A stretch of DNA of 64,000 bases. It comes from Paraburkholderia sp. BCC1884 (GTDB lineage: Bacteria; Pseudomonadota; Gammaproteobacteria; Burkholderiales; Burkholderiaceae). The DNA lies in contig NZ_CAAJGL010000156.1 of NCBI RefSeq assembly GCF_900996225.1, positions 124,001-188,000 on the forward strand, written 5' to 3'. The first letter of the stretch is position 1. Every line of letters begins with the position of its first letter. The notes under the pieces are model-generated. The model searched no databases. It was given only the letters and a program-made list of their open reading frames with translations, and had not been told where the DNA came from. Shown here piece by piece: positions 1 through 64,000 of the stretch. The position numbers and the translations under genes were made by a program.

Positions 1-146
1 TCGTGGAAGCGGCATCCGATTCGTCGACACTCGTCTTCATGCTGATCGGCATCGGCTTCCTCTTGCCGGTGATGATCGGCTACAACCTCTATCAGTACTA
101 CATCTTCCGCGGCAAGGTGCTGACCGGCTCTCACGCCGGGGAATGA
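1..146 (+). CDS. cydB: Cytochrome bd ubiquinol oxidase subunit II, C-terminal end (partial)
   Basis: Only the last 47 codons are present, read in frame from base 3; the gene enters from the left edge. The visible peptide has one membrane-spanning segment (TLVFMLIGIGFLLPVMIGYN) followed by YQYYIFRGKV, which matches the usual C-terminus of CydB-family quinol oxidase subunits, where the last helix ends in a Tyr-rich stretch and an FRGK motif. CydB is the second membrane subunit of the bd-type terminal oxidase that reduces oxygen with quinol electrons. A strong hairpin follows directly, so this is probably the last gene of its operon. Being so short, it could also be a CydB-like paralogue such as CioB. 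Confidence 0.75.
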   Translation, partial: VEAASDSSTLVFMLIGIGFLLPVMIGYNLYQYYIFRGKVLTGSHAGE

Positions 147-160
147 ATCCCTGCGCAAAA

Positions 161-205
161 GGGCGGTGGTGATATCAGGCAACGCTGCCCCTATCACCAC
201 CGCCC
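161..205. terminator. Hairpin terminator between convergent genes
   Basis: Two 14-base arms at 161-174 and 192-205 are perfect reverse complements, separated by 17 bases that can form a further small stem. The hairpin lies 15 bases after the cydB stop and 30 bases beyond the 3' end of the opposite-strand DUF3331 gene. It therefore probably ends transcription from both sides, although neither flank has a long T-run. Confidence 0.7.
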
Positions 206-235
206 GTCATTCAAGCTACGACAACGACGCTCCGG

Positions 236-649
236 TCACATCCCGACGGCGTTGTTGAGCACGCTGCCGAGAATCATCGCGCCGACATTCAGCGGCGCGG
301 GCCGGCAAGGACGCGGCTTGTAGATCGCGTCGCCGCGTTTGATCGATTGTCCGCTCAAGGCGCACACACCCGTTACGCGTGCCCGGCTCGCATGCCAGAC
401 CTGATCGCCATAGGAGCAGTGCGTCGGGTCGCGCCATGCCACCGTCGCAGTGGACTGCGTGGGCCGGTCGATCACGCGGACCTGAACCTCGAAGCGTTGT
501 CCCATGACCGGTAAATGGCAACCCCAAGGCTCCTTGCGCGCGATGGCCGCCTCGACGGCGTGGTTACCGACCTCCGCGTCGCCGGACAATACGGATAGCA
601 AACCAAGCGTCCGCAACCACGGATCGGTGAAATGCGCTTTCTCCAGCAT
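236..649 (-). CDS. DUF3331 domain protein
   Basis: A 137-residue protein of unknown function. Its second half (about residues 66-130) carries the pattern of DUF3331: a WRDP motif, then YGDQVW, then a Cys-containing segment with a CALSGQSIKRGDAIYKPR core and a terminal MILGSVL. As I know it, the family is essentially restricted to Burkholderiales and comprises small soluble proteins with conserved Trp and Cys residues. The ATG at 649 is preceded by AGGAGTG, a good ribosome-binding site. It lies 32 bases after a small unassigned ORF and may share transcription with the AraC-type regulator upstream. The function is unknown. Confidence 0.7.
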   Translation of the reverse strand: MLEKAHFTDPWLRTLGLLSVLSGDAEVGNHAVEAAIARKEPWGCHLPVMGQRFEVQVRVIDRPTQSTATVAWRDPTHCSYGDQVWHASRARVTGVCALSGQSIKRGDAIYKPRPCRPAPLNVGAMILGSVLNNAVGM

Positions 650-681
650 GGTGACACTCCTGTTTCAGGTACTCCGGTTGA

Positions 682-876
682 TCAACGGGCGGCGTCATAG
701 CCGTCGCCGGCGATTGCCTCGAGAGCGTGCAACGCGTACGGCATGTAGAGATGGCCGGGCGCATCGCCTGCTCGATTCATCGGCAGCCATTCGTCGCGCG
801 CTACGCCGACGTCGGACTGCCGCAGGAAAACTGCACTGACTTTCAGAAACTCGCCAACCTGGCTAGCGATCGACAT
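682..876 (-). CDS. Possible small protein overlapping the AraC regulator end
   Basis: A 64-codon ORF whose ATG lies inside the last codons of the upstream AraC-family gene, in another frame, with a 14-base overlap. The next gene on the same strand begins 32 bases after its stop. The product has an apolar N-terminal third and no recognisable domain. The position between two genes of the same orientation, coupled to the upstream stop, is what a real small gene would show. No family match is recognised and no clear ribosome-binding site was found, so it may be a chance ORF. Confidence 0.35.
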   Translation of the reverse strand: MSIASQVGEFLKVSAVFLRQSDVGVARDEWLPMNRAGDAPGHLYMPYALHALEAIAGDGYDAAR

Positions 877-1822
877 TCGCTTTCATCCTCCAGCAATACG
901 GGGTTTCGCCAACGAGGCGTTTGAACACGGTTGTAAAGTGAGCCTGGGAGCGAAAGCCGCAGCTCAGCGCCACATCGAGCACGTTGTGTCGCGACTCGAG
1001 CAGGAGCTGCTGGGCGTGGTCGATCCGCCGGCGTAAAAGGTATTCGTGCGGGCGCATGCCGGTTGCGCGACGGAATTGCGACGCGAAGTGCATCCGCGTC
1101 AATCCCGTGCTATTGGCGATGTCGGCAAGCCCGATCGATTCGGACAGGTGCGCGTCGATATAGTCGATCGCGCGACTGAGCCGCCACGAAGGCAAGGCAC
1201 TCGCTTCACGCGCTTTGCGCTCCGTCACCGTGAAGTGCCGAGCAATCACGCGCGACACGATCGCGAGACTCACGCTGTCGGTGAAGACCTTGCCGAGCGT
1301 GGCGTCGTCGGACTGCGAGACGGCCAGCGCCTGGCCCAACCGTTCGAGTGCGGGATCGCGCACGAGCTTCGGATCGTCGATACGGATGTCGCCCGTGTGC
1401 GAGCGGCCGAAAGTGTCCTCGAAGCATTCGCCCATGACCTGCTGCGAGACGAACAGATGCAACACGTCCGCCGCGGACTCGAACACCGCGCTGCACGGCA
1501 CGCTCGGCGCGGTGATCTGAATCGCACCTGCCGTGACGCGTCCGCGAACCAGGGTGCGCCCGGCATGCGCGAAGCTGAGCGACGTGCACTTGAGGTTCAT
1601 CGCGATGCAATGATGCGCGGTGTTGCCGGGGTTGATGACTTCGAGAGACCCGCCGTCGTTGCGTATCCACCGCGACACGAGGATGTTGCTACGCTGAGAT
1701 GCGGCGGCGTGCCCCTCGTGACTCGGGTCGCGCCATGCATGCTCCATGCCGATCGAGCTCACGCGACTTCTATGGATAACGTCGAGGGCGGGTTCGGGAG
1801 ACGAAGAGAACGAACTGATCAT
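863..1822 (-). CDS. AraC-family transcriptional regulator
   Basis: A 319-residue protein with the two-part layout of AraC/XylS regulators. The first roughly 190 residues resemble the sensor half of AraC-type regulators of catabolic genes. The C-terminal 100 residues (about 215-315) hold two helix-turn-helix motifs, with LADIANSTGLTRMHFASQFR in the first and the family signature around DVALSCGFRSQAHFTTVFKR in the second. The ATG at 1822 follows an AGGAAG ribosome-binding site. No structural gene target is obvious: downstream are only a small ORF and a DUF3331 gene. A palindrome about 265 bases upstream (2086-2103) is a candidate operator for it or another regulator. Effector unknown. Confidence 0.85.
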   Translation of the reverse strand: MISSFSSSPEPALDVIHRSRVSSIGMEHAWRDPSHEGHAAASQRSNILVSRWIRNDGGSLEVINPGNTAHHCIAMNLKCTSLSFAHAGRTLVRGRVTAGAIQITAPSVPCSAVFESAADVLHLFVSQQVMGECFEDTFGRSHTGDIRIDDPKLVRDPALERLGQALAVSQSDDATLGKVFTDSVSLAIVSRVIARHFTVTERKAREASALPSWRLSRAIDYIDAHLSESIGLADIANSTGLTRMHFASQFRRATGMRPHEYLLRRRIDHAQQLLLESRHNVLDVALSCGFRSQAHFTTVFKRLVGETPYCWRMKANVDR

Positions 1823-2165
1823 GATCGGTCTTCCTGAATGAGTGATGTGACGGTGCGGCTTTGAACAGGCACCGCGATGACTCCAAGGTAACGCACCGCA
1901 AACACGTCAACTAGCCCTACATACGGTTGCCTGGAATGACCAATGGTTCGATCCACTCATATGCAGGTTTAGTCTCGCAGAGCGACGCGCAGGCAGTACG
2001 CAGCCGTGCCTGGCGCGGACTGGCGGCAGAACCGATGAAAAAAAGTGGGATTTGGAGCGCGTCTCTGAACCGAAACGGTGGTCGACTCATACGAACGTAT
2101 GAGCCGGATCGTGCCTGGGCCGGGGCGGCCCGCCTTCGACGATGACAGCCTGCAGCCGGGTTCGC
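1823..2165. other. Intergenic region upstream of the AraC regulator
   Basis: 343 bases lie between the start of the AraC-type gene and the end of the response regulator gene. No coding ORF is convincing here. The region holds one perfect palindrome (2086-2103) and presumably the promoter of the AraC-type gene. A 72-codon ORF at 1927-2145 lacks any family features. Confidence 0.6.
2086..2103. promoter_or_regulatory. Palindrome, candidate operator
   Basis: CTCATACG and CGTATGAG are perfect 8-base inverted arms around a central AA. It sits 63 bases beyond the response regulator stop and about 265 bases upstream of the AraC-type gene start. The size and symmetry fit a dimeric repressor or response-regulator site rather than a terminator, since there is no loop or T-run. 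Confidence 0.4.
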
Positions 2166-2858
2166 TCAGGCGCGCGTGCCGCGCGCCGCTACCGTCGCAT
2201 TGCTTTGCGGCGGCTTGACGCCAAGCGCTTCGGCTTTCAGCACGAAGTCCGCCAGCGAACGCGCGCCCATCTTGCGCATGGCCTGTCCACGGTGAATCTT
2301 GACGGTGATTTCGCTCAGATTCATTTCGCCGGCAATCTGCTTGTTCATGAGGCCGGCAGCGACAAAGGCCATCACTTCGCGCTCGCGCGCCGTCAGCGAA
2401 TCGTAGCAACGACGCAAATCGCCGACGACACGGCTGACTTCGCGCCGCTCTTCGTCTCTCGCGAGCGCATGCGTGACAGCGTCCAGCATGTCCTGATCGC
2501 GAAACGGCTTGGCCAGAAAATCCGTCGCGCCCGCCTTCATGGCCTTGACGGTCATCGCAATGTCGCCGTGCGCCGTCATGAAGACGATCGGCAAGCCCAG
2601 CTGGCTCTCGGCAATCTGTTCCTGGACGGCGAGTCCGCTTTGCCCTTTGAGGCGGACATCGAGAATCAGGCAGCTCGGCACGTCGGGCATGTCATAGGCG
2701 AGAAACTCCTGCGCGGTGCCGAAAGTGGCAACGGCCAGCCCCACCGAACGCAACAACATGCTGACGGCCTCGCGCATCGATTCGTCGTCATCCACGACAT
2801 AGACCATGGTGGTGAGCGCCGCGTTTTTATCGTCCTGGCTCGTAGTGCTACTGCTCAT
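2166..2858 (-). CDS. FixJ/NarL-type response regulator
   Basis: A 230-residue two-domain regulator. Residues 18-125 form a receiver with acidic pocket D23-D25, phosphoacceptor D67, T95 and K117. Residues about 155-215 form a LuxR-type helix-turn-helix (LTAREREVMAFVAAG followed by NKQIAGEMNLSEITVKIHR), the FixJ subfamily arrangement. The reading frame extends further upstream, but that extension merely overlaps the kinase gene out of frame. The start chosen is the ATG at 2858, preceded by AAGGGAGATGTC. It overlaps the kinase stop by 11 bases, so the two are translationally coupled. It is the likely output partner of the upstream kinase. Regulated genes are not evident. Confidence 0.9.
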   Translation of the reverse strand: MSSSTTSQDDKNAALTTMVYVVDDDESMREAVSMLLRSVGLAVATFGTAQEFLAYDMPDVPSCLILDVRLKGQSGLAVQEQIAESQLGLPIVFMTAHGDIAMTVKAMKAGATDFLAKPFRDQDMLDAVTHALARDEERREVSRVVGDLRRCYDSLTAREREVMAFVAAGLMNKQIAGEMNLSEITVKIHRGQAMRKMGARSLADFVLKAEALGVKPPQSNATVAARGTRA

Positions 2859-5055
2859 GACATCTCCCTTCATCGACTGGCAGGATGAACTGCAGCATCG
2901 CGCCGCCTGTTTCCGGCGATTCGGCCCAGATACGGCCACCGTGGGCCTCCACGATGGAGCGGCAGATCGACAGACCCATCCCCATCCCCTCGGCCTTGGT
3001 CGTAAAAAACGTACTGAAGAGCCGGTCCGCATTCTCTTCGCCGATGCCCGTGCCCGAGTCCTGCACGACGACCTGCGCATGCTCCGGGTCGGCCAGACGC
3101 GTGGCGAGACGCAGCTTGCGCGCGCCGCCGACGTCGGCCATTGCCTGCACGCTATTCATCAGCAGGTTGACCAGCACCTGCTGCAATTGCACCCGGTCGC
3201 AACATACGATGGCCGACGGCTCGTCGAGTTCCAGTTGCAACTCCACCCGATGACGTTCGAACTCGCGCCGCATCAGCTCCACCGATTCGCTGACGATCCC
3301 ATTGAGATCCACCGAAGTCGGACTACGGTCACGCTTTTTCGCCATTGCGCGGATGCGCTGGATGATTTCACTGGCGCGCTTCGCGTCGCGAATCATTTGC
3401 GTGACCGACTGCTCCACTTCCCCGAGTTCGGGCGTGGGACGATTCAGCCAGCGCAACGCCGCGCCGCCGCAAGCCGCCACGGCGGCGATCGGCTGCGTCA
3501 CCTCGTGCGCAATCGACGCGGCGAGTTCTCCGAGCAGGGTAACGCGCGTCACGTGCGCGAGTTCGGCGCTCGAACGCGCGAGCGCTTCCTGGGCAAGCTT
3601 TGTTTCGGTAATGTCCATTAGCGCGCCGACGTATTCGGAGCCGCCGGATCGCGGCGTATTCAGATGGGCGACATAGTGAACATATTTGACGCTACCGTCC
3701 GGCATTGCAAGGCGGTGTTCCACGTCGACCAGCCCGGCCCCGCCATTTCCCTGTTCAAACGCGCCACGCACCAGCGCGCGATCGTCGGGATGCGTACGCG
3801 CGAGAATTGCCTCGATCGAAGGCTCGACTTCGGGCGGGTAATCGAAAATCCGGTAGGCCTCGTCCGACCACCACATCGACGACTCATCGGCAAAGTGGGT
3901 GGCGATACTGCCGGTACGGCTCAGACGCTGCGCATCCAGCAGAAACGCCTCGCTGCGTTCGAGCGCCTGCTCGGCCTGCTTGCGCTCCTCGATATCGGTA
4001 TTCACGCCGTACCAGCGCAAGATCATGCCGGCCTCGTCGCGTAACGGTTCCGCACCGAGGTGCATCCAGCGATAGACGCCTGGGCGCGTGCGGATACGCG
4101 AGACGTTCTCGAACGATGTCCCCGCCGCGATCGCCGTTTGCCAGTCGCGCTGCATCTGCGGCAGATCGGCCGGATGCACGATCGCCGACCAGACATCGGT
4201 GCCGTTCTCGCCCTCTTCGAGCGTCACGCCCATATCGTTCCAGCGGCGATTGATGAAGGTGAGCCTGCCGTCGCCCGAACAACTCCAGACCATGCCGGGG
4301 ATCGCGTCGATGGTCGCGCGCAGTTCTTCCTGCTGACGCTGAAGCTTGGCCTCCATCTCCTTGCGCTTCGTGATGTCGTTATTGGTGGCCAGCACCGCGC
4401 GCGGCGCGCCGGTGGCGTCGCGCCATAGCGCCGAACGGCTCGAAATCACCACGACGCTGCCGTCGTGCCGCACTCGCTGCAATTCGCCATGCCAGCGGTT
4501 GGTGCGCAGCAGTTCGTCGCGAATCTGTTCGACCGGCACCGCCGACGAGGTCTGCGTCAGCGTATGAATGGATTTGCCGAGCGCCTGTTGCGCCGTCCAG
4601 CCGTATAGGGCCTGGGCACCGTGATTCCAGAATGTGATGCGGTCGTTCATGTCGTGCACGACGATGGCGTCGTGCGCGAGATTGAGGAGTTCGACCTGCT
4701 CCTGCAGCGTCGTGGTGGCGGCCTGGTTGCGCAGACTCAGAAAGGAGGTGGTGCCGATCGCCACCAGACTGACCAGGCAGCGCGCAATCGCACCGCTCGT
4801 ATAGCCCGAGTCGTGCGACATCGCGAAGCCGAGCAAGGTCAGCGCCACACATCCCAGCGCGGCGGCGAGGGTGGCCTGGCGATTATTGGTCGAGGCGACC
4901 AGCAGCACCACCACCACGTAGAACACGGCGACTGCGATATCGAGCGGCGTCAGCGCGTCGATGCCGAACACGACCAGCGCAATGACGGCGGCGAGCGTCG
5001 TCACGAGACTCGAGTCGCGGTTCGCGATGGGCAGGGCGCGCGGGAACGTTTTCAT
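2848..5055 (-). CDS. Membrane PAS-domain sensor histidine kinase
   Basis: A 735-residue kinase. About four membrane helices lie in residues 15-110, followed by three PAS/PAC units (about 124-235, 255-375 and 385-500). The dimerisation/phosphoacceptor segment has H517 in SIAHEVTQP, and the ATPase domain has an N-box near N634, DSGTGIG (about 666-672) and GMGMGLS (690-696). This is the FixL/DctB-like class. The reading frame is open for another 48 codons to a GTG at 5199, but the extension is Cys/Pro/Arg-rich and unlike a kinase N-terminus, so the ATG at 5055 is preferred although it has no strong ribosome-binding site. It ends overlapping the response regulator start. The signal sensed is unknown. 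Confidence 0.88.
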   Translation of the reverse strand: MKTFPRALPIANRDSSLVTTLAAVIALVVFGIDALTPLDIAVAVFYVVVVLLVASTNNRQATLAAALGCVALTLLGFAMSHDSGYTSGAIARCLVSLVAIGTTSFLSLRNQAATTTLQEQVELLNLAHDAIVVHDMNDRITFWNHGAQALYGWTAQQALGKSIHTLTQTSSAVPVEQIRDELLRTNRWHGELQRVRHDGSVVVISSRSALWRDATGAPRAVLATNNDITKRKEMEAKLQRQQEELRATIDAIPGMVWSCSGDGRLTFINRRWNDMGVTLEEGENGTDVWSAIVHPADLPQMQRDWQTAIAAGTSFENVSRIRTRPGVYRWMHLGAEPLRDEAGMILRWYGVNTDIEERKQAEQALERSEAFLLDAQRLSRTGSIATHFADESSMWWSDEAYRIFDYPPEVEPSIEAILARTHPDDRALVRGAFEQGNGGAGLVDVEHRLAMPDGSVKYVHYVAHLNTPRSGGSEYVGALMDITETKLAQEALARSSAELAHVTRVTLLGELAASIAHEVTQPIAAVAACGGAALRWLNRPTPELGEVEQSVTQMIRDAKRASEIIQRIRAMAKKRDRSPTSVDLNGIVSESVELMRREFERHRVELQLELDEPSAIVCCDRVQLQQVLVNLLMNSVQAMADVGGARKLRLATRLADPEHAQVVVQDSGTGIGEENADRLFSTFFTTKAEGMGMGLSICRSIVEAHGGRIWAESPETGGAMLQFILPVDEGRCHEQ

Positions 5056-5377
5056 GACGGCCGGATTAATGCACGACCGAACGAAAAGCGGACATGACGG
5101 GACGCAAAGGCGTGGACATAAGGCTTTCGACACAGGCGTGGGTGAGCAAATACCGGTAGCCTGCCGCCAGGAAAACAGCCGGGTTGGCTGTCCGGACACA
5201 TGACACTCAGACCTACCGGTGACCGATAGCTTTCAATCTGATTTGCATCATGCGCGAGCCCGCGTCGATGGTGGTACTTATTTTTCCTTAAACCTTCAAA
5301 AAAACCGGCCCTGCCCGCACCCCGGCGAACAACCCCCGGTGGGCCTGACCACGGGGGTTCCGGGGAAGCCGGCGGCC
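5056..5377. other. Intergenic region between kinase start and PRC-barrel gene end
   Basis: 322 bases without a convincing gene. The part next to the PRC-barrel gene holds a stem-loop and an A7 run that fit a terminator for that minus-strand gene. The remainder is presumably the promoter of the kinase/regulator pair. Nothing else was recognised. Confidence 0.55.
5298..5359 (-). terminator. Probable terminator after the PRC-barrel gene
   Basis: On the minus strand, just past the stop at 5378, arms at 5331-5342 and 5349-5359 pair as an AACCCCC-GTGG/CCACGGGGGTT stem with one bulged base. A T7 run (A7 at 5298-5304 on the plus strand) follows about 27 bases later. The distance to the T-run makes the assignment moderate. 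Confidence 0.45.
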
Positions 5378-5815
5378 TTAATGGTGGCCGTAGTCCTTAC
5401 GTGCGATGGGAACGGTGCGCACCTTCGTGTACTGGAACACCGGCATCGCCTTGACCACGTCGCGCGTGGCGCCGGCCCAGACGAGCTTGCCGTCCACATA
5501 GTCCAGTTGCGACATGGGAATCGCCACGTCGTGCTGGGACACGCCCAGGAACTGGTGCGCCGCCACGATAGCGAACGAAACGGCGTTATCCGGCGCGATG
5601 ATGATGTCGTGCAACACGCCGACCTTCTCGCCGTTGTCGTTGTAGATGGTCTTGCCCAGCAGACTTTTCTTGGTGCTCCAGCCTTCCACGATCAGTTGCG
5701 CCTGCTCCACGCTGACGCCGATGGTCTGCGCGCCGGCAACCTGCGCGCTCGCGGATTGGCCCATTGCGCCCAAGGTCGAGGCGGCCAGAAATACGAGTGC
5801 CCACTTCAGCTTCAT
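5378..5815 (-). CDS. Exported PRC-barrel domain protein
   Basis: A 145-residue protein with an N-terminal signal peptide (residues 1-24, MKLKWALVFLAASTLGAMG, with cleavage expected after ASA). A PRC-barrel-like domain runs from about residue 45 to 130, recognisable by LLGKTIYNDNGEKVGVLHDI followed by alternating beta segments. PRC-barrel proteins in proteobacteria are small beta-rich modules, here probably periplasmic. The reading frame extends upstream, but the ATG at 5815 is preferred because it is preceded by GGAG and opens the signal peptide. The gene lies 142 bases downstream of the efflux operon on the same strand and may be co-transcribed with it. Specific function unknown. Confidence 0.75.
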   Translation of the reverse strand: MKLKWALVFLAASTLGAMGQSASAQVAGAQTIGVSVEQAQLIVEGWSTKKSLLGKTIYNDNGEKVGVLHDIIIAPDNAVSFAIVAAHQFLGVSQHDVAIPMSQLDYVDGKLVWAGATRDVVKAMPVFQYTKVRTVPIARKDYGHH

Positions 5816-5957
5816 GATTTTTACTCCAGAGAATGAATCGATTAAAAATGCCCGTTTGCAAGCCGGGGACGGCGCCGCGCCGCGGCTGCCCCAGGTCGCG
5901 CTGACCCACACTTTGCACGCATCGCAGCGAGTCCGTTTTCCAATTCGCACGATGACG

Positions 5958-6920
5958 TCAAGGTTCGCCGCGCGGCTGCAGCGTCACCGTGCAGGTCATG
6001 CCCATGGCGAGCTTCAGTCCGGCCGGAATCTGGTCCAGATGCACCCGCACCGGCACGCGCTGGGCAAGCCGCACCCACGTGAAAATCGGGTTGACGTCCG
6101 CGAGGAGGTCGCCGCCGGTCGGGTTGTCGCGGTCCGCGATTCCGCTCGCAAGACTTTCGACATGGCCCACGATGTCCTTGCCGCCCGACAAGAGCCGCAC
6201 CACCGCCCGGTCGCCCACCTGCACGTTGGGCAGCTTGGTTTCCTCGAAATAGCCGTAGACCCAGAACGAATGGGAGTCGATGAGCGCCATGCGCGCCGTA
6301 CCGGCCGTGGCGAAGTCGCCGGGATAGAGGTTCAGATTGGTGATGAAGCCGTCGGACGGCGCGCGCACCTCGCTGCGCGCCAGGTTCAGCGCCGCCGTCT
6401 GCTGCGCGACCACGGCGGCTTTGTAGGCCGCTTCGGCCGCGCTATAGGCGGCCTGGTCGGCGGCATACGACGCGGCCGACTGCCTGGCGAGCGAGGCCGA
6501 ATCGGCGCGGCTTTCGTCGGAGATCACGTCGCCGGCCAGGTTGGCGCGGCGCGCGGCCTGGGCGCGCTTCATGGCGAAGCCCGACTCGCTGCCGGCCATC
6601 TGCGCTTTGGCTTGCGCCACCTGCGCCTGGGCTCGCAGCAGATCGGCGTCGGCTTGCGCGAGGGCGTAGTGGAAGCGCGCCGGATCGAGCACGAACAGAA
6701 TGTCGCCCTTGCGCACCAGCTGGTTGTCCTTCACGCGCACGTCGGCGACCAGACCGGAGACGTCGGTGGCGACCTGCACCACGTTCGCCCGCACCCGGCC
6801 GTCGCGGGTCCAGGGCGAAAACATGTAGTCGACCCATAACAGGCGAACCAGCGCGATCGCCACCACCAGAAGGGTAAGCGTGAAGACTGCGCGCAGGATG
6901 GATTGCTTGGTCATCGTCAT
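5958..6920 (-). CDS. HlyD-family periplasmic adaptor of aromatic acid-type efflux pump
   Basis: A 320-residue membrane fusion protein. One N-terminal anchor helix (residues 8-30) is followed by SPWTRDGRVRANVVQVATDVSG-type sequence, the first half of the split lipoyl domain. Next come an Ala-rich coiled-coil hairpin (about 85-180) with the second lipoyl half (SEVRAPSDGFITNLNL), and then beta-barrel sequence. The pattern closely follows AaeA/EmrA-type adaptors that work with FUSC permeases. It is the last gene of the order FUSC, outer-membrane channel, DUF1656, adaptor, which together would span the envelope and export aromatic carboxylates or similar compounds. Substrate not determinable from sequence. 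Confidence 0.88.
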   Translation of the reverse strand: MTMTKQSILRAVFTLTLLVVAIALVRLLWVDYMFSPWTRDGRVRANVVQVATDVSGLVADVRVKDNQLVRKGDILFVLDPARFHYALAQADADLLRAQAQVAQAKAQMAGSESGFAMKRAQAARRANLAGDVISDESRADSASLARQSAASYAADQAAYSAAEAAYKAAVVAQQTAALNLARSEVRAPSDGFITNLNLYPGDFATAGTARMALIDSHSFWVYGYFEETKLPNVQVGDRAVVRLLSGGKDIVGHVESLASGIADRDNPTGGDLLADVNPIFTWVRLAQRVPVRVHLDQIPAGLKLAMGMTCTVTLQPRGEP

Positions 6921-6971
6921 TTAACGGGGTTGGCGGTCAGTGAATTCAGGAGTGCGGGTTTGGCGCGCGCG

Positions 6972-7172
6972 TCATTGCCAGAAAAGCAGCGAGGCGCCGC
7001 TGAACATCGCCGCGAACAACGCAACGCGAAACAGGCCAGGGTGCCAGGTCAGTCGATAGAAATCGAGTCTCGCGAGGATCAGGTCCAGTACGACGAACAC
7101 CACCACGCACTCCGCCAGGATCGGCAGCAGGCCGGGCACGAGCAGCGAAAACAGATCAATTTCGCGCGGCAT
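6972..7172 (-). CDS. DUF1656 small inner-membrane protein (AaeX-like)
   Basis: A 66-residue protein with two membrane helices (about residues 12-32 and 45-63) and the family opening MPREIDLF. DUF1656 proteins such as AaeX are encoded between FUSC permeases and HlyD adaptors and are considered accessory to the pump. The reading frame extends 26 codons further upstream, but that part is charged and overlaps the previous gene, so the start is placed at 7172. It overlaps the end of the outer-membrane channel gene by 17 bases, indicating coupled translation. Confidence 0.85.
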   Translation of the reverse strand: MPREIDLFSLLVPGLLPILAECVVVFVVLDLILARLDFYRLTWHPGLFRVALFAAMFSGASLLFWQ

Positions 7173-8715
7173 CCGCTGCTCCTGGTCGTGCTCCCGGTGT
7201 TGCTCCTTGCGATGCCCGTTCGGAAATCCGCTCGGCCTGGTCAGGCGCAAATCCGCCGCCCAGTTCCTTCATCAGGAGCGCCCAGGCGTCGAGACGCTCG
7301 GCCTGGATGCCCGCGAGGCTCTCCTCCTGCTGCAACTGAACGTTCTGGGCCGCCAGCACGTTGAGGAATTCGGTGATGCCGCTGCGATAGCCGGTGTCGG
7401 CCAGCCGGAACGAGTTGCGCGACGACGCCAGCGTGCTTTCGACCGACGCCTGCTGCTGGTCGAGCGAGCGCAACGACACCACCTGCACGGCGACCGCCTG
7501 CATGGCGCCGATGACGCTCTGGTTGTAGGCATCGACCGCTGCATCGCGCGACGCCACGGCCACGCCGTACTGGCCGCGCCGCCGGCCGCCATCGAAGATC
7601 GGCAGCGAGATCGCCGCGCCGACGCCGTGGCCGACGCCGTCGCTGTTCAGAAAATTGAAAAAGCCGCCGAAGGTCGCCGCCGAGCCTAGCGACGCGGTCG
7701 CGACCAGGTTGATGTCCGGATAGAAATCGGCGTGCGCGGCCGCGATGCCTTTATCCGCACCCAGCACCCGCCAACGCGCCGCCACCACGTCCGGTCGATG
7801 CCCGATCAGTTCGGCTGGCAACGACGCCGGCAGCGCCACCGGCACGCTCAGCGCAAGCCCGGGACGGCGCAGTGCATCACCATAGCCCGGCCCCTTGCCG
7901 GCCAAACCGGCAATCTCGATGCGGGTCAGCGCCAGTTGCTGCTGCGCCTGCTGAACCCGCGTGGTGCTCGTCTGGAACTCGGTCGACGCCTGACTGACCT
8001 CCAGCTGGCTGCCGACCCCCGCGCGCCAACGGCGGGTCGCGATGTCGAGCGTGTGCTGCTGCTCCTGCTGAACCGCGCGATACACGTCGAGCAGCGCATA
8101 TTGCAGCGACAGATGCACGTAGCTGCGCACCATGGCGGTTTGCAGTTCGACTTGCGCGAAGCGCGCGTCCGCAGCGGCGGCCTGCACGTTGTCGAGCGCA
8201 CCTTCGCGGATCGCGCGCGTCTTGCCCCATAAATCCAGATCGAACGAGAGGTCCGCCTGCACGCTGTTGCTCCACACCGTGGTGCCGCCCGGCGGCGCCG
8301 GCGTCGTATAGCGGGCGTAACGGCGGCGCTCGAAACTGCCGCCGGCATCGAGTTGCGGCAGCAGACCCGCACCGGCGATCTGGGCCTGATAGCGGGCCGC
8401 CTCGGCCCGTTCTTCGACCGTGCGCAAGCCGGGGTTGTCGGCGGTGGCGTCCTGCACCAGCGAGTCGAGTTGCGGATCGTGCCACTGCTGCCACCAGTGG
8501 TCGGTGGGCCAGTTCGCGTCAGGCTGGGTGGCGCGCAAGGCGGTGCCCGGATCGAGCGACGCCGGGTCGAGCATCGACTCGTGCGAATGGACGCCGCCAC
8601 TGTCGATACAGCCGCCCAGCAGCCACGCCGAGGCGAGCGCGGCCAGCAGCGGACGGCATGCGGCATACGCCGAAACACGGCGTGTTTTCCAGTCTGAAAA
8701 GCGATGCCGTGTCAT
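7156..8715 (-). CDS. NodT-family outer-membrane efflux lipoprotein
   Basis: A 519-residue outer-membrane factor. The N-terminus has a lipoprotein signal with the lipobox LLGGC, so it should be acylated and anchored in the outer membrane. Two repeated OEP domains follow, with coiled-coil and strand segments typical of TolC/OprM/NodT channels (for example GHRPDVVAARWRVLGADKGI in the middle and AISLPIFDGGRRRGQY in the second repeat). The start ATG at 8715 overlaps the FUSC stop in an ATGA; the frame upstream is merely open antisense-like sequence within the FUSC gene. It forms the outer-membrane exit of the tripartite pump encoded by its neighbours. Confidence 0.9.
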   Translation of the reverse strand: MTRHRFSDWKTRRVSAYAACRPLLAALASAWLLGGCIDSGGVHSHESMLDPASLDPGTALRATQPDANWPTDHWWQQWHDPQLDSLVQDATADNPGLRTVEERAEAARYQAQIAGAGLLPQLDAGGSFERRRYARYTTPAPPGGTTVWSNSVQADLSFDLDLWGKTRAIREGALDNVQAAAADARFAQVELQTAMVRSYVHLSLQYALLDVYRAVQQEQQHTLDIATRRWRAGVGSQLEVSQASTEFQTSTTRVQQAQQQLALTRIEIAGLAGKGPGYGDALRRPGLALSVPVALPASLPAELIGHRPDVVAARWRVLGADKGIAAAHADFYPDINLVATASLGSAATFGGFFNFLNSDGVGHGVGAAISLPIFDGGRRRGQYGVAVASRDAAVDAYNQSVIGAMQAVAVQVVSLRSLDQQQASVESTLASSRNSFRLADTGYRSGITEFLNVLAAQNVQLQQEESLAGIQAERLDAWALLMKELGGGFAPDQAERISERASQGATPGARPGAADAARN

Positions 8716-10883
8716 GCTGCGTTCCCCGCCGTGCGCCACAGCGACAAGGTGCCGTCCTGCAGCGTCAGCTCCGTGATGTGCAGGAGCGCACGCATCCGGC
8801 AGCGCGTGAGCATCGTCGCGTCGACCGTGATGTTCTGCGCGAGCGACAACACGTCGAGCGCCTGCTGGGTCGCCGCCAATGCGATGTCGGCCGACTTCTG
8901 CGTGGACTCGGCGAACACGTTGGCGAGCGCCGCCAGCCACGCCTGCTGCGCGCCGGCCCATGCGGGCGGCAGCGCGGCGCCGAGCTGTTCGGTGTCGAGC
9001 CGCACCTGGATCATCGCCCGTCCGATTTCGAGCGCCGCGAACGCCCAGCCGATCAGATGATTGCGATCCACGTGCGCGTCCGTCGGCGCCGCCGCGATTT
9101 CGATGATGAAATCGCGCAGGCTCAATTCGAAGCTGAACAGCAGATCGTCGAGGTCGCCGTCGCGCGCGCCGTTGGCGACCAGCGCGCGGACCTGCTTCAG
9201 ATACTGCGCGGTGACCCAGTCGCCCGCGCGCGGCACGATCACCGAGAACGCCACGGCGGCCGTAGCGATGCCGCACAGCAAGGCAAAGCCGGTGTCGAGA
9301 TAGGCGCTCGGGTTATAGACGGCAGGATTGGCAATGCTGACGATAAAGCAGAAATAGATGCTGAAACCAAGTCCGAGAATCCCCGTTTTGGGGAACGTGT
9401 TGAGGTAGCTTCCCACCATCACGAAGATCGCAATCGACAGCGCGATCAACTCGAACGTATCCAGACGCGGCAACAAAAAGAAATTGAAGCCGAAGCCGGC
9501 GAGCCAGCCGAGCAGACACCCCACGAAAATCTGCCAGCTCGCGACGGTGGGGTTGGGGGCGAGCGCGAACAGCGCACTGGTGATCGCCACCGCGACGATT
9601 GCGCTCGAGCCGCCCACCCAGCCCGACGACAGCCACGCCGCGCCCACCAGCAGGATCGCCACGAAAGCGCGGACGCCGGCGATCAGGGCGGCGATGCGAT
9701 TGGCCGTCGCGCGGGTGCGGCCGAGGCGACTGACAGCCTCGATCACCGAGCGCGACCACGAGCGCCGATCGTTCGTGCGTATTTCGACGTAGCTGCGGCA
9801 CAGCACGCGCAGGTCGGCGATCGAGAAAAACAGCGCGGCCCCCGCGGTCGCGACGAACTGACGTTGATGAGGCGACAGGTCCGCCACCGATTCGAGCAGC
9901 GTGCCGAGATGCGCCGGCAGCGCCGTCTCGAACGTCTGAAGGCGGCCGCACAAAGCCTCGACCTGTTCCAGCGTGACGATCTGCGGCTGCACGGGGTCCG
10001 GCACGATGGCGAGCAGGCTGTCGATCAGTTCTTCGACGGCCGCGAACGCGCGGGGCTCGGCGTTGGCGGCGGCACGCGTTTTCAACTGATGCAGCGCGTG
10101 AATCCACGCCACCGTGTCGAGAAAACTCCGGTCGAGATCGAGAAACACAGGGTTGTGCAAGCGAATCGACGGGTCCTCGAACATCGCGCCGCTGCGCAGG
10201 CTTTCAATCCCGGCCCGTTCGGCGATCAGTTCGACGAAGGTCTTGAAGCCCGCGCCGGCGGGCGTGCGTTGCAGGACTGTATGGAGCGCCTCGAGCAGAT
10301 CGGTGAAATTGCGGCTGCCCGACGCATACAGCGCCGGCGCGACCCGCTTCGGAAATACCAGCGCGCTCACCAGGCAGGCGCAGACCACGCCGATCACGAC
10401 TTCGCTCACCGTGTACACGACGTTGTCGAACACGCCATACGGATTGGACCAGGCCGGCATGGCCGTAATCGCCGTGCCGTAACCGGTCAGCACGAAACCA
10501 TACGATTGAAAGTTGCGGTAGTACGAAGCGCCGAACACACACGCGCCGATCCACGCCGCCAGCGCCAGGAAGAACAGCAGCGGCTGCTGCGGAAACAGCG
10601 CGATGATGACGAGCCCGGCGAAACTGCCGCACACCATGCCCAGCCCGCGATAGAACCCGCGCGCGATGACCATGCCGCTTTGCTGATGCATCATCACGAT
10701 GACGCACGACACCATCGCGGTGCCCGGCGTACGAAGCTCCAGCCGCATGCAGAGACCCATCGCGAGCGTGACCGCCGCCGCAACCTTCGCGATGTGCAAA
10801 AAGCGCGGTCCGTCCGCGTTCCAGTACGTCGTCAATTCGTCCCGCCATCGCGGAAGGGCGGCGCTGTCCGGTTGCAAGTTCAT
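8712..10883 (-). CDS. FUSC-family inner-membrane efflux permease
   Basis: About 723 residues with the FUSC/AaeB layout: a block of roughly six N-terminal helices, a central cytoplasmic region, and a second helix block from about residue 400 containing the FUSC core. The C-terminal part is cytoplasmic. FUSC proteins are named after fusaric acid resistance and export aromatic acids together with HlyD adaptors. The start is uncertain: ATG codons at 10883 and 10907 and a GTG at 10982 are all possible, and none has a strong ribosome-binding site. The first was chosen because it leaves the shortest N-terminal arm before the first helix. It is the first gene of a four-gene pump operon; no adjacent LysR regulator is present. 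Confidence 0.85.
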   Translation of the reverse strand: MNLQPDSAALPRWRDELTTYWNADGPRFLHIAKVAAAVTLAMGLCMRLELRTPGTAMVSCVIVMMHQQSGMVIARGFYRGLGMVCGSFAGLVIIALFPQQPLLFFLALAAWIGACVFGASYYRNFQSYGFVLTGYGTAITAMPAWSNPYGVFDNVVYTVSEVVIGVVCACLVSALVFPKRVAPALYASGSRNFTDLLEALHTVLQRTPAGAGFKTFVELIAERAGIESLRSGAMFEDPSIRLHNPVFLDLDRSFLDTVAWIHALHQLKTRAAANAEPRAFAAVEELIDSLLAIVPDPVQPQIVTLEQVEALCGRLQTFETALPAHLGTLLESVADLSPHQRQFVATAGAALFFSIADLRVLCRSYVEIRTNDRRSWSRSVIEAVSRLGRTRATANRIAALIAGVRAFVAILLVGAAWLSSGWVGGSSAIVAVAITSALFALAPNPTVASWQIFVGCLLGWLAGFGFNFFLLPRLDTFELIALSIAIFVMVGSYLNTFPKTGILGLGFSIYFCFIVSIANPAVYNPSAYLDTGFALLCGIATAAVAFSVIVPRAGDWVTAQYLKQVRALVANGARDGDLDDLLFSFELSLRDFIIEIAAAPTDAHVDRNHLIGWAFAALEIGRAMIQVRLDTEQLGAALPPAWAGAQQAWLAALANVFAESTQKSADIALAATQQALDVLSLAQNITVDATMLTRCRMRALLHITELTLQDGTLSLWRTAGNAA

Positions 10884-11034
10884 AGGGGCTCGTGGGGGCG
10901 TGGCCATCAATCGGGGCGGTGGCGCATGGCGCCAGGTCGCGCTACGCAGGACCGTCTCACGCTTCCAGATTGCGATAACCACGCTGGGGGCTTTTGCGTA
11001 AACGCACTGTTTTTCCAGATGTGACGCGCAACGC

Positions 11035-11062
11035 GAAAGCGGCCGGTTCCCCGGCCGCTTTC
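11035..11062. terminator. Hairpin terminator after poxB
   Basis: A perfect 12-base stem (GAAAGCGGCCGG at 11035-11046 with CCGGCCGCTTTC at 11051-11062) and a 4-base loop lie 26 bases past the poxB stop on the minus strand. It separates poxB from the efflux operon further along the same strand. The T-run is short. Confidence 0.7.
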
Positions 11063-11087
11063 TTGCTGGCTTCTTCCCCGCGTCCGA

Positions 11088-12809
11088 CTAGCGCAGATTG
11101 GTGCGCGCCAGTTCGACGATCTCGTCGCCGCGCCCGTTCAGAATCGCGCGCATCATGTAGAGACTGAAGCCCTTGGCCTGGGCAAGCTCGATGGTCGGCG
11201 GCATCGCGAGTTCATGTTTGGACACGACCACGTCGACCAGCGCCGGTCCGGCATGGTCGAACGCCTCCTTCAGCGCGCCCGCCACGTCTTCCGACTCTTC
11301 GACCCGGATGCTGAAAATGCCCGCACCCTTTGCAATCGCCGCAAAGTCGGTCTTGCTGAGGTCGACGTTGGTGTCGAGATAACCGCTCGCTTTCAATTCC
11401 ATTGACACGAAGCCGAGCAGGCTGTTGTTGAACACCACCACCTTGATCGGCAGGTCGAGTTGACGCGCGGTGAGCAGATCGCCGAGCAGCATCGAGAGGC
11501 CGCCGTCGCCCGATAGCGACACCACCTGGCGTCCCGGCTGCGCGCCCTGTGCGCCGAGCGCCTGCGGCATGGCGTTGGCCATCGAGCCGTGATTGAACGA
11601 GCCGTGCAGCTGGCGCTTGCCGTTCATCGTCAGATAGCGGGCCGCCCATACGGTGGGCGTGCCGACGTCGGCGGTGAAGATGGCGTCTTCGCTGGCCGCC
11701 TCGTCGATCATTTTCGCGAGGTACTGCGGATGAATCGGCCGGCCCGCGCCGGCCGGCGTAGCGAGGTCGTCCAGTCCTTTGCGTGCCGACACGTAGTGCT
11801 TGCGCGCGTTGTCGATGAAACCACGGTCCGTTTTGCGCTGCAGCTTCGGCAAGGTGGCGGCAACGGTTTCTTTCACTGTGCCGACGAGGCCCAGTGCCAA
11901 GGGTGCCCGGTGGCCGAGTTGCGAGCCCTTCCAGTCGATCTGGATGATCCTGGCGTCGGCCGGATAAAACGGCCGGTACGGGAAGTCGCAGCCGAGCAGG
12001 AGCAGCGTGTCACACGACATCATCGCGTGATAGCCGGAGCTGAAACCGATCAGCCCCGTCATGCCGACGTCGTAAGGATTGTCGTATTCGATGAACTGCT
12101 TGCCGCGCAGTGCATGGACGATCGGTGCGCCCAGCACGTCGGCAAGCGCGACCACTTCGTCGTGCGCGCCCTGTACGCCGCTGCCGCACATGATCGTGAC
12201 CGCCTCGGAGCCGTTCAGCATCGCGGCGAGCCGGTCGAGATCGGCCTCCGCCGGCAGGATTCGCGGCGGCGCGCTGTCGAACCACGACGGCGCTTCCGCC
12301 GGTCCCTCGCTCAGCGCCACGTCGCCCGGCAATACGATCACGGCCACGCCGCGTTCTTCGACCGCGGTGCGCATGGCGCGCGCCAGCACGCGAGGGAACT
12401 GTGACGCGGACGAGACCACCTCCACGTAATGGCTGCACTCCTTGAACAACTCCTGCGGATGCGTTTCCTGGAAGTAGCCGAGGCCGATTTCCGTGGACGG
12501 AATATGCGCGGCGATGGCCAGCACCGGCTGATGATTGCGATGGCAATCGAACAGGCCGTTGATCAGATGCAGGTTGCCCGGTCCGCAACTGCCCGCGCAT
12601 ACCGCCAGGCGTCCGGTCGTGGCCGCGTCCGCGCCGGCCGCGAAAGCGGCGGCTTCTTCGTGGCGCGTGTGCATCCAGCGAATTTCGCCGGCCTGCGCCA
12701 GACTGTAGGCGAGCCCGTTCAGACTGTCGCCCGTCACGCCCCAGATCCGTTCGACGCCCGCGGCAGCGAGCGTACCTGCGAGGTATCCGGCAATGGTGTT
12801 GCTGGCCAT
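11088..12809 (-). CDS. poxB: Pyruvate dehydrogenase (quinone), pyruvate oxidase
   Basis: A 573-residue thiamine diphosphate and FAD enzyme, the same length as E. coli PoxB (572). The N-terminal half tracks PoxB closely: [19 protein letters not shown]-like [13 protein letters not shown] with the catalytic Glu, [20 protein letters not shown], and [12 protein letters not shown]. The thiamine diphosphate motif GDGG is followed by the NN of FNNSLLGF. It oxidises pyruvate to acetate and CO2, passing electrons to ubiquinone at the membrane. The ATG at 12809 has AAAAGGAG upstream; longer in-frame starts are not supported. A large winged-helix/ATPase regulator lies 166 bases upstream on the same strand. 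Confidence 0.92.
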
Positions 12810-12975
12810 GCTTGACTCCTTTTCGGAAGATGAAGATCGGCCGGGCGCCGACGAACCGGAAACGCGTCCGGACTGACCGGTATGCACCGTCGCCACCAGG
12901 TGGCGCGGCGTGTACTGCCTCACTTCGCTCAGACTATTGAAGTAGCGAGGAAATGTCCTGAATTCGGCCTGAAAA

Positions 12976-15918
12976 CTACTTAATGAACTTGACAGGCACG
13001 CAAGTATCGCCAAGGGGCATCATGCCGGAAGAAGTGCCGCAGGCGCGCTCGAGCAAGTCGCGCGCCGCTTTGTAATCTTCCCAGTCGAGCCCCTCTCCCA
13101 GTCTGGAACAAGCGGATTTCACCAATTGCGCGGCCTCCTCGCTGCGGCCTTGTCCATGCCAGAGCCGCCCCAGGCTGGTCGCCGCCCGCAGTTGCAACGA
13201 GCGGTTGCCTTGCACGAGCGAATCTTCCAGGGCAGCCAGCAGACAGGCCTCCGCATCGCGGGCTAGCGCACTCTGAGAGGCGGCGGTGCTTTGATCCATG
13301 AGCAACAACTCGCCGTGAATGCGCCGCAGCTCGCCGACATACCAATGATCGCCGGTTTCGTCACAACGGCCGAGCGCGGCGACCACGGCCGCTATACCCT
13401 GCTCGCGCTGGCCTGCATGGCCGAGCGCGAGACAGTATTGACCGACCAGCAGGGCACGGGGCGCCCCGAATTCGAGCGACTCCAGGTCGTCCAGCGCAGC
13501 ACGGAAGCCGGTCAGTCGCGGCGCGTCGCCCGTGTCTTGCGAGCGCAGATACTCATCGAAACAACGCGCACACACCTGCGCCACGTTCAGGCCGGCGCGC
13601 GCCGACACATCGTGCAGCAAGGCAATCGCCCCGGCTGCCAGCGCGCGTTTGTCCGACAGCAGGAGCAGCGGAATCAGCGCTTCCACCAGCACATAACTCG
13701 CGACAATCGCCGGCTGTTGATGGCATGCCTCAGCCGCGCAGTCCTGCGCCATCTGCAAGGCCTGATCGCGACAGCCCTGCAACCAGAGCACTCGCGCGAG
13801 CGTCGCTCGTCCGACGATGCGCTGATCGACGGACTGGCCGAGCGGCAGCCGGTGCTGAAGATTTTCCGAGTGCACCAGCAGTTGTTCCAGCGAAGCGCGG
13901 GCTCGTTGCTGATCTCCCGCGTAATGCGATGCAATGCCCAGCAGCCGGTAGCCGAGGACCGCGCCGCTCGCATCGTCCATCTCCGAGGCAAGCGAGGCGA
14001 AGCGCCTGGCAAAGGCCAGTGCGTTACGCGCCGCGCCCGACGATTGACTTGCGTTCCACATGCCCCATAACGCGCGCGCTTCGAAGGCATGGTCGCCGAG
14101 CGCGATCGCCGAGCCGAGAATCTCCGACCAGATACCGACCGTCTCACGATTCGGTCCGTTCACGTACACGAGCGCGGCGGCCAGCGCCGCCTGCAATTGC
14201 ATGCGCACCCGCAAACAATGGGTGGAACGCGCGCCCTGCTGCGTGCCGACCACGCTTTCGAGAGCACGTCGTGCCCACGTGCAGCATTCGTCGACCAGCG
14301 ACAATTCGTAGAGCAGAAAGACCACCTTCACCGCGAGCTTTTCACCCAGCGCTTCGTCACCCTTCGGCGACAACGCCCACGCCAACGCCGCGCGCAAATC
14401 GTCGAGCAGTTCGTGCATCCGCAGATGCCAGCCGTCGGAAAAGGAGCGCGCGACGTTCCGGCGATTCGACTCGTCGCGCTCGAGCAGACTGAGAAAATAG
14501 CGCGCGTGATGCAGCGTGACGAGACGCCGTTCGCCGTTGTCGTCGAGCCGCTGCATTGCGTAGTCGCGCGTAGTTTCGAGCAGACGGTAGCTCGTGCTGC
14601 CACCCTCCATGCGCACCACCACGAGCGATTTTTCCACTAGCCCCATCACTGCCGCGATCACGTCGAGCTCGCGCAATGCGCCATCGCCGACGATAGCGAT
14701 CGCCGCTTCCATCGTGAAGCCGTTCACAAAAATAGCGAGCCGGCGCAAGGTGGTTCGCTCCGCTTCGTCGAGTAGACCGTGACTCCAGTCGAGCGTCGCT
14801 TTGAGCGTCTGGTGACGCGGCAGCGCCGTACGATTGCCGCCGGTCAGCATATTGAAGCGGTCGTCGAGATGATCGGCCAGCGTCTGCACGCCGAGAATCG
14901 CCGCGCGCGCCGCCGCCAGTTCGATCGCGAGCGGTATGCCGTCGAGCCGTCGGCAGACCGTCGCCATGAGTTGCACGTTACTTTCGTCTGAAGAGAAACG
15001 GGCATCGATTGCCCGTGCCCGTGCGATGAACAGTTCGACCGAACTGCAATTCAACAGCGCGCTACTCGTATCGTCTTTCGCGGGAAGCGCCAGGGACGGT
15101 ACCCGATAGAGATGCTCGCCCGTCACGCGCAGCGGCTCGCGGCTGGTGGCGAGCACACGCAAATCCTCGCTCACGCCCGACAGGGTTTCGGCGAGTTCGG
15201 CGGCGGGACCGAGTATATGTTCGCAGTTGTCGAGCACGAACAGCACACGCCGTCCGCTGAGTTCGTTACTCAGACGCGCGAGCGTCAACGGGCCGCTCGA
15301 TGGATCGAGCCCGAGGCTCGCGGCGAACGCCGCGAGCACACTGTTCACGTCGGCCGTGGAGGCGAGCGACACCAGATGCACGCCGTCCTCGAATGCGTTC
15401 AGCAGACCGCGCGCGACCTCGATGGCCAAGCAGGTTTTGCCGATGCCGCCCGAGCCGACCAGCGTCACATGGTGCGCCAAAGCGAGGGCGAGCGAAACGT
15501 CTTCGATTGCTTTGGCGCGGCCGATCAGCGCCGGGTAATGGGCCGGCAGGTTATTCGGCACGCGAGAGCGCGGTGCGAATTCGTCAGGCTCCAGCGCGGG
15601 CCGCGGCGGCACCGCAATCGCATCCGGCGCCCCGCCTGACAACAGCCGGTAGCCGCGCCCCGATACTGTCTGAATTAGCCCGCGATTCTCGCCCAGCAGT
15701 TTGCGCAGCGCGGACATCTGCACCTGCAAATTGCTGTCGTCGACGACGGTGTCGGGCCAGACTTTCTTGAGCAATTCTTTTTTCGACACCAGTTCGCCAT
15801 TCGCCGCGATCAGCACGGCCAGCATGTCGAAAGCACGACTGCCGAGACGTACGGGCGCGCTGTCGAGCAGCACTTCCCGAGCGCCGATGTCGACCTCTAG
15901 CGGACCTATCCGGATCAT
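12976..15918 (-). CDS. Winged-helix/STAND ATPase transcriptional regulator
   Basis: A 980-residue regulator. Residues 1-95 form an OmpR-type winged helix ([25 protein letters not shown]... ending SGRGYRLL). An NB-ARC-like ATPase follows, with Walker A GSGGIGKT at 155-162, a Walker B-like [10 protein letters not shown] near 225, TSREPLR, and [16 protein letters not shown]. The remaining 450 or so residues are Ala/Leu-rich helical repeats consistent with TPR. Proteins of this STAND type act as signal-dependent transcription factors. The ATG at 15918 is preferred over a GTG at 15984 because the winged helix begins there. It lies immediately upstream of poxB on the same strand and may control it. 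A truncated paralogue lies at 23567. Confidence 0.85.
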
Positions 15919-16113
15919 CGAACGTAAATCCCGAAAACGCAGTGTATTGAACGAGCGCCGCGCAATCGCGGCCTGGCTTTGCACCCCCGAAGTCTAGAAC
16001 AGGCACGACGTCGGATGCACGAAAAAGAACCCGACTGATCGTATCAATGCCGTCTCCCGTTCAACCGAACTGCAGTCATCACACTCACCGTACCCGGCCG
16101 TCACGCCCTCGCC

Positions 16114-16129
16114 TAGCCAGACCAGGCTA
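16114..16129. promoter_or_regulatory. Short inverted repeat before the TetR gene
   Basis: TAGCC (16114-16118) and GGCTA (16125-16129) form a short dyad directly upstream of the possible TetR starts at 16138 and 16174. It could be an autoregulatory site, but with 5-base arms it may be coincidental. Confidence 0.25.
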
Positions 16130-16173
16130 ATCTTTGTATGATGCGTCCCAACACACTGGGTATCCAACTAGCC

Positions 16174-16899
16174 ATGCCGAGAAAAGTACGGACTGACGAC
16201 ACCGCAGCGCGCAGCGAAGTGCACGACATCCCGAAAGGAACCACGCGGCGTCTGGCGCCCGAAGTGCGTGAACGTCAGATTCTCACCAAAGCGATCGACC
16301 ACTTCGCCACCCACGGTTTCTCCGGCAGCACGCGCGAACTCGCCCGCCAGCTCGGTGTTACGCAGCCCCTGCTCTACCGCTATTTTCCCAGCAAGGAAGC
16401 CTTGATCGACCGCGTGTACGAAGAGGTCTATCAATGGGACTCGAGCTGGGAGAACCTGATCAAGGACCGCAGCGTCCCGATTCAGGAACGCATGGTCCGC
16501 TTCTACTCGTTGTACGCCGATGTGATTCTGCGACGCGAATGGATCCGCATTTTTATCTTCGCGGGTCTCACACGCGAAGGCATCAATTCGAAGTATCTGT
16601 CGCGCCTGCGCGAACGGGTGTTTCTGCCCGTCATGGCGGAAATCCGCTCGGCCTACGATTTGCCGGCCGCCACCAGCCCAAGACAGCGCGAGGTCGACCT
16701 CGAACTGATCTGGAGCCTGCACGCGAGCATCTTCTATCTGGGCGTGCGCAAATGGATCTACGGCCTGCCGGTTAGCGACGATGTCGAGGACCATATCGCG
16801 CGGCACATCGACGCCTTCCTCAACGGCGTGCCCAAAGCGCTGAAGCAAGGCTCCAAAGAGCCCGCCAAGGCCAGATCGCGAGCGAAATCGGCCGCCTGA
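16174..16899 (+). CDS. TetR-family transcriptional regulator
   Basis: A 241-residue regulator from the ATG at 16174 (an in-frame ATG at 16138 would add 12 residues). The DNA-binding helix-turn-helix is clear near residues 35-75: ILTKAIDHFATHGFSGSTRELARQLGVTQPLLYRYFPSKEAL. The C-terminal ligand domain is helical and ends in a Lys/Ala-rich tail. The gene lies immediately upstream of, and in the same orientation as, a VOC protein/FAD monooxygenase pair, with a 33-base inverted-repeat region in the gap. The simplest reading is a repressor of that catabolic operon. The ligand is unknown. Confidence 0.88.
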   Translation: MPRKVRTDDTAARSEVHDIPKGTTRRLAPEVRERQILTKAIDHFATHGFSGSTRELARQLGVTQPLLYRYFPSKEALIDRVYEEVYQWDSSWENLIKDRSVPIQERMVRFYSLYADVILRREWIRIFIFAGLTREGINSKYLSRLRERVFLPVMAEIRSAYDLPAATSPRQREVDLELIWSLHASIFYLGVRKWIYGLPVSDDVEDHIARHIDAFLNGVPKALKQGSKEPAKARSRAKSAA

Positions 16900-17032
16900 C
16901 AGGGGCCGGCCGCCCGGCCCGCCCGCCGTTTCGCCTCCTGCTGCGCCCCCCTCCAGTCTCCCATCAGGTTCACGTTTTTCAGGGTAAACACCGGCGTCAT
17001 GCCGCTTTCTCCGTCATCTGCATTCGCCTACA

Positions 17033-17065
17033 ATTTATCTAACGATCACTAATCGATCGATAAAT
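17033..17065. promoter_or_regulatory. Inverted repeat, candidate operator of the VOC/monooxygenase operon
   Basis: ATTTATC at 17033-17039 and GATAAAT at 17059-17065 are perfect inverted arms around a 19-base centre that itself contains the palindrome ATCGATCGAT. The site ends 19 bases before the start codon at 17085, in an A/T-rich island inside otherwise GC-rich DNA. That is where a TetR-type repressor would block transcription. Confidence 0.45.
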
Positions 17066-17084
17066 AGCGTTGCAGGAGTTTCAG

Positions 17085-17567
17085 ATGCCCATTTCAAAGC
17101 TTGCTCACTACTCGATCCGCACCACCGATCTCGAGAAGTCCTGCCGGTTCTACGAACAGATCCTCGGTCTCAAGCGCGGCTACCGGCCGCCCTTCGACTT
17201 TCCCGGCGCCTGGCTCTACAAGGGCGGCGACGAGGCCGACTTCGGCACGGTTCATATCATCGGCGTCGATCCCGACAACCCCGACGGACTCGCCGCTTAC
17301 CTCGGCGACAAGACCTTGCCCGCCACCGGAACCGGCACCGTCGACCACATCGCGTTTCTCGCCACCGGTGTTGAAGAAATGTGGCGGACCCTGAAGGCCG
17401 AAGGCATTGCTTACCGCGACCGCACGGTGCCGAGTCTCGGCTTGCATCAAGTGTTTATCGAAGATCCGTCGGGCGTGACCATCGAACTGAATTTCCCCGC
17501 TGAGGAAATCATCCGGCTGGCGGGCACCGCCCTGGCCCAGGTTCAAACCACCGTCGCTGGAGAATAG
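17085..17567 (+). CDS. VOC-family (glyoxalase/extradiol dioxygenase fold) protein
   Basis: A 160-residue single-module VOC protein. LAHYSIRTTDLEKSCRFYE at the N-terminus provides a His at the first metal position; VDHIAFLATG near residue 85 and FIEDPSGVTIELNF at the end provide the other expected metal or active-site positions. Such proteins act as isomerases, dioxygenases or lyases on small metabolites. The ATG at 17085 follows GCAGGAG. The gene is followed after 2 bases by an FAD monooxygenase, so the pair likely acts in one catabolic route, with the VOC protein handling the hydroxylated product. The reaction cannot be specified. Confidence 0.85.
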   Translation: MPISKLAHYSIRTTDLEKSCRFYEQILGLKRGYRPPFDFPGAWLYKGGDEADFGTVHIIGVDPDNPDGLAAYLGDKTLPATGTGTVDHIAFLATGVEEMWRTLKAEGIAYRDRTVPSLGLHQVFIEDPSGVTIELNFPAEEIIRLAGTALAQVQTTVAGE

Positions 17568-17569
17568 CC

Positions 17570-18793
17570 ATGACGAAAACTTCTGCACGCTCAAAGGCGA
17601 TCATCGTCGGCGGTTCGCTAGGCGGCCTGTTCGCGGCCAATCTGCTGGTGCGTAACGGTTGGGATGTCGACGTGTTCGAGCGCGTGCCCGACGAACTCGC
17701 CGGCCGCGGCGCCGGCATCGTCACCCACCCCGAGTTGTTCGAGGCAATGGCCGCGGCCGGCATCGACTTCGACGAGTCCATCGGCGTCAAGGTGCAATCG
17801 CGCGTCACGTTCGCACAGAACGGCGCGGTCTTGTCGGAGCGCGAGTTGCCCCAGACGCTCACTGCGTGGGGCAAGATGTATCACGTATTGCGCGCCGCGC
17901 TGCCCGACGTCCACTATCACGCCGGCGGCTCGGTCGTCGCCGTGCAGGACGGCGCCGATCAGGCCACCGTATCGCTCAGCGACGGCACCGTCGTGCAGGC
18001 GGATCTCGTCATCGCGGCGGACGGTTTCAAGTCGGCCATTCGCGAGCAATTCCTCCCTGACGTCAAGCTGCAATACGCGGGTTACGTCGCATGGCGTGGT
18101 CTGGTCGACGAAGCCTCGCTGTCGACGCAAACGCGCGCAGCGCTGTTCGAAAAGTTTGCCTTTTGCCTGCCGCCGCGCGAGCAGATTCTCGGCTATCCGG
18201 TCGCGGGTCAAGGCAACAGCACGACGCCCGGCGAGCGCCGCTACAACTTCGTCTGGTATCGCGCCACCAGCGAAGACACTCAACTGCCGGATCTGCTGAC
18301 CGACGAGTCCGGCAAACGCTGGGTCGGCGGTATTCCGCCCACGCTGATTCGCCAGGACGTGCTCGCCGATATGGAAGACGCCGCCCTCACCCTGCTCGCG
18401 CCGCAATTCAGCGAGGTCGTGACCCGGGCAACCCTGCCGCTCTTTCAGCCGATTTTCGATCTCGAAGTCCCACAGATGGCATTCGGGCGCGTCGCCCTGC
18501 TCGGCGACGCCGCGTTCGTCGCGCGCCCGCATTGCGGCATGGGTGTCACCAAGGCCGCGAGCGACGCCATGGAACTGGTAAAGGCGCTGGGCGCTCACGG
18601 CGACGTCAGGCAAGCGCTGGCGCACTACAGCCGCGTGCGCACCCAGGTCGGCGCGGCCATCGTTCAGCACGCACGCCACCTTGGCGCGTACATGCAGGCG
18701 CAGCTGAAAGACGAAGTCGACCGTGAAATGGCGGAGCGCTATCGCACGCCCGACGCCGTCATGCGCGAGACCGCCGTGCCCGCACGCTTCTAG
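17570..18793 (+). CDS. FAD-dependent aromatic-ring monooxygenase
   Basis: A 407-residue class A flavoprotein hydroxylase. Residues 10-38 form the Rossmann motif (IIVGGSLGGLFAANLL ending in an acidic residue for ribose), a DG-containing segment (VIAADGFKSAIREQ) lies at mid-length, and the GD motif (VALLGDAAFVARPHCGMG) binds the FAD ribityl chain. The overall pattern resembles 2,6-dihydroxypyridine 3-monooxygenase and 6-hydroxynicotinate 3-monooxygenase rather than PHBH. It would hydroxylate an aromatic or N-heteroaromatic substrate with NAD(P)H and O2. It starts 2 bases after the VOC gene with GGAG inside the preceding end. A shorter paralogue lies at 37737. The substrate is unproven. Confidence 0.85.
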   Translation: MTKTSARSKAIIVGGSLGGLFAANLLVRNGWDVDVFERVPDELAGRGAGIVTHPELFEAMAAAGIDFDESIGVKVQSRVTFAQNGAVLSERELPQTLTAWGKMYHVLRAALPDVHYHAGGSVVAVQDGADQATVSLSDGTVVQADLVIAADGFKSAIREQFLPDVKLQYAGYVAWRGLVDEASLSTQTRAALFEKFAFCLPPREQILGYPVAGQGNSTTPGERRYNFVWYRATSEDTQLPDLLTDESGKRWVGGIPPTLIRQDVLADMEDAALTLLAPQFSEVVTRATLPLFQPIFDLEVPQMAFGRVALLGDAAFVARPHCGMGVTKAASDAMELVKALGAHGDVRQALAHYSRVRTQVGAAIVQHARHLGAYMQAQLKDEVDREMAERYRTPDAVMRETAVPARF

Positions 18794-18803
18794 CCATTGG
18801 CAC

Positions 18804-18827
18804 GCAAACGGCGGGTTCGCCGTTTGC
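18804..18827. terminator. Hairpin after the monooxygenase gene
   Basis: GCAAACGGCG (18804-18813) and CGCCGTTTGC (18818-18827) are perfect 10-base arms with a GGTT loop, 10 bases after the monooxygenase stop. No T-run follows, so it may be a partial terminator or an mRNA-stabilising hairpin between the monooxygenase and transporter genes. Confidence 0.5.
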
Positions 18828-18863
18828 AGTGTTACGTTAAAGAACCGACTCGAAGCCGGTTAG

Positions 18864-18870
18864 AAAGGAG
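18864..18870 (+). promoter_or_regulatory. Ribosome-binding site that sets a GTG start
   Basis: AAAGGAG lies 5 bases upstream of the GTG at 18876. This spacing favours GTG as the start of the DUF485 gene over the in-frame ATG at 18903, which has no such site. Confidence 0.6.
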
Positions 18871-18875
18871 ACAAA

Positions 18876-19238
18876 GTGGAACATGGCGCCCCAACCTGCC
18901 TGATGAGCGATCAATACGTCGCCGCCGAGCCGCCGCCAGCGGCGAATCCCCTACTCGATGACGCGCGCTTTATCGCCCTGGTGCGCGCGCGACGCCGGTT
19001 CTCGTGGAGGCTCACGATCCTCATGCTGACCGTGTACTTCGCCTTCATCCTCACCCTCGCATTTGCACCGGCGCTGCTCGGCCGGCCCATCGTCGACGGC
19101 TATCCGGCCACGTGGGGCATTCCGGTCGGCTTCGGCATGTTCGTCTTCACGTTCGTGCTGGTGGCCGTCTATGTCGTGCGTGCCAATACCACGTATGACC
19201 GCGCCGTCCATGAAATCCGGCAAGGAGTCCAGCCATGA
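18876..19238 (+). CDS. DUF485 small membrane protein (ActP partner)
   Basis: A 120-residue protein with two membrane helices (about residues 48-70 and 83-107). Its [19 protein letters not shown] and [17 protein letters not shown] segments are typical of DUF485 (YjcH-like) proteins. These proteins are encoded just before acetate/cation symporters and are thought to assist them. The GTG start is chosen on its ribosome-binding site. The stop overlaps the symporter start in an ATGA, so the two are translationally coupled, which supports a joint role in solute uptake. Confidence 0.85.
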
Positions 19239-20911
19239 ACACCCCCTTCCGGCTACGCCTCGCGCGGCTCGGCGCCTCGATGTGCGGCGCACTCACGGCG
19301 TTGCCCGCCGTCGCGGCTCAAAGCGCGACGGCAACGGCAACGGCAACGACAGCGCACGCGCATAACCCGATCGCCATCGGCATGTTCCTGCTGTTCGTCG
19401 CGTCGACGCTGTTCATCACGCGCTGGGCGGCTAAAAAGAACCACAGCGTGTCGGACCACTACGCGGCGGGCGGCAAGATCACCGCGTTCCAGAACGGCTG
19501 GGCGATCGCCGGCGACTATATGTCCGCCGCTTCGCTGCTGGGTATTTCCGCGCTGGTCTTCACGAGCGGTTATGACGGTCTGATCTACTCGATCGGTTTT
19601 CTCGCCAGTTGGCCGATCATCCTGTTCCTGATCGCCGAACCGCTGCGCAATCTCGGCCGCTACACGCTCGCGGACGTCGTCTCTTACCGCCTGCAGCAAC
19701 GGCCGATTCGCGGCTTTGCAGCGTCCAGTTCGATCGTGATCGTGCTGCTTTACCTCGTCTCGCAGATGGTCGGCGCGGGCAAGCTGGTCGAATTGCTGTT
19801 CGGCTTCAACTACACGATCGCGGTCGTACTGGTGGGCGTGCTGATGGTGGTCTACGTCTTCTTCGGCGGCATGCTGGCCACTACGTGGATTCAGATCATC
19901 AAGGCGGCGTTGCTGCTCGCGGGGGCGGCGTTCATGGCTTTCATGGTGCTCAGTCGCTTCGGCTTCAGTCTGAATGCGCTGTTCGCGCAAGCCATCGTCG
20001 CGCATCCCAAACATGCGGCAATCATGAGTCCGGGCGGCCTCGTGTCGGATCCGATTTCGGCCGTCTCGCTGGGTCTCGCGCTGATCTTCGGCACGGCCGG
20101 CTTGCCGCACATCCTGATGCGATTTTTCACCGTGCGCGATGCAAAGGCCGCTAGAAAAAGCATTCTGTACGCAACCGGCATCGTCGGCATCGGCTACGCG
20201 CTGATCATCATCATCGGCTTCGGCACGATCGCGCTGGTAGCGACGGACCCGCAGTATCACAGTGCCTCGGGCGCGGTGCTCGGCGGCGTGAACATGGTAG
20301 CGATCCACCTCGCGCATGCAGTGGGCGGCAATGTGTTCCTCGGCTTTATCTGCGCGGTGGCCTTCTCGACCATTCTCGCCGTCGTGGCGGGCCTGACGCT
20401 CGCGGGTTCGTCGGCGGTCTCGCACGATCTCTATGCCAACGTGATCCGCCGTGGCACGGCCACCGACCGCGAAGAAATGCAGGTCTCGCGCATCACCACG
20501 CTCGTACTCGGCGTGCTTGCGATTCTGCTCGGCATCGCCTTCGAAAAGCAGAACATCGCTTTCATCGTGAGCCTGACGTTCTCGATCGCGGCCAGCTCCA
20601 ACTTCCCGGTGCTGCTGCTGTCGATTTACTGGCGAGGCCTCACCACCCGGGGCGCGGTGGTCGGCGGCTCGCTCGGACTGATCTCGGCGGTCACCCTGAC
20701 CATTCTTAGCCCGACGGTCTGGGTTCAGGTGCTGGGCCACGCGCACGCGATCTACCCGTACGAATATCCCGCACTGTTCTCGATGATCGTGGCCTTCGCC
20801 GGCGTGATGGTGTTCTCCGTCACCGACACGTCCGAGCGAGGCCAACGCGAACGCGCCCTGTACGGCAACCAGCTCGTGGACTGCGAACTCGGCATGGTGA
20901 AGCAGGGATAA
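19235..20911 (+). CDS. ActP-like sodium:solute symporter
   Basis: A 558-residue SSS-family transporter with about thirteen membrane helices and an additional signal-like N-terminal segment, as in ActP. Family features include [25 protein letters not shown] and, later, [15 protein letters not shown] with the Asp/Arg pair, and [18 protein letters not shown]. ActP-type proteins import acetate or other short carboxylates with Na+ or H+. Here the gene is coupled to DUF485 and lies between a ring monooxygenase and an amidohydrolase, so it may carry the substrate of this catabolic block rather than acetate. It begins within the preceding stop codon (ATGA). Confidence 0.88.
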
Positions 20912-20948
20912 GTGCATTACACCAGGAATTAATTACGGAGACAGACTC

Positions 20949-22079
20949 ATGGATTGCACGTGTTGTGTTTCGCCCAAACGCCGCCGCCTGCTCGGCACAA
21001 TGGCTGCGCTGGCAGGGGGTCTTGCATCGAGCGCGGCGAGTGCGGCGGATAGCTCGGCTGCTGCAACACCCGCTGCCGCAGCCGGCAGTGCCGGCAAAAC
21101 CCGCTCGATCGACATTCACGCTCATTACTACCCCGAGAGCTATTGCGATCTGGTCGGCAGTGAAGGCCAGAAGTTCGGCGGAAAATTTACCTGCGACGCC
21201 AGCAGCTTCAGCTTCCAGACGCCGGCAGGCGGCCTCGGCCCGCTGCCGCTGAAGTTCATCAACATCGACGAGCGGCTCGCCGATATGGACGCCTCCGGGG
21301 TCGACATGCAAGCGCTCTCGCTGAGCGTGCCGATGGCCTATTGGGCCGACCGCGCCTTCAATGCGAAGCTCGCGACGACGTGGAATGCCTCGGCGTCCAA
21401 AGTGCATCTGCAGTACCCCACACGCTTCGTCGTATTGGCGACGCTGCCAATGCTCAACCCACACGACGCCATCGAGGAACTCGAACGCGCGGCGGAGTTG
21501 CCGGGTGTGCGCGGCGTCTACATGGGCACCAATATCAACAATCGCGATCTGGACGACCCGCTGTTCGAACCGACGTTCGCGCGCATCGAACAACTCGGTT
21601 TGCCGGTGTTCCTGCATCCGCAACAGACGGTGGGAGGCGCGCGGCTGAACGACTTCTACCTGAGCAATCTGCTGGGCAATCCGTTCGACACGGCGATCGC
21701 GGGTTCGCATCTGATTCTGGGCGGCGTGATGGATCGCCATCCGGCGCTCAGCGTGACCTTGCCGCACGCGGGCGGCGCCTTGCCGATTCTCATGGGACGC
21801 ATCGACGCGGGTTGGAACGTGCGGCCTGAAACCCGCCGGCTCGCGCAGAAACCGAGTAGTTATCTGCGCCGCTTCAACTACGACACCGTTTCGCATTCCG
21901 GCCCGGTGCTGGACTTCCTGATCCAGAACGTCGGCGTCGACCGGCTCGTGCTCGGCAGCGACTACTGTTTCGACATGGGCTACGAGCAACCGGTTACCTT
22001 CCTCGACCGCCTCGCCCTCCCCGCCGACCAGAAGAGCATGGTGCTGGGCGGCAATGCCGCAAAACTGCTGAAGATCTGA
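20949..22079 (+). CDS. Tat-exported amidohydrolase/decarboxylase of the ACMSD family
   Basis: A 376-residue metal-dependent amidohydrolase-fold protein. Metal ligands are visible: H57 and H59 in DIHAHYYP, H223 in VFLHPQQ, H273 in LPHAGG and D338 in LGSDYCFD. This pattern fits the ACMSD/gamma-resorcylate decarboxylase/OMP-type branch of the superfamily. The N-terminus (PKRRRLLGTMAALAGGLASS) looks like a twin-arginine signal, suggesting an exported or membrane-anchored enzyme, which is unusual for that branch. It follows the symporter by 37 bases with GGAG upstream and likely belongs to the same operon. It may decarboxylate or hydrolyse an aromatic intermediate; the exact reaction is unknown. 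Confidence 0.8.
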   Translation: MDCTCCVSPKRRRLLGTMAALAGGLASSAASAADSSAAATPAAAAGSAGKTRSIDIHAHYYPESYCDLVGSEGQKFGGKFTCDASSFSFQTPAGGLGPLPLKFINIDERLADMDASGVDMQALSLSVPMAYWADRAFNAKLATTWNASASKVHLQYPTRFVVLATLPMLNPHDAIEELERAAELPGVRGVYMGTNINNRDLDDPLFEPTFARIEQLGLPVFLHPQQTVGGARLNDFYLSNLLGNPFDTAIAGSHLILGGVMDRHPALSVTLPHAGGALPILMGRIDAGWNVRPETRRLAQKPSSYLRRFNYDTVSHSGPVLDFLIQNVGVDRLVLGSDYCFDMGYEQPVTFLDRLALPADQKSMVLGGNAAKLLKI

Positions 22080-22399
22080 CGTGAATCGCCGTGCGCCGCG
22101 CTGGACGGCATTGCGCTCATCGACATCACCTGAATGAAGATTGGGGAATGCTTCGACGCAAACCACAGTGAATATGTCGCAACCGTTCGGCCTCGGCTAT
22201 CCGTAAAGACAGGTCGTACGGCACTACTTGCCGTCGTCTTGCTGCGCACGAACCTATACTTCCGGATTAGATTCCTGAATGCTTTGATAGCCTCGGCACC
22301 CGTATGTAGGGATAGCGGCCGGCTGCCGTAGATCGTATTGTTCTCTCAACGGGCAGACGTGATGCCCCTGCTCAACCGGATCGAGAGGTCAAAGCGACT
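22080..22399. other. Intergenic region before the LysR gene
   Basis: 320 bases with no convincing ORF of either strand, no strong hairpin and no clear palindrome. It is less GC-rich than its surroundings around 22130-22300 and presumably carries the promoter of the LysR gene. Confidence 0.5.
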
Positions 22400-23389
22400 A
22401 TGGACAAAATCTTCAGCATGCGCGTGTTCTCGCGGGTCGCGGAGACCGGCAATTTCAGTGCGGTGGCCAAATACATGGACTGCAGCGCCGGCAATATTTC
22501 GCGCGCCGTGGTGTCGCTCGAAGCGCACCTTCACACGCGGCTTCTGCAGCGCACCACGCGCAGCGTGTCGCTGACCGAATGCGGCGAACGTTACTATCAT
22601 CGCTGCAAGCAGATCCTCGCGGAGCTCGACGCGGCCGACGCCGAAGCCAGCAATGCCCATACGCTGCCACGCGGCCGGCTGCGGGTGCATGCCGTGCCCG
22701 ACATCGGACTGAAGCAGCTGACCTCCACGATCGTCGAATATCGCGAGGCGTTTCCGGCTGTCTCGGTGGACCTGAAACTACTGCCGCGCATGCCCAATCT
22801 GGTTGAAGACGAGTTCGACGTGTCGATCGTCTCGGCCTCGTCGTTGCCGGACTCGCGCAATGTCAGCAAGCTGATTGGACGGTGCGAGCGCATTCTCGTG
22901 GCCGCGCCGGACTATCTCGCGCGCCATCCCATCGTGGCCGTGAGCGATCTGTCGAATCACGCGCTGATGCAGGTCAACTCGTCATTCGATCCGCCGTCCG
23001 AGTGGCCCGAGGGGGCATCCGGCGAGGTCGACGGCGGCACTGGGCTGGCCGGGCATTTCGTCGTCAACAATATGCAGGCGCTCAGGGTTGCACTGCTGGA
23101 AGGCGCGGGTGTGGGCGCGGTGCCGACCTATTCGGTGATCGACGATATCCGGGCCGGCAGACTGGTTCAGTTATTTCCCGACTACCCGCTGCAAAACACC
23201 AACGTGTTCGTCGTCTATCCGTCGCGCCAGTATGTCGATGCGAAACTCAAAACCTTCGTCGATTTCCTGACCACCTCGTTACGCCAGAAACTCGATTTGC
23301 GCATCGCGAGCTTCACGCCGGGGCGCCTCGCGCAAAGCCTCGCTCAAAGCAGCTTTGCTGCTTCGCGCAGCCTCGTGGACGCCAATTGA
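22400..23389 (+). CDS. LysR-family transcriptional regulator
   Basis: A 329-residue LysR protein. The winged helix-turn-helix occupies residues 1-60 (MDKIFSMRVFSRVAETGNFS... ending LLQRTTRSVSLTECGERYY), and the effector domain follows from about residue 90. The ATG at 22400 is preceded by GAGAGGTC. It lies 320 bases downstream of the amidohydrolase gene in the same orientation, at the end of the catabolic block. It may regulate that block, though LysR genes often sit divergent to their targets. The C-terminal tail beyond residue 300 is longer than usual. Confidence 0.87.
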   Translation: MDKIFSMRVFSRVAETGNFSAVAKYMDCSAGNISRAVVSLEAHLHTRLLQRTTRSVSLTECGERYYHRCKQILAELDAADAEASNAHTLPRGRLRVHAVPDIGLKQLTSTIVEYREAFPAVSVDLKLLPRMPNLVEDEFDVSIVSASSLPDSRNVSKLIGRCERILVAAPDYLARHPIVAVSDLSNHALMQVNSSFDPPSEWPEGASGEVDGGTGLAGHFVVNNMQALRVALLEGAGVGAVPTYSVIDDIRAGRLVQLFPDYPLQNTNVFVVYPSRQYVDAKLKTFVDFLTTSLRQKLDLRIASFTPGRLAQSLAQSSFAASRSLVDAN

Positions 23390-23566
23390 TCGCCCGCCAC
23401 GAGGCGCGGTAAATTTTTCTTCAAAACTTCGTACTAACGTGCAAGACGTGTGTTTTCACGCGCGTTATTTTGAGGCGTGCCATAGCCCGCGCGCACTCGC
23501 CTGGTCGGTTCGGGCGCCCGGTCGCAATTCCGCTTTCCGGCCACTGCTTCGGAACCTGACGACGTC

Positions 23567-25027
23567 ATGATCGAACTCGGCAGCTTTCAAATCGATCGAA
23601 GCATGCGCGCGTTGCGGCGCAACGGCAGACTCGTGCCGCTCGGCTCACGCGCCTTCGACATCCTCGCCGCGATCGCGACAGCCGACGGCCGCCTCGTGAC
23701 GAAAGAAGCGCTGTTCAAGGCCGTCTGGCCCCACACCGTGGTCGACGAGAACAGTCTTCATGTCGCGCTCTCCGCACTGCGAAAAATTCTCGGCCCGGAG
23801 CGGGACCTGATCGTCAACGTGCCCGGTCTGGGCTACCGGTTGCGCAAACGGGCACCCGCTGCGCGCGGCGCAGAAGCCGCTGGCCGCGCCATCGACGCGA
23901 ACTGCCTTGCGCCGCCCAGATGCGGCCTGCTGGGGCGCGCGGCGCAGGTGCAATCGATCCGCGCGATGCTCCCGCGCACCCACGTGCTGACGCTCGTCGG
24001 CGCGGGCGGCATCGGCAAAACGAGTCTGGCGATCGAAGCGGCGCGCCATGCCGCAGCGGATTTCACCGAGCCGGTCTGCTTCGTCGAACTGGCCGCACTG
24101 ACCACGCGGGACTGCGTACTCGACGCGATCGTCGCGAGCCTGGGACTGCCCATCGGCGGACCGCCATTCGACGTGGGGCACGTCGCAGCGGCGCTCGGCG
24201 GCAAGCGTCGGCTGCTGGTGCTCGACAACGCCGAGCATGTGATCGGCGACGTGGCGCACACCGTCGACGCACTACTCGCGTACGACGATACGTTGCGCGT
24301 ACTCGTGACGAGCCGGGAGCCGCTGCGGATCCGGGTGGAGACCGTGCTCCGGGTCGATCCACTGGACCTCCCGCCACCGCACTCCACCGACGCACAGATT
24401 CTGCAAAGTTCAGCGGTCGATCTGTTCCTGCTGCGCGCCAGTACGCTACAGGCAGCGGTGAGCATGGACAGCGCCACCATCCAGCTCGCCGGCGAGATTT
24501 GCCGGCGCCTGGACGGCATTCCGCTCGCGATCGAACTGGCGGCGGCTCGCGTCTTCGCACTGGGTGTAGACGGCGTGCATCGGCTCCTCGACGATCGTAT
24601 GGCGATGCTGGGCGGCGGCTACCGTAATGCCTTGCCGCGTCATTGGACGCTGCGGGCGACCTTCGACTGGAGCTTCGCGATACTCGACATGCCGAGCCAG
24701 CTTATTTTCCGCCGGCTCGCTGTGTTTAGCGGCAGCTTCAGCTTCGAGGCGCTGTGCGCGGTCGTGTGCGACGAAACCTACAGCGTGATGGACGCGATCA
24801 ACGGTGTCACCGAACTGGTGGCGAAATCGCTGGTCTCGGTCGAGCTCGTGGGATCGGTGGCGCGCTATCGCCTGTCGGAATCGGCTCGCGCCTACGCGAT
24901 GGAAAAGCTGTGCACCGAGGGCGAGCACCAGCAGATAGCCTCACGCCACGAGTGCTATCTCTCGAGCCTCGATCCGCGCGGCACGAACGACGAACTGGAG
25001 CGTGATCTGCATAGCGTCACCGGGTAA
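23567..25027 (+). CDS. Short winged-helix/STAND ATPase regulator without TPR region
   Basis: A 486-residue paralogue of the 980-residue regulator at 12976. Residues 1-95 form an OmpR-type winged helix ending VPGLGYRLRKR. The ATPase follows, with Walker A GAGGIGKT at 145-152, LLVLDNAEHV as a Walker B-like segment, TSREPLR, and [16 protein letters not shown]. Unlike the longer protein it stops about 100 residues after the ATPase, with no TPR-like half, so its signal input must differ or be lost. The stop is followed by a convergent hydrolase gene. Whether it is a natural short form or an old truncation cannot be told from sequence alone. Confidence 0.82.
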   Translation: MIELGSFQIDRSMRALRRNGRLVPLGSRAFDILAAIATADGRLVTKEALFKAVWPHTVVDENSLHVALSALRKILGPERDLIVNVPGLGYRLRKRAPAARGAEAAGRAIDANCLAPPRCGLLGRAAQVQSIRAMLPRTHVLTLVGAGGIGKTSLAIEAARHAAADFTEPVCFVELAALTTRDCVLDAIVASLGLPIGGPPFDVGHVAAALGGKRRLLVLDNAEHVIGDVAHTVDALLAYDDTLRVLVTSREPLRIRVETVLRVDPLDLPPPHSTDAQILQSSAVDLFLLRASTLQAAVSMDSATIQLAGEICRRLDGIPLAIELAAARVFALGVDGVHRLLDDRMAMLGGGYRNALPRHWTLRATFDWSFAILDMPSQLIFRRLAVFSGSFSFEALCAVVCDETYSVMDAINGVTELVAKSLVSVELVGSVARYRLSESARAYAMEKLCTEGEHQQIASRHECYLSSLDPRGTNDELERDLHSVTG

Positions 25028-25113
25028 TTCCTCCGTCATGCGCAACGCCGCCCGCATCCCCCCGAATGAGGTGACGGGGCGGCGCCGATCGGGCAGATCG
25101 AGCCGCAGCCGGA

Positions 25114-25935
25114 TTACGACTGAAGGAACTCGAGCAGATCCGCGTTCACCTTGTCGGCATGCGTGGTGCACATACCGTGCGGCGCGCCTTCGTAGATCTT
25201 GAGCTTCGCGTTCGGCATGATCTTCGAGGACAGCATGCCGGAGTCTTCCAAAGGCACGATCTGGTCAGCGTTGCCCTGCAGAACCAGCGCCGGTACCGTG
25301 ACCTTCTTCAGGTCTTCGGTGAAGTCGGTTTCCGAGAAGGCCTTGACGCAGTCGTATAGCCCTTTGATCGAGCCTTGCATGCCGAGAAACCAGAACCAGT
25401 CGATCGTGCCTTGCGAGACTTTTGCGTCCGGTCGATTGAAGCCGAAGAACGGCACCGCCAAGTCCTTGAAAAACTGCGAACGGTTGTTCTTCACGCCGTC
25501 GCGAATGCCGTCGAACACGGATAGCGGCAGGCCGCCCGGATTAGCGTCGCTTTTCACCATGACCGGCGGCACGGCCGAGATCAACACCGCCCTGGCAACC
25601 CGCTTCGTGCCGTGGCGGGCAATGTAGCGGGCCACTTCGCCGCCACCCGTGGAGTGCCCGACCATCACGACATTGTTGAGATCGAGCGATTCGATCAGTT
25701 CGGCCAGATCGTCGGCATACGTGTCCATGTCATTGCCGCCCCAGGTCTGCGCCGAACGACCGTGGCCACGGCGATCATGGGCGATCACACGGTAGCCGCG
25801 CTCAGCGAGGAACATCATCTGCGAATCCCATGCGTCCGCGTCGAGGGGCCAGCCGTGCGAGAACGTAATCGGTTGGCCCGTGCCCCAATCCTTGTAATAG
25901 AGTTCGGTGCCGTCCTGGGTCGTGAAATATGCCAT
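25114..25935 (-). CDS. Alpha/beta hydrolase (non-heme chloroperoxidase type)
   Basis: A 273-residue alpha/beta-hydrolase of the cofactor-free haloperoxidase/arylesterase group. The catalytic triad is visible: S95 in the nucleophile elbow GHSTGGG, D224 in NADQIVP and H253 in GAPHGM. The oxyanion region [11 protein letters not shown] and HDRRGHGRS are also typical. Members hydrolyse esters or lactones and can form peracids from acetate and peroxide. It is preceded by GGAG-like sequence (AAGGAGTAAGAGC) before the ATG at 25935. It is transcribed alone, convergent with the short ATPase regulator. No signal peptide is seen, so it is cytoplasmic. Confidence 0.9.
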
Positions 25936-26265
25936 TGCTCTTACTCCTTGAGAGGTGGTTCGCCAACTGACACCGTTGTGTCATGCGTGCAGCGAGTATT
26001 GGCCAGCGCTTCCCGCAGTCCTTTTCCGATTGCCCGGACTTGTCCGATCTGCACGCTCACCGCCGCTCGAATTTCGCCATGATCCGGACACTCGCGCTCG
26101 TCGTGCGATTCGGAAATACCGCTCACGTGGCCTTTGCGACACTCGATACGGGCGAACGCGAATTGCGCTCTATCGACCGGCTGGCACGCGCGGCGGCACT
26201 CCCGCCTGTCGCCGTGCCGGACCGCATGCAACCAGGCATCGTAATGACCACCCATGAGGCGAGCT
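25936..26265. other. Intergenic region between hydrolase and stress-protein genes
   Basis: 330 bases between divergently transcribed genes. ORFs of about 100 codons exist on both strands but overlap each other, lack family features and ribosome-binding sites, and are treated as chance. Promoters for both flanking genes should lie here. Confidence 0.5.
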
Positions 26266-26787
26266 ATGAATCAGGACAGCACTGTTGTTTCAACCTTCAC
26301 GAGCCACTCGGCCGCTGACGAGGCCATCAAGGAACTCAGCCGGAACGGCTTCGATATGACCCGGCTCTCGGTAGTCGGCAAGGGCTATCACTCCGAAGAG
26401 CACGCGGTCGGTTTCTACACCGTGGGCGACCGCATCCGATCGTGGGGCGCGACAGGCGCGTTCTGGGGCGGCATCTGGGGTCTGCTGCTAGCGCCGGCCG
26501 TTTTCCTCGTGCCGGGTCTGGGGCTCGTCGGCCTCGCCGGACCGGTCGTGGCGGCGGTGATCTCCGCGCTCGAAGGTGCCGTGATCGGCGGCGGCGTGAC
26601 CGCGCTCGGCGCCGCGCTAGCGCAACTCGGCGTGCCGCAGGACGACGCCGTCAAGTATGAAACCGCGATCAAGGCGAATGGCTTTCTGCTGATCGTTCAG
26701 GGCACGCCGGAAGAAGTGGCACAGGCCCGCAGCATCCTCGATCGCATGGCCACCCCCGCTGAAGCGGGTAGCGCGCCGGTGGCCTGA
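26266..26787 (+). CDS. General stress protein 17M-like membrane protein
   Basis: A 173-residue protein. Residues 1-40 (VVSTFTSHSAADEAIKELSR and GFDMTRLSVVGKG) are the N-terminal module found in general stress protein 17M-like proteins. A Gly/Ala/Val-rich stretch at about 55-115 looks like one or two membrane hairpins. The end (KANGFLLIVQGTPEEVAQA) is a second small alpha/beta unit. Such proteins are commonly linked to stress responses, but their biochemical role is unknown. The ATG at 26266 is preferred over 26254 because GAGGCGAG lies upstream at suitable spacing. Confidence 0.75.
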   Translation: MNQDSTVVSTFTSHSAADEAIKELSRNGFDMTRLSVVGKGYHSEEHAVGFYTVGDRIRSWGATGAFWGGIWGLLLAPAVFLVPGLGLVGLAGPVVAAVISALEGAVIGGGVTALGAALAQLGVPQDDAVKYETAIKANGFLLIVQGTPEEVAQARSILDRMATPAEAGSAPVA

Positions 26788-26854
26788 GCGTGCGGCTTTT
26801 GATCCCGTCCGATTCCGTTTGATTCAGGCGACCTCTGTGCGGCCCGACGACCGT

Positions 26855-28174
26855 TCAGAGGTTCGCCTGCTCCGCTTTCGCGCGCAAATCACCGGCCGGT
26901 CGAGGCGCGGGCTCGACAATCTGGCGCACGCCTCCCGAAGCCGCAACCGAGCCGGCCACGGCAATCAGCACCGGGATCAGAAACGCGGGCGACGGCTGGG
27001 TAAATTCAAAGATCAGTGCGATGGCCGTCAACGGTACGCGCATCGACGTGGCCAGAAATGCGGCGGCACCGATCACGGCGAACGCGCCCAGCGGCGTACC
27101 CGGCCACAGGACCGACCAACCCCCGCCCAGCAGAATGGCGAGCAGCGCGCCATTGCACAAGCCAGGTGTCAGAAGACCGCCGGCGGCACCGGCGCGCAGA
27201 CTCGTCCACGTGATCAGCACGCGCAACCCGAGCAGAACCGCAGCAAGCTGCAAGGTCAGCGAACCGTCGAAACCGACCTGGGCGGGTCCCTTGCCATTAC
27301 CCAGCAACATGGGGAGTCGAGTGGCGAGAAGACCGATGAAGACGAAGTTCACGCAGCACAACGGCAGCAAGCGGCCATCGCGCGGCGCATGAGCGCGCGC
27401 GTTGTCGGTGAGCCGGGTGAACTGCCAGGCCGCGAGACCGATGAGCGGACCCGCCACGAGCGCCCAGACGATCAGTGAGGGCGTGCACGCGTAGTGAGGC
27501 ACATCGTATTGCGGCAGATTGCCGAGACCGATTCGCGCGATGAGGGCTGCGATCACGGAGGTCACGACGGCGGGCACCACGGCCCGCCAACCGATACTGA
27601 CGAGCAATCCTTCGAGCACGTAAATCGCGCCCGCCAGCGGCACGTTATAGACGGCGGCGAGACCCGCACCCGCGCCACACGCGACCATCACTTTCGATTC
27701 ATCGACCGTGAGCCGCGCATACGACGATAGTTTGCCGGCCAGCATCGCGCCGATTTCCCGCGGCGCGACCTCGCGTCCCAACGGCGAGCCGAGCGCGACG
27801 GTAACGATCTGCAGTAAAGCATGGAACGTCGTGGCGAAGCCCGGCATGCGTAGGTCGTCGCCACGCACGGCCCTGGAAATGCTGACGAGCGGCTTGCACC
27901 AGCGATACACCGCCCACCATCCGGCGCCGGCCACCACGCCGCAGAGCGCGAGAATCGCCACTCGCCGCGGCCGGCTCGCTGCCGTCACGCCGGCCTCGAA
28001 GCTCTCCTTGCTGAAGATCGTATCGAGGCTATACCCGTATGCGACATGCTGGATCGCATGCAGCAAGGTGGCGAGGCCCAATCCTCCCAGCCCGCCGGCC
28101 ACCCCGGTCAGAACGAGGACGAGCGCCCAACGTAGGGCGTGGCCGACAGCGCGCGATTCGATTTGAGGATGCAT
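26855..28174 (-). CDS. ClC-type chloride channel/antiporter
   Basis: A 439-residue protein with many membrane helices and ClC signatures. GSPLGREVAPREIGA corresponds to the GREGP filter region and keeps the gating Glu. RAGAAGGLLTPGLCNGALL corresponds to the GGIFAP region. RVPLTAIALIFEFT corresponds to the segment near the family's helix P/Q. The first helix region begins just after the ATG at 28174; the longer open frame upstream overlaps the kinase gene and is not coding. It lies 44 bases downstream of the giant kinase on the same strand and may be part of that operon. Whether it is a channel or a H+/Cl- exchanger cannot be decided here. Confidence 0.85.
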   Translation of the reverse strand: MHPQIESRAVGHALRWALVLVLTGVAGGLGGLGLATLLHAIQHVAYGYSLDTIFSKESFEAGVTAASRPRRVAILALCGVVAGAGWWAVYRWCKPLVSISRAVRGDDLRMPGFATTFHALLQIVTVALGSPLGREVAPREIGAMLAGKLSSYARLTVDESKVMVACGAGAGLAAVYNVPLAGAIYVLEGLLVSIGWRAVVPAVVTSVIAALIARIGLGNLPQYDVPHYACTPSLIVWALVAGPLIGLAAWQFTRLTDNARAHAPRDGRLLPLCCVNFVFIGLLATRLPMLLGNGKGPAQVGFDGSLTLQLAAVLLGLRVLITWTSLRAGAAGGLLTPGLCNGALLAILLGGGWSVLWPGTPLGAFAVIGAAAFLATSMRVPLTAIALIFEFTQPSPAFLIPVLIAVAGSVAASGGVRQIVEPAPRPAGDLRAKAEQANL

Positions 28175-28218
28175 GTCCGGGCCAGATCCTGGTTTCGGCC
28201 AGCCGAGCAAACCGGCCG

Positions 28219-31200
28219 CTATGGCGTGTCCTGCCTGCTGATCGGCAGATTGAAAACGAACACCGTGCCGCCGGGATAGGCCGGCCCGGCAGTCAGCGTG
28301 CCGCCGTGCGCCTCGACGATGGATTTGCAGATGGCGAGTCCCATGCCCATGCCGGTCGCCTTCGTCGTGAAGAACGCATCGAAGATACGGGCCAGGGTCG
28401 TCTCGTCGATGCCGGCGCCGTTGTCTTGCACTGACACGATCACCGAGCCTTGATCGCTGACGCACGATGTCACGCTCAGCAAGCGCTGCTTCGCGTCGAG
28501 ATGACTCATCGCATCCGCGGCATTCATCACCAGGTTGAACAGCACCTGCTGCAATTGCACGCGATCGGCCATCACGGGGCAGTCTGCGGCGAGGTCGAGC
28601 CTGACGACCAGTCCACGTTGCTCCACTTCGACCGCCGCGAGGTCGAACACTTCGCGAATTACACCGTCGACAAAAGTCGGCACGTAGCTCGGCGTGGCTT
28701 CCTTCGCCAGAGATTGCAACGCGCGGATGATCTCGCCCGCCCGCTTGCCGTCTTTCACGATATCGCGCAAGCCGGCCAGCGCCTCCCCGATGTCCGGCGC
28801 CGTGCGATTCAGCCAGCGCACACTGGCGCTCGCATTCGACACGATCGAGGCCAGCGGCTGATTGATCTCGTGAGCGATCGAGGCCGCCAACTCGCCCATG
28901 GTGCGAGCGCGCGACGCCTGGGTCAATTCGGTCTTCGCATTCTGCAGCGCCAGTTCGGTGACATGGCGATCGGTGATATCCGTGACCACGCCGACGAAAT
29001 TACTCATGCCGGACGGCTCGCCCAGCACCTCGAGATGTTTGATCGTCCCCTCCGGCGTGACGACACGGAATTTCTGCCTGAAGGGCGTGCGATTACGCGC
29101 TGCCCGCCCGGTTGTGTCCTGATAGGCGGCGACATCTTCGGGATGAATCCGCTCGAGGATCGCGTGAGTGCCTGGACTGCCGCTTTGCATCGGTATCGCG
29201 AAGACGTCGTACAGCTCTTTGGACCAGTAACGCTCGCCGGTCTGCGTATTCCAGATGTAGCTTCCCGAGCGGCTGATTTTCTGACCCAATGCGAGCGCTT
29301 CTTCGCTCATCCGCAAGGCCATCTCGGTTTCCTGGCGGCGTTTGTTTTCCTCCATGAGTTCCGCGTAAAGCCGGGCGGTCTCCAGAGAAATGGCGGCCTG
29401 CGAAGCCAGCAATTCGAGCACGGAAGTACGGTTTGCCGTGAACACGCCCGACGCCAGATTGTTCTCCAGATACAGCGCACCCACTACATGACCCTGTTTG
29501 ACTAGCGGCAGACAGCACACGGAGCGCACTGCACGCCGCACGAGCGAGGCGTCGAACGAGAAACGCGGATCGCGTTGCGCATCGTCCACCACGACGGGTT
29601 TGCGCGTGCGCAATGCCGTGTAGAACACCGAAGCCGGCATGTCGTCGCGTGTCACCTTGTCGCCGCCGAGCGTCACCTGCACACCGCTCTTCTCCTGGCT
29701 GCCGCTCGCTTCGACCATCGGTACGTTGCGCTTCATCAGGATCAGCATGGCGCTCTGTGCCCCGGCATGAACGATCGCCAGCGTGACCAGTGTGCGGATC
29801 AGTTTGTCGAGGACGATCTCCTCGGAAAGCGCTTGCGAGGACTTGATCGCAGCCATGAGATCGAACTGCTGCTGCGCGTCGGGAATCTCGATGGACGGCC
29901 GGGTCGCGGCGGGCCATTCACGTGGCAGCGACGCAGGCCGGCTGGTCTGCTCCAGGCGATCGACCATGGCAAGCGCGCCCCAGCGCGTATAGCCGTCGAT
30001 CGCGCGGCGGCCGTGATGCCACGCCGCACTGAGCAAACCGTTTTCCCGGCAGTATGCCGAGGCCAACTCGTGCGCGAGCGCATTACCCTGATTGAAGCCG
30101 TTCTCCGACGCCACCACTGCGGCCTGCTCGTAGAGTGCGAGAGCCGTGAGCGTCGCGCCGTTGAGGCGCGCCACTTCGGCCTCCACGATCAGCAACTTGT
30201 CCTTGAAGGTCGCCGGATTGAGCTGCGCCCAGGTCCGCAGTTTTGCCAGATGCGGCTCGATCATCACGACCGTGGTAGCGGAATGCTCGGCCTCGTACGC
30301 CCTGGCCAGCGTGAGCGCGGTGTAGAAGTGATAGTCCAGCAGATGAATGTGCGCCGGCGTCGACCACTTCAACTCGCCGGCCTCGGCCAGACAGTCAAGC
30401 GCGCTCTGGTAGTCAGAGTGGAAATAGCAGGAGATGCCCTTGAACAACCAGACCCAGAAGCGCAGCGTGCCCATCTGCGTATCCAGCAGGTTGTTGTCGA
30501 ACCTCATTCGTCCGTCGACCAGCACGCCAAAGGTGTCGGGCAATCCCGGGCCGCCGGTCAGGCTATGCACGAAACGCTTCTGCAATTCGAGAATATCTTC
30601 GACGTCCTTGAACCGTACGCGCCGGGCGAATGAAAGGCCGACGTCGATTTCCTTGTCGACCTGTTCGAGCGGCGCGCCCATGATCAACAGATCCGACACG
30701 ATGTGATTGCACGAATAGCAGCTCATCACCAGATCGCCGCTCGGGCGCGCGGACTCGAAGGCATCGCGCGCGCATTCGAGTGCGTAGGAGAGCGGGCGGG
30801 TCCAGACGCTCACGGTGTCGAGCGCGACCAGTGTGCTGGTCGCCATTGCGTGGTAACCCCGCTCTTCGACCAGGGTTCTGGCTAGCTGGGAGAACTGGAG
30901 TCCCTCTTCGTAACGGCCAAAGAACTCGGCAACGCATACCCCAAACCACGACATACAATGCGCCGAAGCCGCCGTGATCCCATGATCGATGGTGAGCTGC
31001 AGCATGTGGCACAGATGCAGAAAACCGAGCCGTTCGTTGACGAACGAGGCGGGCGCGTAAATGCTCGCCAGCAGATTCATTTCCGCTTCGATCGCGGGAT
31101 CGCGAAGCGGCGGCAATTCGGCGAGCGATGCGATGCTCCGTGTCTGGAGGGATCGGTTGAGTCGTGCATAAGCGGCCTCGATGTCCGACGCTTCCGGATG

Positions 31201-33813
31201 ACGGGGCAAAAACGTGCCGAACAGTTGCGCGCCTTGAAGCGCCGTGTCGACCGCAGCCTCGTAATCCGACAAGTGCTGGTGCATGTCGACCTTGAGCTTA
31301 TAAACCGACGCCCGCGCCACGATCGACAGATCCTGACCCAACAACTGCGCGATCTGTACCCCGGCGGAATCGAAGTCCGCGTGATGGATGTGACACTGCA
31401 CCCGCAACACGGTGATCTCGTAACCCAGCGTTTGCGTATAGTCGCCATCGCTCGCATCGAGCAGGCTTTGCGCTACCGCCAGATAGTTCAGGGCCGACTG
31501 GATCGCGATCGCCTCTTTCGCATGACGGGCGGCCTGCAGACAGATCCCCGCGAAGGCAATCGTCTCGCTGGCAGGCAGATTGCACAATGCGCCCGCTGCC
31601 TGCGCGCGCTCGACATGGAGCGCCACCTCGAAGGCCGACTGGCGGCCGGTCTGCATTTGAAACTCTTCCAGCAGGATGCGCGCAATCCGTGCGTGTTCGA
31701 CCCCGTAGTCATACGGGGCGCTCAACGCGTAGGCGGCCTCCTGCACCCGGTCGTGCGAAAACGCAAAACCGGTACGGTCCGCCACCACCAGGCCCGCGTC
31801 CACGGCGGGCGCGAGACGGCGCTCCAGTTCGGCGCCACCGTTGTGGTCGATCCGCGTCAGGATCGACCGGTCGAGACGCCGCCCCATGAACGCCAGCAGC
31901 CGGAGTACGGCTTGCGCCTCGCCGGGGAGTCGGGACAGGCGCGCCACCATCAGGTCGATCACGTTGTCCGACGATTCGTATTCGGCGATACGCTCGATTT
32001 CCCATGTCCAGCGGCCCGCAATGCCGTCGTAGCAAATCAGTTGATGATCGGCCAGGGTGAGCAGCAGTTGCTTGACGAAAAACGGATTGCCGCCGGTCTT
32101 TTCGTGAACCACGACGGCGAGCGGATAAACATGGACGGCGTCGGAATGCAGCGCGTCCGCCAGCAGCGCGGTGACATTCGCGATGTCGAGCGGCGTGACG
32201 GCAAGTTTGGTGACGCGCGCATTGCTGACCGGCAGCGAATCGAGGAAAGCCTTGAACTTGGGCGAGCGATCGACCTCATTGTCGCGGTACGCGCAGACCA
32301 GCAAGACGTGGCGGAATTCGACCGTGGCCACGAAGCTCGAAATGAAATTCAACGTGGCGTCGTCGAACCAGTGCACGTCGTCGAAAAACAGAACCAGCGG
32401 GTGCGCTTTCGTCGCGAAGGCGGACAGCAGCCGCGTGATGAGCGCCTGGAAGCGCAGTTGCGCTTCGACCGGCGGCAAATCCGCGACCTCCGGCTGCACC
32501 CCGAGAACGAGTTCCAGCTCGGGAATGAATCCGGCCAGCAGCTTGCCCTGTTGGCCCACCGCCGCGCGCAGCATCTCGCGCCAGTCTTCGAGCTCGCTGT
32601 CGCTTTCGCCGAGAATGCGTTGGAACAGCGAGCGCACGGCCTGCATCAGCGGCGCGTACGGCGCGTTGTGGCCATACTGTTCGAGCTTGCCGGCGGCGAA
32701 CAGCGTGGGCGTCTGCGCCGTGGCGCGATGCACGCTGCGCACCAGCTCGGATTTTCCCACGCCCGAATAACCGGCGACGAGGAACAGTTCGGGGACGCCG
32801 TGCTCAGCGTTGCGCGAGAACGCGGCGAGCAGCGCCTCGTATTCTTCCGCACGCCCGAACAGCCGGTGCGTCACGCTCAGGTTGCGGACATTATCCTCGG
32901 CGGCCGGCTCGAACGGCACGATATGCTGGATCTCATTCCAGTCGGCCAGACAGCGCCGCAAGTCGGCCTCGAGGCTGGAGGCGCTTTGATATCGCTCCGC
33001 CGGACTTTTCGACAGCAGCTTGAGCACGATGGCGCCCAGCACTTCGGGTGCCGACGGGCAATGCTGGCGCGGGTCGTCGGGTGGGCGGGCAACGTGGTTA
33101 TAGACCCATTCGATCGCGTCGGCGGCGTCGAACGGCAAGTGACCCGTGAGCAGTTCGTACAGGGTGACGCCGAGCGAATAGAGATCGCTTCGCTCGTCGG
33201 CCTGCCCCTCCGCACGGCGCGCCTGCTCCGGCGACATGTACGCGAGCGTGCCGTACAAGGTATCGGGCAGTTCCGCGGCCGGATCGCCGAAGAGGCTGGA
33301 CGTGCCGCGAAAACCCAACAGGCGGATCGCGCCGTCCGGCCCTTCCCATAGGTTCGACGGCTTGATGTCGAGATGCAGAACGCCGCGCAGATGCGCGAGA
33401 CGCAGGGCACGCGTGGCGCCGATCGCAATCCGCAGAAAGCGACCCACCCCGATCGTGCCGTCCGCCGGCGGCAGCACCAGCGCGCCGCCATTGTCGTCAT
33501 AGACGAGCACCGGGCCGCGCGCCAACTGAGCCAGCGCAAGCGGACGCACGGCCCATGCCGCATCGAGCCTGTCGGCCGGTGCGAACTCCTGCTGCAGACG
33601 CCGGAACACGGCCTCCGAAGACGATTCGCCCGGCACCGCGATCAACCACGATTTCTTCGCCTCCTGCGAGTACGCGCGATAACGCACGATATCGCCGTCC
33701 ACCAGCAGCGCTTCGAGCGCGAGCTGGTCGAACCACAGCTGGTCGAAATGCACGGCGCCGGCGGTGTCCTGTGACGCCTGGCGACTTCCGTCGATAAACG
33801 CGTCGGTACTCAA
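28219..33813 (-). CDS. Pseudokinase-ATPase-GAF-PAS hybrid sensor histidine kinase
   Basis: A 1,864-residue multidomain sensor. Residues about 20-290 form a Ser/Thr kinase-like domain with HLDIKPSN (147-154), YMSPEQ and LYSLGVTLYELLTGHLPF, but DFG is replaced by GFR (167-169) and no clear Gly-loop or VAIK lysine is seen, so it is probably a pseudokinase. An AAA-type ATPase follows (Walker A GYSGVGKS 348-355, Walker B 473-479), then a long helical region, a GAF domain (about 1290-1480), a PAS domain (about 1500-1610) and a histidine kinase with H1648 in SIAHEINQP and GMGMGLA. The start is a TTG overlapping the response regulator stop, chosen for its AAGGGAG site. Similar trifunctional proteins are known in cyanobacteria and proteobacteria. 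Confidence 0.85.
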   Translation of the reverse strand: MSTDAFIDGSRQASQDTAGAVHFDQLWFDQLALEALLVDGDIVRYRAYSQEAKKSWLIAVPGESSSEAVFRRLQQEFAPADRLDAAWAVRPLALAQLARGPVLVYDDNGGALVLPPADGTIGVGRFLRIAIGATRALRLAHLRGVLHLDIKPSNLWEGPDGAIRLLGFRGTSSLFGDPAAELPDTLYGTLAYMSPEQARRAEGQADERSDLYSLGVTLYELLTGHLPFDAADAIEWVYNHVARPPDDPRQHCPSAPEVLGAIVLKLLSKSPAERYQSASSLEADLRRCLADWNEIQHIVPFEPAAEDNVRNLSVTHRLFGRAEEYEALLAAFSRNAEHGVPELFLVAGYSGVGKSELVRSVHRATAQTPTLFAAGKLEQYGHNAPYAPLMQAVRSLFQRILGESDSELEDWREMLRAAVGQQGKLLAGFIPELELVLGVQPEVADLPPVEAQLRFQALITRLLSAFATKAHPLVLFFDDVHWFDDATLNFISSFVATVEFRHVLLVCAYRDNEVDRSPKFKAFLDSLPVSNARVTKLAVTPLDIANVTALLADALHSDAVHVYPLAVVVHEKTGGNPFFVKQLLLTLADHQLICYDGIAGRWTWEIERIAEYESSDNVIDLMVARLSRLPGEAQAVLRLLAFMGRRLDRSILTRIDHNGGAELERRLAPAVDAGLVVADRTGFAFSHDRVQEAAYALSAPYDYGVEHARIARILLEEFQMQTGRQSAFEVALHVERAQAAGALCNLPASETIAFAGICLQAARHAKEAIAIQSALNYLAVAQSLLDASDGDYTQTLGYEITVLRVQCHIHHADFDSAGVQIAQLLGQDLSIVARASVYKLKVDMHQHLSDYEAAVDTALQGAQLFGTFLPRHPEASDIEAAYARLNRSLQTRSIASLAELPPLRDPAIEAEMNLLASIYAPASFVNERLGFLHLCHMLQLTIDHGITAASAHCMSWFGVCVAEFFGRYEEGLQFSQLARTLVEERGYHAMATSTLVALDTVSVWTRPLSYALECARDAFESARPSGDLVMSCYSCNHIVSDLLIMGAPLEQVDKEIDVGLSFARRVRFKDVEDILELQKRFVHSLTGGPGLPDTFGVLVDGRMRFDNNLLDTQMGTLRFWVWLFKGISCYFHSDYQSALDCLAEAGELKWSTPAHIHLLDYHFYTALTLARAYEAEHSATTVVMIEPHLAKLRTWAQLNPATFKDKLLIVEAEVARLNGATLTALALYEQAAVVASENGFNQGNALAHELASAYCRENGLLSAAWHHGRRAIDGYTRWGALAMVDRLEQTSRPASLPREWPAATRPSIEIPDAQQQFDLMAAIKSSQALSEEIVLDKLIRTLVTLAIVHAGAQSAMLILMKRNVPMVEASGSQEKSGVQVTLGGDKVTRDDMPASVFYTALRTRKPVVVDDAQRDPRFSFDASLVRRAVRSVCCLPLVKQGHVVGALYLENNLASGVFTANRTSVLELLASQAAISLETARLYAELMEENKRRQETEMALRMSEEALALGQKISRSGSYIWNTQTGERYWSKELYDVFAIPMQSGSPGTHAILERIHPEDVAAYQDTTGRAARNRTPFRQKFRVVTPEGTIKHLEVLGEPSGMSNFVGVVTDITDRHVTELALQNAKTELTQASRARTMGELAASIAHEINQPLASIVSNASASVRWLNRTAPDIGEALAGLRDIVKDGKRAGEIIRALQSLAKEATPSYVPTFVDGVIREVFDLAAVEVEQRGLVVRLDLAADCPVMADRVQLQQVLFNLVMNAADAMSHLDAKQRLLSVTSCVSDQGSVIVSVQDNGAGIDETTLARIFDAFFTTKATGMGMGLAICKSIVEAHGGTLTAGPAYPGGTVFVFNLPISRQDTP

Positions 33814-34184
33814 TCGTCCGCTCCCTTCCGGCCGGCGGCGAGCGCAATCAGATCGAGCAGCGCGTCTTCCGGAAAGGGCTTGTGCAGAAACCCGGATGCC
33901 CCTTGGGACAAGGCCTGCCGGACAATCGTTTCGTCGCCATGGGCCGACATGATGACGATGGGAACCGAACGTTGCTGCTGATTGAGTTGACGTTGCACGT
34001 CGAGTCCTTGCATGCCTTGCATTTTCAGGTCGAGCAGAACGCATAGCGCGTCGTCGATATCGGAAGCCGCCAGAAACGCCTCCCCTGACGAGAAGGTGAC
34101 AGTCGCGTAACCGGCCGATTTCAACAGGTTAGCCAGAGCACTTCGTATCGAAGCGTCGTCGTCGACGATACAAACAAAGCTCAT
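33810..34184 (-). CDS. Single-domain response regulator (receiver only)
   Basis: A 124-residue receiver with no output domain: acidic residues D8-D10, phosphoacceptor D52, S80 and K102 are in their expected places. CheY-like stand-alone receivers of this kind act as phosphate shuttles or by protein contact. The stop TGA overlaps the TTG start of the giant kinase (ATTGA), so the two are translationally coupled and almost certainly partners. The receiver is translated first. No DNA-binding target can be proposed, since it lacks a helix-turn-helix domain. Confidence 0.88.
   Translation of the reverse strand: MSFVCIVDDDASIRSALANLLKSAGYATVTFSSGEAFLAASDIDDALCVLLDLKMQGMQGLDVQRQLNQQQRSVPIVIMSAHGDETIVRQALSQGASGFLHKPFPEDALLDLIALAAGRKGADD
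33821..33827 (-). promoter_or_regulatory. Ribosome-binding site supporting a TTG start of the giant kinase
   Basis: AAGGGAG on the minus strand lies 7 bases before TTG at 33813-33811, inside the end of the receiver gene. No ATG or GTG near the beginning of the kinase-like domain has a comparable site. Confidence 0.55.
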
Positions 34185-34453
34185 GGCTTTCGAAACTCCC
34201 CGTGCTTCAACGTGACACCCGGGCGTCGATGTCCGGTGCGCCGTCCGATGTGAAGAATTAGCCCGCGTCAGCCGCGCGGTTGCACGAGCCTATCCAGTTC
34301 CATATTAACGGCGCTCGTCGAGGCGCGACATCATACATAGGTATGTCGCCGGCAAGCGGCCGGCCGTGGGTTCGAGCCGCTCGGGCAATGGCCGGGCAAT
34401 GCGGTTTCTTCGAGTTTATGGCATCGTTCTATTTTTCGACCGAAAGACTCGCC

Positions 34454-35002
34454 ATGCCGACCGGAATCGAAGATGAATCAGGGCCTGCTGCGCTGCCGTT
34501 GCAAGACCACCTGCGATTTCAGCAGCCGCACGGGCATCTGTCGAGCGTATTCGGCAACGACTGGTTCGCCCTCAAAGCCGAAGCCTTCGCGCGCTTCTTC
34601 GGCACGCCCACGTTCCTGATCGCCCAGACTGTCATTGTAGGTGTGTGGATTGCGCTGAATCTGCTGCGCGTCTTTCGCTTCGATCCGTATCCATTCATTC
34701 TGCTGAATCTGGCTTTCAGTCTTCAGGCCGCCTACGCCGCCCCGCTCATCCTGCTCGCGCAAACGCGTCAGGCCGATCGCGACAAGGCGCTGACCGAAGC
34801 GGATGCGCATCATCGCGAAGACATTGCGCAAGCCTGCCAGATGCGCGAAGCCGACCTCGCGCGCCAGAACGCGCAAATCGCCGAACTGCTCAAGCAGAAC
34901 ACCGATCTCACCGAACTGACGCGCCAGCTGGCCGAGCGTATCGAAACGCTCACACGCGATCTTCACGAAACGCTGACCCGGCAGAAACAGAACCCGCTCT
35001 AG
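34454..35002 (+). CDS. DUF1003 membrane protein
   Basis: A 182-residue protein with two membrane helices (about residues 53-75 and 82-103). The second begins FILLNLAFSLQAAYAAPLIL and is followed by LAQTRQADRDK, the hallmark of DUF1003. The C-terminal third (about 120-180) is a charged heptad-like coiled coil. DUF1003 proteins are inner-membrane proteins of unknown function, sometimes linked to cyclic-nucleotide-binding or ion-related modules. The start is uncertain: the ATG at 34454 begins a normal-length product, while the frame remains open to 34280. The gene is divergent from the receiver/kinase pair. Confidence 0.75.
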   Translation: MPTGIEDESGPAALPLQDHLRFQQPHGHLSSVFGNDWFALKAEAFARFFGTPTFLIAQTVIVGVWIALNLLRVFRFDPYPFILLNLAFSLQAAYAAPLILLAQTRQADRDKALTEADAHHREDIAQACQMREADLARQNAQIAELLKQNTDLTELTRQLAERIETLTRDLHETLTRQKQNPL

Positions 35003-35033
35003 GGCATCACCTGGTCTGGCAGGTCGGCGCATG

Positions 35034-35675
35034 TCAATTTTGCCAGTCCGACCCAAGCACCAGTCCGCAGAAATTCAGCCGTCGGTAGTTCGGGTCCCAG
35101 CGGTCCAGCACGTCGGCATTCACGGTGCCAAAAGTCGTGTCCGGACGATGCTCCATTCCGTGCGCATAGGCCTGGATGATCTTCTTCTTGAAGGCGGATT
35201 CGCGCGGATAGACCTGCAGGATTTCATCGCGCTGTTGCGCGGTGAAATCGTCGTAGCGGGCACCGCGAACATCCATCTGCACACCGGCGCTGGTCAATGC
35301 GACGAGTGGTGACATATGCTCGGGAATGCCGGGCGTGGTGTGCAATGCCACGGCGGCCCACACCTCGTCGATCGCGCGATCGGCGAGCGCGTATTGACAC
35401 AGAAAATCGCGCACGGCGTTGGCGCTATCGATCTCGAAGCGATTGGCCGAGTGCGCATAGATCGCATTCAGCCCCACGTTATGGAACATTGCGCCGACAT
35501 ACAGCAGCTCGGCGTCGAAACTCAATTGCTGCCGCAAGCCGGTGAGCGCGCCGAAAAGAAATGCCCTGAGCGCGTGATGAAACATCAATGCCGACTCGGT
35601 GGTACGAATCCGACGGGCGGCCGCCTGGGCTATCGGCCCGTCGGGAATGTCGACCCCCGCAATGGTTTGCCTCAT
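35034..35675 (-). CDS. HD-domain-like protein related to cyanamide hydratase, altered metal site
   Basis: A 213-residue protein with the order of an HD-type hydrolase: ESALMFHHALRAFLFG (H33/H34), LLYVGAMFHNVGL (H65-N66), then FEIDSANAVRDFL and VWAAVALHTTPGIPEH. It resembles the cyanamide hydratase/HD branch. The metal-binding HD pair is HN here, which would be expected to weaken or change metal binding. The ATG at 35675 is preceded by AGAGGAG, an excellent site; longer frames are not supported. It is convergent with the DUF1003 gene, 31 bases away. The substrate is unknown and catalysis is uncertain. Confidence 0.75.
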   Translation of the reverse strand: MRQTIAGVDIPDGPIAQAAARRIRTTESALMFHHALRAFLFGALTGLRQQLSFDAELLYVGAMFHNVGLNAIYAHSANRFEIDSANAVRDFLCQYALADRAIDEVWAAVALHTTPGIPEHMSPLVALTSAGVQMDVRGARYDDFTAQQRDEILQVYPRESAFKKKIIQAYAHGMEHRPDTTFGTVNADVLDRWDPNYRRLNFCGLVLGSDWQN

Positions 35676-36035
35676 ATCCACTCCTCTGTGTTCAGCTCTT
35701 GTCCCGGTATCGTCAGGCTCATGTGCTCGCCCGCAAGCACGCTGACCGGTCGGCGTCGAAGGATCACCGAAATCCACAAGATCCGTTCGAGTGGAGAGTA
35801 GCGAATTAAAACTTTAAAGACTTTAGAAGATTCTAAAAAACTCTAAATAGGCGCGACTCGTTTGCGCCGGCGCCCGGATTGCACAGAAGTGTGTTTCGGG
35901 AGCGCGCGCGTTGTCTTTATGGGTCGATTCAATTCCGCTAAGAAGTTTTCATATTTTCTGCAGGACTTTATGAGCAAGGCATTCCTACACTGCATTGGAT
36001 CTGCAGTGGGCCACAAAGGCGACGCGCGTCGCTGT
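35676..36035. other. Intergenic region with A/T-rich repeat island
   Basis: 360 bases between the HD-like gene start and the LysR gene end. It contains an A/T-rich island at about 35805-35850 with a perfect palindrome, and a 7-base inverted repeat at 35989-36009 (CACTGCA/TGCAGTG). No coding ORF is convincing. The promoter of the HD-like gene must lie here. Confidence 0.55.
35822..35837. promoter_or_regulatory. A/T-rich palindrome, candidate operator
   Basis: TTTAGAA (35822-35828) and TTCTAAA (35831-35837) are perfect arms around GA. Related half-sites flank it (ACTTTAAAG before, CTCTAAA after), giving a cluster of four similar motifs about 130-160 bases upstream of the HD-like gene start. 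Confidence 0.35.
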
Positions 36036-36968
36036 TCAGCCTTCGAGCGCCGGATGAAGCCGCGCTTCGAGGAACTGCACGAGCGCGCGCACCTTGCTGG
36101 AATGACGGCGATTAGGCAGATACGCGGCATAGACGATGGCATTGCCTTGGTGCGGACTGGCGTCGACATTCTCGAACAGGCGCATCAGATGGCCGGCGCG
36201 AATCTCCGCGCTGACCAGCCATTCCGGTAGCAAGGCGATGCCGCGTCCGGCGAGTACCGCTTCGTGAAGGATGTCGAGACTGTTCGACAGCAGATGGCCG
36301 CGCACTTCGACACGCTCTTCGACGTGCCCCGCTGCGGACTCGCTCCGGAAGGTCCAGATCTGGCGCGTGCGGTAGCTCCCGCCATAGGCGACGCGCAGGC
36401 ACTCGTGCGTGCCGAGCGCCTGCGGATTCTGCGGCGTGCCGCAGCGTTCCAGGTAGTCATGGCTGGCCACGACGTAGCGCGGATTGTCGGTCAGTTTTCG
36501 CACGATCAGATTGGCATCGCGATCGGGCAGACCGATGCGGATCGCCACATCGATGCGATCGAGCGCGAGGTCGGCGAAATGATCGGCGACGACGACGTCG
36601 AGAAACAGCCGGGGATTGGCAGCGAGAAACGCCGCGAGATGCGGGGCGAGCCGCAAGCGGCTGTACGTGGACGGCACGGAGATGCGCAGCGTTCCGACCG
36701 GCGACGCGCCGCTGTCGACGATGCTCTCGTCGGCCTCGGCCAGATCGTCCAGCACCTTGCCGACCTGCTCGACGTAAGCGATGCCGGCGTCGGTCAGACT
36801 GACCTTCCTCGGCGTACGGGTGAGGAGAGCCGTGCCCAGCGACGCTTCGAGCGAATCCATCAGCCGCGTCACCGAGGAAGTCGCCACACCGAGCCGTTGC
36901 GCGGCTTTTGAAAAGCCGCCGGCATCGGCGACTTCCAGCAGGGTATTCAGCGCGAGGAGTTTGTCCAT
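36036..36968 (-). CDS. LysR-family transcriptional regulator
   Basis: A 310-residue LysR protein with helix-turn-helix residues 1-60 (MDKLLALNTLLEVADAGGFS, then SSVTRLMDSLEASLGTALL) and an effector domain that includes GRGIALLPEWL near residue 245. It is divergently transcribed from the DsbA-fold/FAD monooxygenase/MFS operon 118 bases away, so it is the likely regulator of that operon. The ATG at 36968 follows CAGGG; an upstream in-frame start at 37019 is less likely. A close paralogue lies at 47924, beside another MFS/VOC operon. Confidence 0.9.
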   Translation of the reverse strand: MDKLLALNTLLEVADAGGFSKAAQRLGVATSSVTRLMDSLEASLGTALLTRTPRKVSLTDAGIAYVEQVGKVLDDLAEADESIVDSGASPVGTLRISVPSTYSRLRLAPHLAAFLAANPRLFLDVVVADHFADLALDRIDVAIRIGLPDRDANLIVRKLTDNPRYVVASHDYLERCGTPQNPQALGTHECLRVAYGGSYRTRQIWTFRSESAAGHVEERVEVRGHLLSNSLDILHEAVLAGRGIALLPEWLVSAEIRAGHLMRLFENVDASPHQGNAIVYAAYLPNRRHSSKVRALVQFLEARLHPALEG

Positions 36969-37086
36969 GGTCGACCCTGACAGCGATTTGGTTGCGTTCA
37001 ATGCAACGCCAGATTGCATTTTAGCCCCATTCTACGACCGTTTCGCAACGTATAAGCTTCATGCGTTACCAAGTGAGGGGTGCAAC

Positions 37087-37740
37087 ATGCAAAAGATTCA
37101 CGTTGAGGTCAATTACGATTTCATCTGTCCGTGGTGCTGGATCGGTCAACGCAACTTCGCCGCTGCGCTTGCGGAGTCCGGCGCGAGCGGCGAAGTTGCG
37201 GTTCGCTACGTGCCGTTCGAGTTGAACCCGTCCATGCCCGTCGACGGGATGGATCGGCGCACGTATCGCACACAGAAGTTCGGCAGCTGGGCGCGCTCGC
37301 AAGCCATGGATGCCCAGGTCGCAGCCGCCGGTCTCACGGCAGGCGCGCGGTTCAACTACGGCCTCGTGGTGCGCACTCCGAACACGCGTCTCGCGCATCG
37401 GTTGATGCAGTTCGCTCAGGAGCGCCATGAAGCGCACCAGACGGCGGCCCTGTATCAAGCCATTTACGCCGCCTATTTCTCGGAAGGCCGGGACATCGGC
37501 GCGCTGGACACGCTGGTGGCCATCGCCCTCGCGCAGGGTTTCGACGCCGACGCAGTGCGTGCCTATCTGCTCTCCAACGCAGGTGAAGACCAACTCGACG
37601 TGGCTCGCCGACGCGCGGACAAGCTGGGCGTTCAGGCCGTTCCCACCACCGTGATCGACGGAGAAATCATCAGCGGCGCGCAGCCTCCGGTCGTCTTCAC
37701 GCAAGCGCTGCGTTCCGCCGCGCTGAGGAGCGCAGCATGA
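37087..37740 (+). CDS. DsbA-fold (FrnE-like) oxidoreductase
   Basis: A 217-residue cytoplasmic thioredoxin-fold protein of the FrnE/2-hydroxychromene isomerase branch. The redox-type motif CPWC is at residues 14-17 and the cis-Pro segment VPTTVIDG is near residue 190. The central helical insert (RTPNTRLAHRLMQFAQE) is typical of FrnE-like proteins. Members of this branch are thiol oxidoreductases or glutathione-dependent isomerases in aromatic degradation; the presence of both cysteines favours the first. It is the first gene of an operon and its stop overlaps the FAD monooxygenase start in an ATGA. GAGGGG precedes the ATG. Confidence 0.85.
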   Translation: MQKIHVEVNYDFICPWCWIGQRNFAAALAESGASGEVAVRYVPFELNPSMPVDGMDRRTYRTQKFGSWARSQAMDAQVAAAGLTAGARFNYGLVVRTPNTRLAHRLMQFAQERHEAHQTAALYQAIYAAYFSEGRDIGALDTLVAIALAQGFDADAVRAYLLSNAGEDQLDVARRRADKLGVQAVPTTVIDGEIISGAQPPVVFTQALRSAALRSAA

Positions 37741-38885
37741 CTGCATTCGAACCACGCCGCGCGGTCATCGTCGGCGGTTCGCTCGGCGGACTGCTGACGG
37801 CTGCCACCTTGCGCGCGGCCGGCTGGCAGGTCGACGTCTTCGAGACTTCGCCGAATCAGCTCGAAAGTCGCGGCGGCGGCGTGGTGCTTCAGCCTGACGT
37901 GCTGGACGCGCTGCAGTTCGCCGGCATCGAATTGCCGAATCCGCCCGGCGTGGCGTCGGGCGATCGCATCTATCTGGACCGCGACGACAGGCGCGTCGAA
38001 GAACTGTACATGCCGCAGATGCAGACCTCCTGGAGCCTGCTCTACCGCGCCATGAAAAACGCGCTGCCGGCCCAGCATCTGCATGCTGGCGAAACCTTCG
38101 TCAACTTTCGCAGCGACGGCGAGCGGGTGACCGCGCTGTTCGAAAGCGGACGCACTGAAGAAGCCGATCTGCTGGTCGGCGCCGACGGCATCCGCTCGAC
38201 GCTGCGCAGTCGCCTGCTGCCGGAAATCGTGCCTGTCTATGCCGGTTACGTGGCGTGGCGCGGCCTCGTGGACGAAGCCGGTCTGCCGTCACACGCCGCC
38301 GACATGCTGCGCGAACGCTTTTCGTTTCAGCAGGGCGACGGTCATTCGGCGCTCTCCTACCTGATCCCGGGCGAGAACGACTCGACTGTTGCCGGTCAGC
38401 GTCGCTGGAACTGGGTGTGGTATCGCAAGTACAGCCGCGAGCAGCTCGATCAATTGCTGATCGACCGCCATGGCGTGGCGCGGCCGTTTTCCTTACCGCC
38501 GGGTTCGACCAAATGGGCCGACGTCCTCCAGCTTCGTCAAGACGCGAAGCTGATGATGGGACCGACATTCCGCGCGCTAGTCGATGCCACCGAGGACCCC
38601 TTCATGCAGCCGATCGTCGATTTGCGCTCGCCGAAGATGGTGTTCTGCCGCGCCGTGCTACTCGGCGACGCCGCCTCGGTGCCGCGGCCGCATACCGCGG
38701 GCAGCACCGCAAAGGCCGCCTCCAATGCGCACACGCTGGCGCTCGCGCTGCTCGCCGCACAACGCAGCGGTGAGACGATCGATTCAGCGCTCAAGCATTG
38801 GGAAGGCCAGCAGTTGCAACGCGGCAAGCTCATGACCGAGATGGGCATGTCGCTCGGCAACCGTCTGATGAACATCGCCCGCTGA
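37737..38885 (+). CDS. FAD-dependent aromatic-ring monooxygenase
   Basis: A 382-residue paralogue of the monooxygenase at 17570. The N-terminal FAD motif is VIVGGSLGGLLTAATLRAAG, the mid segment is LVGADGIRSTLRSRLLPE, and the GD motif is AVLLGDAASVPRPHTAGSTAKAASN. It belongs to the class A hydroxylases resembling 2,6-dihydroxypyridine or 6-hydroxynicotinate monooxygenases. It is coupled to the upstream DsbA-fold gene by ATGA and is followed by an MFS transporter and, after a probable terminator, by a molybdenum hydroxylase set. Sequential Mo-hydroxylase and flavin-hydroxylase steps are characteristic of N-heteroaromatic breakdown, so such a substrate is plausible but unproven. Confidence 0.85.
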   Translation: MTAFEPRRAVIVGGSLGGLLTAATLRAAGWQVDVFETSPNQLESRGGGVVLQPDVLDALQFAGIELPNPPGVASGDRIYLDRDDRRVEELYMPQMQTSWSLLYRAMKNALPAQHLHAGETFVNFRSDGERVTALFESGRTEEADLLVGADGIRSTLRSRLLPEIVPVYAGYVAWRGLVDEAGLPSHAADMLRERFSFQQGDGHSALSYLIPGENDSTVAGQRRWNWVWYRKYSREQLDQLLIDRHGVARPFSLPPGSTKWADVLQLRQDAKLMMGPTFRALVDATEDPFMQPIVDLRSPKMVFCRAVLLGDAASVPRPHTAGSTAKAASNAHTLALALLAAQRSGETIDSALKHWEGQQLQRGKLMTEMGMSLGNRLMNIAR

Positions 38886-38923
38886 GGGTGCGAGTTTCCG
38901 TTTCTCTAGTTCAAGGAGTTGTC

Positions 38924-40138
38924 ATGTCAACCCAGGCATCGATTACGACCGGCGGCACCAGTCCGGTCAAGCTAACGCGCGGTCTGATTGCGCTATTTGC
39001 ATTCTGCTGCGGCGCCATCGTCGCCAACCTGTACTACGCGCAGCCGATCACCGAATTGATCGCGCCCGACATTCGCATGTCGCCGGATACGGCCAGCCTC
39101 ATCGTGTCGCTCACGCAGATCGGCTATGCGTTGGGCCTGTTCTTTCTCGTGCCCCTCGGCGATCTGCTCGAGAACCGCAAGTTGATGATCACCACCGCGC
39201 TCGTCTCGATTGCGAGTCTCGCTGCAGCCGCTTTCGCTCATCAGCCGGGCTGGTTTCTCGGGATCTCACTGCTGGTCGGTTTCAGCTCGGTGGCCGTGCA
39301 GATCCTGATTCCGCTCGCCGCGCATCTCGCGCCGGACGAGTCGCGCGGCAAGGTGGTCGGCACCATCATGAGCGGCTTGCTGCTCGGCATTCTGCTGTCG
39401 CGTCCGATCTCCAGCGTGATCGCAGGACACTTCGGCTGGCGCGCGGTGTTCGGCTGCGCCGCCGTGCTGATGGCAATCGTGACCAGCGTGCTCGCACTGA
39501 CAATTCCACGTCGTCAGCCGGAACACAAGGCCACGTATTTCGAACTGATCGGCTCGCTCGGCCACCTGCTTCGCACGATGCCGGTTCTGCGCCACCGCTC
39601 GCTGTATCAGGGCTTGATGTTCGCTTCGTTCAGCCTCTTCTGGACGGCTATTCCCGTCGAGCTGACGCGACAGTTCGGGCTGTCGCAAACCGCGATCGCG
39701 ATCTTCGCGCTGGTCGGCGCAATCGGCGCGACCTCCGCACCGGTCGCGGGGCGTCTCGCCGACGCTGGCCACACCGTGCGCGCCACCCTGATCGCACTCG
39801 TGGTGGGCGCACTCGCCTATACGCCTGCGTTGATTCATCCGGCGTGGGGTGTCGTCGGCCTGGTCGCGACCGGCATCGTGCTCGACTTTGCCGTGCAGAT
39901 GAACATGGTGCTGGGTCAACGCGAAATCTATGCGCTGCATGCGGCAAGCCGCAACCGTCTGAACGCGCTGTATATGACGAGCATCTTCGTGGGCGGCGCC
40001 TTTGGTTCAGCGCTCGCGAGTCCGCTCTATCAGCACGGCGGCTGGACGCTGGTCGCGGGGGTTGCCACGGCGTTCCCGCTGCTTGCATTGCTTCACTACC
40101 TGGCAATCGGCCGGCCGCACGCTGCGCGGATTGCCTGA
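38924..40138 (+). CDS. MFS transporter
   Basis: A 404-residue major facilitator with about twelve membrane helices. The N-terminal pattern NLYYAQPITELIAP and the loop motif PLGDLLENRKLMI (DRxGRR-like) after helix 2 are typical of the DHA-type efflux or YbcL-like subgroup. It is the third gene of the operon with the DsbA-fold protein and FAD monooxygenase. The ATG at 38924 follows CAAGGAG. It may import the aromatic substrate or export a metabolite; direction cannot be read from sequence. A hairpin follows the stop. Confidence 0.85.
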   Translation: MSTQASITTGGTSPVKLTRGLIALFAFCCGAIVANLYYAQPITELIAPDIRMSPDTASLIVSLTQIGYALGLFFLVPLGDLLENRKLMITTALVSIASLAAAAFAHQPGWFLGISLLVGFSSVAVQILIPLAAHLAPDESRGKVVGTIMSGLLLGILLSRPISSVIAGHFGWRAVFGCAAVLMAIVTSVLALTIPRRQPEHKATYFELIGSLGHLLRTMPVLRHRSLYQGLMFASFSLFWTAIPVELTRQFGLSQTAIAIFALVGAIGATSAPVAGRLADAGHTVRATLIALVVGALAYTPALIHPAWGVVGLVATGIVLDFAVQMNMVLGQREIYALHAASRNRLNALYMTSIFVGGAFGSALASPLYQHGGWTLVAGVATAFPLLALLHYLAIGRPHAARIA

Positions 40139-40156
40139 GCACACTGTCGATTCGTG

Positions 40157-40181
40157 AGCCGGGCGGCCACGCCGCCTGGCT
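40157..40181 (+). terminator. Probable terminator after the MFS gene
   Basis: Arms AGCCGGGCGGC (40157-40167) and GCCGCCTGGCT (40171-40181) pair with a single G-T wobble around a 3-base loop, followed by TAATAAAAATT. It lies 18 bases after the MFS stop and separates this operon from the cytochrome/Mo-hydroxylase operon. Confidence 0.5.
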
Positions 40182-40319
40182 TAATAAAAATTCAGCGTCG
40201 ATTCAGGAATAAACGTAGCGCTGGCGATAGGCTAGCCAGCACGTCTCGACCTGGCCAGCGCTCGCGCGCGGCGCATGCGTGCGACCTTCCTGATCGAGAC
40301 ATCTGAAAAAGGTGCGTGA

Positions 40320-41600
40320 ATGACTCTCAAGCCCAGATTTCTATGGGGCGGTGGCGTGGTCGTGGTGGCCGCGCTGGCCGTCGCCGTGGCGCTGATGTGG
40401 AAACCCGCCATCGCGCCGATCACCGCGCCGCCGCCGGCGTCGTTCGACGCGCAAACCCGGCTCGCCGGCGCGCGTGTCGTGGCGCTCGGCGACTGCATCG
40501 TCTGTCACACCGCGAAAGGCGGCCAGCCGTTTGCCGGCGGCCTGCCGCTCGCGACACCGTTCGGCACGATCTACGCGACCAACATCACGCCCGATGTCGA
40601 GACGGGGATCGGCAGCTGGTCGCTCGAGGCCTTCACACGCGCGGTGCGTCACGGCGTGGCGCGCGACGGCCATCTGCTCTATCCGGCGTTTCCGTATATC
40701 CACTTCACCCACATGTCGGATGGCGACATCTCGGCCGCCTACGCCTATCTGATGACGCGCGAGCCGGTCAAGGCAACCGCACCCGCGAACGAGCTGATCT
40801 TCCCGCTCAACTTCAGGCCCTTGCTCGCCTTCTGGAACGTGCTGTTTCTGCATCCCGGCGCAGATGTCGCGGACGCTTCCAAAGACGCGCAGTGGAACCG
40901 CGGCAAGCTGCTGGTGGACGGCCTCGGCCATTGCGCCTCGTGCCATTCGCCGCTCAATCCGATCGGCGGCGAAAAGCTCGGCCATGCATTTGACGGCGGT
41001 GTCGTGGACGGCTGGGAAGCGCCGCCGCTCAACGCGCTCGGCACGGCGCCAAAACCGTGGACTCAGGCGCAACTCGTCACCTATCTGCGCACCGGCCGCG
41101 CCAGCGAGCACGGTGCCGCTGCGGGCCCGATGCTGCCGGTTACGCGCGATCTCGCCACGGTGCCCGAAGAAGATGTGCAAGCGATCGCCGCGTACATTCT
41201 GTCGATCCAGAAGCACGAGCCCGTCGCCACCCGTGCGCTGACGACCGACGCCACGCTCTCGCCCGAAGCGCAAAACGGCGCGCTGCTGTTCGCCGCTTCG
41301 TGCGCGCAATGCCACGGCCCGCACGCGCCCATGCAATCGATTGGCGAGCGCCCTTCGCTCGCGTTCAGCACGGCCGTGAACGCGACGACGCCGCGCAACG
41401 CGATCCAGATGATGCTCAACGGTATCGACTGGCATGGCGAAGACACGTTGAACTACATGCCGGCCTTCAGCCAGGTTTATAGCGACCAGCAAATCGCCGA
41501 TCTGGCGTCCTACATTCGCGCCGCCTATTCGCAGCGCGGCCCGTGGCAGGACGTCGAGGCGACGGTCGCCAAAGTCAGAAAGGAGAACGACGCGCGATGA
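40320..41600 (+). CDS. Membrane-anchored triheme cytochrome c
   Basis: A 426-residue protein with an N-terminal anchor (residues 10-27) and three c-type heme sites: C59/C62/H63, C205/C208/H209 and C328/C331/H332. This is the layout of the cytochrome subunits of periplasmic alcohol/aldehyde dehydrogenases and of xanthine-oxidase-type hydroxylases that pass electrons to the respiratory chain. It is translationally coupled (ATGA at 41597-41600) to the [2Fe-2S] subunit gene and then to the molybdenum subunit gene, so it should be the electron outlet of that complex. The heme domains face the periplasm. Confidence 0.88.
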   Translation: MTLKPRFLWGGGVVVVAALAVAVALMWKPAIAPITAPPPASFDAQTRLAGARVVALGDCIVCHTAKGGQPFAGGLPLATPFGTIYATNITPDVETGIGSWSLEAFTRAVRHGVARDGHLLYPAFPYIHFTHMSDGDISAAYAYLMTREPVKATAPANELIFPLNFRPLLAFWNVLFLHPGADVADASKDAQWNRGKLLVDGLGHCASCHSPLNPIGGEKLGHAFDGGVVDGWEAPPLNALGTAPKPWTQAQLVTYLRTGRASEHGAAAGPMLPVTRDLATVPEEDVQAIAAYILSIQKHEPVATRALTTDATLSPEAQNGALLFAASCAQCHGPHAPMQSIGERPSLAFSTAVNATTPRNAIQMMLNGIDWHGEDTLNYMPAFSQVYSDQQIADLASYIRAAYSQRGPWQDVEATVAKVRKENDAR

Positions 41601-42109
41601 TTACTCTGACCGTCAACGGCGTGCAGCACGCCCTCGATATCGATCCGTCGACGCCGCTTCTGTATGCGCTGCGTAACGACCTCCATCTGCATGGCGCGAA
41701 GTTCGGCTGTGGACTCGGACAATGCGGCGCCTGCACGGTGATCGTGGGCGACAAGCCCATGTTCTCCTGCCTGATTCCCGTGTCGTCGATCGGCACGCGT
41801 GCCGTGCGCACGATCGAAGGCCTCGGCACGATCGAGCATCCCAGTCCGCTGCAGAAGTCGTTTATCGATCATCAGGCGGCCCAGTGCGGTTACTGTATCG
41901 CCGGCATGATCATGCGCGCCCAGGCGCTGCTCGATCGCAATCCACGCCCGACCGAGCAGGAATTGCTCGACCATATGGAACCCAACCTGTGCCGTTGCGG
42001 CACGCATCTGCGGATTCTCGCCGCGATTCGTGAGGTCGCGCATCTGCCGGCTGGCGACACCCTATCCAACGAACCGATGGAGATGGCGAGTCTCGGAGGC
42101 GCGCAATGA
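41597..42109 (+). CDS. [2Fe-2S] subunit of molybdenum hydroxylase
   Basis: A 170-residue subunit of the xanthine dehydrogenase superfamily. The plant-ferredoxin-type cluster ligands are C38, C43, C46 and C58 (GCGLGQCGAC); the second cluster is bound by C97/C100 and C132/C134 (QCGYC and LCRC). It resembles small subunits of isoquinoline 1-oxidoreductase and nicotinate dehydrogenase, which relay electrons from the molybdenum site. Both ends overlap neighbours by ATGA, and the order cytochrome c, Fe-S, Mo subunit lacks a separate FAD subunit. Electrons therefore probably leave through the triheme cytochrome. Confidence 0.92.
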   Translation: MITLTVNGVQHALDIDPSTPLLYALRNDLHLHGAKFGCGLGQCGACTVIVGDKPMFSCLIPVSSIGTRAVRTIEGLGTIEHPSPLQKSFIDHQAAQCGYCIAGMIMRAQALLDRNPRPTEQELLDHMEPNLCRCGTHLRILAAIREVAHLPAGDTLSNEPMEMASLGGAQ

Positions 42110-44370
42110 GCGACGTCGACGAAACAATCAACGAGGGGCGCCGCCGCTTCATGGTGTCCGGCGCGCTGGTGGTGAGCTTTAGCCTGTTCCCCGGCGTCAA
42201 GGCGATGGCCCAGGAGGTGATCGCCGACGAAGGCGCTGCCGTTCACATCGGCAAGGCCACGCAGATGCTGGCCGGCAGTCTGAAGACCAACCCTTATCTC
42301 GACGCGTGGATCAAGATCAATGCGGCGGGTAAAGTCACCGTCTATACCGGCAAGGTGGAACTCGGCACAGGCGTGCGCACGGCGCTGCTGCAGGTCGCGG
42401 CGGAACAACTGGACATGGCGCCCTCGCTCATTACGTTTCTGATGGCAGACACGGGCGCCTCGCCGGACGAAGGCCTCACGGCCGGCAGCCATACGATCGC
42501 CGACAGCGGCAGCGCGTTGCTCAACGCGGCGGCTCAGGTGCGCGGCCTGCTGGTCGATGCGGCGGCGAAACACTTCGGCGTGAACGGCAGCGAACTGGTG
42601 GCACACAATGGGGTCATCAAGGCGCCGGATGGCCGCAGCATGACGTATGGCGAAGCGGTTGGTCTCGTCGATCTGCATCGCATGGCCACGCCGACTTCGC
42701 CCCTGAAAAACCCGGCCAGCTTCGACATGATCGGCACCTCGCTGCCGCGCGTGGACATACCCGGCAAGGTCACGGGCGGCCCGAGCTACGTTCAGGACAT
42801 GATGATGCCGGGCATGCTGCATGCCCGCGTCGTGATGCCGCCTGTCTACGACGCAAAGCTGCTGGAAACCAACTCGGCCGATGTGCTGAAGATGCCGGGC
42901 GTGCTGAAGGTGGTCCGCAGCGGCAGCGTGCTCGCCGTCGTGGCGAAGGGCGAATGGCAAGCGGTGCAGGCGCAACGCGCGCTGTCGGCGGCCAGCAAGT
43001 GGACTGCCGGGCGCACGTTGCCCGACCCGGCCACCGTGCACCGCGATCTCAAGCAGATCTCCACCCAGCACATCGAGATCGCGAACACGCATGAACCAGC
43101 CGGCACGCCGGTCAAAACACTGAGCGCGAAGTACACCAAGCGCTACATGATGCATGGTTCGATTGGTCCGTCCTGCTCGATCGCGCTGTTCAAGGATGGC
43201 GAAATGACGGTCTGGACACATACGCAAGGCGTCTATCCGTTACGCGACGGGCTGGCAGAAATGCTGTCCATGCCGAAGGAAAAGATCCGCTGTATCCACG
43301 TAGAAGGATCGGGTTGCTACGGCCACAATGGAGCGGACGACGTCGCCGCGCACGCCGTGCTGATCGCCCGCGACCTGCCCAACGCACCGGTTCGCGTGCA
43401 ATGGATGCGCGATCAGGAACACACGTGGGACCACTTCACACCCGCGATGGTCACCGAGGTCAGTGCCTCGCTCGACGCGAGCGGGCGCATCGTCGACTGG
43501 AACTATGCGCTGTGGAGCAGTTCGCACAACGAGCGGATCGTCAACGCCGGACGGCTGCTTCCGGCACGCATGCTGGAACCGCCGTTCGTATCCGCCCCCT
43601 CGGTGCCGATGGTGCAGCCTGAAGGCGGTGGCGATCGCAACGCGATTCCGCTCTACGCATTGCCGAACCTGCATGTGATGAACAATTTCTCACCGACCAT
43701 GCCTTTGCAAACGTCGGCGATGCGCTCACTCGGCGCCCACATGAACGTGTTCTCGATCGAAGCCATCATGGACGAACTGGCCGCTGCCGCCGGCGCCGAT
43801 CCGGTGGCATTTCGGCTCGAGCATATGCAGGACCCGCGCGCGCGTGACGTGATCCAGCTGGCCGCGCGCAAATTCGGCTGGCCGAGGCCGCCACGCAAGC
43901 GCAATCACGGTGTCGGCTTTGCGTTCGGCAAGTACAAGAACCTGATGGCGTACGTGGCCATGGCGGTCGAGATATCCGTCGTGCCGGAGACCGGTCAGGT
44001 AGTGCTCGAGCGCGCCGAAGTCGCGGTCGACTCCGGGCAGATCGTCAATCCGAATGGCATTCGCAACCAGATCGAAGGCGGCGTGGTTCAGGCGGCCAGC
44101 TGGACGCTCTACGAAGAGCTCAAGTTCGACACGTCGAGAATTCGCAGCTTCGACTGGAGCAGTTACCCGATCCTGCGTTACTCCGCTGCGCCGCGCAGCA
44201 TCGACGTGCATCTCATCAACCGGCCGGGTGCGCCGTTTCTCGGCGCGGCCGAAGCGTCGATGGGGCCGACCGCGGGCGCACTCGCCAATGCGTTGTTCGA
44301 CGCGACCGGCAAGCGGCTGCGCGACATGCCGCTAGCCGGCGAGCGACTGCGGAAGATGATCGACGTATAG
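42106..44370 (+). CDS. Molybdopterin-binding catalytic subunit of Mo hydroxylase, Tat signal
   Basis: A 754-residue large subunit of the aldehyde oxidase/isoquinoline 1-oxidoreductase beta family. The N-terminus RRRFMVSGALVVSFSLF is a twin-arginine signal. Domain order is that of the single-chain beta subunits, with GKVELGTGVRTALLQVAAEQL early, a central substrate/cofactor region (GSIGPSC and GCYGHNGADDVAAHAV) and GAAEASMGPTAGALANALFDATGKRLRDMP at the end carrying the expected catalytic Glu region. With the coupled Fe-S and cytochrome subunits it would hydroxylate an N-heteroaromatic or oxidise an aldehyde outside the cytoplasmic membrane. A strong terminator follows. The substrate is unknown. 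Confidence 0.88.
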   Translation: MSDVDETINEGRRRFMVSGALVVSFSLFPGVKAMAQEVIADEGAAVHIGKATQMLAGSLKTNPYLDAWIKINAAGKVTVYTGKVELGTGVRTALLQVAAEQLDMAPSLITFLMADTGASPDEGLTAGSHTIADSGSALLNAAAQVRGLLVDAAAKHFGVNGSELVAHNGVIKAPDGRSMTYGEAVGLVDLHRMATPTSPLKNPASFDMIGTSLPRVDIPGKVTGGPSYVQDMMMPGMLHARVVMPPVYDAKLLETNSADVLKMPGVLKVVRSGSVLAVVAKGEWQAVQAQRALSAASKWTAGRTLPDPATVHRDLKQISTQHIEIANTHEPAGTPVKTLSAKYTKRYMMHGSIGPSCSIALFKDGEMTVWTHTQGVYPLRDGLAEMLSMPKEKIRCIHVEGSGCYGHNGADDVAAHAVLIARDLPNAPVRVQWMRDQEHTWDHFTPAMVTEVSASLDASGRIVDWNYALWSSSHNERIVNAGRLLPARMLEPPFVSAPSVPMVQPEGGGDRNAIPLYALPNLHVMNNFSPTMPLQTSAMRSLGAHMNVFSIEAIMDELAAAAGADPVAFRLEHMQDPRARDVIQLAARKFGWPRPPRKRNHGVGFAFGKYKNLMAYVAMAVEISVVPETGQVVLERAEVAVDSGQIVNPNGIRNQIEGGVVQAASWTLYEELKFDTSRIRSFDWSSYPILRYSAAPRSIDVHLINRPGAPFLGAAEASMGPTAGALANALFDATGKRLRDMPLAGERLRKMIDV

Positions 44371-44384
44371 CGCGACATGGCAAA

Positions 44385-44416
44385 AAAACGGCGAGGCCGG
44401 ATGGCCTCGCCGTTTT
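44385..44416. terminator. Bidirectional terminator
   Basis: AAAACGGCGAGGCC (44385-44398) and GGCCTCGCCGTTTT (44403-44416) are perfect arms with a 4-base loop and flanking A/T runs. It lies between the end of the molybdenum subunit gene and the end of the convergent DsbA-like gene and should terminate both. Confidence 0.85.
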
Positions 44417-44432
44417 CGATACTGCGGAAAAT

Positions 44433-44960
44433 TCAGGCGCTCCGAATCGCCGCGCGCAGGGCTGAAATCAGGGTATCCGCATCGCGGTCGCCTTCATAAC
44501 GGTGACCGTTGATGAACAACGTCGGCGTACCGTTCACGCCGCTGCGCAACCCGCTGTCGAAGTCTTTCTGAATCGTCTCGTCGTACGTACCGGAGAAAGC
44601 GCTCGCCAGGTCGCGAGTGTGCAGTCCGAGTTCGGCGCCGTAGCGGCCCAGATCGCTGTCGGTCAGGGCGGTCTGGTTTTCGTACAACGCATCGTGCGCC
44701 TCCCAGAATTTTCCGACGGTGGCTGCGGCTTCCGAAAACTCAGCGGCATGCAGTGCGTGCGCATGCATGTCGGTGAGCGGAAAATGCCGGAACACGAAAC
44801 GCAACTGGTCGCCCATGGACCGCTGCACGGCTTTGATCACACCGTACATCGCGCCGCAGTAGGGACATTCGAAGTCGCCGTACTCGACGAGCGTGACAGG
44901 TGCGTCGGCGGGTCCTTGTGCATGGTCGGCGCTGCCAACCGGCGGGGAAAGATGGCTCAT
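44433..44960 (-). CDS. DsbA-like thioredoxin-fold protein
   Basis: A 175-residue protein with redox motif CPYC at residues 32-35 (YGDFECPYCG), the cis-Pro segment GTPTLFING near residue 143, and the helical insertion of DsbA-like oxidoreductases. There is no signal peptide, so it appears cytoplasmic, like the DsbA-family proteins that assist peroxiredoxins or act in glutathione-like disulfide exchange. The ATG at 44960 is preceded by AGGAAA and overlaps the peroxiredoxin stop (ATGA), so the pair is coupled and the protein may reduce the peroxiredoxin. Confidence 0.87.
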   Translation of the reverse strand: MSHLSPPVGSADHAQGPADAPVTLVEYGDFECPYCGAMYGVIKAVQRSMGDQLRFVFRHFPLTDMHAHALHAAEFSEAAATVGKFWEAHDALYENQTALTDSDLGRYGAELGLHTRDLASAFSGTYDETIQKDFDSGLRSGVNGTPTLFINGHRYEGDRDADTLISALRAAIRSA

Positions 44961-45469
44961 AAGGTTTCCTGTTTCGTCGAAGGATTGATCTGTTCGAGCG
45001 CGCTCAAAATGCCATCGACGCCCGGATTCACCGTGATCGGCGACACGTAGGCCCAACGCACGATGCCGTGTTCATCGAGCACGAACAATGCGCGTTCGCA
45101 AACGCCGTCGGCCGAACGGTACACGCCGTAGCGCCGCGCGACCTCGCCCTTCGGTTCGAAATCGGCGAGCAGCGGGAAGTGAAACTTGCGTTGCTCGGAG
45201 AAGGCCGAGTGGCTCCACACGCTGTCCACGGAAATGGCGATCAACTGTGCTTTGGACTGGTGGAACGTGGGCAGCGCAGCGTTGAAGAGACCCAGTTCAT
45301 CGCCGCAAACCGGACTCCAGTCCGCCGGATAGAAGGCAATGATGACGGGCGCGCCGCGCAACTCCGAGAGCGACATTCTCTGGTCGGGGGTCGCCAGCAA
45401 AGTGAAATCCGGCGCTTCCATGCCCACTTGAAGCATGGGGATCGTAGGTGAGGACTGCGTGGTCGTCAT
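44957..45469 (-). CDS. Peroxiredoxin (AhpC/TSA family)
   Basis: A 170-residue peroxiredoxin. The peroxidatic cysteine is C55 in FYPADWSPVCGDEL; a second cysteine in DGVCERALFVLDEHG could be resolving. The start MTTTQSSPTIPMLQVGMEAPDFTL is typical. It reduces peroxides, with electrons probably coming from the coupled DsbA-like partner. It is the first gene of a two-gene operon divergent from an MFS gene. The 389-base gap holds several small palindromes that could serve a redox-responsive regulator. Confidence 0.9.
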   Translation of the reverse strand: MTTTQSSPTIPMLQVGMEAPDFTLLATPDQRMSLSELRGAPVIIAFYPADWSPVCGDELGLFNAALPTFHQSKAQLIAISVDSVWSHSAFSEQRKFHFPLLADFEPKGEVARRYGVYRSADGVCERALFVLDEHGIVRWAYVSPITVNPGVDGILSALEQINPSTKQETL

Positions 45470-45566
45470 GGTCGACGGTTCTCCTGAAGGGCGTCGGGCA
45501 AAGGGCGCGAGATCGCCGCGTGAATCATCAGAATAAGCTGCCGGGGACCACCGGAATAGTTATGCA

Positions 45567-45584
45567 TTGGGTTTGCCTACCCAA
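45567..45584. promoter_or_regulatory. Inverted repeat, candidate operator
   Basis: TTGGGT (45567-45572) and ACCCAA (45579-45584) are 6-base arms with a 6-base spacer, about 100 bases upstream of the peroxiredoxin gene. Confidence 0.3.
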
Positions 45585-45603
45585 AGAATCAGAAGGTTAT
45601 CTA

Positions 45604-45615
45604 ATACCAAGGTAT
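45604..45615. promoter_or_regulatory. Palindrome ATACCAAGGTAT
   Basis: A 12-base dyad (5-base arms around AA) lies about 135 bases upstream of the peroxiredoxin gene, close to the other dyad at 45567-45584. Confidence 0.25.
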
Positions 45616-45820
45616 AAGAACCCGAAGACATGCGGCGCTCTGCGTAGCAGTGAACGCAATGCTGCGTTGCTTCTGGACCCGGTTTATCAATTATTTTGGC
45701 GTGAATAAGCTGTGTCTTGAGTCCAGAGCGCGGTTCACCGCCGGTTCCACGGCTGACCGAGCCGACCCGTTGACCCTCCTGATTGCGGATGTCGAAACAC
45801 GATTCCGCTACGATATTAAT

Positions 45821-45841
45821 CGAAAGATAATTTATCTTTCG
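45821..45841. promoter_or_regulatory. Perfect 21-base palindrome, candidate operator
   Basis: CGAAAGATAA (45821-45830) and TTATCTTTCG (45832-45841) are perfect 10-base arms around a single T. The site ends 17 bases before the MFS start codon, so a bound dimer would block transcription or ribosome access. There is no T-run, which argues against a terminator. Confidence 0.6.
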
Positions 45842-45858
45842 CTTCTTTGAGTTCCTCG

Positions 45859-47118
45859 ATGAACAAACTAGCTGAATTTAGACGCGGATGGATGCAGTTG
45901 ATCGGATCGACGCTGGGTCTCGGCATCGGCGTGATCGGCTTGGGCTCCTACAACCTCGGACTGTTTGCCAAGGATTTGCAGGGCGCGATCGGTCTCACGA
46001 AGACCCAGTACGGGGCCGGTTACCTGGCCTTCACGCTGGGACTCGCGCTCGGTTTGCAGATGTGGGGGCGCCTGCTATCGCGCTTCGGCGCAGCGCGCAC
46101 CGCCGCAGGCAGCGCGCTTGCGCTCGCCGCGTGTTTCGTCGCGATGGCGGAGCTGATTTCGACGCCGACGGCTTACATCCTACTGGTCGGTCTGGCTGGT
46201 TTCTTCGGCGGCGGTACGAGCGGCCTCACGTTTACGCGCATCGTCAGTGGCTGGTTCGATCGGGGCCGGGGCTTTGCGCTCGGGCTGACCCAGGTCGGCC
46301 TGGGATTGTGCGGCGCGATCCTGCCGCCGATCGTCGCGGCCACGATCGTCAAAAACGGCTGGCACTCCGGTTACCTGATGCTGGCCGCCATCGCAGCGGC
46401 GGGCGCACCGATCGCCCTGTTGATCTTGCGCGACAGTCAATCCGCGGCCACGGCGCAACCCGACCCAGCCGATGCGCCCGACATGCAAGAGCTCGCCAGG
46501 GAGTTCGCGGCCGTCAAACGAACCCGCACGTTCTGGATCATGTTCCTCGCCTTCACCCTGTCCACTCTCTTCGTGGCGGGCAGTGCCCAACACATGGCGC
46601 CGATGCTTCGCGAACTGGGTGCGAACGCCACCTCGGCAGCCAAATACATGAGCCTGCTCGGCATCGGCACAGTCTGCGTTCGCCTGATCGTGGGATGGCT
46701 GTCCGACTATGTGCATGCGCCGCGACTGATGGCCTTCTCCTGCCTGGTCGGCATGGCCGGCGTGCTGACGCTCAAGCTGGGCGGCATCCATTACGCCCCT
46801 TTGTACGCGTTCACGGTGGGCTGGACATTCGGCGGCGAAATCGATCTGGTCGCGCTGATGTGCACCCGCTACTTCGGCCTCCGGATGTTTCCCCGTGCCT
46901 ACGCGTTTCAATACGGCGCACTGTGCATCGCTGCCGGCGTCGGCCCGCTGGGGATCGGCTGGCTGGCCGACAGGCTGGGCAGTTATCAACCGGGCCTTGT
47001 GCTGAGCGCCGTGCTCGCCGCCGCTGCGGCTTTCGTCTTCCTGCTGCTGCCCCGCTACGACGGTCGTGCCAACGAGCCCAGCTCGGCCGGACGCCTCGGG
47101 CTGCCCACCATCGATTAA
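45859..47118 (+). CDS. MFS transporter (YbfB/oxalate-formate-like)
   Basis: A 419-residue major facilitator with about twelve helices. Motifs include GRLLSRFGAART after helix 2, a Gly-rich LVGLAGFFGGGTSGLTF, and VGWLSDYVHAPRLMAFSC in the second half. The subgroup resembles monocarboxylate/oxalate-formate-like transporters found beside aromatic catabolic genes. The ATG at 45859 is preferred; a TTG at 45847 is in frame, and neither has a strong ribosome-binding site. A perfect 21-base palindrome lies just upstream. It is followed after 41 bases by a VOC-type gene and then by LysR. Confidence 0.85.
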   Translation: MNKLAEFRRGWMQLIGSTLGLGIGVIGLGSYNLGLFAKDLQGAIGLTKTQYGAGYLAFTLGLALGLQMWGRLLSRFGAARTAAGSALALAACFVAMAELISTPTAYILLVGLAGFFGGGTSGLTFTRIVSGWFDRGRGFALGLTQVGLGLCGAILPPIVAATIVKNGWHSGYLMLAAIAAAGAPIALLILRDSQSAATAQPDPADAPDMQELAREFAAVKRTRTFWIMFLAFTLSTLFVAGSAQHMAPMLRELGANATSAAKYMSLLGIGTVCVRLIVGWLSDYVHAPRLMAFSCLVGMAGVLTLKLGGIHYAPLYAFTVGWTFGGEIDLVALMCTRYFGLRMFPRAYAFQYGALCIAAGVGPLGIGWLADRLGSYQPGLVLSAVLAAAAAFVFLLLPRYDGRANEPSSAGRLGLPTID

Positions 47119-47159
47119 TGCGCTTTACCCCGTAGCCCACTGTTATCAGGAATGTATCA

Positions 47160-47858
47160 ATGATCCATTTTGACCACGTCTGCCTTGCGGCACAAAACGT
47201 CTATGAAGCCACGTTCCGACTGAGCCGCGAAACCGGCTTCGGCAATTACGACGGCGGCTTCTTCCCGCTCTACGGGATCGGCCACAAGGTCGTGCCGCTG
47301 GCCCCGGATATCTATATCGAAGTCGAAGGCATTGTCGATCACACGGTCCTCAAGCGAGGTCAACCGCTTGCGACGTTTTTCGAGCAGCAGACGCGGGAAG
47401 GCGATTGCTTCGTGGGCTGGTGCCTGCGCACCGACTCGCTGGACGAGTTGAAGGCATTCGCGAAGCATCACGGCACGGTCGTCGACGAGAGCACCACCGG
47501 CAAGGACGCCGGCCGCCAGATGATGAACGGCAACCGCGGCTTTGCGCTGCAGACACCGAGCGCGTTGACAGCGTGGCCGATCGGCAAACCCAACCTGTAC
47601 TTCAAGCCAGGCAATGGACCGCATACCGCCAGCCTGCCGACCGAACCGGGGACCGGCTCGGTGCAGGGCCAAGGGCTCAACTGGATCGAGATCGGTGAAG
47701 ACGAAGCGGCGTTCGCTGCGTGGCTCGGCGAGATCGGCCGTCCGTCGGACTTCCCCTTCGAGATTCGCTACAACAGGAAGACCTCGGGCCTGTACGCGAT
47801 GGGCGTGAAGACCAGCGAGGGTGAACGGGAAATTCGCCGCGCAGCGGTCAGGATCTGA
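47160..47858 (+). CDS. Glyoxalase-like (VOC) domain protein
   Basis: A 232-residue protein whose start, MIHFDHVCLAAQNVYEATFRL, gives a metal-type His early and resembles Glyoxalase_3-like VOC proteins. A second half begins near GLNWIEIGEDEAAFAAWLG. Such proteins may be isomerases or dioxygenases of catabolic intermediates. AGGAATG precedes the ATG. It probably forms an operon with the MFS gene upstream and may be controlled by the LysR gene 65 bases downstream. Reaction unknown. Confidence 0.75.
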   Translation: MIHFDHVCLAAQNVYEATFRLSRETGFGNYDGGFFPLYGIGHKVVPLAPDIYIEVEGIVDHTVLKRGQPLATFFEQQTREGDCFVGWCLRTDSLDELKAFAKHHGTVVDESTTGKDAGRQMMNGNRGFALQTPSALTAWPIGKPNLYFKPGNGPHTASLPTEPGTGSVQGQGLNWIEIGEDEAAFAAWLGEIGRPSDFPFEIRYNRKTSGLYAMGVKTSEGEREIRRAAVRI

Positions 47859-47923
47859 GTTGCCGGGAACGCTGCGGGAACGTGTTGAAAAGGCAATCCC
47901 AATGCCGTTACGTTGGAGAAAGT

Positions 47924-48832
47924 ATGGACAAGCTGTTAGCTTTGCGAACGTTGCTCACCGTTGCGGAATCGGGCGGTTTTACGGCGGCCGCTCATGAGCT
48001 CGGCAAGACCACTTCGTCGGTCATGCGGCTCATGGACGGGCTGGAAGCGTCGCTTGGCACCTCGCTGCTGACACGCACCACGCGCAACGTCTCGCTCACC
48101 GACGCGGGCGTGACCTACGTCGAACAGGTCCGCCAGGTGCTGACCGACCTGGCGGGCGCCGACGACAGCGTGATCGATAGCGGCATCGACCCGATGGGTC
48201 CGCTGCGCGTAAGCGTGTCCGCCACGTATAGCCGCCTGCATATCGCCCCGCACATCGCGACGTTCCTGAAGCAGAATCCGCGCGTCAACCTCGAGCTGGT
48301 GGTATCGGACAGCCATCTCGATCTGGTAAGCGAGCGCCTGGATCTCGCCGTACGTGTCGGGGTGCCGACCGCGGACGATCGTCTGATCGTCAAGCGGCTA
48401 CGCCAGAGCGAACGCTTTGTCGTAGCCAGTCCCGAGTACCTGAAAAGAAAGGGCACGCCGCAGACACCCTCCGACCTGATCGGCCACGAATGCCTGCGCT
48501 TCATCTACAAACCGGGCAACCGGCAGAGATGGGTGTTTCGCTATCCTGGCCGATCCGAATCCGTGGACGTGAATGGCCAACTCCTCACCAATAACCTCGA
48601 CATGCTGTCCGGCGCGGCGCTGGGCGGCCATGGCATCGCTCTCCTTCCGCAATGGCTGGTCGGCGCCGACGTGACTGCCGGCAAATTGACGGCGCTATTC
48701 ACCGACGCGCAGGTGACGCCCGAAGGCGGCGATGCCTTCGTCTATGCCACTTACCTGCCGAATCGCCGTCATTCGAGAAAGGTGCACGCGTTCATCGATT
48801 TCGCGGAACACGCGATTGCCGTGCCCACCTGA
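47924..48832 (+). CDS. LysR-family transcriptional regulator
   Basis: A 302-residue LysR protein, closely similar in sequence and organisation to the one at 36036: MDKLLALRTLLTVAESGGF, SSVMRLMDGLEASLGTSLL, TYSRLHIAPHI, and GHGIALLPQWL near residue 238. The ATG at 47924 follows TTGGAGAAAGT. It lies directly behind the MFS/VOC pair and ahead of the Old Yellow Enzyme gene, in the same orientation, and could regulate either. The resemblance to the regulator at 36036 suggests duplication of a regulator/MFS module. Confidence 0.9.
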   Translation: MDKLLALRTLLTVAESGGFTAAAHELGKTTSSVMRLMDGLEASLGTSLLTRTTRNVSLTDAGVTYVEQVRQVLTDLAGADDSVIDSGIDPMGPLRVSVSATYSRLHIAPHIATFLKQNPRVNLELVVSDSHLDLVSERLDLAVRVGVPTADDRLIVKRLRQSERFVVASPEYLKRKGTPQTPSDLIGHECLRFIYKPGNRQRWVFRYPGRSESVDVNGQLLTNNLDMLSGAALGGHGIALLPQWLVGADVTAGKLTALFTDAQVTPEGGDAFVYATYLPNRRHSRKVHAFIDFAEHAIAVPT

Positions 48833-48987
48833 TCCCGGTTTTCGACCTGCTGCGGAATTGCCGGACGGCGTCGAAATAGTGTCGTGCGAATTTGAAAAGC
48901 GCACCGCTGGTACGCAATCGACGAGCGCGCAACGCGTCCAAGCTGGTCCAAACCCCCATCACGTTTTTCTCTTGCTGGAGATGAAGC

Positions 48988-50118
48988 ATGACATCCACAC
49001 TCTTTTCACCCGTCGCGGTCGGCCCGGTCACATTGCCAAACCGCATTGTCGTCTCGCCGATGTGCCAATACAGCGCTGATGACGGCTGCGCCAACGACTG
49101 GCATCTGATGCATCTGATGCAGCTGGCCATTTCCAACGCAGGGCTGATCGTCCTCGAAGCCACGGCGATCGAGCGGCAAGCCCGCATCACGCACGGCTGC
49201 CTCGGCCTCTACAGCGACGCCAACGAAGCCGCCCTTGCCCGCGTGCTGGCAGCGGCGCGCCGCGTGGCGCCGCCGCAGACGCGTTGGGGCATCCAGATCA
49301 ATCACGCGGGACGCAAGGCATCGGCGCAGCGCCCCTGGGAAGGTCGCGCGGCTTTGGGCCCACTCGAAGATCCGTGGCCGACCGAAGGTCCGTCAGCGGT
49401 CGCAGCAGGCGAGCATTGGCATACGCCGAAGGAAATGACCGCCGCCGACATGACCCGCGTGCGCGACGGGTTCGTGGCGGCGACCCGCCGCGCGTTGCGC
49501 CTCGGTTTCGACGTGATCGAGATCCACGCCGCCCACGGCTATCTCATGCATCAATTCCTTTCGCCCCTGGCCAACCGGCGCACTGACCAGTACGGCGGGT
49601 CGCTCGAGAATCGCATGCGCTTTCCGCTGGAAGTGGCGGCGGCGGTTCGCGAGGTAGTGCCCTCCACGGTGTGCCTCGGTCTGCGGATCACGGGGTCGGA
49701 CTGGACGCCTGGCGGCATCGAAGTGGCCGAGACCATCGCTTTCGCGGATGCCCTGAAAGCGCGCGGTGCCGACTATGTGTGCGTCACCACCGGCGGCGTG
49801 GTCAATGCCCGTATCGCCGTGCAACCCGGCTATCAGGTTCCGTTCGCGGCCGAGGTCAAGGCAAACGTCGATCTGCACACGCGCGCAGTCGGCATGATCG
49901 CCGACGCGCAACAAGCCGAGGCGATCATCGCCTCCGGTCAGGCAGACACCGTGGCGCTCGGCCGTGCTTTTCTCGACGATCCGCGCTGGGTGTGGCACGC
50001 GGCTCAGACCCTCGGCGCCGAAGCGTCGATCACCTTTGCGCCGCAATACGAGCGCAGCAAGCCGGCTTTGTGGGCAGGCGCTCGACTCGCCCGTCCGGCG
50101 ACGGCTAACGCGTCCTGA
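48988..50118 (+). CDS. Old Yellow Enzyme (NADH:flavin oxidoreductase)
   Basis: A 376-residue FMN enzyme of the YqjM/XenA class. It carries the small-class Cys segment VSPMCQYSADDG, the His pair of HAAHGYLMHQFLSPLANRR, followed by TDQYGGSLENRMRF, and the phosphate-binding VALGRAFLDDPRW. It would reduce electron-poor C=C bonds or nitro groups with NAD(P)H in the cytoplasm. GGAGATGAAGC precedes the ATG. It is transcribed alone, 155 bases after the LysR gene. The length fits the family. Confidence 0.92.
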   Translation: MTSTLFSPVAVGPVTLPNRIVVSPMCQYSADDGCANDWHLMHLMQLAISNAGLIVLEATAIERQARITHGCLGLYSDANEAALARVLAAARRVAPPQTRWGIQINHAGRKASAQRPWEGRAALGPLEDPWPTEGPSAVAAGEHWHTPKEMTAADMTRVRDGFVAATRRALRLGFDVIEIHAAHGYLMHQFLSPLANRRTDQYGGSLENRMRFPLEVAAAVREVVPSTVCLGLRITGSDWTPGGIEVAETIAFADALKARGADYVCVTTGGVVNARIAVQPGYQVPFAAEVKANVDLHTRAVGMIADAQQAEAIIASGQADTVALGRAFLDDPRWVWHAAQTLGAEASITFAPQYERSKPALWAGARLARPATANAS

Positions 50119-50225
50119 ACCGGAACTGCTGGACAGGTACTCGTTTTTCTATCGGCGTCGAGCGTGAGTCAGCGCGATTTGCCCGCGCGCCTGCAACCAC
50201 AACAGTGAAGAAGCGCAGACGCCAG

Positions 50226-50487
50226 ATGGACACGCTGTACGCCACGAAGGTGTTCGTGCGGATTGTCGAGGCGGGGAGCCTGACGAAGGCGGTCGGCTCA
50301 TTCGACTCGACCGCGCCGAAAGTCTCCGGGCTTCTGCAGGCGCTGGAATATCGACCGGGTTGCAGACGGTTGCAGCGAACGACCCGCAAGATCTCGCTGA
50401 GCGAAGACGGGCGCCTTTAATACGAGCGCTGCATCAGCATGCTCGACGAGATCGGCGAACGGTTGCGGCTACTGAAGGCAAACATCG
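50226..50487 (+). pseudogene. Degenerate LysR N-terminal remnant
   Basis: The first 65 codons (MDTLYATKVFVRIVEAGSLT, VSGLLQALE, LQRTTRKISLSEDG) are a recognisable LysR DNA-binding domain, but several conserved positions are altered, and a TAA at 50418-50420 interrupts the typical GraYY-type segment. Past the stop the same frame continues as YERCISMLDEIGERLRLLKAN, which still matches LysR linker-helix sequence up to about 50487. The effector domain is missing altogether. This is a nonsense mutation followed by deletion, not a short regulator. Confidence 0.8.
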
Positions 50488-50600
50488 TCGTAGTCGACGG
50501 TGCGCCGCACGACGTAGTGACGGCACACGGGGGCAAGCCACGGATCGATGCACAGGATCTCCAGGTACCCATTGGCCAGAAGAGCAATTGACGTCGACAT
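50469..50600 (-). CDS. Possible 43-residue protein abutting the LysR remnant
   Basis: An ORF of 43 codons begins at an ATG preceded by GTGGAGTGGAAC, a good ribosome-binding site, and ends at 50469, inside the LysR remnant. The product starts MSTSIALLANGYLEILCIDP and contains two cysteines beside Trp/Pro and an RHYVVRR segment. Most codons end in G or C, as in neighbouring genes. No family is recognised. It may be a genuine small gene exposed by the rearrangement that destroyed the LysR gene, or chance. Confidence 0.45.
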   Translation of the reverse strand: MSTSIALLANGYLEILCIDPWLAPVCRHYVVRRTVDYDDVCLQ

Positions 50601-51016
50601 GTTCCACTCCACAAACAGTTAATGCCGGAACAACGAGACGAGAAACTTCAGCGCGTTTCTGTCTTTCTTCGAGCATGCTTCAAAGGTAGTGGCCAACCCG
50701 GCCAAGCGCCATCCTACGATCGGATATCCCGTATCTCCTCTCATATTGGGGCGCCATACCAAGGTTTAAAGATTCACGTCCGACTCAATGGGATATCGGC
50801 GCAATCTGTCGAATCGTCATCGATCAATGACGATACGCAACGAGGAAAATACCTTGTTCGCCTATGGCTCGATCAAGCTCACCCGCGCTTGCCGACGAAG
50901 CGCCGCGCCAGCCGGGCGAGACGCGGCACCGTGGTGGGGCGCAGCAGGCGTGCGCCGTAGCCCTCCATGCGCCGGTAGCCTATCGAGACTGTGTCCTGCG
51001 GCAACCCGGCGCCGAT
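50601..51016. other. Intergenic region after the diguanylate cyclase gene
   Basis: 416 bases with no convincing gene. ORFs of around 100 codons on the plus strand have shadow-like composition. The tract around 50700-50800 is less GC-rich. It lies next to the decayed LysR gene and is probably rearranged or remnant DNA; no known element could be identified. Confidence 0.5.
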
Positions 51017-52165
51017 CTACGCCAGTTCGAGCCGATTGCCGCCCAGCGACTTCGCGTTGTACAACGCCTGGTCGGCGGCCGCCAGCAGTTCAGTGAGCGT
51101 GGACGCCTGGCGTCCGGACTGGGCGAGACCGATGCTCACGGTCGCCTGGATTTCGATGCCGTCGATCCGATGCGCGACCGTACCGGCAAAGCGACGCACC
51201 ACGGCCTCGCCCACCGCCTGGGCGTGCAGATCATCATGGTCGGGCAGCAAAGCGGCAAATTCTTCTCCACCGATGCGGCAAAGAATCGCCTCCGGCCCGA
51301 CCACGCTTCGAGCGACCTCGCCAAACGACTTCAGAACCTTGTCACCCGTCTCATGACCGTATTGATCGTTGATCGACTTGAAGCGATCGAGGTCGAAGGC
51401 CAGCAGCGACACCGGCCGCGATGCCCCAACGTTGCCGAGCACGCGCGAACCCTCCTCAAAGAACCAGCGGCGATTGCCGAGACCGGTCAGATAGTCCGTT
51501 TGCGACGCCTGCAAAAGCTGGCCATGCGATTCCTCGCGGATGAGCGTCAGCAGGGTCATGGGCAACACGACCGAATATAGAACGCCCTCGTACATCGTGA
51601 GTTGGCCCGCGGCCGACAGCACGCCGTGGCCATACATGCTTGCCAGCCAAGGGAGGATGAATGTCCGGAAGGCATAAAAGAGCGCGTGGACACCCGCCAC
51701 GATCACGGCGATGTACCTTGATTTGAGCCCCTTGAAGCCGTCGCTTCGCAACAGCTCGAACGAGGTCAAGCCGGAAGCCACGGCAATCGGCAGCGCGCTC
51801 GCGTAGTTCCACAAGATGTCCTGCCGGCGCGCGCCAAACAGCACCCAGGTCAGCGCCACGACGAACAGTATGCCGATCGAGACCACCCGATGTTGCCGGC
51901 CGTTCAGCGCGGCGACGCCGTGCAGGATCAACAGATAACCGGTAACAATGACGAAGTTGCTGAGGCCGGCGCCACTCGCACCCGGCAGGTCGCGCCGGAA
52001 CGCCGCCGCAGCACAGCCGATGGCGAGCGTGGCGTAACCCGCGGCCAGAATCCTTAATTCCTTGCTGCGCCTGGGATGCGTTCGGTGCTCCCACAACGTC
52101 AAGCCGGAACTGGCCAGCAGCGTTCCGATGGCGAGGAGATAAAGGGTAATTAGATCGACGTGCAT
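51017..52165 (-). CDS. Membrane diguanylate cyclase (GGDEF)
   Basis: A 382-residue protein with about six membrane helices in residues 1-210 and a GGDEF domain from about 220 to 380. The family opening DYLTGLGNRRWF is at 224-235 and the active-site signature is GGEEF at 299-303, a functional variant. The RxxD inhibitory site normally found about five residues earlier is absent (VGPE there), so product inhibition through that site is not expected. It would make cyclic di-GMP in response to a signal sensed by the membrane part. Transcribed away from the organosulfur operon. Confidence 0.9.
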   Translation of the reverse strand: MHVDLITLYLLAIGTLLASSGLTLWEHRTHPRRSKELRILAAGYATLAIGCAAAAFRRDLPGASGAGLSNFVIVTGYLLILHGVAALNGRQHRVVSIGILFVVALTWVLFGARRQDILWNYASALPIAVASGLTSFELLRSDGFKGLKSRYIAVIVAGVHALFYAFRTFILPWLASMYGHGVLSAAGQLTMYEGVLYSVVLPMTLLTLIREESHGQLLQASQTDYLTGLGNRRWFFEEGSRVLGNVGASRPVSLLAFDLDRFKSINDQYGHETGDKVLKSFGEVARSVVGPEAILCRIGGEEFAALLPDHDDLHAQAVGEAVVRRFAGTVAHRIDGIEIQATVSIGLAQSGRQASTLTELLAAADQALYNAKSLGGNRLELA

Positions 52166-52306
52166 TGCTAACTGGAAAAATCTACACCGGTACTTCGCGG
52201 CGGCAGCCGCATTTTACGCTGAAAATTTTGACAACCCGGTCACGCGGGCTCGGCGCGTCGAAGCGTGGCCTGGCGTGGCCGGCCGCCCGGCCCCTAACAT
52301 GCGCAT

Positions 52307-52335
52307 TTGATATGTTTATCTGAATTTACTATTTA
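52307..52335 (+). promoter_or_regulatory. Candidate sigma-70-type promoter of the organosulfur operon
   Basis: TTGATA at 52307-52312 and TATTTA at 52330-52335 are separated by 17 bases in an A/T-rich tract, 112 bases before the start codon of the SsuD-like gene. Activators such as CysB-type LysR proteins could bind around it. Confidence 0.4.
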
Positions 52336-52437
52336 GTGTGCGCATAACCCGGTGATAGCCTGCATTGAATCTGCAGGCGCGGATCTCCGCTGCCCTGCTT
52401 TGCCAACCCGTCCCGCTTGCCGGGACCGAGCGCACTC

Positions 52438-52442
52438 AGGAG
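52438..52442 (+). promoter_or_regulatory. Ribosome-binding site that sets a GTG start
   Basis: AGGAG lies 5 bases before the GTG at 52448. The resulting N-terminus (VSVEFIG, read as Met-start) aligns with MSVEFIG of the paralogue at 59920, so an upstream start is unlikely. Confidence 0.7.
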
Positions 52443-52447
52443 CCAAC

Positions 52448-53524
52448 GTGAGCGTCGAATTCATCGGTATGATCCAGCAGCGCAAGGTATCTGAAACCCA
52501 TGCCCCCACCGGACCCGCAATCGACGTCGATTACGTCCGCGCCTTCGCCCAGGCTCACGAAAACGCAGGCTTCGATCGTATTCTGGTCCCTCACAGCTCG
52601 AGTAGCCCAGACGCCACGTTGACCATCGCCTATGCGGCCAGCGTCACCTCGCGCGTGAATTTCATGCTCGCGCATCGTCCCGGCTTCGTCTCGCCGACGC
52701 TGGCGGCGCGGCAGCTCGCGACCCTCGATCATTTCTCGGGCGGCCGGCTCGCGGTGCACTTTATCTCCGGCGGCAGCGACGAGGACCAGCGGCGCGACGG
52801 CGACTATCTCAGTCACGACGAGCGCTACGCCCGCACCGACGAGTATCTGCAGATCCTTCGTCGCGTCTGGACGGAGCATGAACCGTTCGACCACGAAGGA
52901 CGTTTTTACCGCTTCGAAAAAGCCTTCTCCGAGGTAAAGCCCAGGCAGTCGCCTCACGTGCCAATCTACTTTGGCGGCGCATCGGCGCCCGCCCTGGAAG
53001 TTGCAGGCAAACACGCGGACGTCTATGCGCTCTGGGGCGAATCGAAACAGCAGGTGCTGGAGCAGATCACGCGTGTGCGTGCCGAAGCCGCGAAGCATGG
53101 CAGAACCGTGCGTTTCTCGGTGTCGTTCCGCCCGATTCTCGCTGCGACAGAAAAAGCGGCGTGGGAACGCGCTGAGCACATTCTCGAGGAGACGCGCCGC
53201 CTGCGCGTCGAACAGGGCTTTGCACGAGGTGGGCCGCAACAGAGCGAGGGCGCGCGGCGTCTGCTCGCGGCGGCCGGCGACGGCGTGCGCGTCGACGATC
53301 GTCTGTGGACTGCCGTCGCCAGGGAAATCGGCGGACGTTCGAATTCGACCGCGCTGGTCGGCACGCCCGCACAGGTCGCGCAAACGCTCGCCGAATATCG
53401 CGACCTCGGTGTGACGACTTTCCTGATTCGCGGCTTCGATCCGCTCGAAGACGCCATCGACTACGGCAAAGAGCTGATTCCCGCCACGCGCGAACTGACG
53501 TCCCGCGCGCGACAAGCCGCCTGA
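52448..53524 (+). CDS. SsuD-like FMNH2-dependent monooxygenase
   Basis: A 358-residue luciferase-like TIM-barrel enzyme of the alkanesulfonate monooxygenase group. Typical segments are HRPGFVSPTLAARQLATLDH, GGSDEDQRRDGDYLSHDERYARTDEYL and the phosphate/FMN-binding VPIYFGGASAPALEVAGKHADVYALWGES. SsuD-type enzymes cleave a C-S bond with reduced FMN and O2, releasing sulfite and an aldehyde. It is the first gene of an operon with a class II aldolase-like, a thiol dioxygenase and a multi-rhodanese gene. The start is the GTG at 52448. No flavin reductase gene is in the window. Confidence 0.88.
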   Translation: MSVEFIGMIQQRKVSETHAPTGPAIDVDYVRAFAQAHENAGFDRILVPHSSSSPDATLTIAYAASVTSRVNFMLAHRPGFVSPTLAARQLATLDHFSGGRLAVHFISGGSDEDQRRDGDYLSHDERYARTDEYLQILRRVWTEHEPFDHEGRFYRFEKAFSEVKPRQSPHVPIYFGGASAPALEVAGKHADVYALWGESKQQVLEQITRVRAEAAKHGRTVRFSVSFRPILAATEKAAWERAEHILEETRRLRVEQGFARGGPQQSEGARRLLAAAGDGVRVDDRLWTAVAREIGGRSNSTALVGTPAQVAQTLAEYRDLGVTTFLIRGFDPLEDAIDYGKELIPATRELTSRARQAA

Positions 53525-53542
53525 GCGCGAGGAAACCGAACC

Positions 53543-54355
53543 ATGAGTACCGTGCTCTCACCCACTTCAGCTCTGTCGCGTCGCGATACGCCCGTGCGCA
53601 AATTCTGGTTCGACGACGACGCATCCGCACGAACCGTAGCCGGGGAACGCCGCCATCGTCAGGAGCGACTGGCGGGCGCATTCCGTCTGTTTGCGCAATA
53701 CGGCTTCGCGCAGGGCCTCGCCGGTCATATCACCGCGCGCGATCCCGAATGGACCGATCATTTCTGGGTCAATCCGCTCGGCCGGCATTTCGGACGCATG
53801 CGCGTGTCGGATCTTCTGCTCGTGAATAGCCAGGGCGAGATCGTCGTCGGCGAAGGGCCGCTCAATCAGGCGGCCTTCGCGATCCATGCAGCGATCCACG
53901 AAGCACGCCCCGATGTCGTCGCCGCGGCGCACACGCATTCGCTCTACGGGAAGGCATGGTCGACACTTGGCCGCACACTCGATCCACTGACCCAGGACTC
54001 ATGCTCCTTCTACGAGGACCACGCGCTGTTCGACGACTTCCAGGGCGTCGTGCTCGATACGACCGAAGGCGCGCGCATCGCCGCCGCCTTGCGTCAGTAC
54101 AAGGCGGTGATCCTGAAGAACCACGGCATCCTCACGGCGGGTCCGACGGTCGAGGCGGCGGCCTGGTGGTACATCGCGCTGGAAAATGCCTGTCACGCAC
54201 AACTGCTCGCCGAAGCGGCCGGCACACCGCAGCGGATTGCCCACGACGTCGCGGCACTGACGCATGCACAGGTCGGCCGGCCTGGCGGCGCGCAACATTC
54301 GTTCGAGAGCCTCTACGAAGGACTCGTCGAAGCCGAACCGGCACTGCTCGACTGA
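53543..54355 (+). CDS. Class II aldolase/adducin-family protein
   Basis: A 270-residue protein of the class II aldolase fold. Zinc-type ligands are visible in AAAHTHSLYGKAW (His-x-His) and KNHGILTAG; GEGPLNQAAFAIHAAIHEARP precedes them. Related enzymes include fuculose-phosphate aldolase, and others in the family are decarboxylases or have lost activity. It lies 18 bases after the monooxygenase, and its stop overlaps the next start (TGATG). In this setting it might act on the aldehyde or hydroxy-carbonyl product released after C-S cleavage; substrate unknown. Confidence 0.83.
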   Translation: MSTVLSPTSALSRRDTPVRKFWFDDDASARTVAGERRHRQERLAGAFRLFAQYGFAQGLAGHITARDPEWTDHFWVNPLGRHFGRMRVSDLLLVNSQGEIVVGEGPLNQAAFAIHAAIHEARPDVVAAAHTHSLYGKAWSTLGRTLDPLTQDSCSFYEDHALFDDFQGVVLDTTEGARIAAALRQYKAVILKNHGILTAGPTVEAAAWWYIALENACHAQLLAEAAGTPQRIAHDVAALTHAQVGRPGGAQHSFESLYEGLVEAEPALLD

Positions 54356-54951
54356 TGGCCATTCACACACTCCGGCACTTCGTCGGCGAGATGGCGGGCC
54401 TGGTCGATAGCGTGACCGATGAAACCGATCTGCTCGAACGCGGCGGTACGGCATTGCGCGAATTGATCGCGATCGACGACTGGCTGCCCGAAGCCTACGC
54501 GCAAGCCTCGCCGGATCGCTATCAACAGTTTCTGTTGTACGCCGACGTTCGGCAGCGCTTCTCCGTGGTCAGCTTTGTCTGGGGACCGGGCCAGCAGACG
54601 CCGGTGCACGATCACACGGTATGGGGTTTGATCGGCGTGCTGCGCGGCGCCGAACTCGCGACCTCTTTTACGCGCGACCCGGACGGCACGCTGCGCCAGA
54701 CGAGCGAAGAAGCGCGACTCGAACGCGGCGTGGTCGAAGCCGTATCGCCGACCATCGGCGATATCCATCGCGTGCGCAATGCGTATGACGATCGCGTGTC
54801 GGTCAGCATTCACGTGTACGGCGCGAACATCGGCGCGGTGCATCGCTCGACCTATCCGCCCGACGCACCGCCCAAGCCCTTTATTTCAGGTTATTCGAAC
54901 GAAACCGTCCCGAACCTCTGGGACCTCAGCAAGGAACGCCGTCTTTCATGA
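54355..54951 (+). CDS. Thiol dioxygenase (cysteine/3-mercaptopropionate dioxygenase family)
   Basis: A 198-residue cupin of the CDO family. Iron ligands H85, H87 (PVHDHTVWG) and H138 (GDIHRVRN) are present, as is the Ser-His-Tyr triad S151/H153/Y155 (SIHVY). The protein contains no cysteine at all, so the Cys-Tyr cofactor of mammalian CDO cannot form. The glutamine-containing VWGPGQQTP segment fits the bacterial 3-mercaptopropionate dioxygenase type. It would oxidise a thiol to its sulfinate. The start overlaps the aldolase stop (TGATG) and the stop overlaps the rhodanese start (ATGA). Confidence 0.88.
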   Translation: MAIHTLRHFVGEMAGLVDSVTDETDLLERGGTALRELIAIDDWLPEAYAQASPDRYQQFLLYADVRQRFSVVSFVWGPGQQTPVHDHTVWGLIGVLRGAELATSFTRDPDGTLRQTSEEARLERGVVEAVSPTIGDIHRVRNAYDDRVSVSIHVYGANIGAVHRSTYPPDAPPKPFISGYSNETVPNLWDLSKERRLS

Positions 54952-56555
54952 AGTCATATCCCGTGCGCAGTGACGAGGACGTCCGCGCAGCGTTACTCGC
55001 CAAACGTGAAATTGCCTTGCTCGACGTGCGCGAGGAAGACCCCCACGCGCAGTGTCATCCGCTGTTCGCGGCCAACTTCCCGCTGTCGAAAATCGAGCTG
55101 GAAGCCTACACACGTCTGCCGCGCCGCGACGTGCCCATCGTTCTGCTCGATGCGGGCGAAGGTTTCGCGCAACGCGCGGCCGCCCGCCTCGATGCGCTTG
55201 GTTATACGGACGTGGCGTTGCTCGCGGGCGGCTTGCAGGGTTGGATCGACGCCGGCGGCGAAGTCTTTCGGGACGTCAACGTGCCGAGCAAGGCGTTCGG
55301 TGAATTTGTCGAAACACAGCGGCACACGCCTTCGCTATCGGCGGAAACCGTCGACGCGCTGTTAAAGAACAACGACGATGTCGTCGTGCTCGACGCGCGC
55401 CGCTTCGACGAATATCAGACGATGAACATTCCGGGCAGCATCAGCGTGCCCGGCGCGGAACTCGTGCTGCGTGCGCGTACCCTCGCACCGAACCCGACGA
55501 CGCGTGTGATCGTGAACTGCGCGGGGCGCACGCGCAGCATCATTGGCGCGCAGTCGCTGGTGAATGCGGGCTTGCCCAATCCGGTCGCGGCATTGCGCAA
55601 CGGTACGATCGGCTGGACGCTTGCAGGGCAGACCTTGCAGCGCGGCAGCGATCGCACCTTCGATCCGCACGCGGCCCACGACGCGGCGAACCTCGACGCG
55701 TCCCGACATGCGGCACTCGCGCTCGCGCAACGCGCGGGCGTCGGCCGAACGTCGCTTGAAGAAGCCGCGCGCTGGGCAACCGACACGACGCGCACCACGT
55801 ATCGCTTCGACGTTCGAACTCCGGCCGAATATGAACAGGCCCACGTGCCCGGCTTCCAGGGCGCACCCGGCGGCCAGCTCGTCCAGGAAACGGAAATGTT
55901 TGCCCCGGTGCGCGGCGCGCGTGTCGTGCTCGTCGACGACGACGGCGTGCGCGCCAACATGACCGCATCGTGGCTCGCGCAGATGAACGTCGAGGTGTAT
56001 GTGGTCGATGGTGCATCGTCCGCGGATTCGACCGCGAGCGGCGCATGGCAGGCATCGAAACCCACTGCGCCGACCACGCCGTCCCTCTCGGCCGATGAAC
56101 TCGCGGCGTTGCTTGCCGACACGAAAAGCCAGACCATCGTGCTCGATTTCACGTCGAGCGCGAACCACGTCAAGGGGCATATTCCCGGCGCACGCTGGGC
56201 GTTACGCTCGCGCCTTACGAGCGACTTCGACGATCTGCGCAACCTGCCGGACGCAAAGCGCTATGTCGTCACCTGCGCGACGAATGCACTTGCGCCGTTC
56301 GCCGCACCCGAGGTCGCGGCACTGACGGGCAAGCCCGTGCATCTGCTGGAAGGCGGCACGTCCGCATGGATTCGCGCGGGCTTTGCCGTGGAGACGGGCG
56401 ACGCCGGGCTCGCCTCACCTCGCATCGACCGCTATCGACGACCCTATGAAGGCACCGACAACGCGCGCGAGGCGATGAACGCCTACCTCGAGTGGGAATA
56501 CGGCCTCGTCGCGCAACTCGAACGCGATGGCACGCACGGCTTCTTCGTGATCTGA
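54948..56555 (+). CDS. Four-domain rhodanese-like sulfurtransferase
   Basis: A 535-residue protein built of four rhodanese folds (about residues 1-115, 125-235, 260-360 and 375-490). The second and fourth keep the catalytic cysteine (C191 in VNCAGRTRS, C443 in VTCATNAL); the first and third have Asp there (LLDAG at 67-71, LVDDDG at 329-333). Active domains carry sulfane sulfur as persulfide and donate it to sulfite, cyanide or a protein. No signal peptide is seen. Coupling to the thiol dioxygenase by ATGA suggests joint processing of a sulfur compound. Tandem proteins with alternating active and inactive domains occur in Burkholderiales. Confidence 0.88.
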   Translation: MKSYPVRSDEDVRAALLAKREIALLDVREEDPHAQCHPLFAANFPLSKIELEAYTRLPRRDVPIVLLDAGEGFAQRAAARLDALGYTDVALLAGGLQGWIDAGGEVFRDVNVPSKAFGEFVETQRHTPSLSAETVDALLKNNDDVVVLDARRFDEYQTMNIPGSISVPGAELVLRARTLAPNPTTRVIVNCAGRTRSIIGAQSLVNAGLPNPVAALRNGTIGWTLAGQTLQRGSDRTFDPHAAHDAANLDASRHAALALAQRAGVGRTSLEEAARWATDTTRTTYRFDVRTPAEYEQAHVPGFQGAPGGQLVQETEMFAPVRGARVVLVDDDGVRANMTASWLAQMNVEVYVVDGASSADSTASGAWQASKPTAPTTPSLSADELAALLADTKSQTIVLDFTSSANHVKGHIPGARWALRSRLTSDFDDLRNLPDAKRYVVTCATNALAPFAAPEVAALTGKPVHLLEGGTSAWIRAGFAVETGDAGLASPRIDRYRRPYEGTDNAREAMNAYLEWEYGLVAQLERDGTHGFFVI

Positions 56556-56586
56556 GCAGCAACGGTCAACGCGCAGCACGCGCCAG

Positions 56587-57498
56587 TCATGCGGCGCGCG
56601 CGGCGCGTGCGGCCTTGAAGCTTCGCTCGATACTGTGCGATAGCACGGCAAGCGCCGACTGCATTTTTCCAGGCGCGCGCGAATGGACTAGCCACACAGT
56701 GATCTCGGGTTTGAAGTCGCTGACTGCTACTACGTCCAGTTGCGATGCGTGCGCACTGCTGTTGAGCAACGGCATGGGGACAAGTCCGAGACCCACGCCA
56801 TCCGCGACAAGGCCCAATTGCAACTCCATGCCCAATGTTTCCAGATTGAGCTTCAACGGATAGCCCTGGGCGGCGAGCGCATGCTGGAGACCGGCCCGGA
56901 AACCGCAGCCGTCCGGGTTGAGAACCCAGCCGACCGGTTGACACTCGGCGAGCGAATGCGCGCGCTTCTTCATGCTTCCCTTGCGGGCGACAACGGCCAG
57001 CTTGAGCGTGCCGAGCGATTCGCCCAACAACGTCTCGGGTAATGCACGATTCGCGGGCAACAGCACGACTGCCGCATCCAGTTGCCCGTCTTCGACCTTT
57101 TGCAGCAAAGGACTGCCCCACCCGGTCGATACACGCGGCTGCAACTCGGGGTGCGCGTTTCTCAACGCGTGCAATGCCGGCAGCATGGCGACATCCGCGA
57201 CCGTTTGCGCAACGCCGAGCCTGAGCACGCCGGCAAGCGGCGCATCGTCCGTCACGAGATGGCGAAGCGTATCGACTTCACGCACGATCGCGCGACACTG
57301 CTCGTAGACCGCGCGCCCCATTGGCGTGGTCTTCAGGGGTTTGGTGTTGCGGTCCAACAGTTCGACCCCGAGTGCTTCTTCGAAATTCTGAATACGCCGC
57401 GTCACGGCAGGCTGCGTGAGCGCCAGCGATTCGGCCGCCTGGCTCAAGGACTGACTCAGCACGACTGCAACAAACGCCTCGATTTCATCGAGTTTCAT
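56587..57498 (-). CDS. LysR-family transcriptional regulator
   Basis: A 303-residue LysR protein with helix-turn-helix residues 1-60 (SLSQAAESLALTQPAVTRRI, ELLDRNTKPLKTTPMG) and an effector domain with VADGVGLGLVPMPLL. It is convergent with the rhodanese operon and divergent from the SsuA-like gene, with 221 bases between it and that gene. It is therefore the likely regulator of the binding-protein/flavoprotein operon. It is a separate branch from the LysR pair at 36036 and 47924, and may be a sulfur-responsive (CysB/Cbl/SsuR-like) or substrate-specific regulator. Confidence 0.88.
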   Translation of the reverse strand: MKLDEIEAFVAVVLSQSLSQAAESLALTQPAVTRRIQNFEEALGVELLDRNTKPLKTTPMGRAVYEQCRAIVREVDTLRHLVTDDAPLAGVLRLGVAQTVADVAMLPALHALRNAHPELQPRVSTGWGSPLLQKVEDGQLDAAVVLLPANRALPETLLGESLGTLKLAVVARKGSMKKRAHSLAECQPVGWVLNPDGCGFRAGLQHALAAQGYPLKLNLETLGMELQLGLVADGVGLGLVPMPLLNSSAHASQLDVVAVSDFKPEITVWLVHSRAPGKMQSALAVLSHSIERSFKAARAARAA

Positions 57499-57719
57499 TG
57501 ATCTATTCCGCTTCAGAGGAAGTTATTTGACGCACGGCGGATTGCACTGCGCCGGTTCGATAGGCCCGAGCTTAGCCACTTCGGACGGCTCGCTCAAGCC
57601 TGCCACTGCATTTCATCCTCGCATATTAGCAAAGCAGAACAATGCGTTTGCGTAATAACAGACCCAACCGTATCGTGTGTTTTCGTGCCTTCACCCTCTC
57701 TGCTAAAGCTTCCCTATCC

Positions 57720-58652
57720 ATGCAACGATTACTCGTCCGCTTGCTGCTCGTGACCCTGACTGCTGCTCCCGTTCTGGCGTCGGCCGAAACGACCTTGAAG
57801 GTCGGCGATCAACAACTCCAGACTCGCGGCGTTCTTGAGGCATCCGGCCAATTGAAGGATCTGCCGTACAAGATCGAGTGGTTCAACTTTCCGGCCGCGC
57901 AGCCGCTCGGCGAAGCGCTGAATGCCGGTGCAATCGATGTCGGCGGCCTCGGCGACGCGCCGTTGATCTTCGCCTATGCCGCCGGCGCGAAAGTTCGCGC
58001 GGTCGCTGCCACGCGCTCGCAACCCGTGGATCTGGCGATCATCGTTCCGGCGAACTCGCCGATCAAGACCGCCGCGGACCTGAAGGGCAAACGCATCGCC
58101 ACGACACGGGGTTCGATCGGCCATTACCTTGCCATCGCCACGCTCGAACGCGCCAACCTCAAACTCACCGATGTATCTTTACGCTTCATGCAGCCCGCCG
58201 ATGCCAAGGCCGCTCTGGCGACCGGCAATGTCGATGCATGGTCCACGTGGGACCCGTATGTCGCGCTGGCCGAGCAGCGCGACCATGACCGCAGTATCGC
58301 CAACGGAATCGGTCTGTCTTCCGGATTGAGCTTCGAGGCCGCCACCGACGACTCGATCAAGGCGAAGCACGCGGAAATCGCCGACTTTCTGAAACGGGTT
58401 GCCGTGGCCCAGCGCTGGGCGCTGTCGCATCCCGACGAAGTCGCGGCGATCCAGTCGCGCGTGACAGGCCTGCCGCCCGACGTCCTGAAGATCGTCTATC
58501 AGCGCGCGCAAATTCACCCTGTCGCCATCGACGACAACCTGATCGCCGAGCAACAGAAGACGGCCGACCTGTACCACCGGGTCGACGTCATCAAAACCCG
58601 ACTCGACATCGCGCCGAGTTTCGACAGGCAGTTCCCGCTCGCCGCGCCCTGA
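57720..58652 (+). CDS. ABC transporter substrate-binding protein (aliphatic sulfonate type)
   Basis: A 310-residue periplasmic binding protein. The signal peptide covers residues 1-22 (MQRLLVRLLLVTLTAAPVLA, cleavage near ASA-ET). The mature start TTLKVGDQQLQTRGVLEASG, then IEWFNFPAAQPLGEALNAGAIDVGGLGDAPLIFAYAAGAKVRAVAATRS, matches SsuA-type NitT/TauT binding proteins. GNVDAWSTWDPYVALAE is also characteristic. It is followed by an SfnB-like and an SsuD-like gene but no ATPase or permease on this strand, so it probably works with the ABC components encoded convergently downstream or elsewhere. An upstream in-frame ATG at 57642 is less likely. Confidence 0.88.
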   Translation: MQRLLVRLLLVTLTAAPVLASAETTLKVGDQQLQTRGVLEASGQLKDLPYKIEWFNFPAAQPLGEALNAGAIDVGGLGDAPLIFAYAAGAKVRAVAATRSQPVDLAIIVPANSPIKTAADLKGKRIATTRGSIGHYLAIATLERANLKLTDVSLRFMQPADAKAALATGNVDAWSTWDPYVALAEQRDHDRSIANGIGLSSGLSFEAATDDSIKAKHAEIADFLKRVAVAQRWALSHPDEVAAIQSRVTGLPPDVLKIVYQRAQIHPVAIDDNLIAEQQKTADLYHRVDVIKTRLDIAPSFDRQFPLAAP

Positions 58653-58669
58653 CATAACGGAATCCACGC

Positions 58670-59923
58670 ATGACCAGCCGACACCCCGAGACCGCCCTGA
58701 TCGATATTGGGCGCGACGCCGAACGTGACGCCGACGCGCTCTCGGCGTTGTCCGATCTGGACAGCGCGAACGCCGACCGCTGGCTCGCCTCGCTGAGCGC
58801 GGCGTTCGCCGCCGGCGCCGCCGCGCTCGACGACGGAGCGCATTTCCCCCACGACAATCTGGCCCGTCTGCGCCGCGCGGGCCTGCTCTCACTCACGGTG
58901 CCGCGCTCGCTCGGCGGCCATGAGGCGACCCTTGCACAGGCCCTCAAGGTAATCCGCGCGGTAGCGCGCGGCGAACCGTCGACCGCGTTGATCCTCGTGA
59001 TGCAGTGTCTCTACCATCTTCGACTGCAAGCGAACCCCAACTGGCCAGTTGCGTTGAAGCAGCAGATCGCGCGCGACGCGGTAGAGCGCGGCGCGCTTAT
59101 CAATTCGCTGCGCGTGGAGCCGGAACTCGGTTCCCCCTCGCGTGGCGGTTTGCCTGCGACGGTCGCCACACGCACGGGCGACCACTGGATTCTGAACGGC
59201 CGCAAGCTGTATTCGACAGGCAGCCCCGGGCTCACCTGGTTCGCCGTCTGGGGTCGCACCGACGAAGCCGAGCCGCGCGTCGGCACATGGCTCGTGCATC
59301 GCGACACGCCGGGCATTCGTTTCGGCGAGCGCTGGAATCATCTCGGCATGCGCGCAACCGGTAGCCACGAAGTGATCTTCGACAACGTCCGGGTGCCGGC
59401 CGACTACGCGGTCGATCTGCAGACGCCCGGCCCGAGCAACGGCATGGACCCGGTCACGGCGCTCTGGATGAGCGTGCTGCTGCCGGCCATCTACGACGGT
59501 GTCGCGCGCGCGGCCCGCGACTGGTTCGTCCAGTGGGCCGCCGGGCGCGTGCCGTCCGGGCTGAGCGCGCCGTTATCGAGTCTCGACAGTTTTCAGCAGA
59601 CGGTGGGGCGGATCGACTCGTTGCTCCTCAATAACCGGGTATTGCTCGACGCGGGCGCGACCGGACAGATTGCAACGAACGAAGCCGCAACCGTTAAGTA
59701 CCTCGTCAGCAAACACGCCATCGAGGCCGTCGCGCTGGCATTGGAGGCGAGCAGCAATCCGGGCCTGAGCCGCAACAATCCGCTGGAGCGCCACTATCGC
59801 GACGTACTGTGCGCCCGCATTCACACCCCGCAAAACGACACCGTGCTGGGCAATCTCGGGCGTAGCGCTTTCGCCGCGCGCTGCACGCACGCCATTTCAT
59901 CGACAGAGGAGCAAACGCCATGA
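58670..59923 (+). CDS. Acyl-CoA dehydrogenase-fold flavoprotein, SfnB-like
   Basis: A 417-residue flavoprotein with the acyl-CoA dehydrogenase fold: helical N-terminal domain, central beta domain (WILNGRKLYSTGSPGLTWFAVWGR, HLGMRATGSHEVIFDNVRVP) and C-terminal helices. The group resembles SfnB/DszC proteins, which act in sulfur acquisition from sulfones or sulfonates rather than in fatty-acid oxidation. It lies between a sulfonate-type binding protein and an SsuD-like monooxygenase, whose start it overlaps (ATGA). It may supply an oxygenation or dehydrogenation step ahead of C-S cleavage. Confidence 0.82.
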   Translation: MTSRHPETALIDIGRDAERDADALSALSDLDSANADRWLASLSAAFAAGAAALDDGAHFPHDNLARLRRAGLLSLTVPRSLGGHEATLAQALKVIRAVARGEPSTALILVMQCLYHLRLQANPNWPVALKQQIARDAVERGALINSLRVEPELGSPSRGGLPATVATRTGDHWILNGRKLYSTGSPGLTWFAVWGRTDEAEPRVGTWLVHRDTPGIRFGERWNHLGMRATGSHEVIFDNVRVPADYAVDLQTPGPSNGMDPVTALWMSVLLPAIYDGVARAARDWFVQWAAGRVPSGLSAPLSSLDSFQQTVGRIDSLLLNNRVLLDAGATGQIATNEAATVKYLVSKHAIEAVALALEASSNPGLSRNNPLERHYRDVLCARIHTPQNDTVLGNLGRSAFAARCTHAISSTEEQTP

Positions 59924-61038
59924 GCGTCGAATTCATCGGTTATGTCAGTCATCAGGAATCCAGTGAGATTCATCTACCGCACGGGCCGGCCGTCAATCCA
60001 CCTTATATCGCGGCCGTCGCGCAGGCGCATGAGTATGGCGGCTTCGACCGCGTGCTGATCGCTCATTCGAGCGCCTCACCGGATGGATTCCAGATTGCGT
60101 CGTTCGTCGCGCAACAGACCAGGCGCCTGGGCATCCTGTTGGCGCATCGGCCCGGCTTCGTCGCGCCGACCCTCGCCGCGCGCCAGCTCGCGACACTCGA
60201 TCATTTCAGCTCGGGACGCTCCGCCGTTCACATCATCTCGGGCGGCGACGATACGGAACAACAGCGCGACGGCGATTTTCTCGCGCACGACGAACGATAT
60301 CGACGCACCGACGAGTATCTCGATGTCGTCAAGCGTTCATGGACCAGCGAGACGCCGTTCGATCACGAGGGTGAGTTCTACCACGTGAAGGGCCATAAAT
60401 CGCAGATCCGTCCGCTGCAGAAACCGCATCTGCCCGTGTACTTCGGCGGCTCGTCGGAGGCGGCGATCGAGGTTGCCGGCAAGCATGCCGACGTCTTCGC
60501 GCTATGGGGCGAATCGCTCGCCGCAGCCGAAGAGACCATTGCCAGGGTTCGTGCGTCGGCCGCACGTCACGGACGCGCCGACGCTATCCGCTTCAGTCTG
60601 TCGCTGCGCCCGATCATCGCGCCCACGGAAGATGCAGCGTGGGCCCGCGCCGAATCGATTCTGCAACGCGCGAAGGATGTCGTGTCCGCGTCGCCCAATT
60701 TCACACGTCGGCCGAAAGACCCGAAGAATGTCGGCGCGCAACGTCTGCTTGCCGAGGCGGATAAGGGCAGTATCGTCGATAAGCGATTGTGGACCGGCAT
60801 CACGGCCTTGACGCGCGCCGCCGGCAATTCGACTTCGCTCGTCGGCACGCCTCAGCAAGTCACGGACGCGCTGCTCGAGTATCACAAGCTCGGTATCACG
60901 ACGTTCCTGATTCGCGGCTTCGATCCGCTCGAAGATGCGCTGGCGTACGGGCGAGATCTGTTGCCGCTCGTGCGTGCCGCCGTCGGCCACCGGCAAGCCG
61001 ACGGGCACGCGCGCGAAAAGCAGGTCGCCCTCGCCTGA
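59920..61038 (+). CDS. SsuD-like FMNH2-dependent monooxygenase
   Basis: A 372-residue luciferase-like enzyme closely related to the one at 52448: MSVEFIGYVSHQESSE, HRPGFVAPTLAARQLATLDHF, GGDDTEQQRDGDFLAHDERYRRTDEYL, VYFGGSSEAAIEVAGKHADVFALWGES. It is expected to release sulfite from sulfonates using FMNH2 and O2. Its start overlaps the SfnB-like stop by ATGA. The two copies are in separate operons and probably have different substrates. A strong terminator hairpin follows. Confidence 0.88.
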   Translation: MSVEFIGYVSHQESSEIHLPHGPAVNPPYIAAVAQAHEYGGFDRVLIAHSSASPDGFQIASFVAQQTRRLGILLAHRPGFVAPTLAARQLATLDHFSSGRSAVHIISGGDDTEQQRDGDFLAHDERYRRTDEYLDVVKRSWTSETPFDHEGEFYHVKGHKSQIRPLQKPHLPVYFGGSSEAAIEVAGKHADVFALWGESLAAAEETIARVRASAARHGRADAIRFSLSLRPIIAPTEDAAWARAESILQRAKDVVSASPNFTRRPKDPKNVGAQRLLAEADKGSIVDKRLWTGITALTRAAGNSTSLVGTPQQVTDALLEYHKLGITTFLIRGFDPLEDALAYGRDLLPLVRAAVGHRQADGHAREKQVALA

Positions 61039-61060
61039 TACACAGCAGAACCACCGACAA

Positions 61061-61107
61061 CGCCCGACGTGCTCGCGTCCAATCAAAGGACGCGGACATG
61101 TCGGACG
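61061..61107 (+). terminator. Strong terminator after the second SsuD-like gene
   Basis: A 20-base imperfect stem (61061-61080 with 61088-61107, including a perfect CGCGTCC/GGACGCG core at the loop side) closes a 7-base loop and is followed by GTTTTGTTTG-like sequence. It lies 22 bases after the monooxygenase stop, before the convergent ABC operon. Confidence 0.7.
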
Positions 61108-61171
61108 TTTTGTTTGCGCTATGCCTTCACCAGATAATCCGCAACGGTAACCGGCTGCGGCGGCACCTTGC

Positions 61172-62206
61172 TCAGGCCAGTACTTCCGAAAAGACGCGCG
61201 TCGCAAACCGGTCTGAGTTCGTGCCGGCATTCATCACGCCGACCGATTTCAGGTCGTCCGCATACAACGCAATTTCCTTCCTGAATGCCTCGCCCACCGG
61301 ATGGTGATGATCGGTATGGCTCTTCAGCATCGCGGTCAACTGAGCGACATCCGCGCCGGGCGCGTAGGCCGAGAAGATCGACGCGGCGTCGGCGGGACGA
61401 TTAGCGGTCCATTCGGTCGCTTCCAGCAAGGCTTGCGTCAGAGCCTGTGCCGTCGCCCGGTCCTTGCGAATCAGCGACCCGCGCACGCCCAGCACGCAGC
61501 ACACGCGGTTCTGATACTCGCCGCACAGATTGTTCGAAACTTCCTGCAGATGGTCCGACTCACGTAGCGTCCAGATGGTCGGATCGCCGTCCGCGATCGC
61601 CTGCACTTCGCCCTTCTTCAATGCCTCGCCTAGCAGCGTCGCCGGGTACTGCCGCCAATGCACCTCGTTGTCCGGGTCGATGCCGAGCTTCTTCAGCGTG
61701 ATCGCGAAGAAATTCTTCGCGGGACTCGCCATGTCGCTCACGCCCACCGTGCGTCCCTTCAGGCCTTGCAGATCGACGATGCCCGAGGTTTTCGTCGCGA
61801 GCAAGCGCATGCAGCCGCCATGAATGCCCGCCGTCAACTTGACGTCGAAGCCCTGCTCCAGCGGCTTGATCCAACGCAGCGCCATGCCGACACCGGCGTC
61901 CGATTTGCCCGTTGCAATGGCTTCCAGTAATTGATCGGTCGACCCGGCGAAGTTGATCAGTTCGACCTGCAGCCCGTGTTTCTCGAAGATGCCCTGCTTG
62001 AGCGCGACCGGCACGGGTGCCGTGCAGATTGCGCCAGCGTTCCATGAGAGCTTGACAGGCTTCAGGTTGCTCTGGGCAGCGGCCCGCAGGCTCGGCAACA
62101 CGAAAGACGCGCCGCCCAATGTCGCCGCGCCCGCGGTCCATGCGGTCTTGCGCAGCCACGCGCGCCGCGCGAGGTCCGGCGCCGCCGCGTTGTGGTTGGA
62201 ATCCAT
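61172..62206 (-). CDS. ABC transporter substrate-binding protein with Tat signal (sulfonate/nitrate type)
   Basis: A 344-residue binding protein. The N-terminus RRAWLRKTAWTAGAATLGGASFVLPSLRAAA is a twin-arginine-type signal. Mature motifs include LKQGIFEKHGLQVELINFAGSTDQLLEAIATGKSDAGVGMALRWIKP and ADGDPTIW, of the NMT1/SsuA-like group. GGAAG precedes the ATG at 62206. It is the distal gene of an operon with permease and ATPase genes, giving a complete importer for sulfonates, taurine or a related anion. The cysteine-containing NNLCGEYQNRVCCVLG segment is distinctive. Confidence 0.85.
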   Translation of the reverse strand: MDSNHNAAAPDLARRAWLRKTAWTAGAATLGGASFVLPSLRAAAQSNLKPVKLSWNAGAICTAPVPVALKQGIFEKHGLQVELINFAGSTDQLLEAIATGKSDAGVGMALRWIKPLEQGFDVKLTAGIHGGCMRLLATKTSGIVDLQGLKGRTVGVSDMASPAKNFFAITLKKLGIDPDNEVHWRQYPATLLGEALKKGEVQAIADGDPTIWTLRESDHLQEVSNNLCGEYQNRVCCVLGVRGSLIRKDRATAQALTQALLEATEWTANRPADAASIFSAYAPGADVAQLTAMLKSHTDHHHPVGEAFRKEIALYADDLKSVGVMNAGTNSDRFATRVFSEVLA

Positions 62207-62261
62207 ATCGTTGCTTCCAGTTCGTTGTGTGATGGTTGGTTGGTCGGTCGACACGGCGCGC

Positions 62262-63098
62262 TCAGACATCCATGCCGAGTTGCCCGAGCACTTCGCGACG
62301 CAGCGCGACCAGCTTCGGATCATCGCGATGACGCGGATACGGCGCATCGTTACGCACCTCCGCGACGATGCGCGCGGGACGCCCGCTAAACACGATCACG
62401 CGGTTGGCGAGATACAGCGCCTCCTCGACATCGTGCGTAACGAGCAACACGGAATAGCGTGCCGCCTGCCAGAGACGCACGAGCTCGCCCTGCATACGAA
62501 TGCGCGTGAGCGAATCGAGTTTGCCGAACGGTTCGTCGAGCACCAGCAATTGCGGATCGTTGACGAGCGCTCGCGCCAGCGCCGCACGCTGCGCCATGCC
62601 ACCCGACAGTTGATGCGGAAAGGCGTCGGCAAACTTCGATAGTCCGACGAGTTCGAGCGCCGCGTCGACGCGCTCGCCGACTTTCGATTCTTTGTTTCCA
62701 GGCCTGATCCGACTGGTGCGTTGCGCCTCGGGACCGAGGCCCACGTTGTCGCGCACAGTGCGCCAGGGAAACAGCGTCGGGTCCTGAAAGACCACGACGC
62801 GCGAAGGATCGGGACCGTCGATCGGCAGGCCGTTGGCCTGCACACTTCCTTGCGTCGGCTTGTCGAGACCCGCGACGAGTCGCAGCAACGTGGATTTACC
62901 GCATCCGCTGGGCCCGAGCAGAGCGACGAACTCGCCGGGTTCGACCGAAAGGCTGATGTCCTCCAGCACCGGCAGTCCTTCACCGCGGATCGCAAAGCGG
63001 TGACTGACATGACGCACGTCGATGCGCGCGCCGTCGCGGGATCGGTGCAGATCTGGCGTAACGCGGGACGAATGATCGAGTGGAGCGGTGATTACCAT
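62262..63098 (-). CDS. ABC transporter ATPase (SsuB/TauB type)
   Basis: A 278-residue ATPase with Walker A GPSGCGKS (62-69), signature LSGGM (164-168), Walker B LLVLDEP (184-190) and the switch His in LLVTHDVEEAL. QDPTLFPWRTVRDNV is characteristic of the nitrate/sulfonate/taurine subfamily. The start ATG at 63098 overlaps the permease stop by 7 bases, so they are coupled. It powers uptake by the adjacent permease and binding protein. Confidence 0.9.
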   Translation of the reverse strand: MVITAPLDHSSRVTPDLHRSRDGARIDVRHVSHRFAIRGEGLPVLEDISLSVEPGEFVALLGPSGCGKSTLLRLVAGLDKPTQGSVQANGLPIDGPDPSRVVVFQDPTLFPWRTVRDNVGLGPEAQRTSRIRPGNKESKVGERVDAALELVGLSKFADAFPHQLSGGMAQRAALARALVNDPQLLVLDEPFGKLDSLTRIRMQGELVRLWQAARYSVLLVTHDVEEALYLANRVIVFSGRPARIVAEVRNDAPYPRHRDDPKLVALRREVLGQLGMDV

Positions 63099-64000
63099 TT
63101 GAGCAATCCTTTTTGCCAGGCCAGCAGCCGGTCGCGGAACAGGAAGAGCAGCGAGATCAGCCCCGAGCACATCAGCGCCATCACGAGCAGCGCGGCGTAC
63201 ATGTTCGAATAGGCGGCCCAACCTTGCGCCCATTGCAGATACCAGCCGAGCCCGGCCTTGACGCCCATCATCTCCGCGACGAACAGCACGGAAAACGAAG
63301 CGCCGAGCCCCATGAACAGTCCCACGAAGACCGACGGCAACGCGGCGGGAATCGCCACCTTCAGAATCAGGAACGAGGGGCGCGCGCCGAGCGTGCGCGC
63401 GACATCGTAGTACGCGGAATTGACGCTGGCCACGCCGGACCACGTCAGTACTGCAACGGGAAACGCACTCGCCAGCGCGATCAGGAATACGCTCGCGCTG
63501 AAGCTCGACGGGAAAAAGAAGAACGCGAGAGGCAACCAGGCGGTCGCGGGCAGCGGACCGATGAAACGCAGCACAGGATGAAGCCAGTAGCCGACCGCCC
63601 GCGACCAGCCAATACTCACCCCGACGCTAAAACCGGTGAGCGCACCGAGCGCATAGCCGTAGACGAGCAAGCCAAGCGAATGAACCACGCTTGTCCATAG
63701 TCGCGGAAAATCGTCGAAGTACACGGCAATCAACGCCTGCGGCGGCGCGAAAAATGGCCGGGGCAACCACTCGAGTTTCGCGGTGACGATTTCCCATCCG
63801 CTGATACCGAGTGCGAGCGCAAGCAGCCAGGGCGCGGCCGCCAGCCATCGATTCGTGCGCGAGTCGTCGGTCTGGGTCGACGCCCGTTGGCGCCAGCCGC
63901 CAAGTACGATCAGCGCACAGAATGCCGCGAGCGCGAGTTTCAGAATCAGTAGCTCACGCGTGTACGGCCAATCGTCGAGATCCGGCCACCACTGCGTGAT
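63092..64000 (-). CDS. ABC transporter permease (SsuC/TauC type), 5' end outside the window
   Basis: 302 residues are visible and the frame remains open to the right edge, so the start lies beyond it. The last 220 residues hold the permease core with about six helices, including the conserved EMMGVKAGLGWYLQWAQ coupling region and the start of the core, PRPFFAPPQAL. An additional N-terminal part, with one helix near LALAAFCALIVLGGW and another near APWLLALALGISGWEI, precedes it. A TTG within the frame at 63766 could be mistaken for the start but would remove a helix. It forms the importer with the next two genes. Confidence 0.85.
   Translation of the reverse strand: MTQWWPDLDDWPYTRELLILKLALAAFCALIVLGGWRQRASTQTDDSRTNRWLAAAPWLLALALGISGWEIVTAKLEWLPRPFFAPPQALIAVYFDDFPRLWTSVVHSLGLLVYGYALGALTGFSVGVSIGWSRAVGYWLHPVLRFIGPLPATAWLPLAFFFFPSSFSASVFLIALASAFPVAVLTWSGVASVNSAYYDVARTLGARPSFLILKVAIPAALPSVFVGLFMGLGASFSVLFVAEMMGVKAGLGWYLQWAQGWAAYSNMYAALLVMALMCSGLISLLFLFRDRLLAWQKGLLKW

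Follow-up and report, generated by a model that had tools for sequence, protein, structure and literature searches.

A four-gene unit around a 3-mercaptopropionate dioxygenase in Paraburkholderia, a candidate for CoA-free organosulfur scavenging

Introduction

What does a thiol dioxygenase do in an operon with a luciferase-like monooxygenase, a protein of the class II aldolase fold and a four-domain rhodanese protein? 3-Mercaptopropionate (3-MPA) is described in PMC12947264 as the most abundant thiol in fresh and marine waters, and, according to that paper, 3-mercaptopropionate dioxygenase is the sole enzyme so far reported to act in its dissimilation. That enzyme is described as converting 3-mercaptopropionate to 3-sulfinopropionate in Advenella mimigardefordensis DPN7 (PMC5373536) and Variovorax paradoxus TBEA6 (PMC6370202), where mdo-acd-CoA-transferase clusters supply a desulfinase resembling acyl-CoA dehydrogenases, together with CoA activation. 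Here we examine a Paraburkholderia locus where the same dioxygenase keeps different company. The window is the whole 64,000-nucleotide stretch that was analysed.

Organization and conservation of the four-gene unit

Operon 1 comprises four genes, all on the plus strand, at 52448-56555 of the window. Its coordinates bear out the layout of an earlier sequence-only reading, which had described co-directional genes with gaps of at most 18 bases and TGATG and ATGA overlaps: an 18-base gap is followed by spacings of -1 (TGATG) and -4 (ATGA).

52299..52361, plus strand: conserved upstream block (ATGC ... TATTTA ... GCAT ... TGnTA), from an alignment, coordinates read off the sequence
52448..53524, plus strand: LLM1, luciferase-like (group C fold) monooxygenase, GTG start, PF00296
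53543..54355, plus strand: ALD, class II aldolase fold, NovR-like, PF00596, NF004855 above cut-off
54355..54951, plus strand: MDO, 3-mercaptopropionate dioxygenase-type thiol dioxygenase, PF05995, PDB matches
54948..56555, plus strand: TST, four-domain rhodanese protein, four PF00581 stretches, homologue of PDB 1yt8

Every one of the Pfam matches (PF00296, PF00596, PF05995 and the four PF00581 stretches) lies above its gathering score. The longest mechanical frame of LLM1 opens at 52352; we place the start at 52448 because homologues begin at the same place. The upstream block, aligned over 13 regions (the window and 12 Paraburkholderia or Caballeronia loci), is a probable LysR/CysB-type promoter of operon 1. 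Scans for consensus promoters and terminators stayed at chance level, and an Rfam scan of 47000-64000 gave no match.

Our genus sample of 97 genomes included 63 with this MDO, at 64 orthologous loci, and 56 of these 64 carry all four genes in the same order and on the same strand. Chance clustering is ruled out by this order, by the expectation for an unlinked single gene within 6 kb of MDO (about 0.0015 per genome), and by the paralogues, since none of 45 aldolase paralogues and none of 49 other sulfurtransferase places fell within 6 kb of MDO. The view of a single conserved operon that looks like sulfur metabolism is supported.

Rare co-occurrence, which would have refuted the earlier reading, does not hold inside the genus; outside Paraburkholderia, the full order appeared at none of 65 named loci. 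Parts recur there, as two separate modules, one joining LLM with the aldolase and the other the dioxygenase with the sulfurtransferase. Several arrangements tell against our preferred explanation, a shared scavenging function set out below: LLM-MDO-TST without ALD at six loci within the genus; LLM-ALD without MDO on a Nostoc plasmid and in one further genome (G670); and MDO-TST on Klebsiella and Sodalis plasmids, where an incomplete gene table covering 8 kb lists neither an LLM nor an ALD. Likewise, among 60 further MDO stretches TST was adjacent in 5, an LLM (at least 50% identity) was present in 1 and ALD in none. Both modules nonetheless come together again, differently arranged, in Azospirillum and Variovorax; one region of Azospirillum sp. 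B510 contains MDO-TST, LLM, ALD, ACD (an acyl-CoA-dehydrogenase-fold protein, see below) and importers, along with a malonic semialdehyde reductase that scores above its cut-off, as would be expected if 3-sulfopropionate were desulfonated.

We found no description of the four-gene combination among open-licence papers. The sequence-only reading knew of no fully described pathway with this order; among those papers that stands for the whole, but half of it, the dioxygenase with the four-rhodanese protein, has been published for Pseudomonas (PMC12947264). The 3mdo-tst pair of P. protegens CHA0 (c14110-c14100; PA2602-PA2603 in PAO1) is homologous to our genes 3 and 4 and is said to appear to form a transcription unit. 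The main text of that paper mentions neither an aldolase nor a monooxygenase, whereas here the pair follows LLM1 and ALD within a single operon.

The encoded proteins

Hallmarks of 3-mercaptopropionate dioxygenases are three His ligands, a Gln at the substrate-Arg position and no Cys for a Cys-Tyr link. In a 23-row alignment of MDO, H85, H87, H138 and Y155 are invariant, Q58 is at least 90% conserved, and the HDHTVWGLIGVL segment has no Cys. Full-length matches of 252-247 bits to PDB 6xb9, 3uss/4tlf, 4qma and 4wvz compare with 32 bits to mercaptosuccinate dioxygenase and 29 bits to the best type 1 cysteine dioxygenase, on which ground the latter identity is rejected. By its sequence MDO belongs to the 3-mercaptopropionate dioxygenase group, which upholds and sharpens the original call of a thiol dioxygenase. 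On the MDO tree the label "next to TST" required 5 changes against a shuffled mean of 35.2, with none of 500 shuffles as low, an association in favour of our preferred explanation.

TST aligns over residues 5-535, all four rhodanese domains, with PDB 1yt8 (716 bits), which we take to be PA2603. Active-loop Cys residues are present in domains 2 (C191) and 4 (C443) and absent from the loops of domains 1 and 3; domain 1 has one other Cys (PHAQCHP), an unconserved residue outside the loop.

ALD is a different matter. It retains H130, H132 and H194 as the three metal His of E. coli FucA and shares the FucA fold, but Gln109 and Gln151 replace E73 and Y113, and no acid occupies the E73 column in any of 10 aligned family members. 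Glu73 and Tyr113 are catalytic in FucA; with both gone, a plain aldolase is rejected, and the earlier wording of a carbon-carbon lyase fold is not supported as it stands. The best PDB matches are 9ryg (NovR, 234 bits) and 4xxf (229 bits, named fuculose-1-phosphate aldolase), followed by TqaM at 173 and E. coli FucA at about 46. Besides 4xxf, NovR and TqaM (9ryg, 9m09) are the nearest solved relatives, and they too are non-acidic at the aldolase Glu position. Enzymes of the NovR/CloR/TqaM type use O2 to decarboxylate an oxo or hydroxy acid, NovR and TqaM in antibiotic and fungal metabolism. ALD is thus probably a metal-dependent, NovR-like decarboxylase, a likely non-aldolase function for a family mostly annotated as aldolase.

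LLM1, which has the SsuD/MsuD fold and was originally read as SsuD-like, scores 255.3 bits on the SsuD model TIGR03565 (cut-off 518.2), whereas another protein elsewhere in the same genome reaches 622.7. The sulfonate-binding motif of MsuD is described as W195, R225 and R296 plus an RGGA loop (PMC8234197). LLM1 keeps the Trp, but Ser226 and Ile294 stand for the two Arg and IGGR for RGGA; in SsuD numbers, R226, H228, R297 and the RGGA loop of SsuD/MsuD are all missing. These residues speak against LLM1 as a sulfonate-cleaving step and, with the score, lead us to reject a plain SsuD.

Neighbouring genes

Downstream of operon 1 lie a regulator, a second operon and importer genes.

56587..57498, minus strand: LysR-family regulator between operons 1 and 2, domain match
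57621..57654, plus strand: second conserved block (GCATATT...AGCAGAACAATGCGTTTG), from an alignment of 11 upstream regions
57642..58652, plus strand: SBP1, aliphatic-sulfonate-type binding protein, SsuA family TIGR01728, PDB 2x26
58670..59923, plus strand: ACD, acyl-CoA-dehydrogenase fold, domain and alignment
59920..61038, plus strand: LLM2, second luciferase-like monooxygenase, start overlapping the end of ACD
61172..62347, minus strand: SBP2, NMT1-like binding protein of an ABC importer, profile matches
62262..63443, minus strand: ABC transporter ATPase beside SBP2

The second block runs across the mechanical start of the following frame (57642) and is a probable promoter or operator of operon 2; the true start of SBP1 is probably near 57720, ahead of the signal peptide. 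SBP1 scores 218.4 bits on TIGR01728 (cut-off 163.5). Among 80 named loci, LysR is matched at 50% identity or more in 51 and a binding protein is matched in 67, the latter in keeping with scavenging. LLM2 is 57% identical to LLM1 and also lacks the sulfonate-binding Arg pair. The Glu of the IYEGT motif is catalytic in acyl-CoA dehydrogenases; in ACD, ARIHTPQN aligns with TQIYEGTN of PDB 3pfd, placing T at that Glu. With HTPQ where dehydrogenases have YEGT, ACD is probably a group D reduced-flavin monooxygenase. An ACD orthologue lies within 15 kb of MDO at 46 of the 64 genus loci, and MDO is close by at 46 of the 49 places with an ACD orthologue; the 18 loci with none in that range count against our explanation. 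No flavin reductase was seen among the cluster genes scanned; PF01613 occurs at 8 places on other contigs of the same genome.

The fate of the sulfinate

A catabolic operon for 3-mercaptopropionate or dithiodipropionate of the Advenella/TBEA6 type, with CoA activation and desulfinase, would employ the same dioxygenase family, and such a cluster, its desulfinase over the cut-off, does occur in Diaphorobacter. For the present locus it is very improbable, and we reject it: the desulfinase model NF042439, scored at E <= 1e-100, gave no match among the best 17 of 35 first-look candidates in the window's own genome. In addition, MDO falls elsewhere in the dioxygenase tree, TST is part of the set, and sulfonate-type importers adjoin rather than the TTT receptors of those clusters. 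Among the best 17 candidates per genome, NF042439 was over its cut-off in at least 5 of the 97 genus genomes and was not found in 61 of the 63 with this MDO; both exceptions (G630 and G687) carry a second, distant MDO. Since only 17 candidates per genome were scored, a divergent desulfinase could escape the search.

As the desulfinase was not found, the sulfinate probably leaves another way. 3-Mercaptopropionate dioxygenase has two genomic worlds, in one of which the known desulfination step was not found among the best 17 candidates per genome. With this split, where 3-sulfinopropionate goes and where 3-mercaptopropionate comes from become questions open to direct test. A model for passage from sulfinate to sulfonate to sulfite is the sfnG-msuC-msuD pathway for dimethylsulfone and methanesulfonate, described in PMC8234197 and PMC13352529. 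It likewise joins a group D enzyme of the acyl-CoA-dehydrogenase fold with group C luciferase-like enzymes in sulfur scavenging, and its MsuC, of the same fold class as ACD, takes sulfinate to sulfonate. Unlike that pathway, the present set includes a thiol dioxygenase, and the Arg pair for sulfonate binding is missing from both LLM1 and LLM2.

A proposed route and its alternatives

Overall, we give an even chance to the four-gene unit serving organosulfur scavenging under sulfur limitation, with CoA-free release of sulfur from substrates, and in an order of steps, proposed here from the genes. For example, consider a cell limited for sulfur. Substrates would enter through the neighbouring sulfonate- and NMT1-type importers, and MDO, by homology to enzymes solved as 3-mercaptopropionate dioxygenase, would act on 3-mercaptopropionate, or on a closely related mercapto-acid, and yield the sulfinate. 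ACD and an LLM, the latter breaking the C-S bond, would then act as the reduced-flavin oxygenases that release sulfite, a role we assign to them because the CoA-dependent desulfinase was not found. ALD may decarboxylate an oxo- or hydroxy-acid that is either product or substrate of LLM1, and TST may handle sulfane sulfur freed en route. The route probably differs from that known for the same dioxygenase and probably helps soil bacteria to obtain sulfur from small organosulfur compounds. A single linear route from one substrate to sulfite and a carbon skeleton, as first suggested, is possible, but the two halves of the unit are found separately in other bacteria. In P. protegens, a tst deletion described in PMC12947264 left the 3-MPA level without significant change, which weighs against our explanation.

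The unlikely converse is that ALD and LLM1, with ACD, make the thiol that MDO then uses: ALD would oxidatively decarboxylate a 2-oxo acid such as 4-methylthio- or 4-mercapto-2-oxobutyrate to a 3-thiopropionate, and ACD/LLM would oxidise and remove the S-alkyl group. The NovR kinship of ALD and the missing sulfonate motif of LLM1 are consistent with this, as are the ALD orthologue places in the genus (none of 58 away from LLM), the methionine-type ABC genes in Nostoc and Acinetobacter clusters, and, in Azospirillum, a 2-hydroxyacid dehydrogenase that separates LLM from ALD; an enzyme of 3-MPA biosynthesis is said never to have been reported (PMC12947264). Yet such a scheme leaves the fate of the sulfinate unexplained, and LLM-ALD exists without MDO and MDO without ALD. 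A full union of the two, in which ALD makes 3-mercaptopropionate (or an S-alkyl form) from a 2-oxo acid that stems from methionine or homocysteine, and a flavin pair of groups D and C replaces the CoA desulfinase on a CoA-free route to sulfite, we regard as a long shot.

Regardless of step order, expression in P. phymatum counts in favour of our scavenging proposal. Bphy_5235 (named alkanesulfonate monooxygenase) and Bphy_5232 (named rhodanese domain protein), probable orthologues of cluster genes judged from names and locus-tag order only, are reported as strongly induced in root-nodule bacteroids, at log2FC 6.2 and 5.6, in tables that also list uptake genes for sulfonate, taurine and sulfate (PMC5748707); in rpoN-mutant nodules they stand at -3.5 and -4.0 (PMC5979394). 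The main text of a sulfur-starvation paper on P. aeruginosa PAO1 did not mention the terms sought. A second alkanesulfonate monooxygenase and taurine uptake, from other loci, are described as co-induced in P. phymatum (PMC5748707), which would also suit a set of independent scavenging enzymes, each with its own sulfur source, joined by sulfur-starvation control and by no linear route. The separation of the modules across taxa points the same way. We think this a serious but rather unlikely alternative: overlapping frames and an order fixed at most genus loci exceed the needs of common regulation, and the modules reunite, rearranged, in other genera. The recurrent flanking families are mainly known parts, importers and frames antisense to these.

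Organization of the locus

The sequence-only reading had described a four-gene operon with overlapping reading frames, and on this point it is confirmed, coordinates and overlaps included: the genes were re-located in the window (G000:C156:124001-188000, contig and positions in a genome of 7.54 Mb in 156 contigs), and their Pfam families exceed the gathering scores.

52448-53524, + strand: LLM1, luciferase-like monooxygenase; Bac_luciferase over gathering score
53543-54355, + strand: ALD, class II aldolase fold; Aldolase_II over gathering score
54355-54951, + strand: MDO, 3-mercaptopropionate dioxygenase-type; CDO_I over gathering score
54948-56555, + strand: TST, four Rhodanese stretches, each over gathering score
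56587-57498, - strand: LysR gene, between operon 1 (LLM1 to TST) and operon 2

An 18-base gap separates LLM1 from ALD, while ALD and MDO overlap in TGATG, and MDO and TST in ATGA. The co-directional genes of operon 2, which come after the LysR gene in the window, encode an SsuA-family binding protein, a protein of acyl-CoA-dehydrogenase fold (ACD) and a second luciferase-like protein (LLM2), whose start overlaps the end of the ACD gene; a binding protein and an ABC ATPase follow on the - strand. A separate dehydrogenase-like set (cytochrome c, 2Fe-2S and molybdopterin-binding proteins) occupies 40320-44370.

Conservation within the genus

MDO matches were found in 69 of the 97 genomes sampled from the genus (E <= 1e-25), and 63 genomes carry one of 60% identity or more, which gives 64 loci; some few of these matches are partial. 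The order LLM-ALD-MDO-TST on one strand is kept at 56 of the 64 loci (55 genomes); six have LLM and TST and lack ALD, two have TST alone beside MDO, and at some loci an extra binding-protein gene stands between ALD and MDO. None of the 11 MDO places below 60% identity has LLM, ALD or TST as a neighbor. The genus searches scored the best first-look candidates per genome. No ALD orthologue (0/58) lies away from LLM, and as controls neither ALD paralogues (0/45) nor other TST places (0/49) fall within 6 kb of any MDO; at 15 kb the counts are 0/45 and 2/49, both of the latter by MDOs below 60% identity. At 46 of the 64 loci MDO has an ACD orthologue within 15 kb, in each case on the MDO strand, and of the 49 places with an ACD orthologue 46 are close to MDO; contig ends may account for some of the absences.

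Two modules that also exist apart

Beyond the genus MDO is patchy (46/250 genomes of the order at E <= 1e-25, 10/369 of the class at E <= 1e-15). Among named genomes, the top-ranked MDO matches are Paraburkholderia metrosideri (81% identical) and P. panacisoli (82%), from which the genus of the window was taken to be Paraburkholderia. In the best 80 named MDO loci, a non-random sample with incomplete loci counted as misses, TST lies directly 3' of MDO at 76, LLM (at least 50% identity) is present at 55, ACD at 46 and ALD (at least 55%) at 25. The complete single-strand order occurs at 14, all of them among the 15 loci of Paraburkholderia (one titled Burkholderia sp.); none of the 65 others has it. 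Sixty more stretches from the order, the class and low-identity genus matches gave adjacent TST in five, LLM of at least 50% identity in one and ALD in none.

The partners are arranged differently elsewhere. ALD-LLM diverges from ACD-MDO-TST in Variovorax and on a Comamonadaceae plasmid; one region of Azospirillum sp. B510 holds MDO-TST, importers, LLM, a 2-hydroxyacid dehydrogenase, ALD, ACD and a malonic semialdehyde reductase. On a Nostoc plasmid (L132), LLM-ALD is accompanied by binding proteins, a further ACD/LLM pair and ABC genes of methionine type, and the stretch shown contains no MDO. MDO-TST occurs, with or without LLM, on plasmids of Sphingobium, Acinetobacter, Sodalis and Klebsiella, with ALD absent from the stretches shown (gene tables incomplete). 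Since LLM-ALD and MDO-TST are thus found separately across taxa, operon 1 joins two modules that also exist apart.

One genome of the genus sample, and only one, has the LLM-ALD pair (G670:C12:98153-100067) without an MDO or TST match, and offers a natural test of that module by itself. Methionine-type importer genes lie within both the Nostoc and an Acinetobacter (L154) cluster, a hint of a methionine-like substrate. At another locus (L080:7925-8719) a class II aldolase of a different subfamily (PRK07044, 369.5 bits against a cut-off of 207) sits between LLM and a LysR gene adjoining MDO-TST; similarly, 26 of 46 Pseudomonas loci have ALD-type matches of 35-45% identity.

Protein families

MDO scores 247-252 bits against solved 3-mercaptopropionate dioxygenase-type chains versus 29 bits against cysteine dioxygenase, and in alignment it conserves the His ligands and Gln and lacks the cross-link Cys. 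TST matches 1yt8 over its whole length (716 bits), and the Cys in the loops of its domains 2 and 4 do not vary in 7/7 aligned sequences. A second four-rhodanese protein, 71% identical, is encoded without MDO elsewhere in the genome (G000:C79:268795-270378, or L138:10796-12379); its neighbors there are an MsnO8-type LLM and a protein that combines OsmC and YcaO domains.

In ACD, HTPQ replaces YEGT; in the PDB it scores highest against 5z8t/5gj7, followed by 3m9v/4kcf, an N-oxygenase of acyl-CoA-dehydrogenase fold, with true dehydrogenases only slightly below. ALD retains three His, and Gln replaces both E73 and Y113 of FucA. Among solved chains it lies nearest to NovR, 4xxf (named fuculose-1-phosphate aldolase) and TqaM; of 120 listed homologues, two are named Decarboxylase NovR and most class II aldolase or similar.

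LLM1 is closest to MsuD/SsuD, yet far below the SsuD cut-off, which a protein elsewhere in the genome exceeds (622.7 bits). Across LLM1 and the six cluster relatives aligned with it (LLM2 included), Ser and Ile/Thr stand in for the two sulfonate Arg, the Trp is kept, and Arg occupies the SsuD H228 position (numbered without Met); an eighth, distant Nostoc LLM (27% identity) diverges further. According to PMC8234197, MsuD variants R225A, R296A and W195A gave no measurable sulfite.

Two genomic contexts of MDO

The known CoA-dependent 3-mercaptopropionate route uses a 3-sulfinopropanoyl-CoA desulfinase (model NF042439). In Diaphorobacter, MDO occurs with this desulfinase (over cut-off), a CaiB-type transferase and TTT receptors, and CoA-type genes adjoin it in Bradyrhizobium and Polaromonas. 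On a Bradyrhizobium guangxiense plasmid (L147) MDO has neighbors that bear the names CoA transferase, enoyl-CoA hydratase, MmgE/PrpD and phosphonopyruvate decarboxylase and may form a route of sulfopyruvate type.

A quick, midpoint-rooted MDO tree (107 of 149 rows, the other 42, all from named loci, having been dropped at random beforehand) places 44 TST-adjacent rows, three unlabelled and one CoA/TTT on one side, and 32 CoA/TTT, 23 unlabelled and four TST rows (three Azospirillum and the long-branch L193) on the other. The TST-adjacent label requires five changes, where shuffled labels needed 35.2 on average and 0/500 shuffles were as low, although sampling of near relatives favors such clustering.

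The desulfinase model was positive in five of the 97 genus genomes (G619, G630, G634, G687 and G703), all with an MDO below 60% identity, on the same contig in four. Because only G630 and G687 also have a TST-type MDO, no desulfinase was found, among the best first-look candidates scored, in 61 of the 63 genus genomes with TST-type MDO, the window's genome included.

Proposed function

The sequence-only reading had proposed that one route may lead from a sulfur compound to sulfite and a carbon skeleton, an interpretation that finds partial support. Sulfur scavenging, in which MDO would make a sulfinate whose desulfination does not go through CoA, remains the best reading; the single linear route has a sober rival in a parallel set of scavenging enzymes. 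In one version of the route, ACD would act on the sulfinate as MsuC acts on methanesulfinate (PMC8234197), and an LLM would then split the resulting sulfonate, a second step against which the missing sulfonate-binding Arg pair argues. In the second version, ALD and LLM1 would act before MDO to supply its thiol; this fits the NovR likeness of ALD but leaves the fate of the sulfinate unexplained.

The dioxygenase-sulfurtransferase half is already known in Pseudomonas; operon 1 shares that pair and adds LLM and the NovR-like protein. The accessible parts of the open-licence literature yielded no description of this coupling, of the two contexts of MDO or of the missing desulfinase.

Regulation and expression

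In P. phymatum bacteroids, tables of PMC5748707 in which uptake genes for sulfonate, taurine and sulfate also appear give log2 changes of +6.2 for Bphy_5235 (alkanesulfonate monooxygenase) and +5.6 for Bphy_5232 (rhodanese); in rpoN-mutant nodules the two genes are down 3.5 and 4.0, respectively (PMC5979394). Two locus tags separate them, as two genes separate LLM and TST in the window, their probable orthology being drawn from names and tag spacing. We infer that this induction is a sulfur-starvation response.

An alignment of 13 sequences shows a conserved block of ~60 bases whose end lies ~90 bases before LLM1, its flanks being mostly not conserved, and in 11 sequences a second conserved block precedes operon 2. 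Within 57642-57720, the frame called mechanically for the binding-protein gene of operon 2 overlaps, at its start, with a conserved block that is apparently non-coding. The actual start may lie near 57720, as suggested by a signal-peptide-like stretch.
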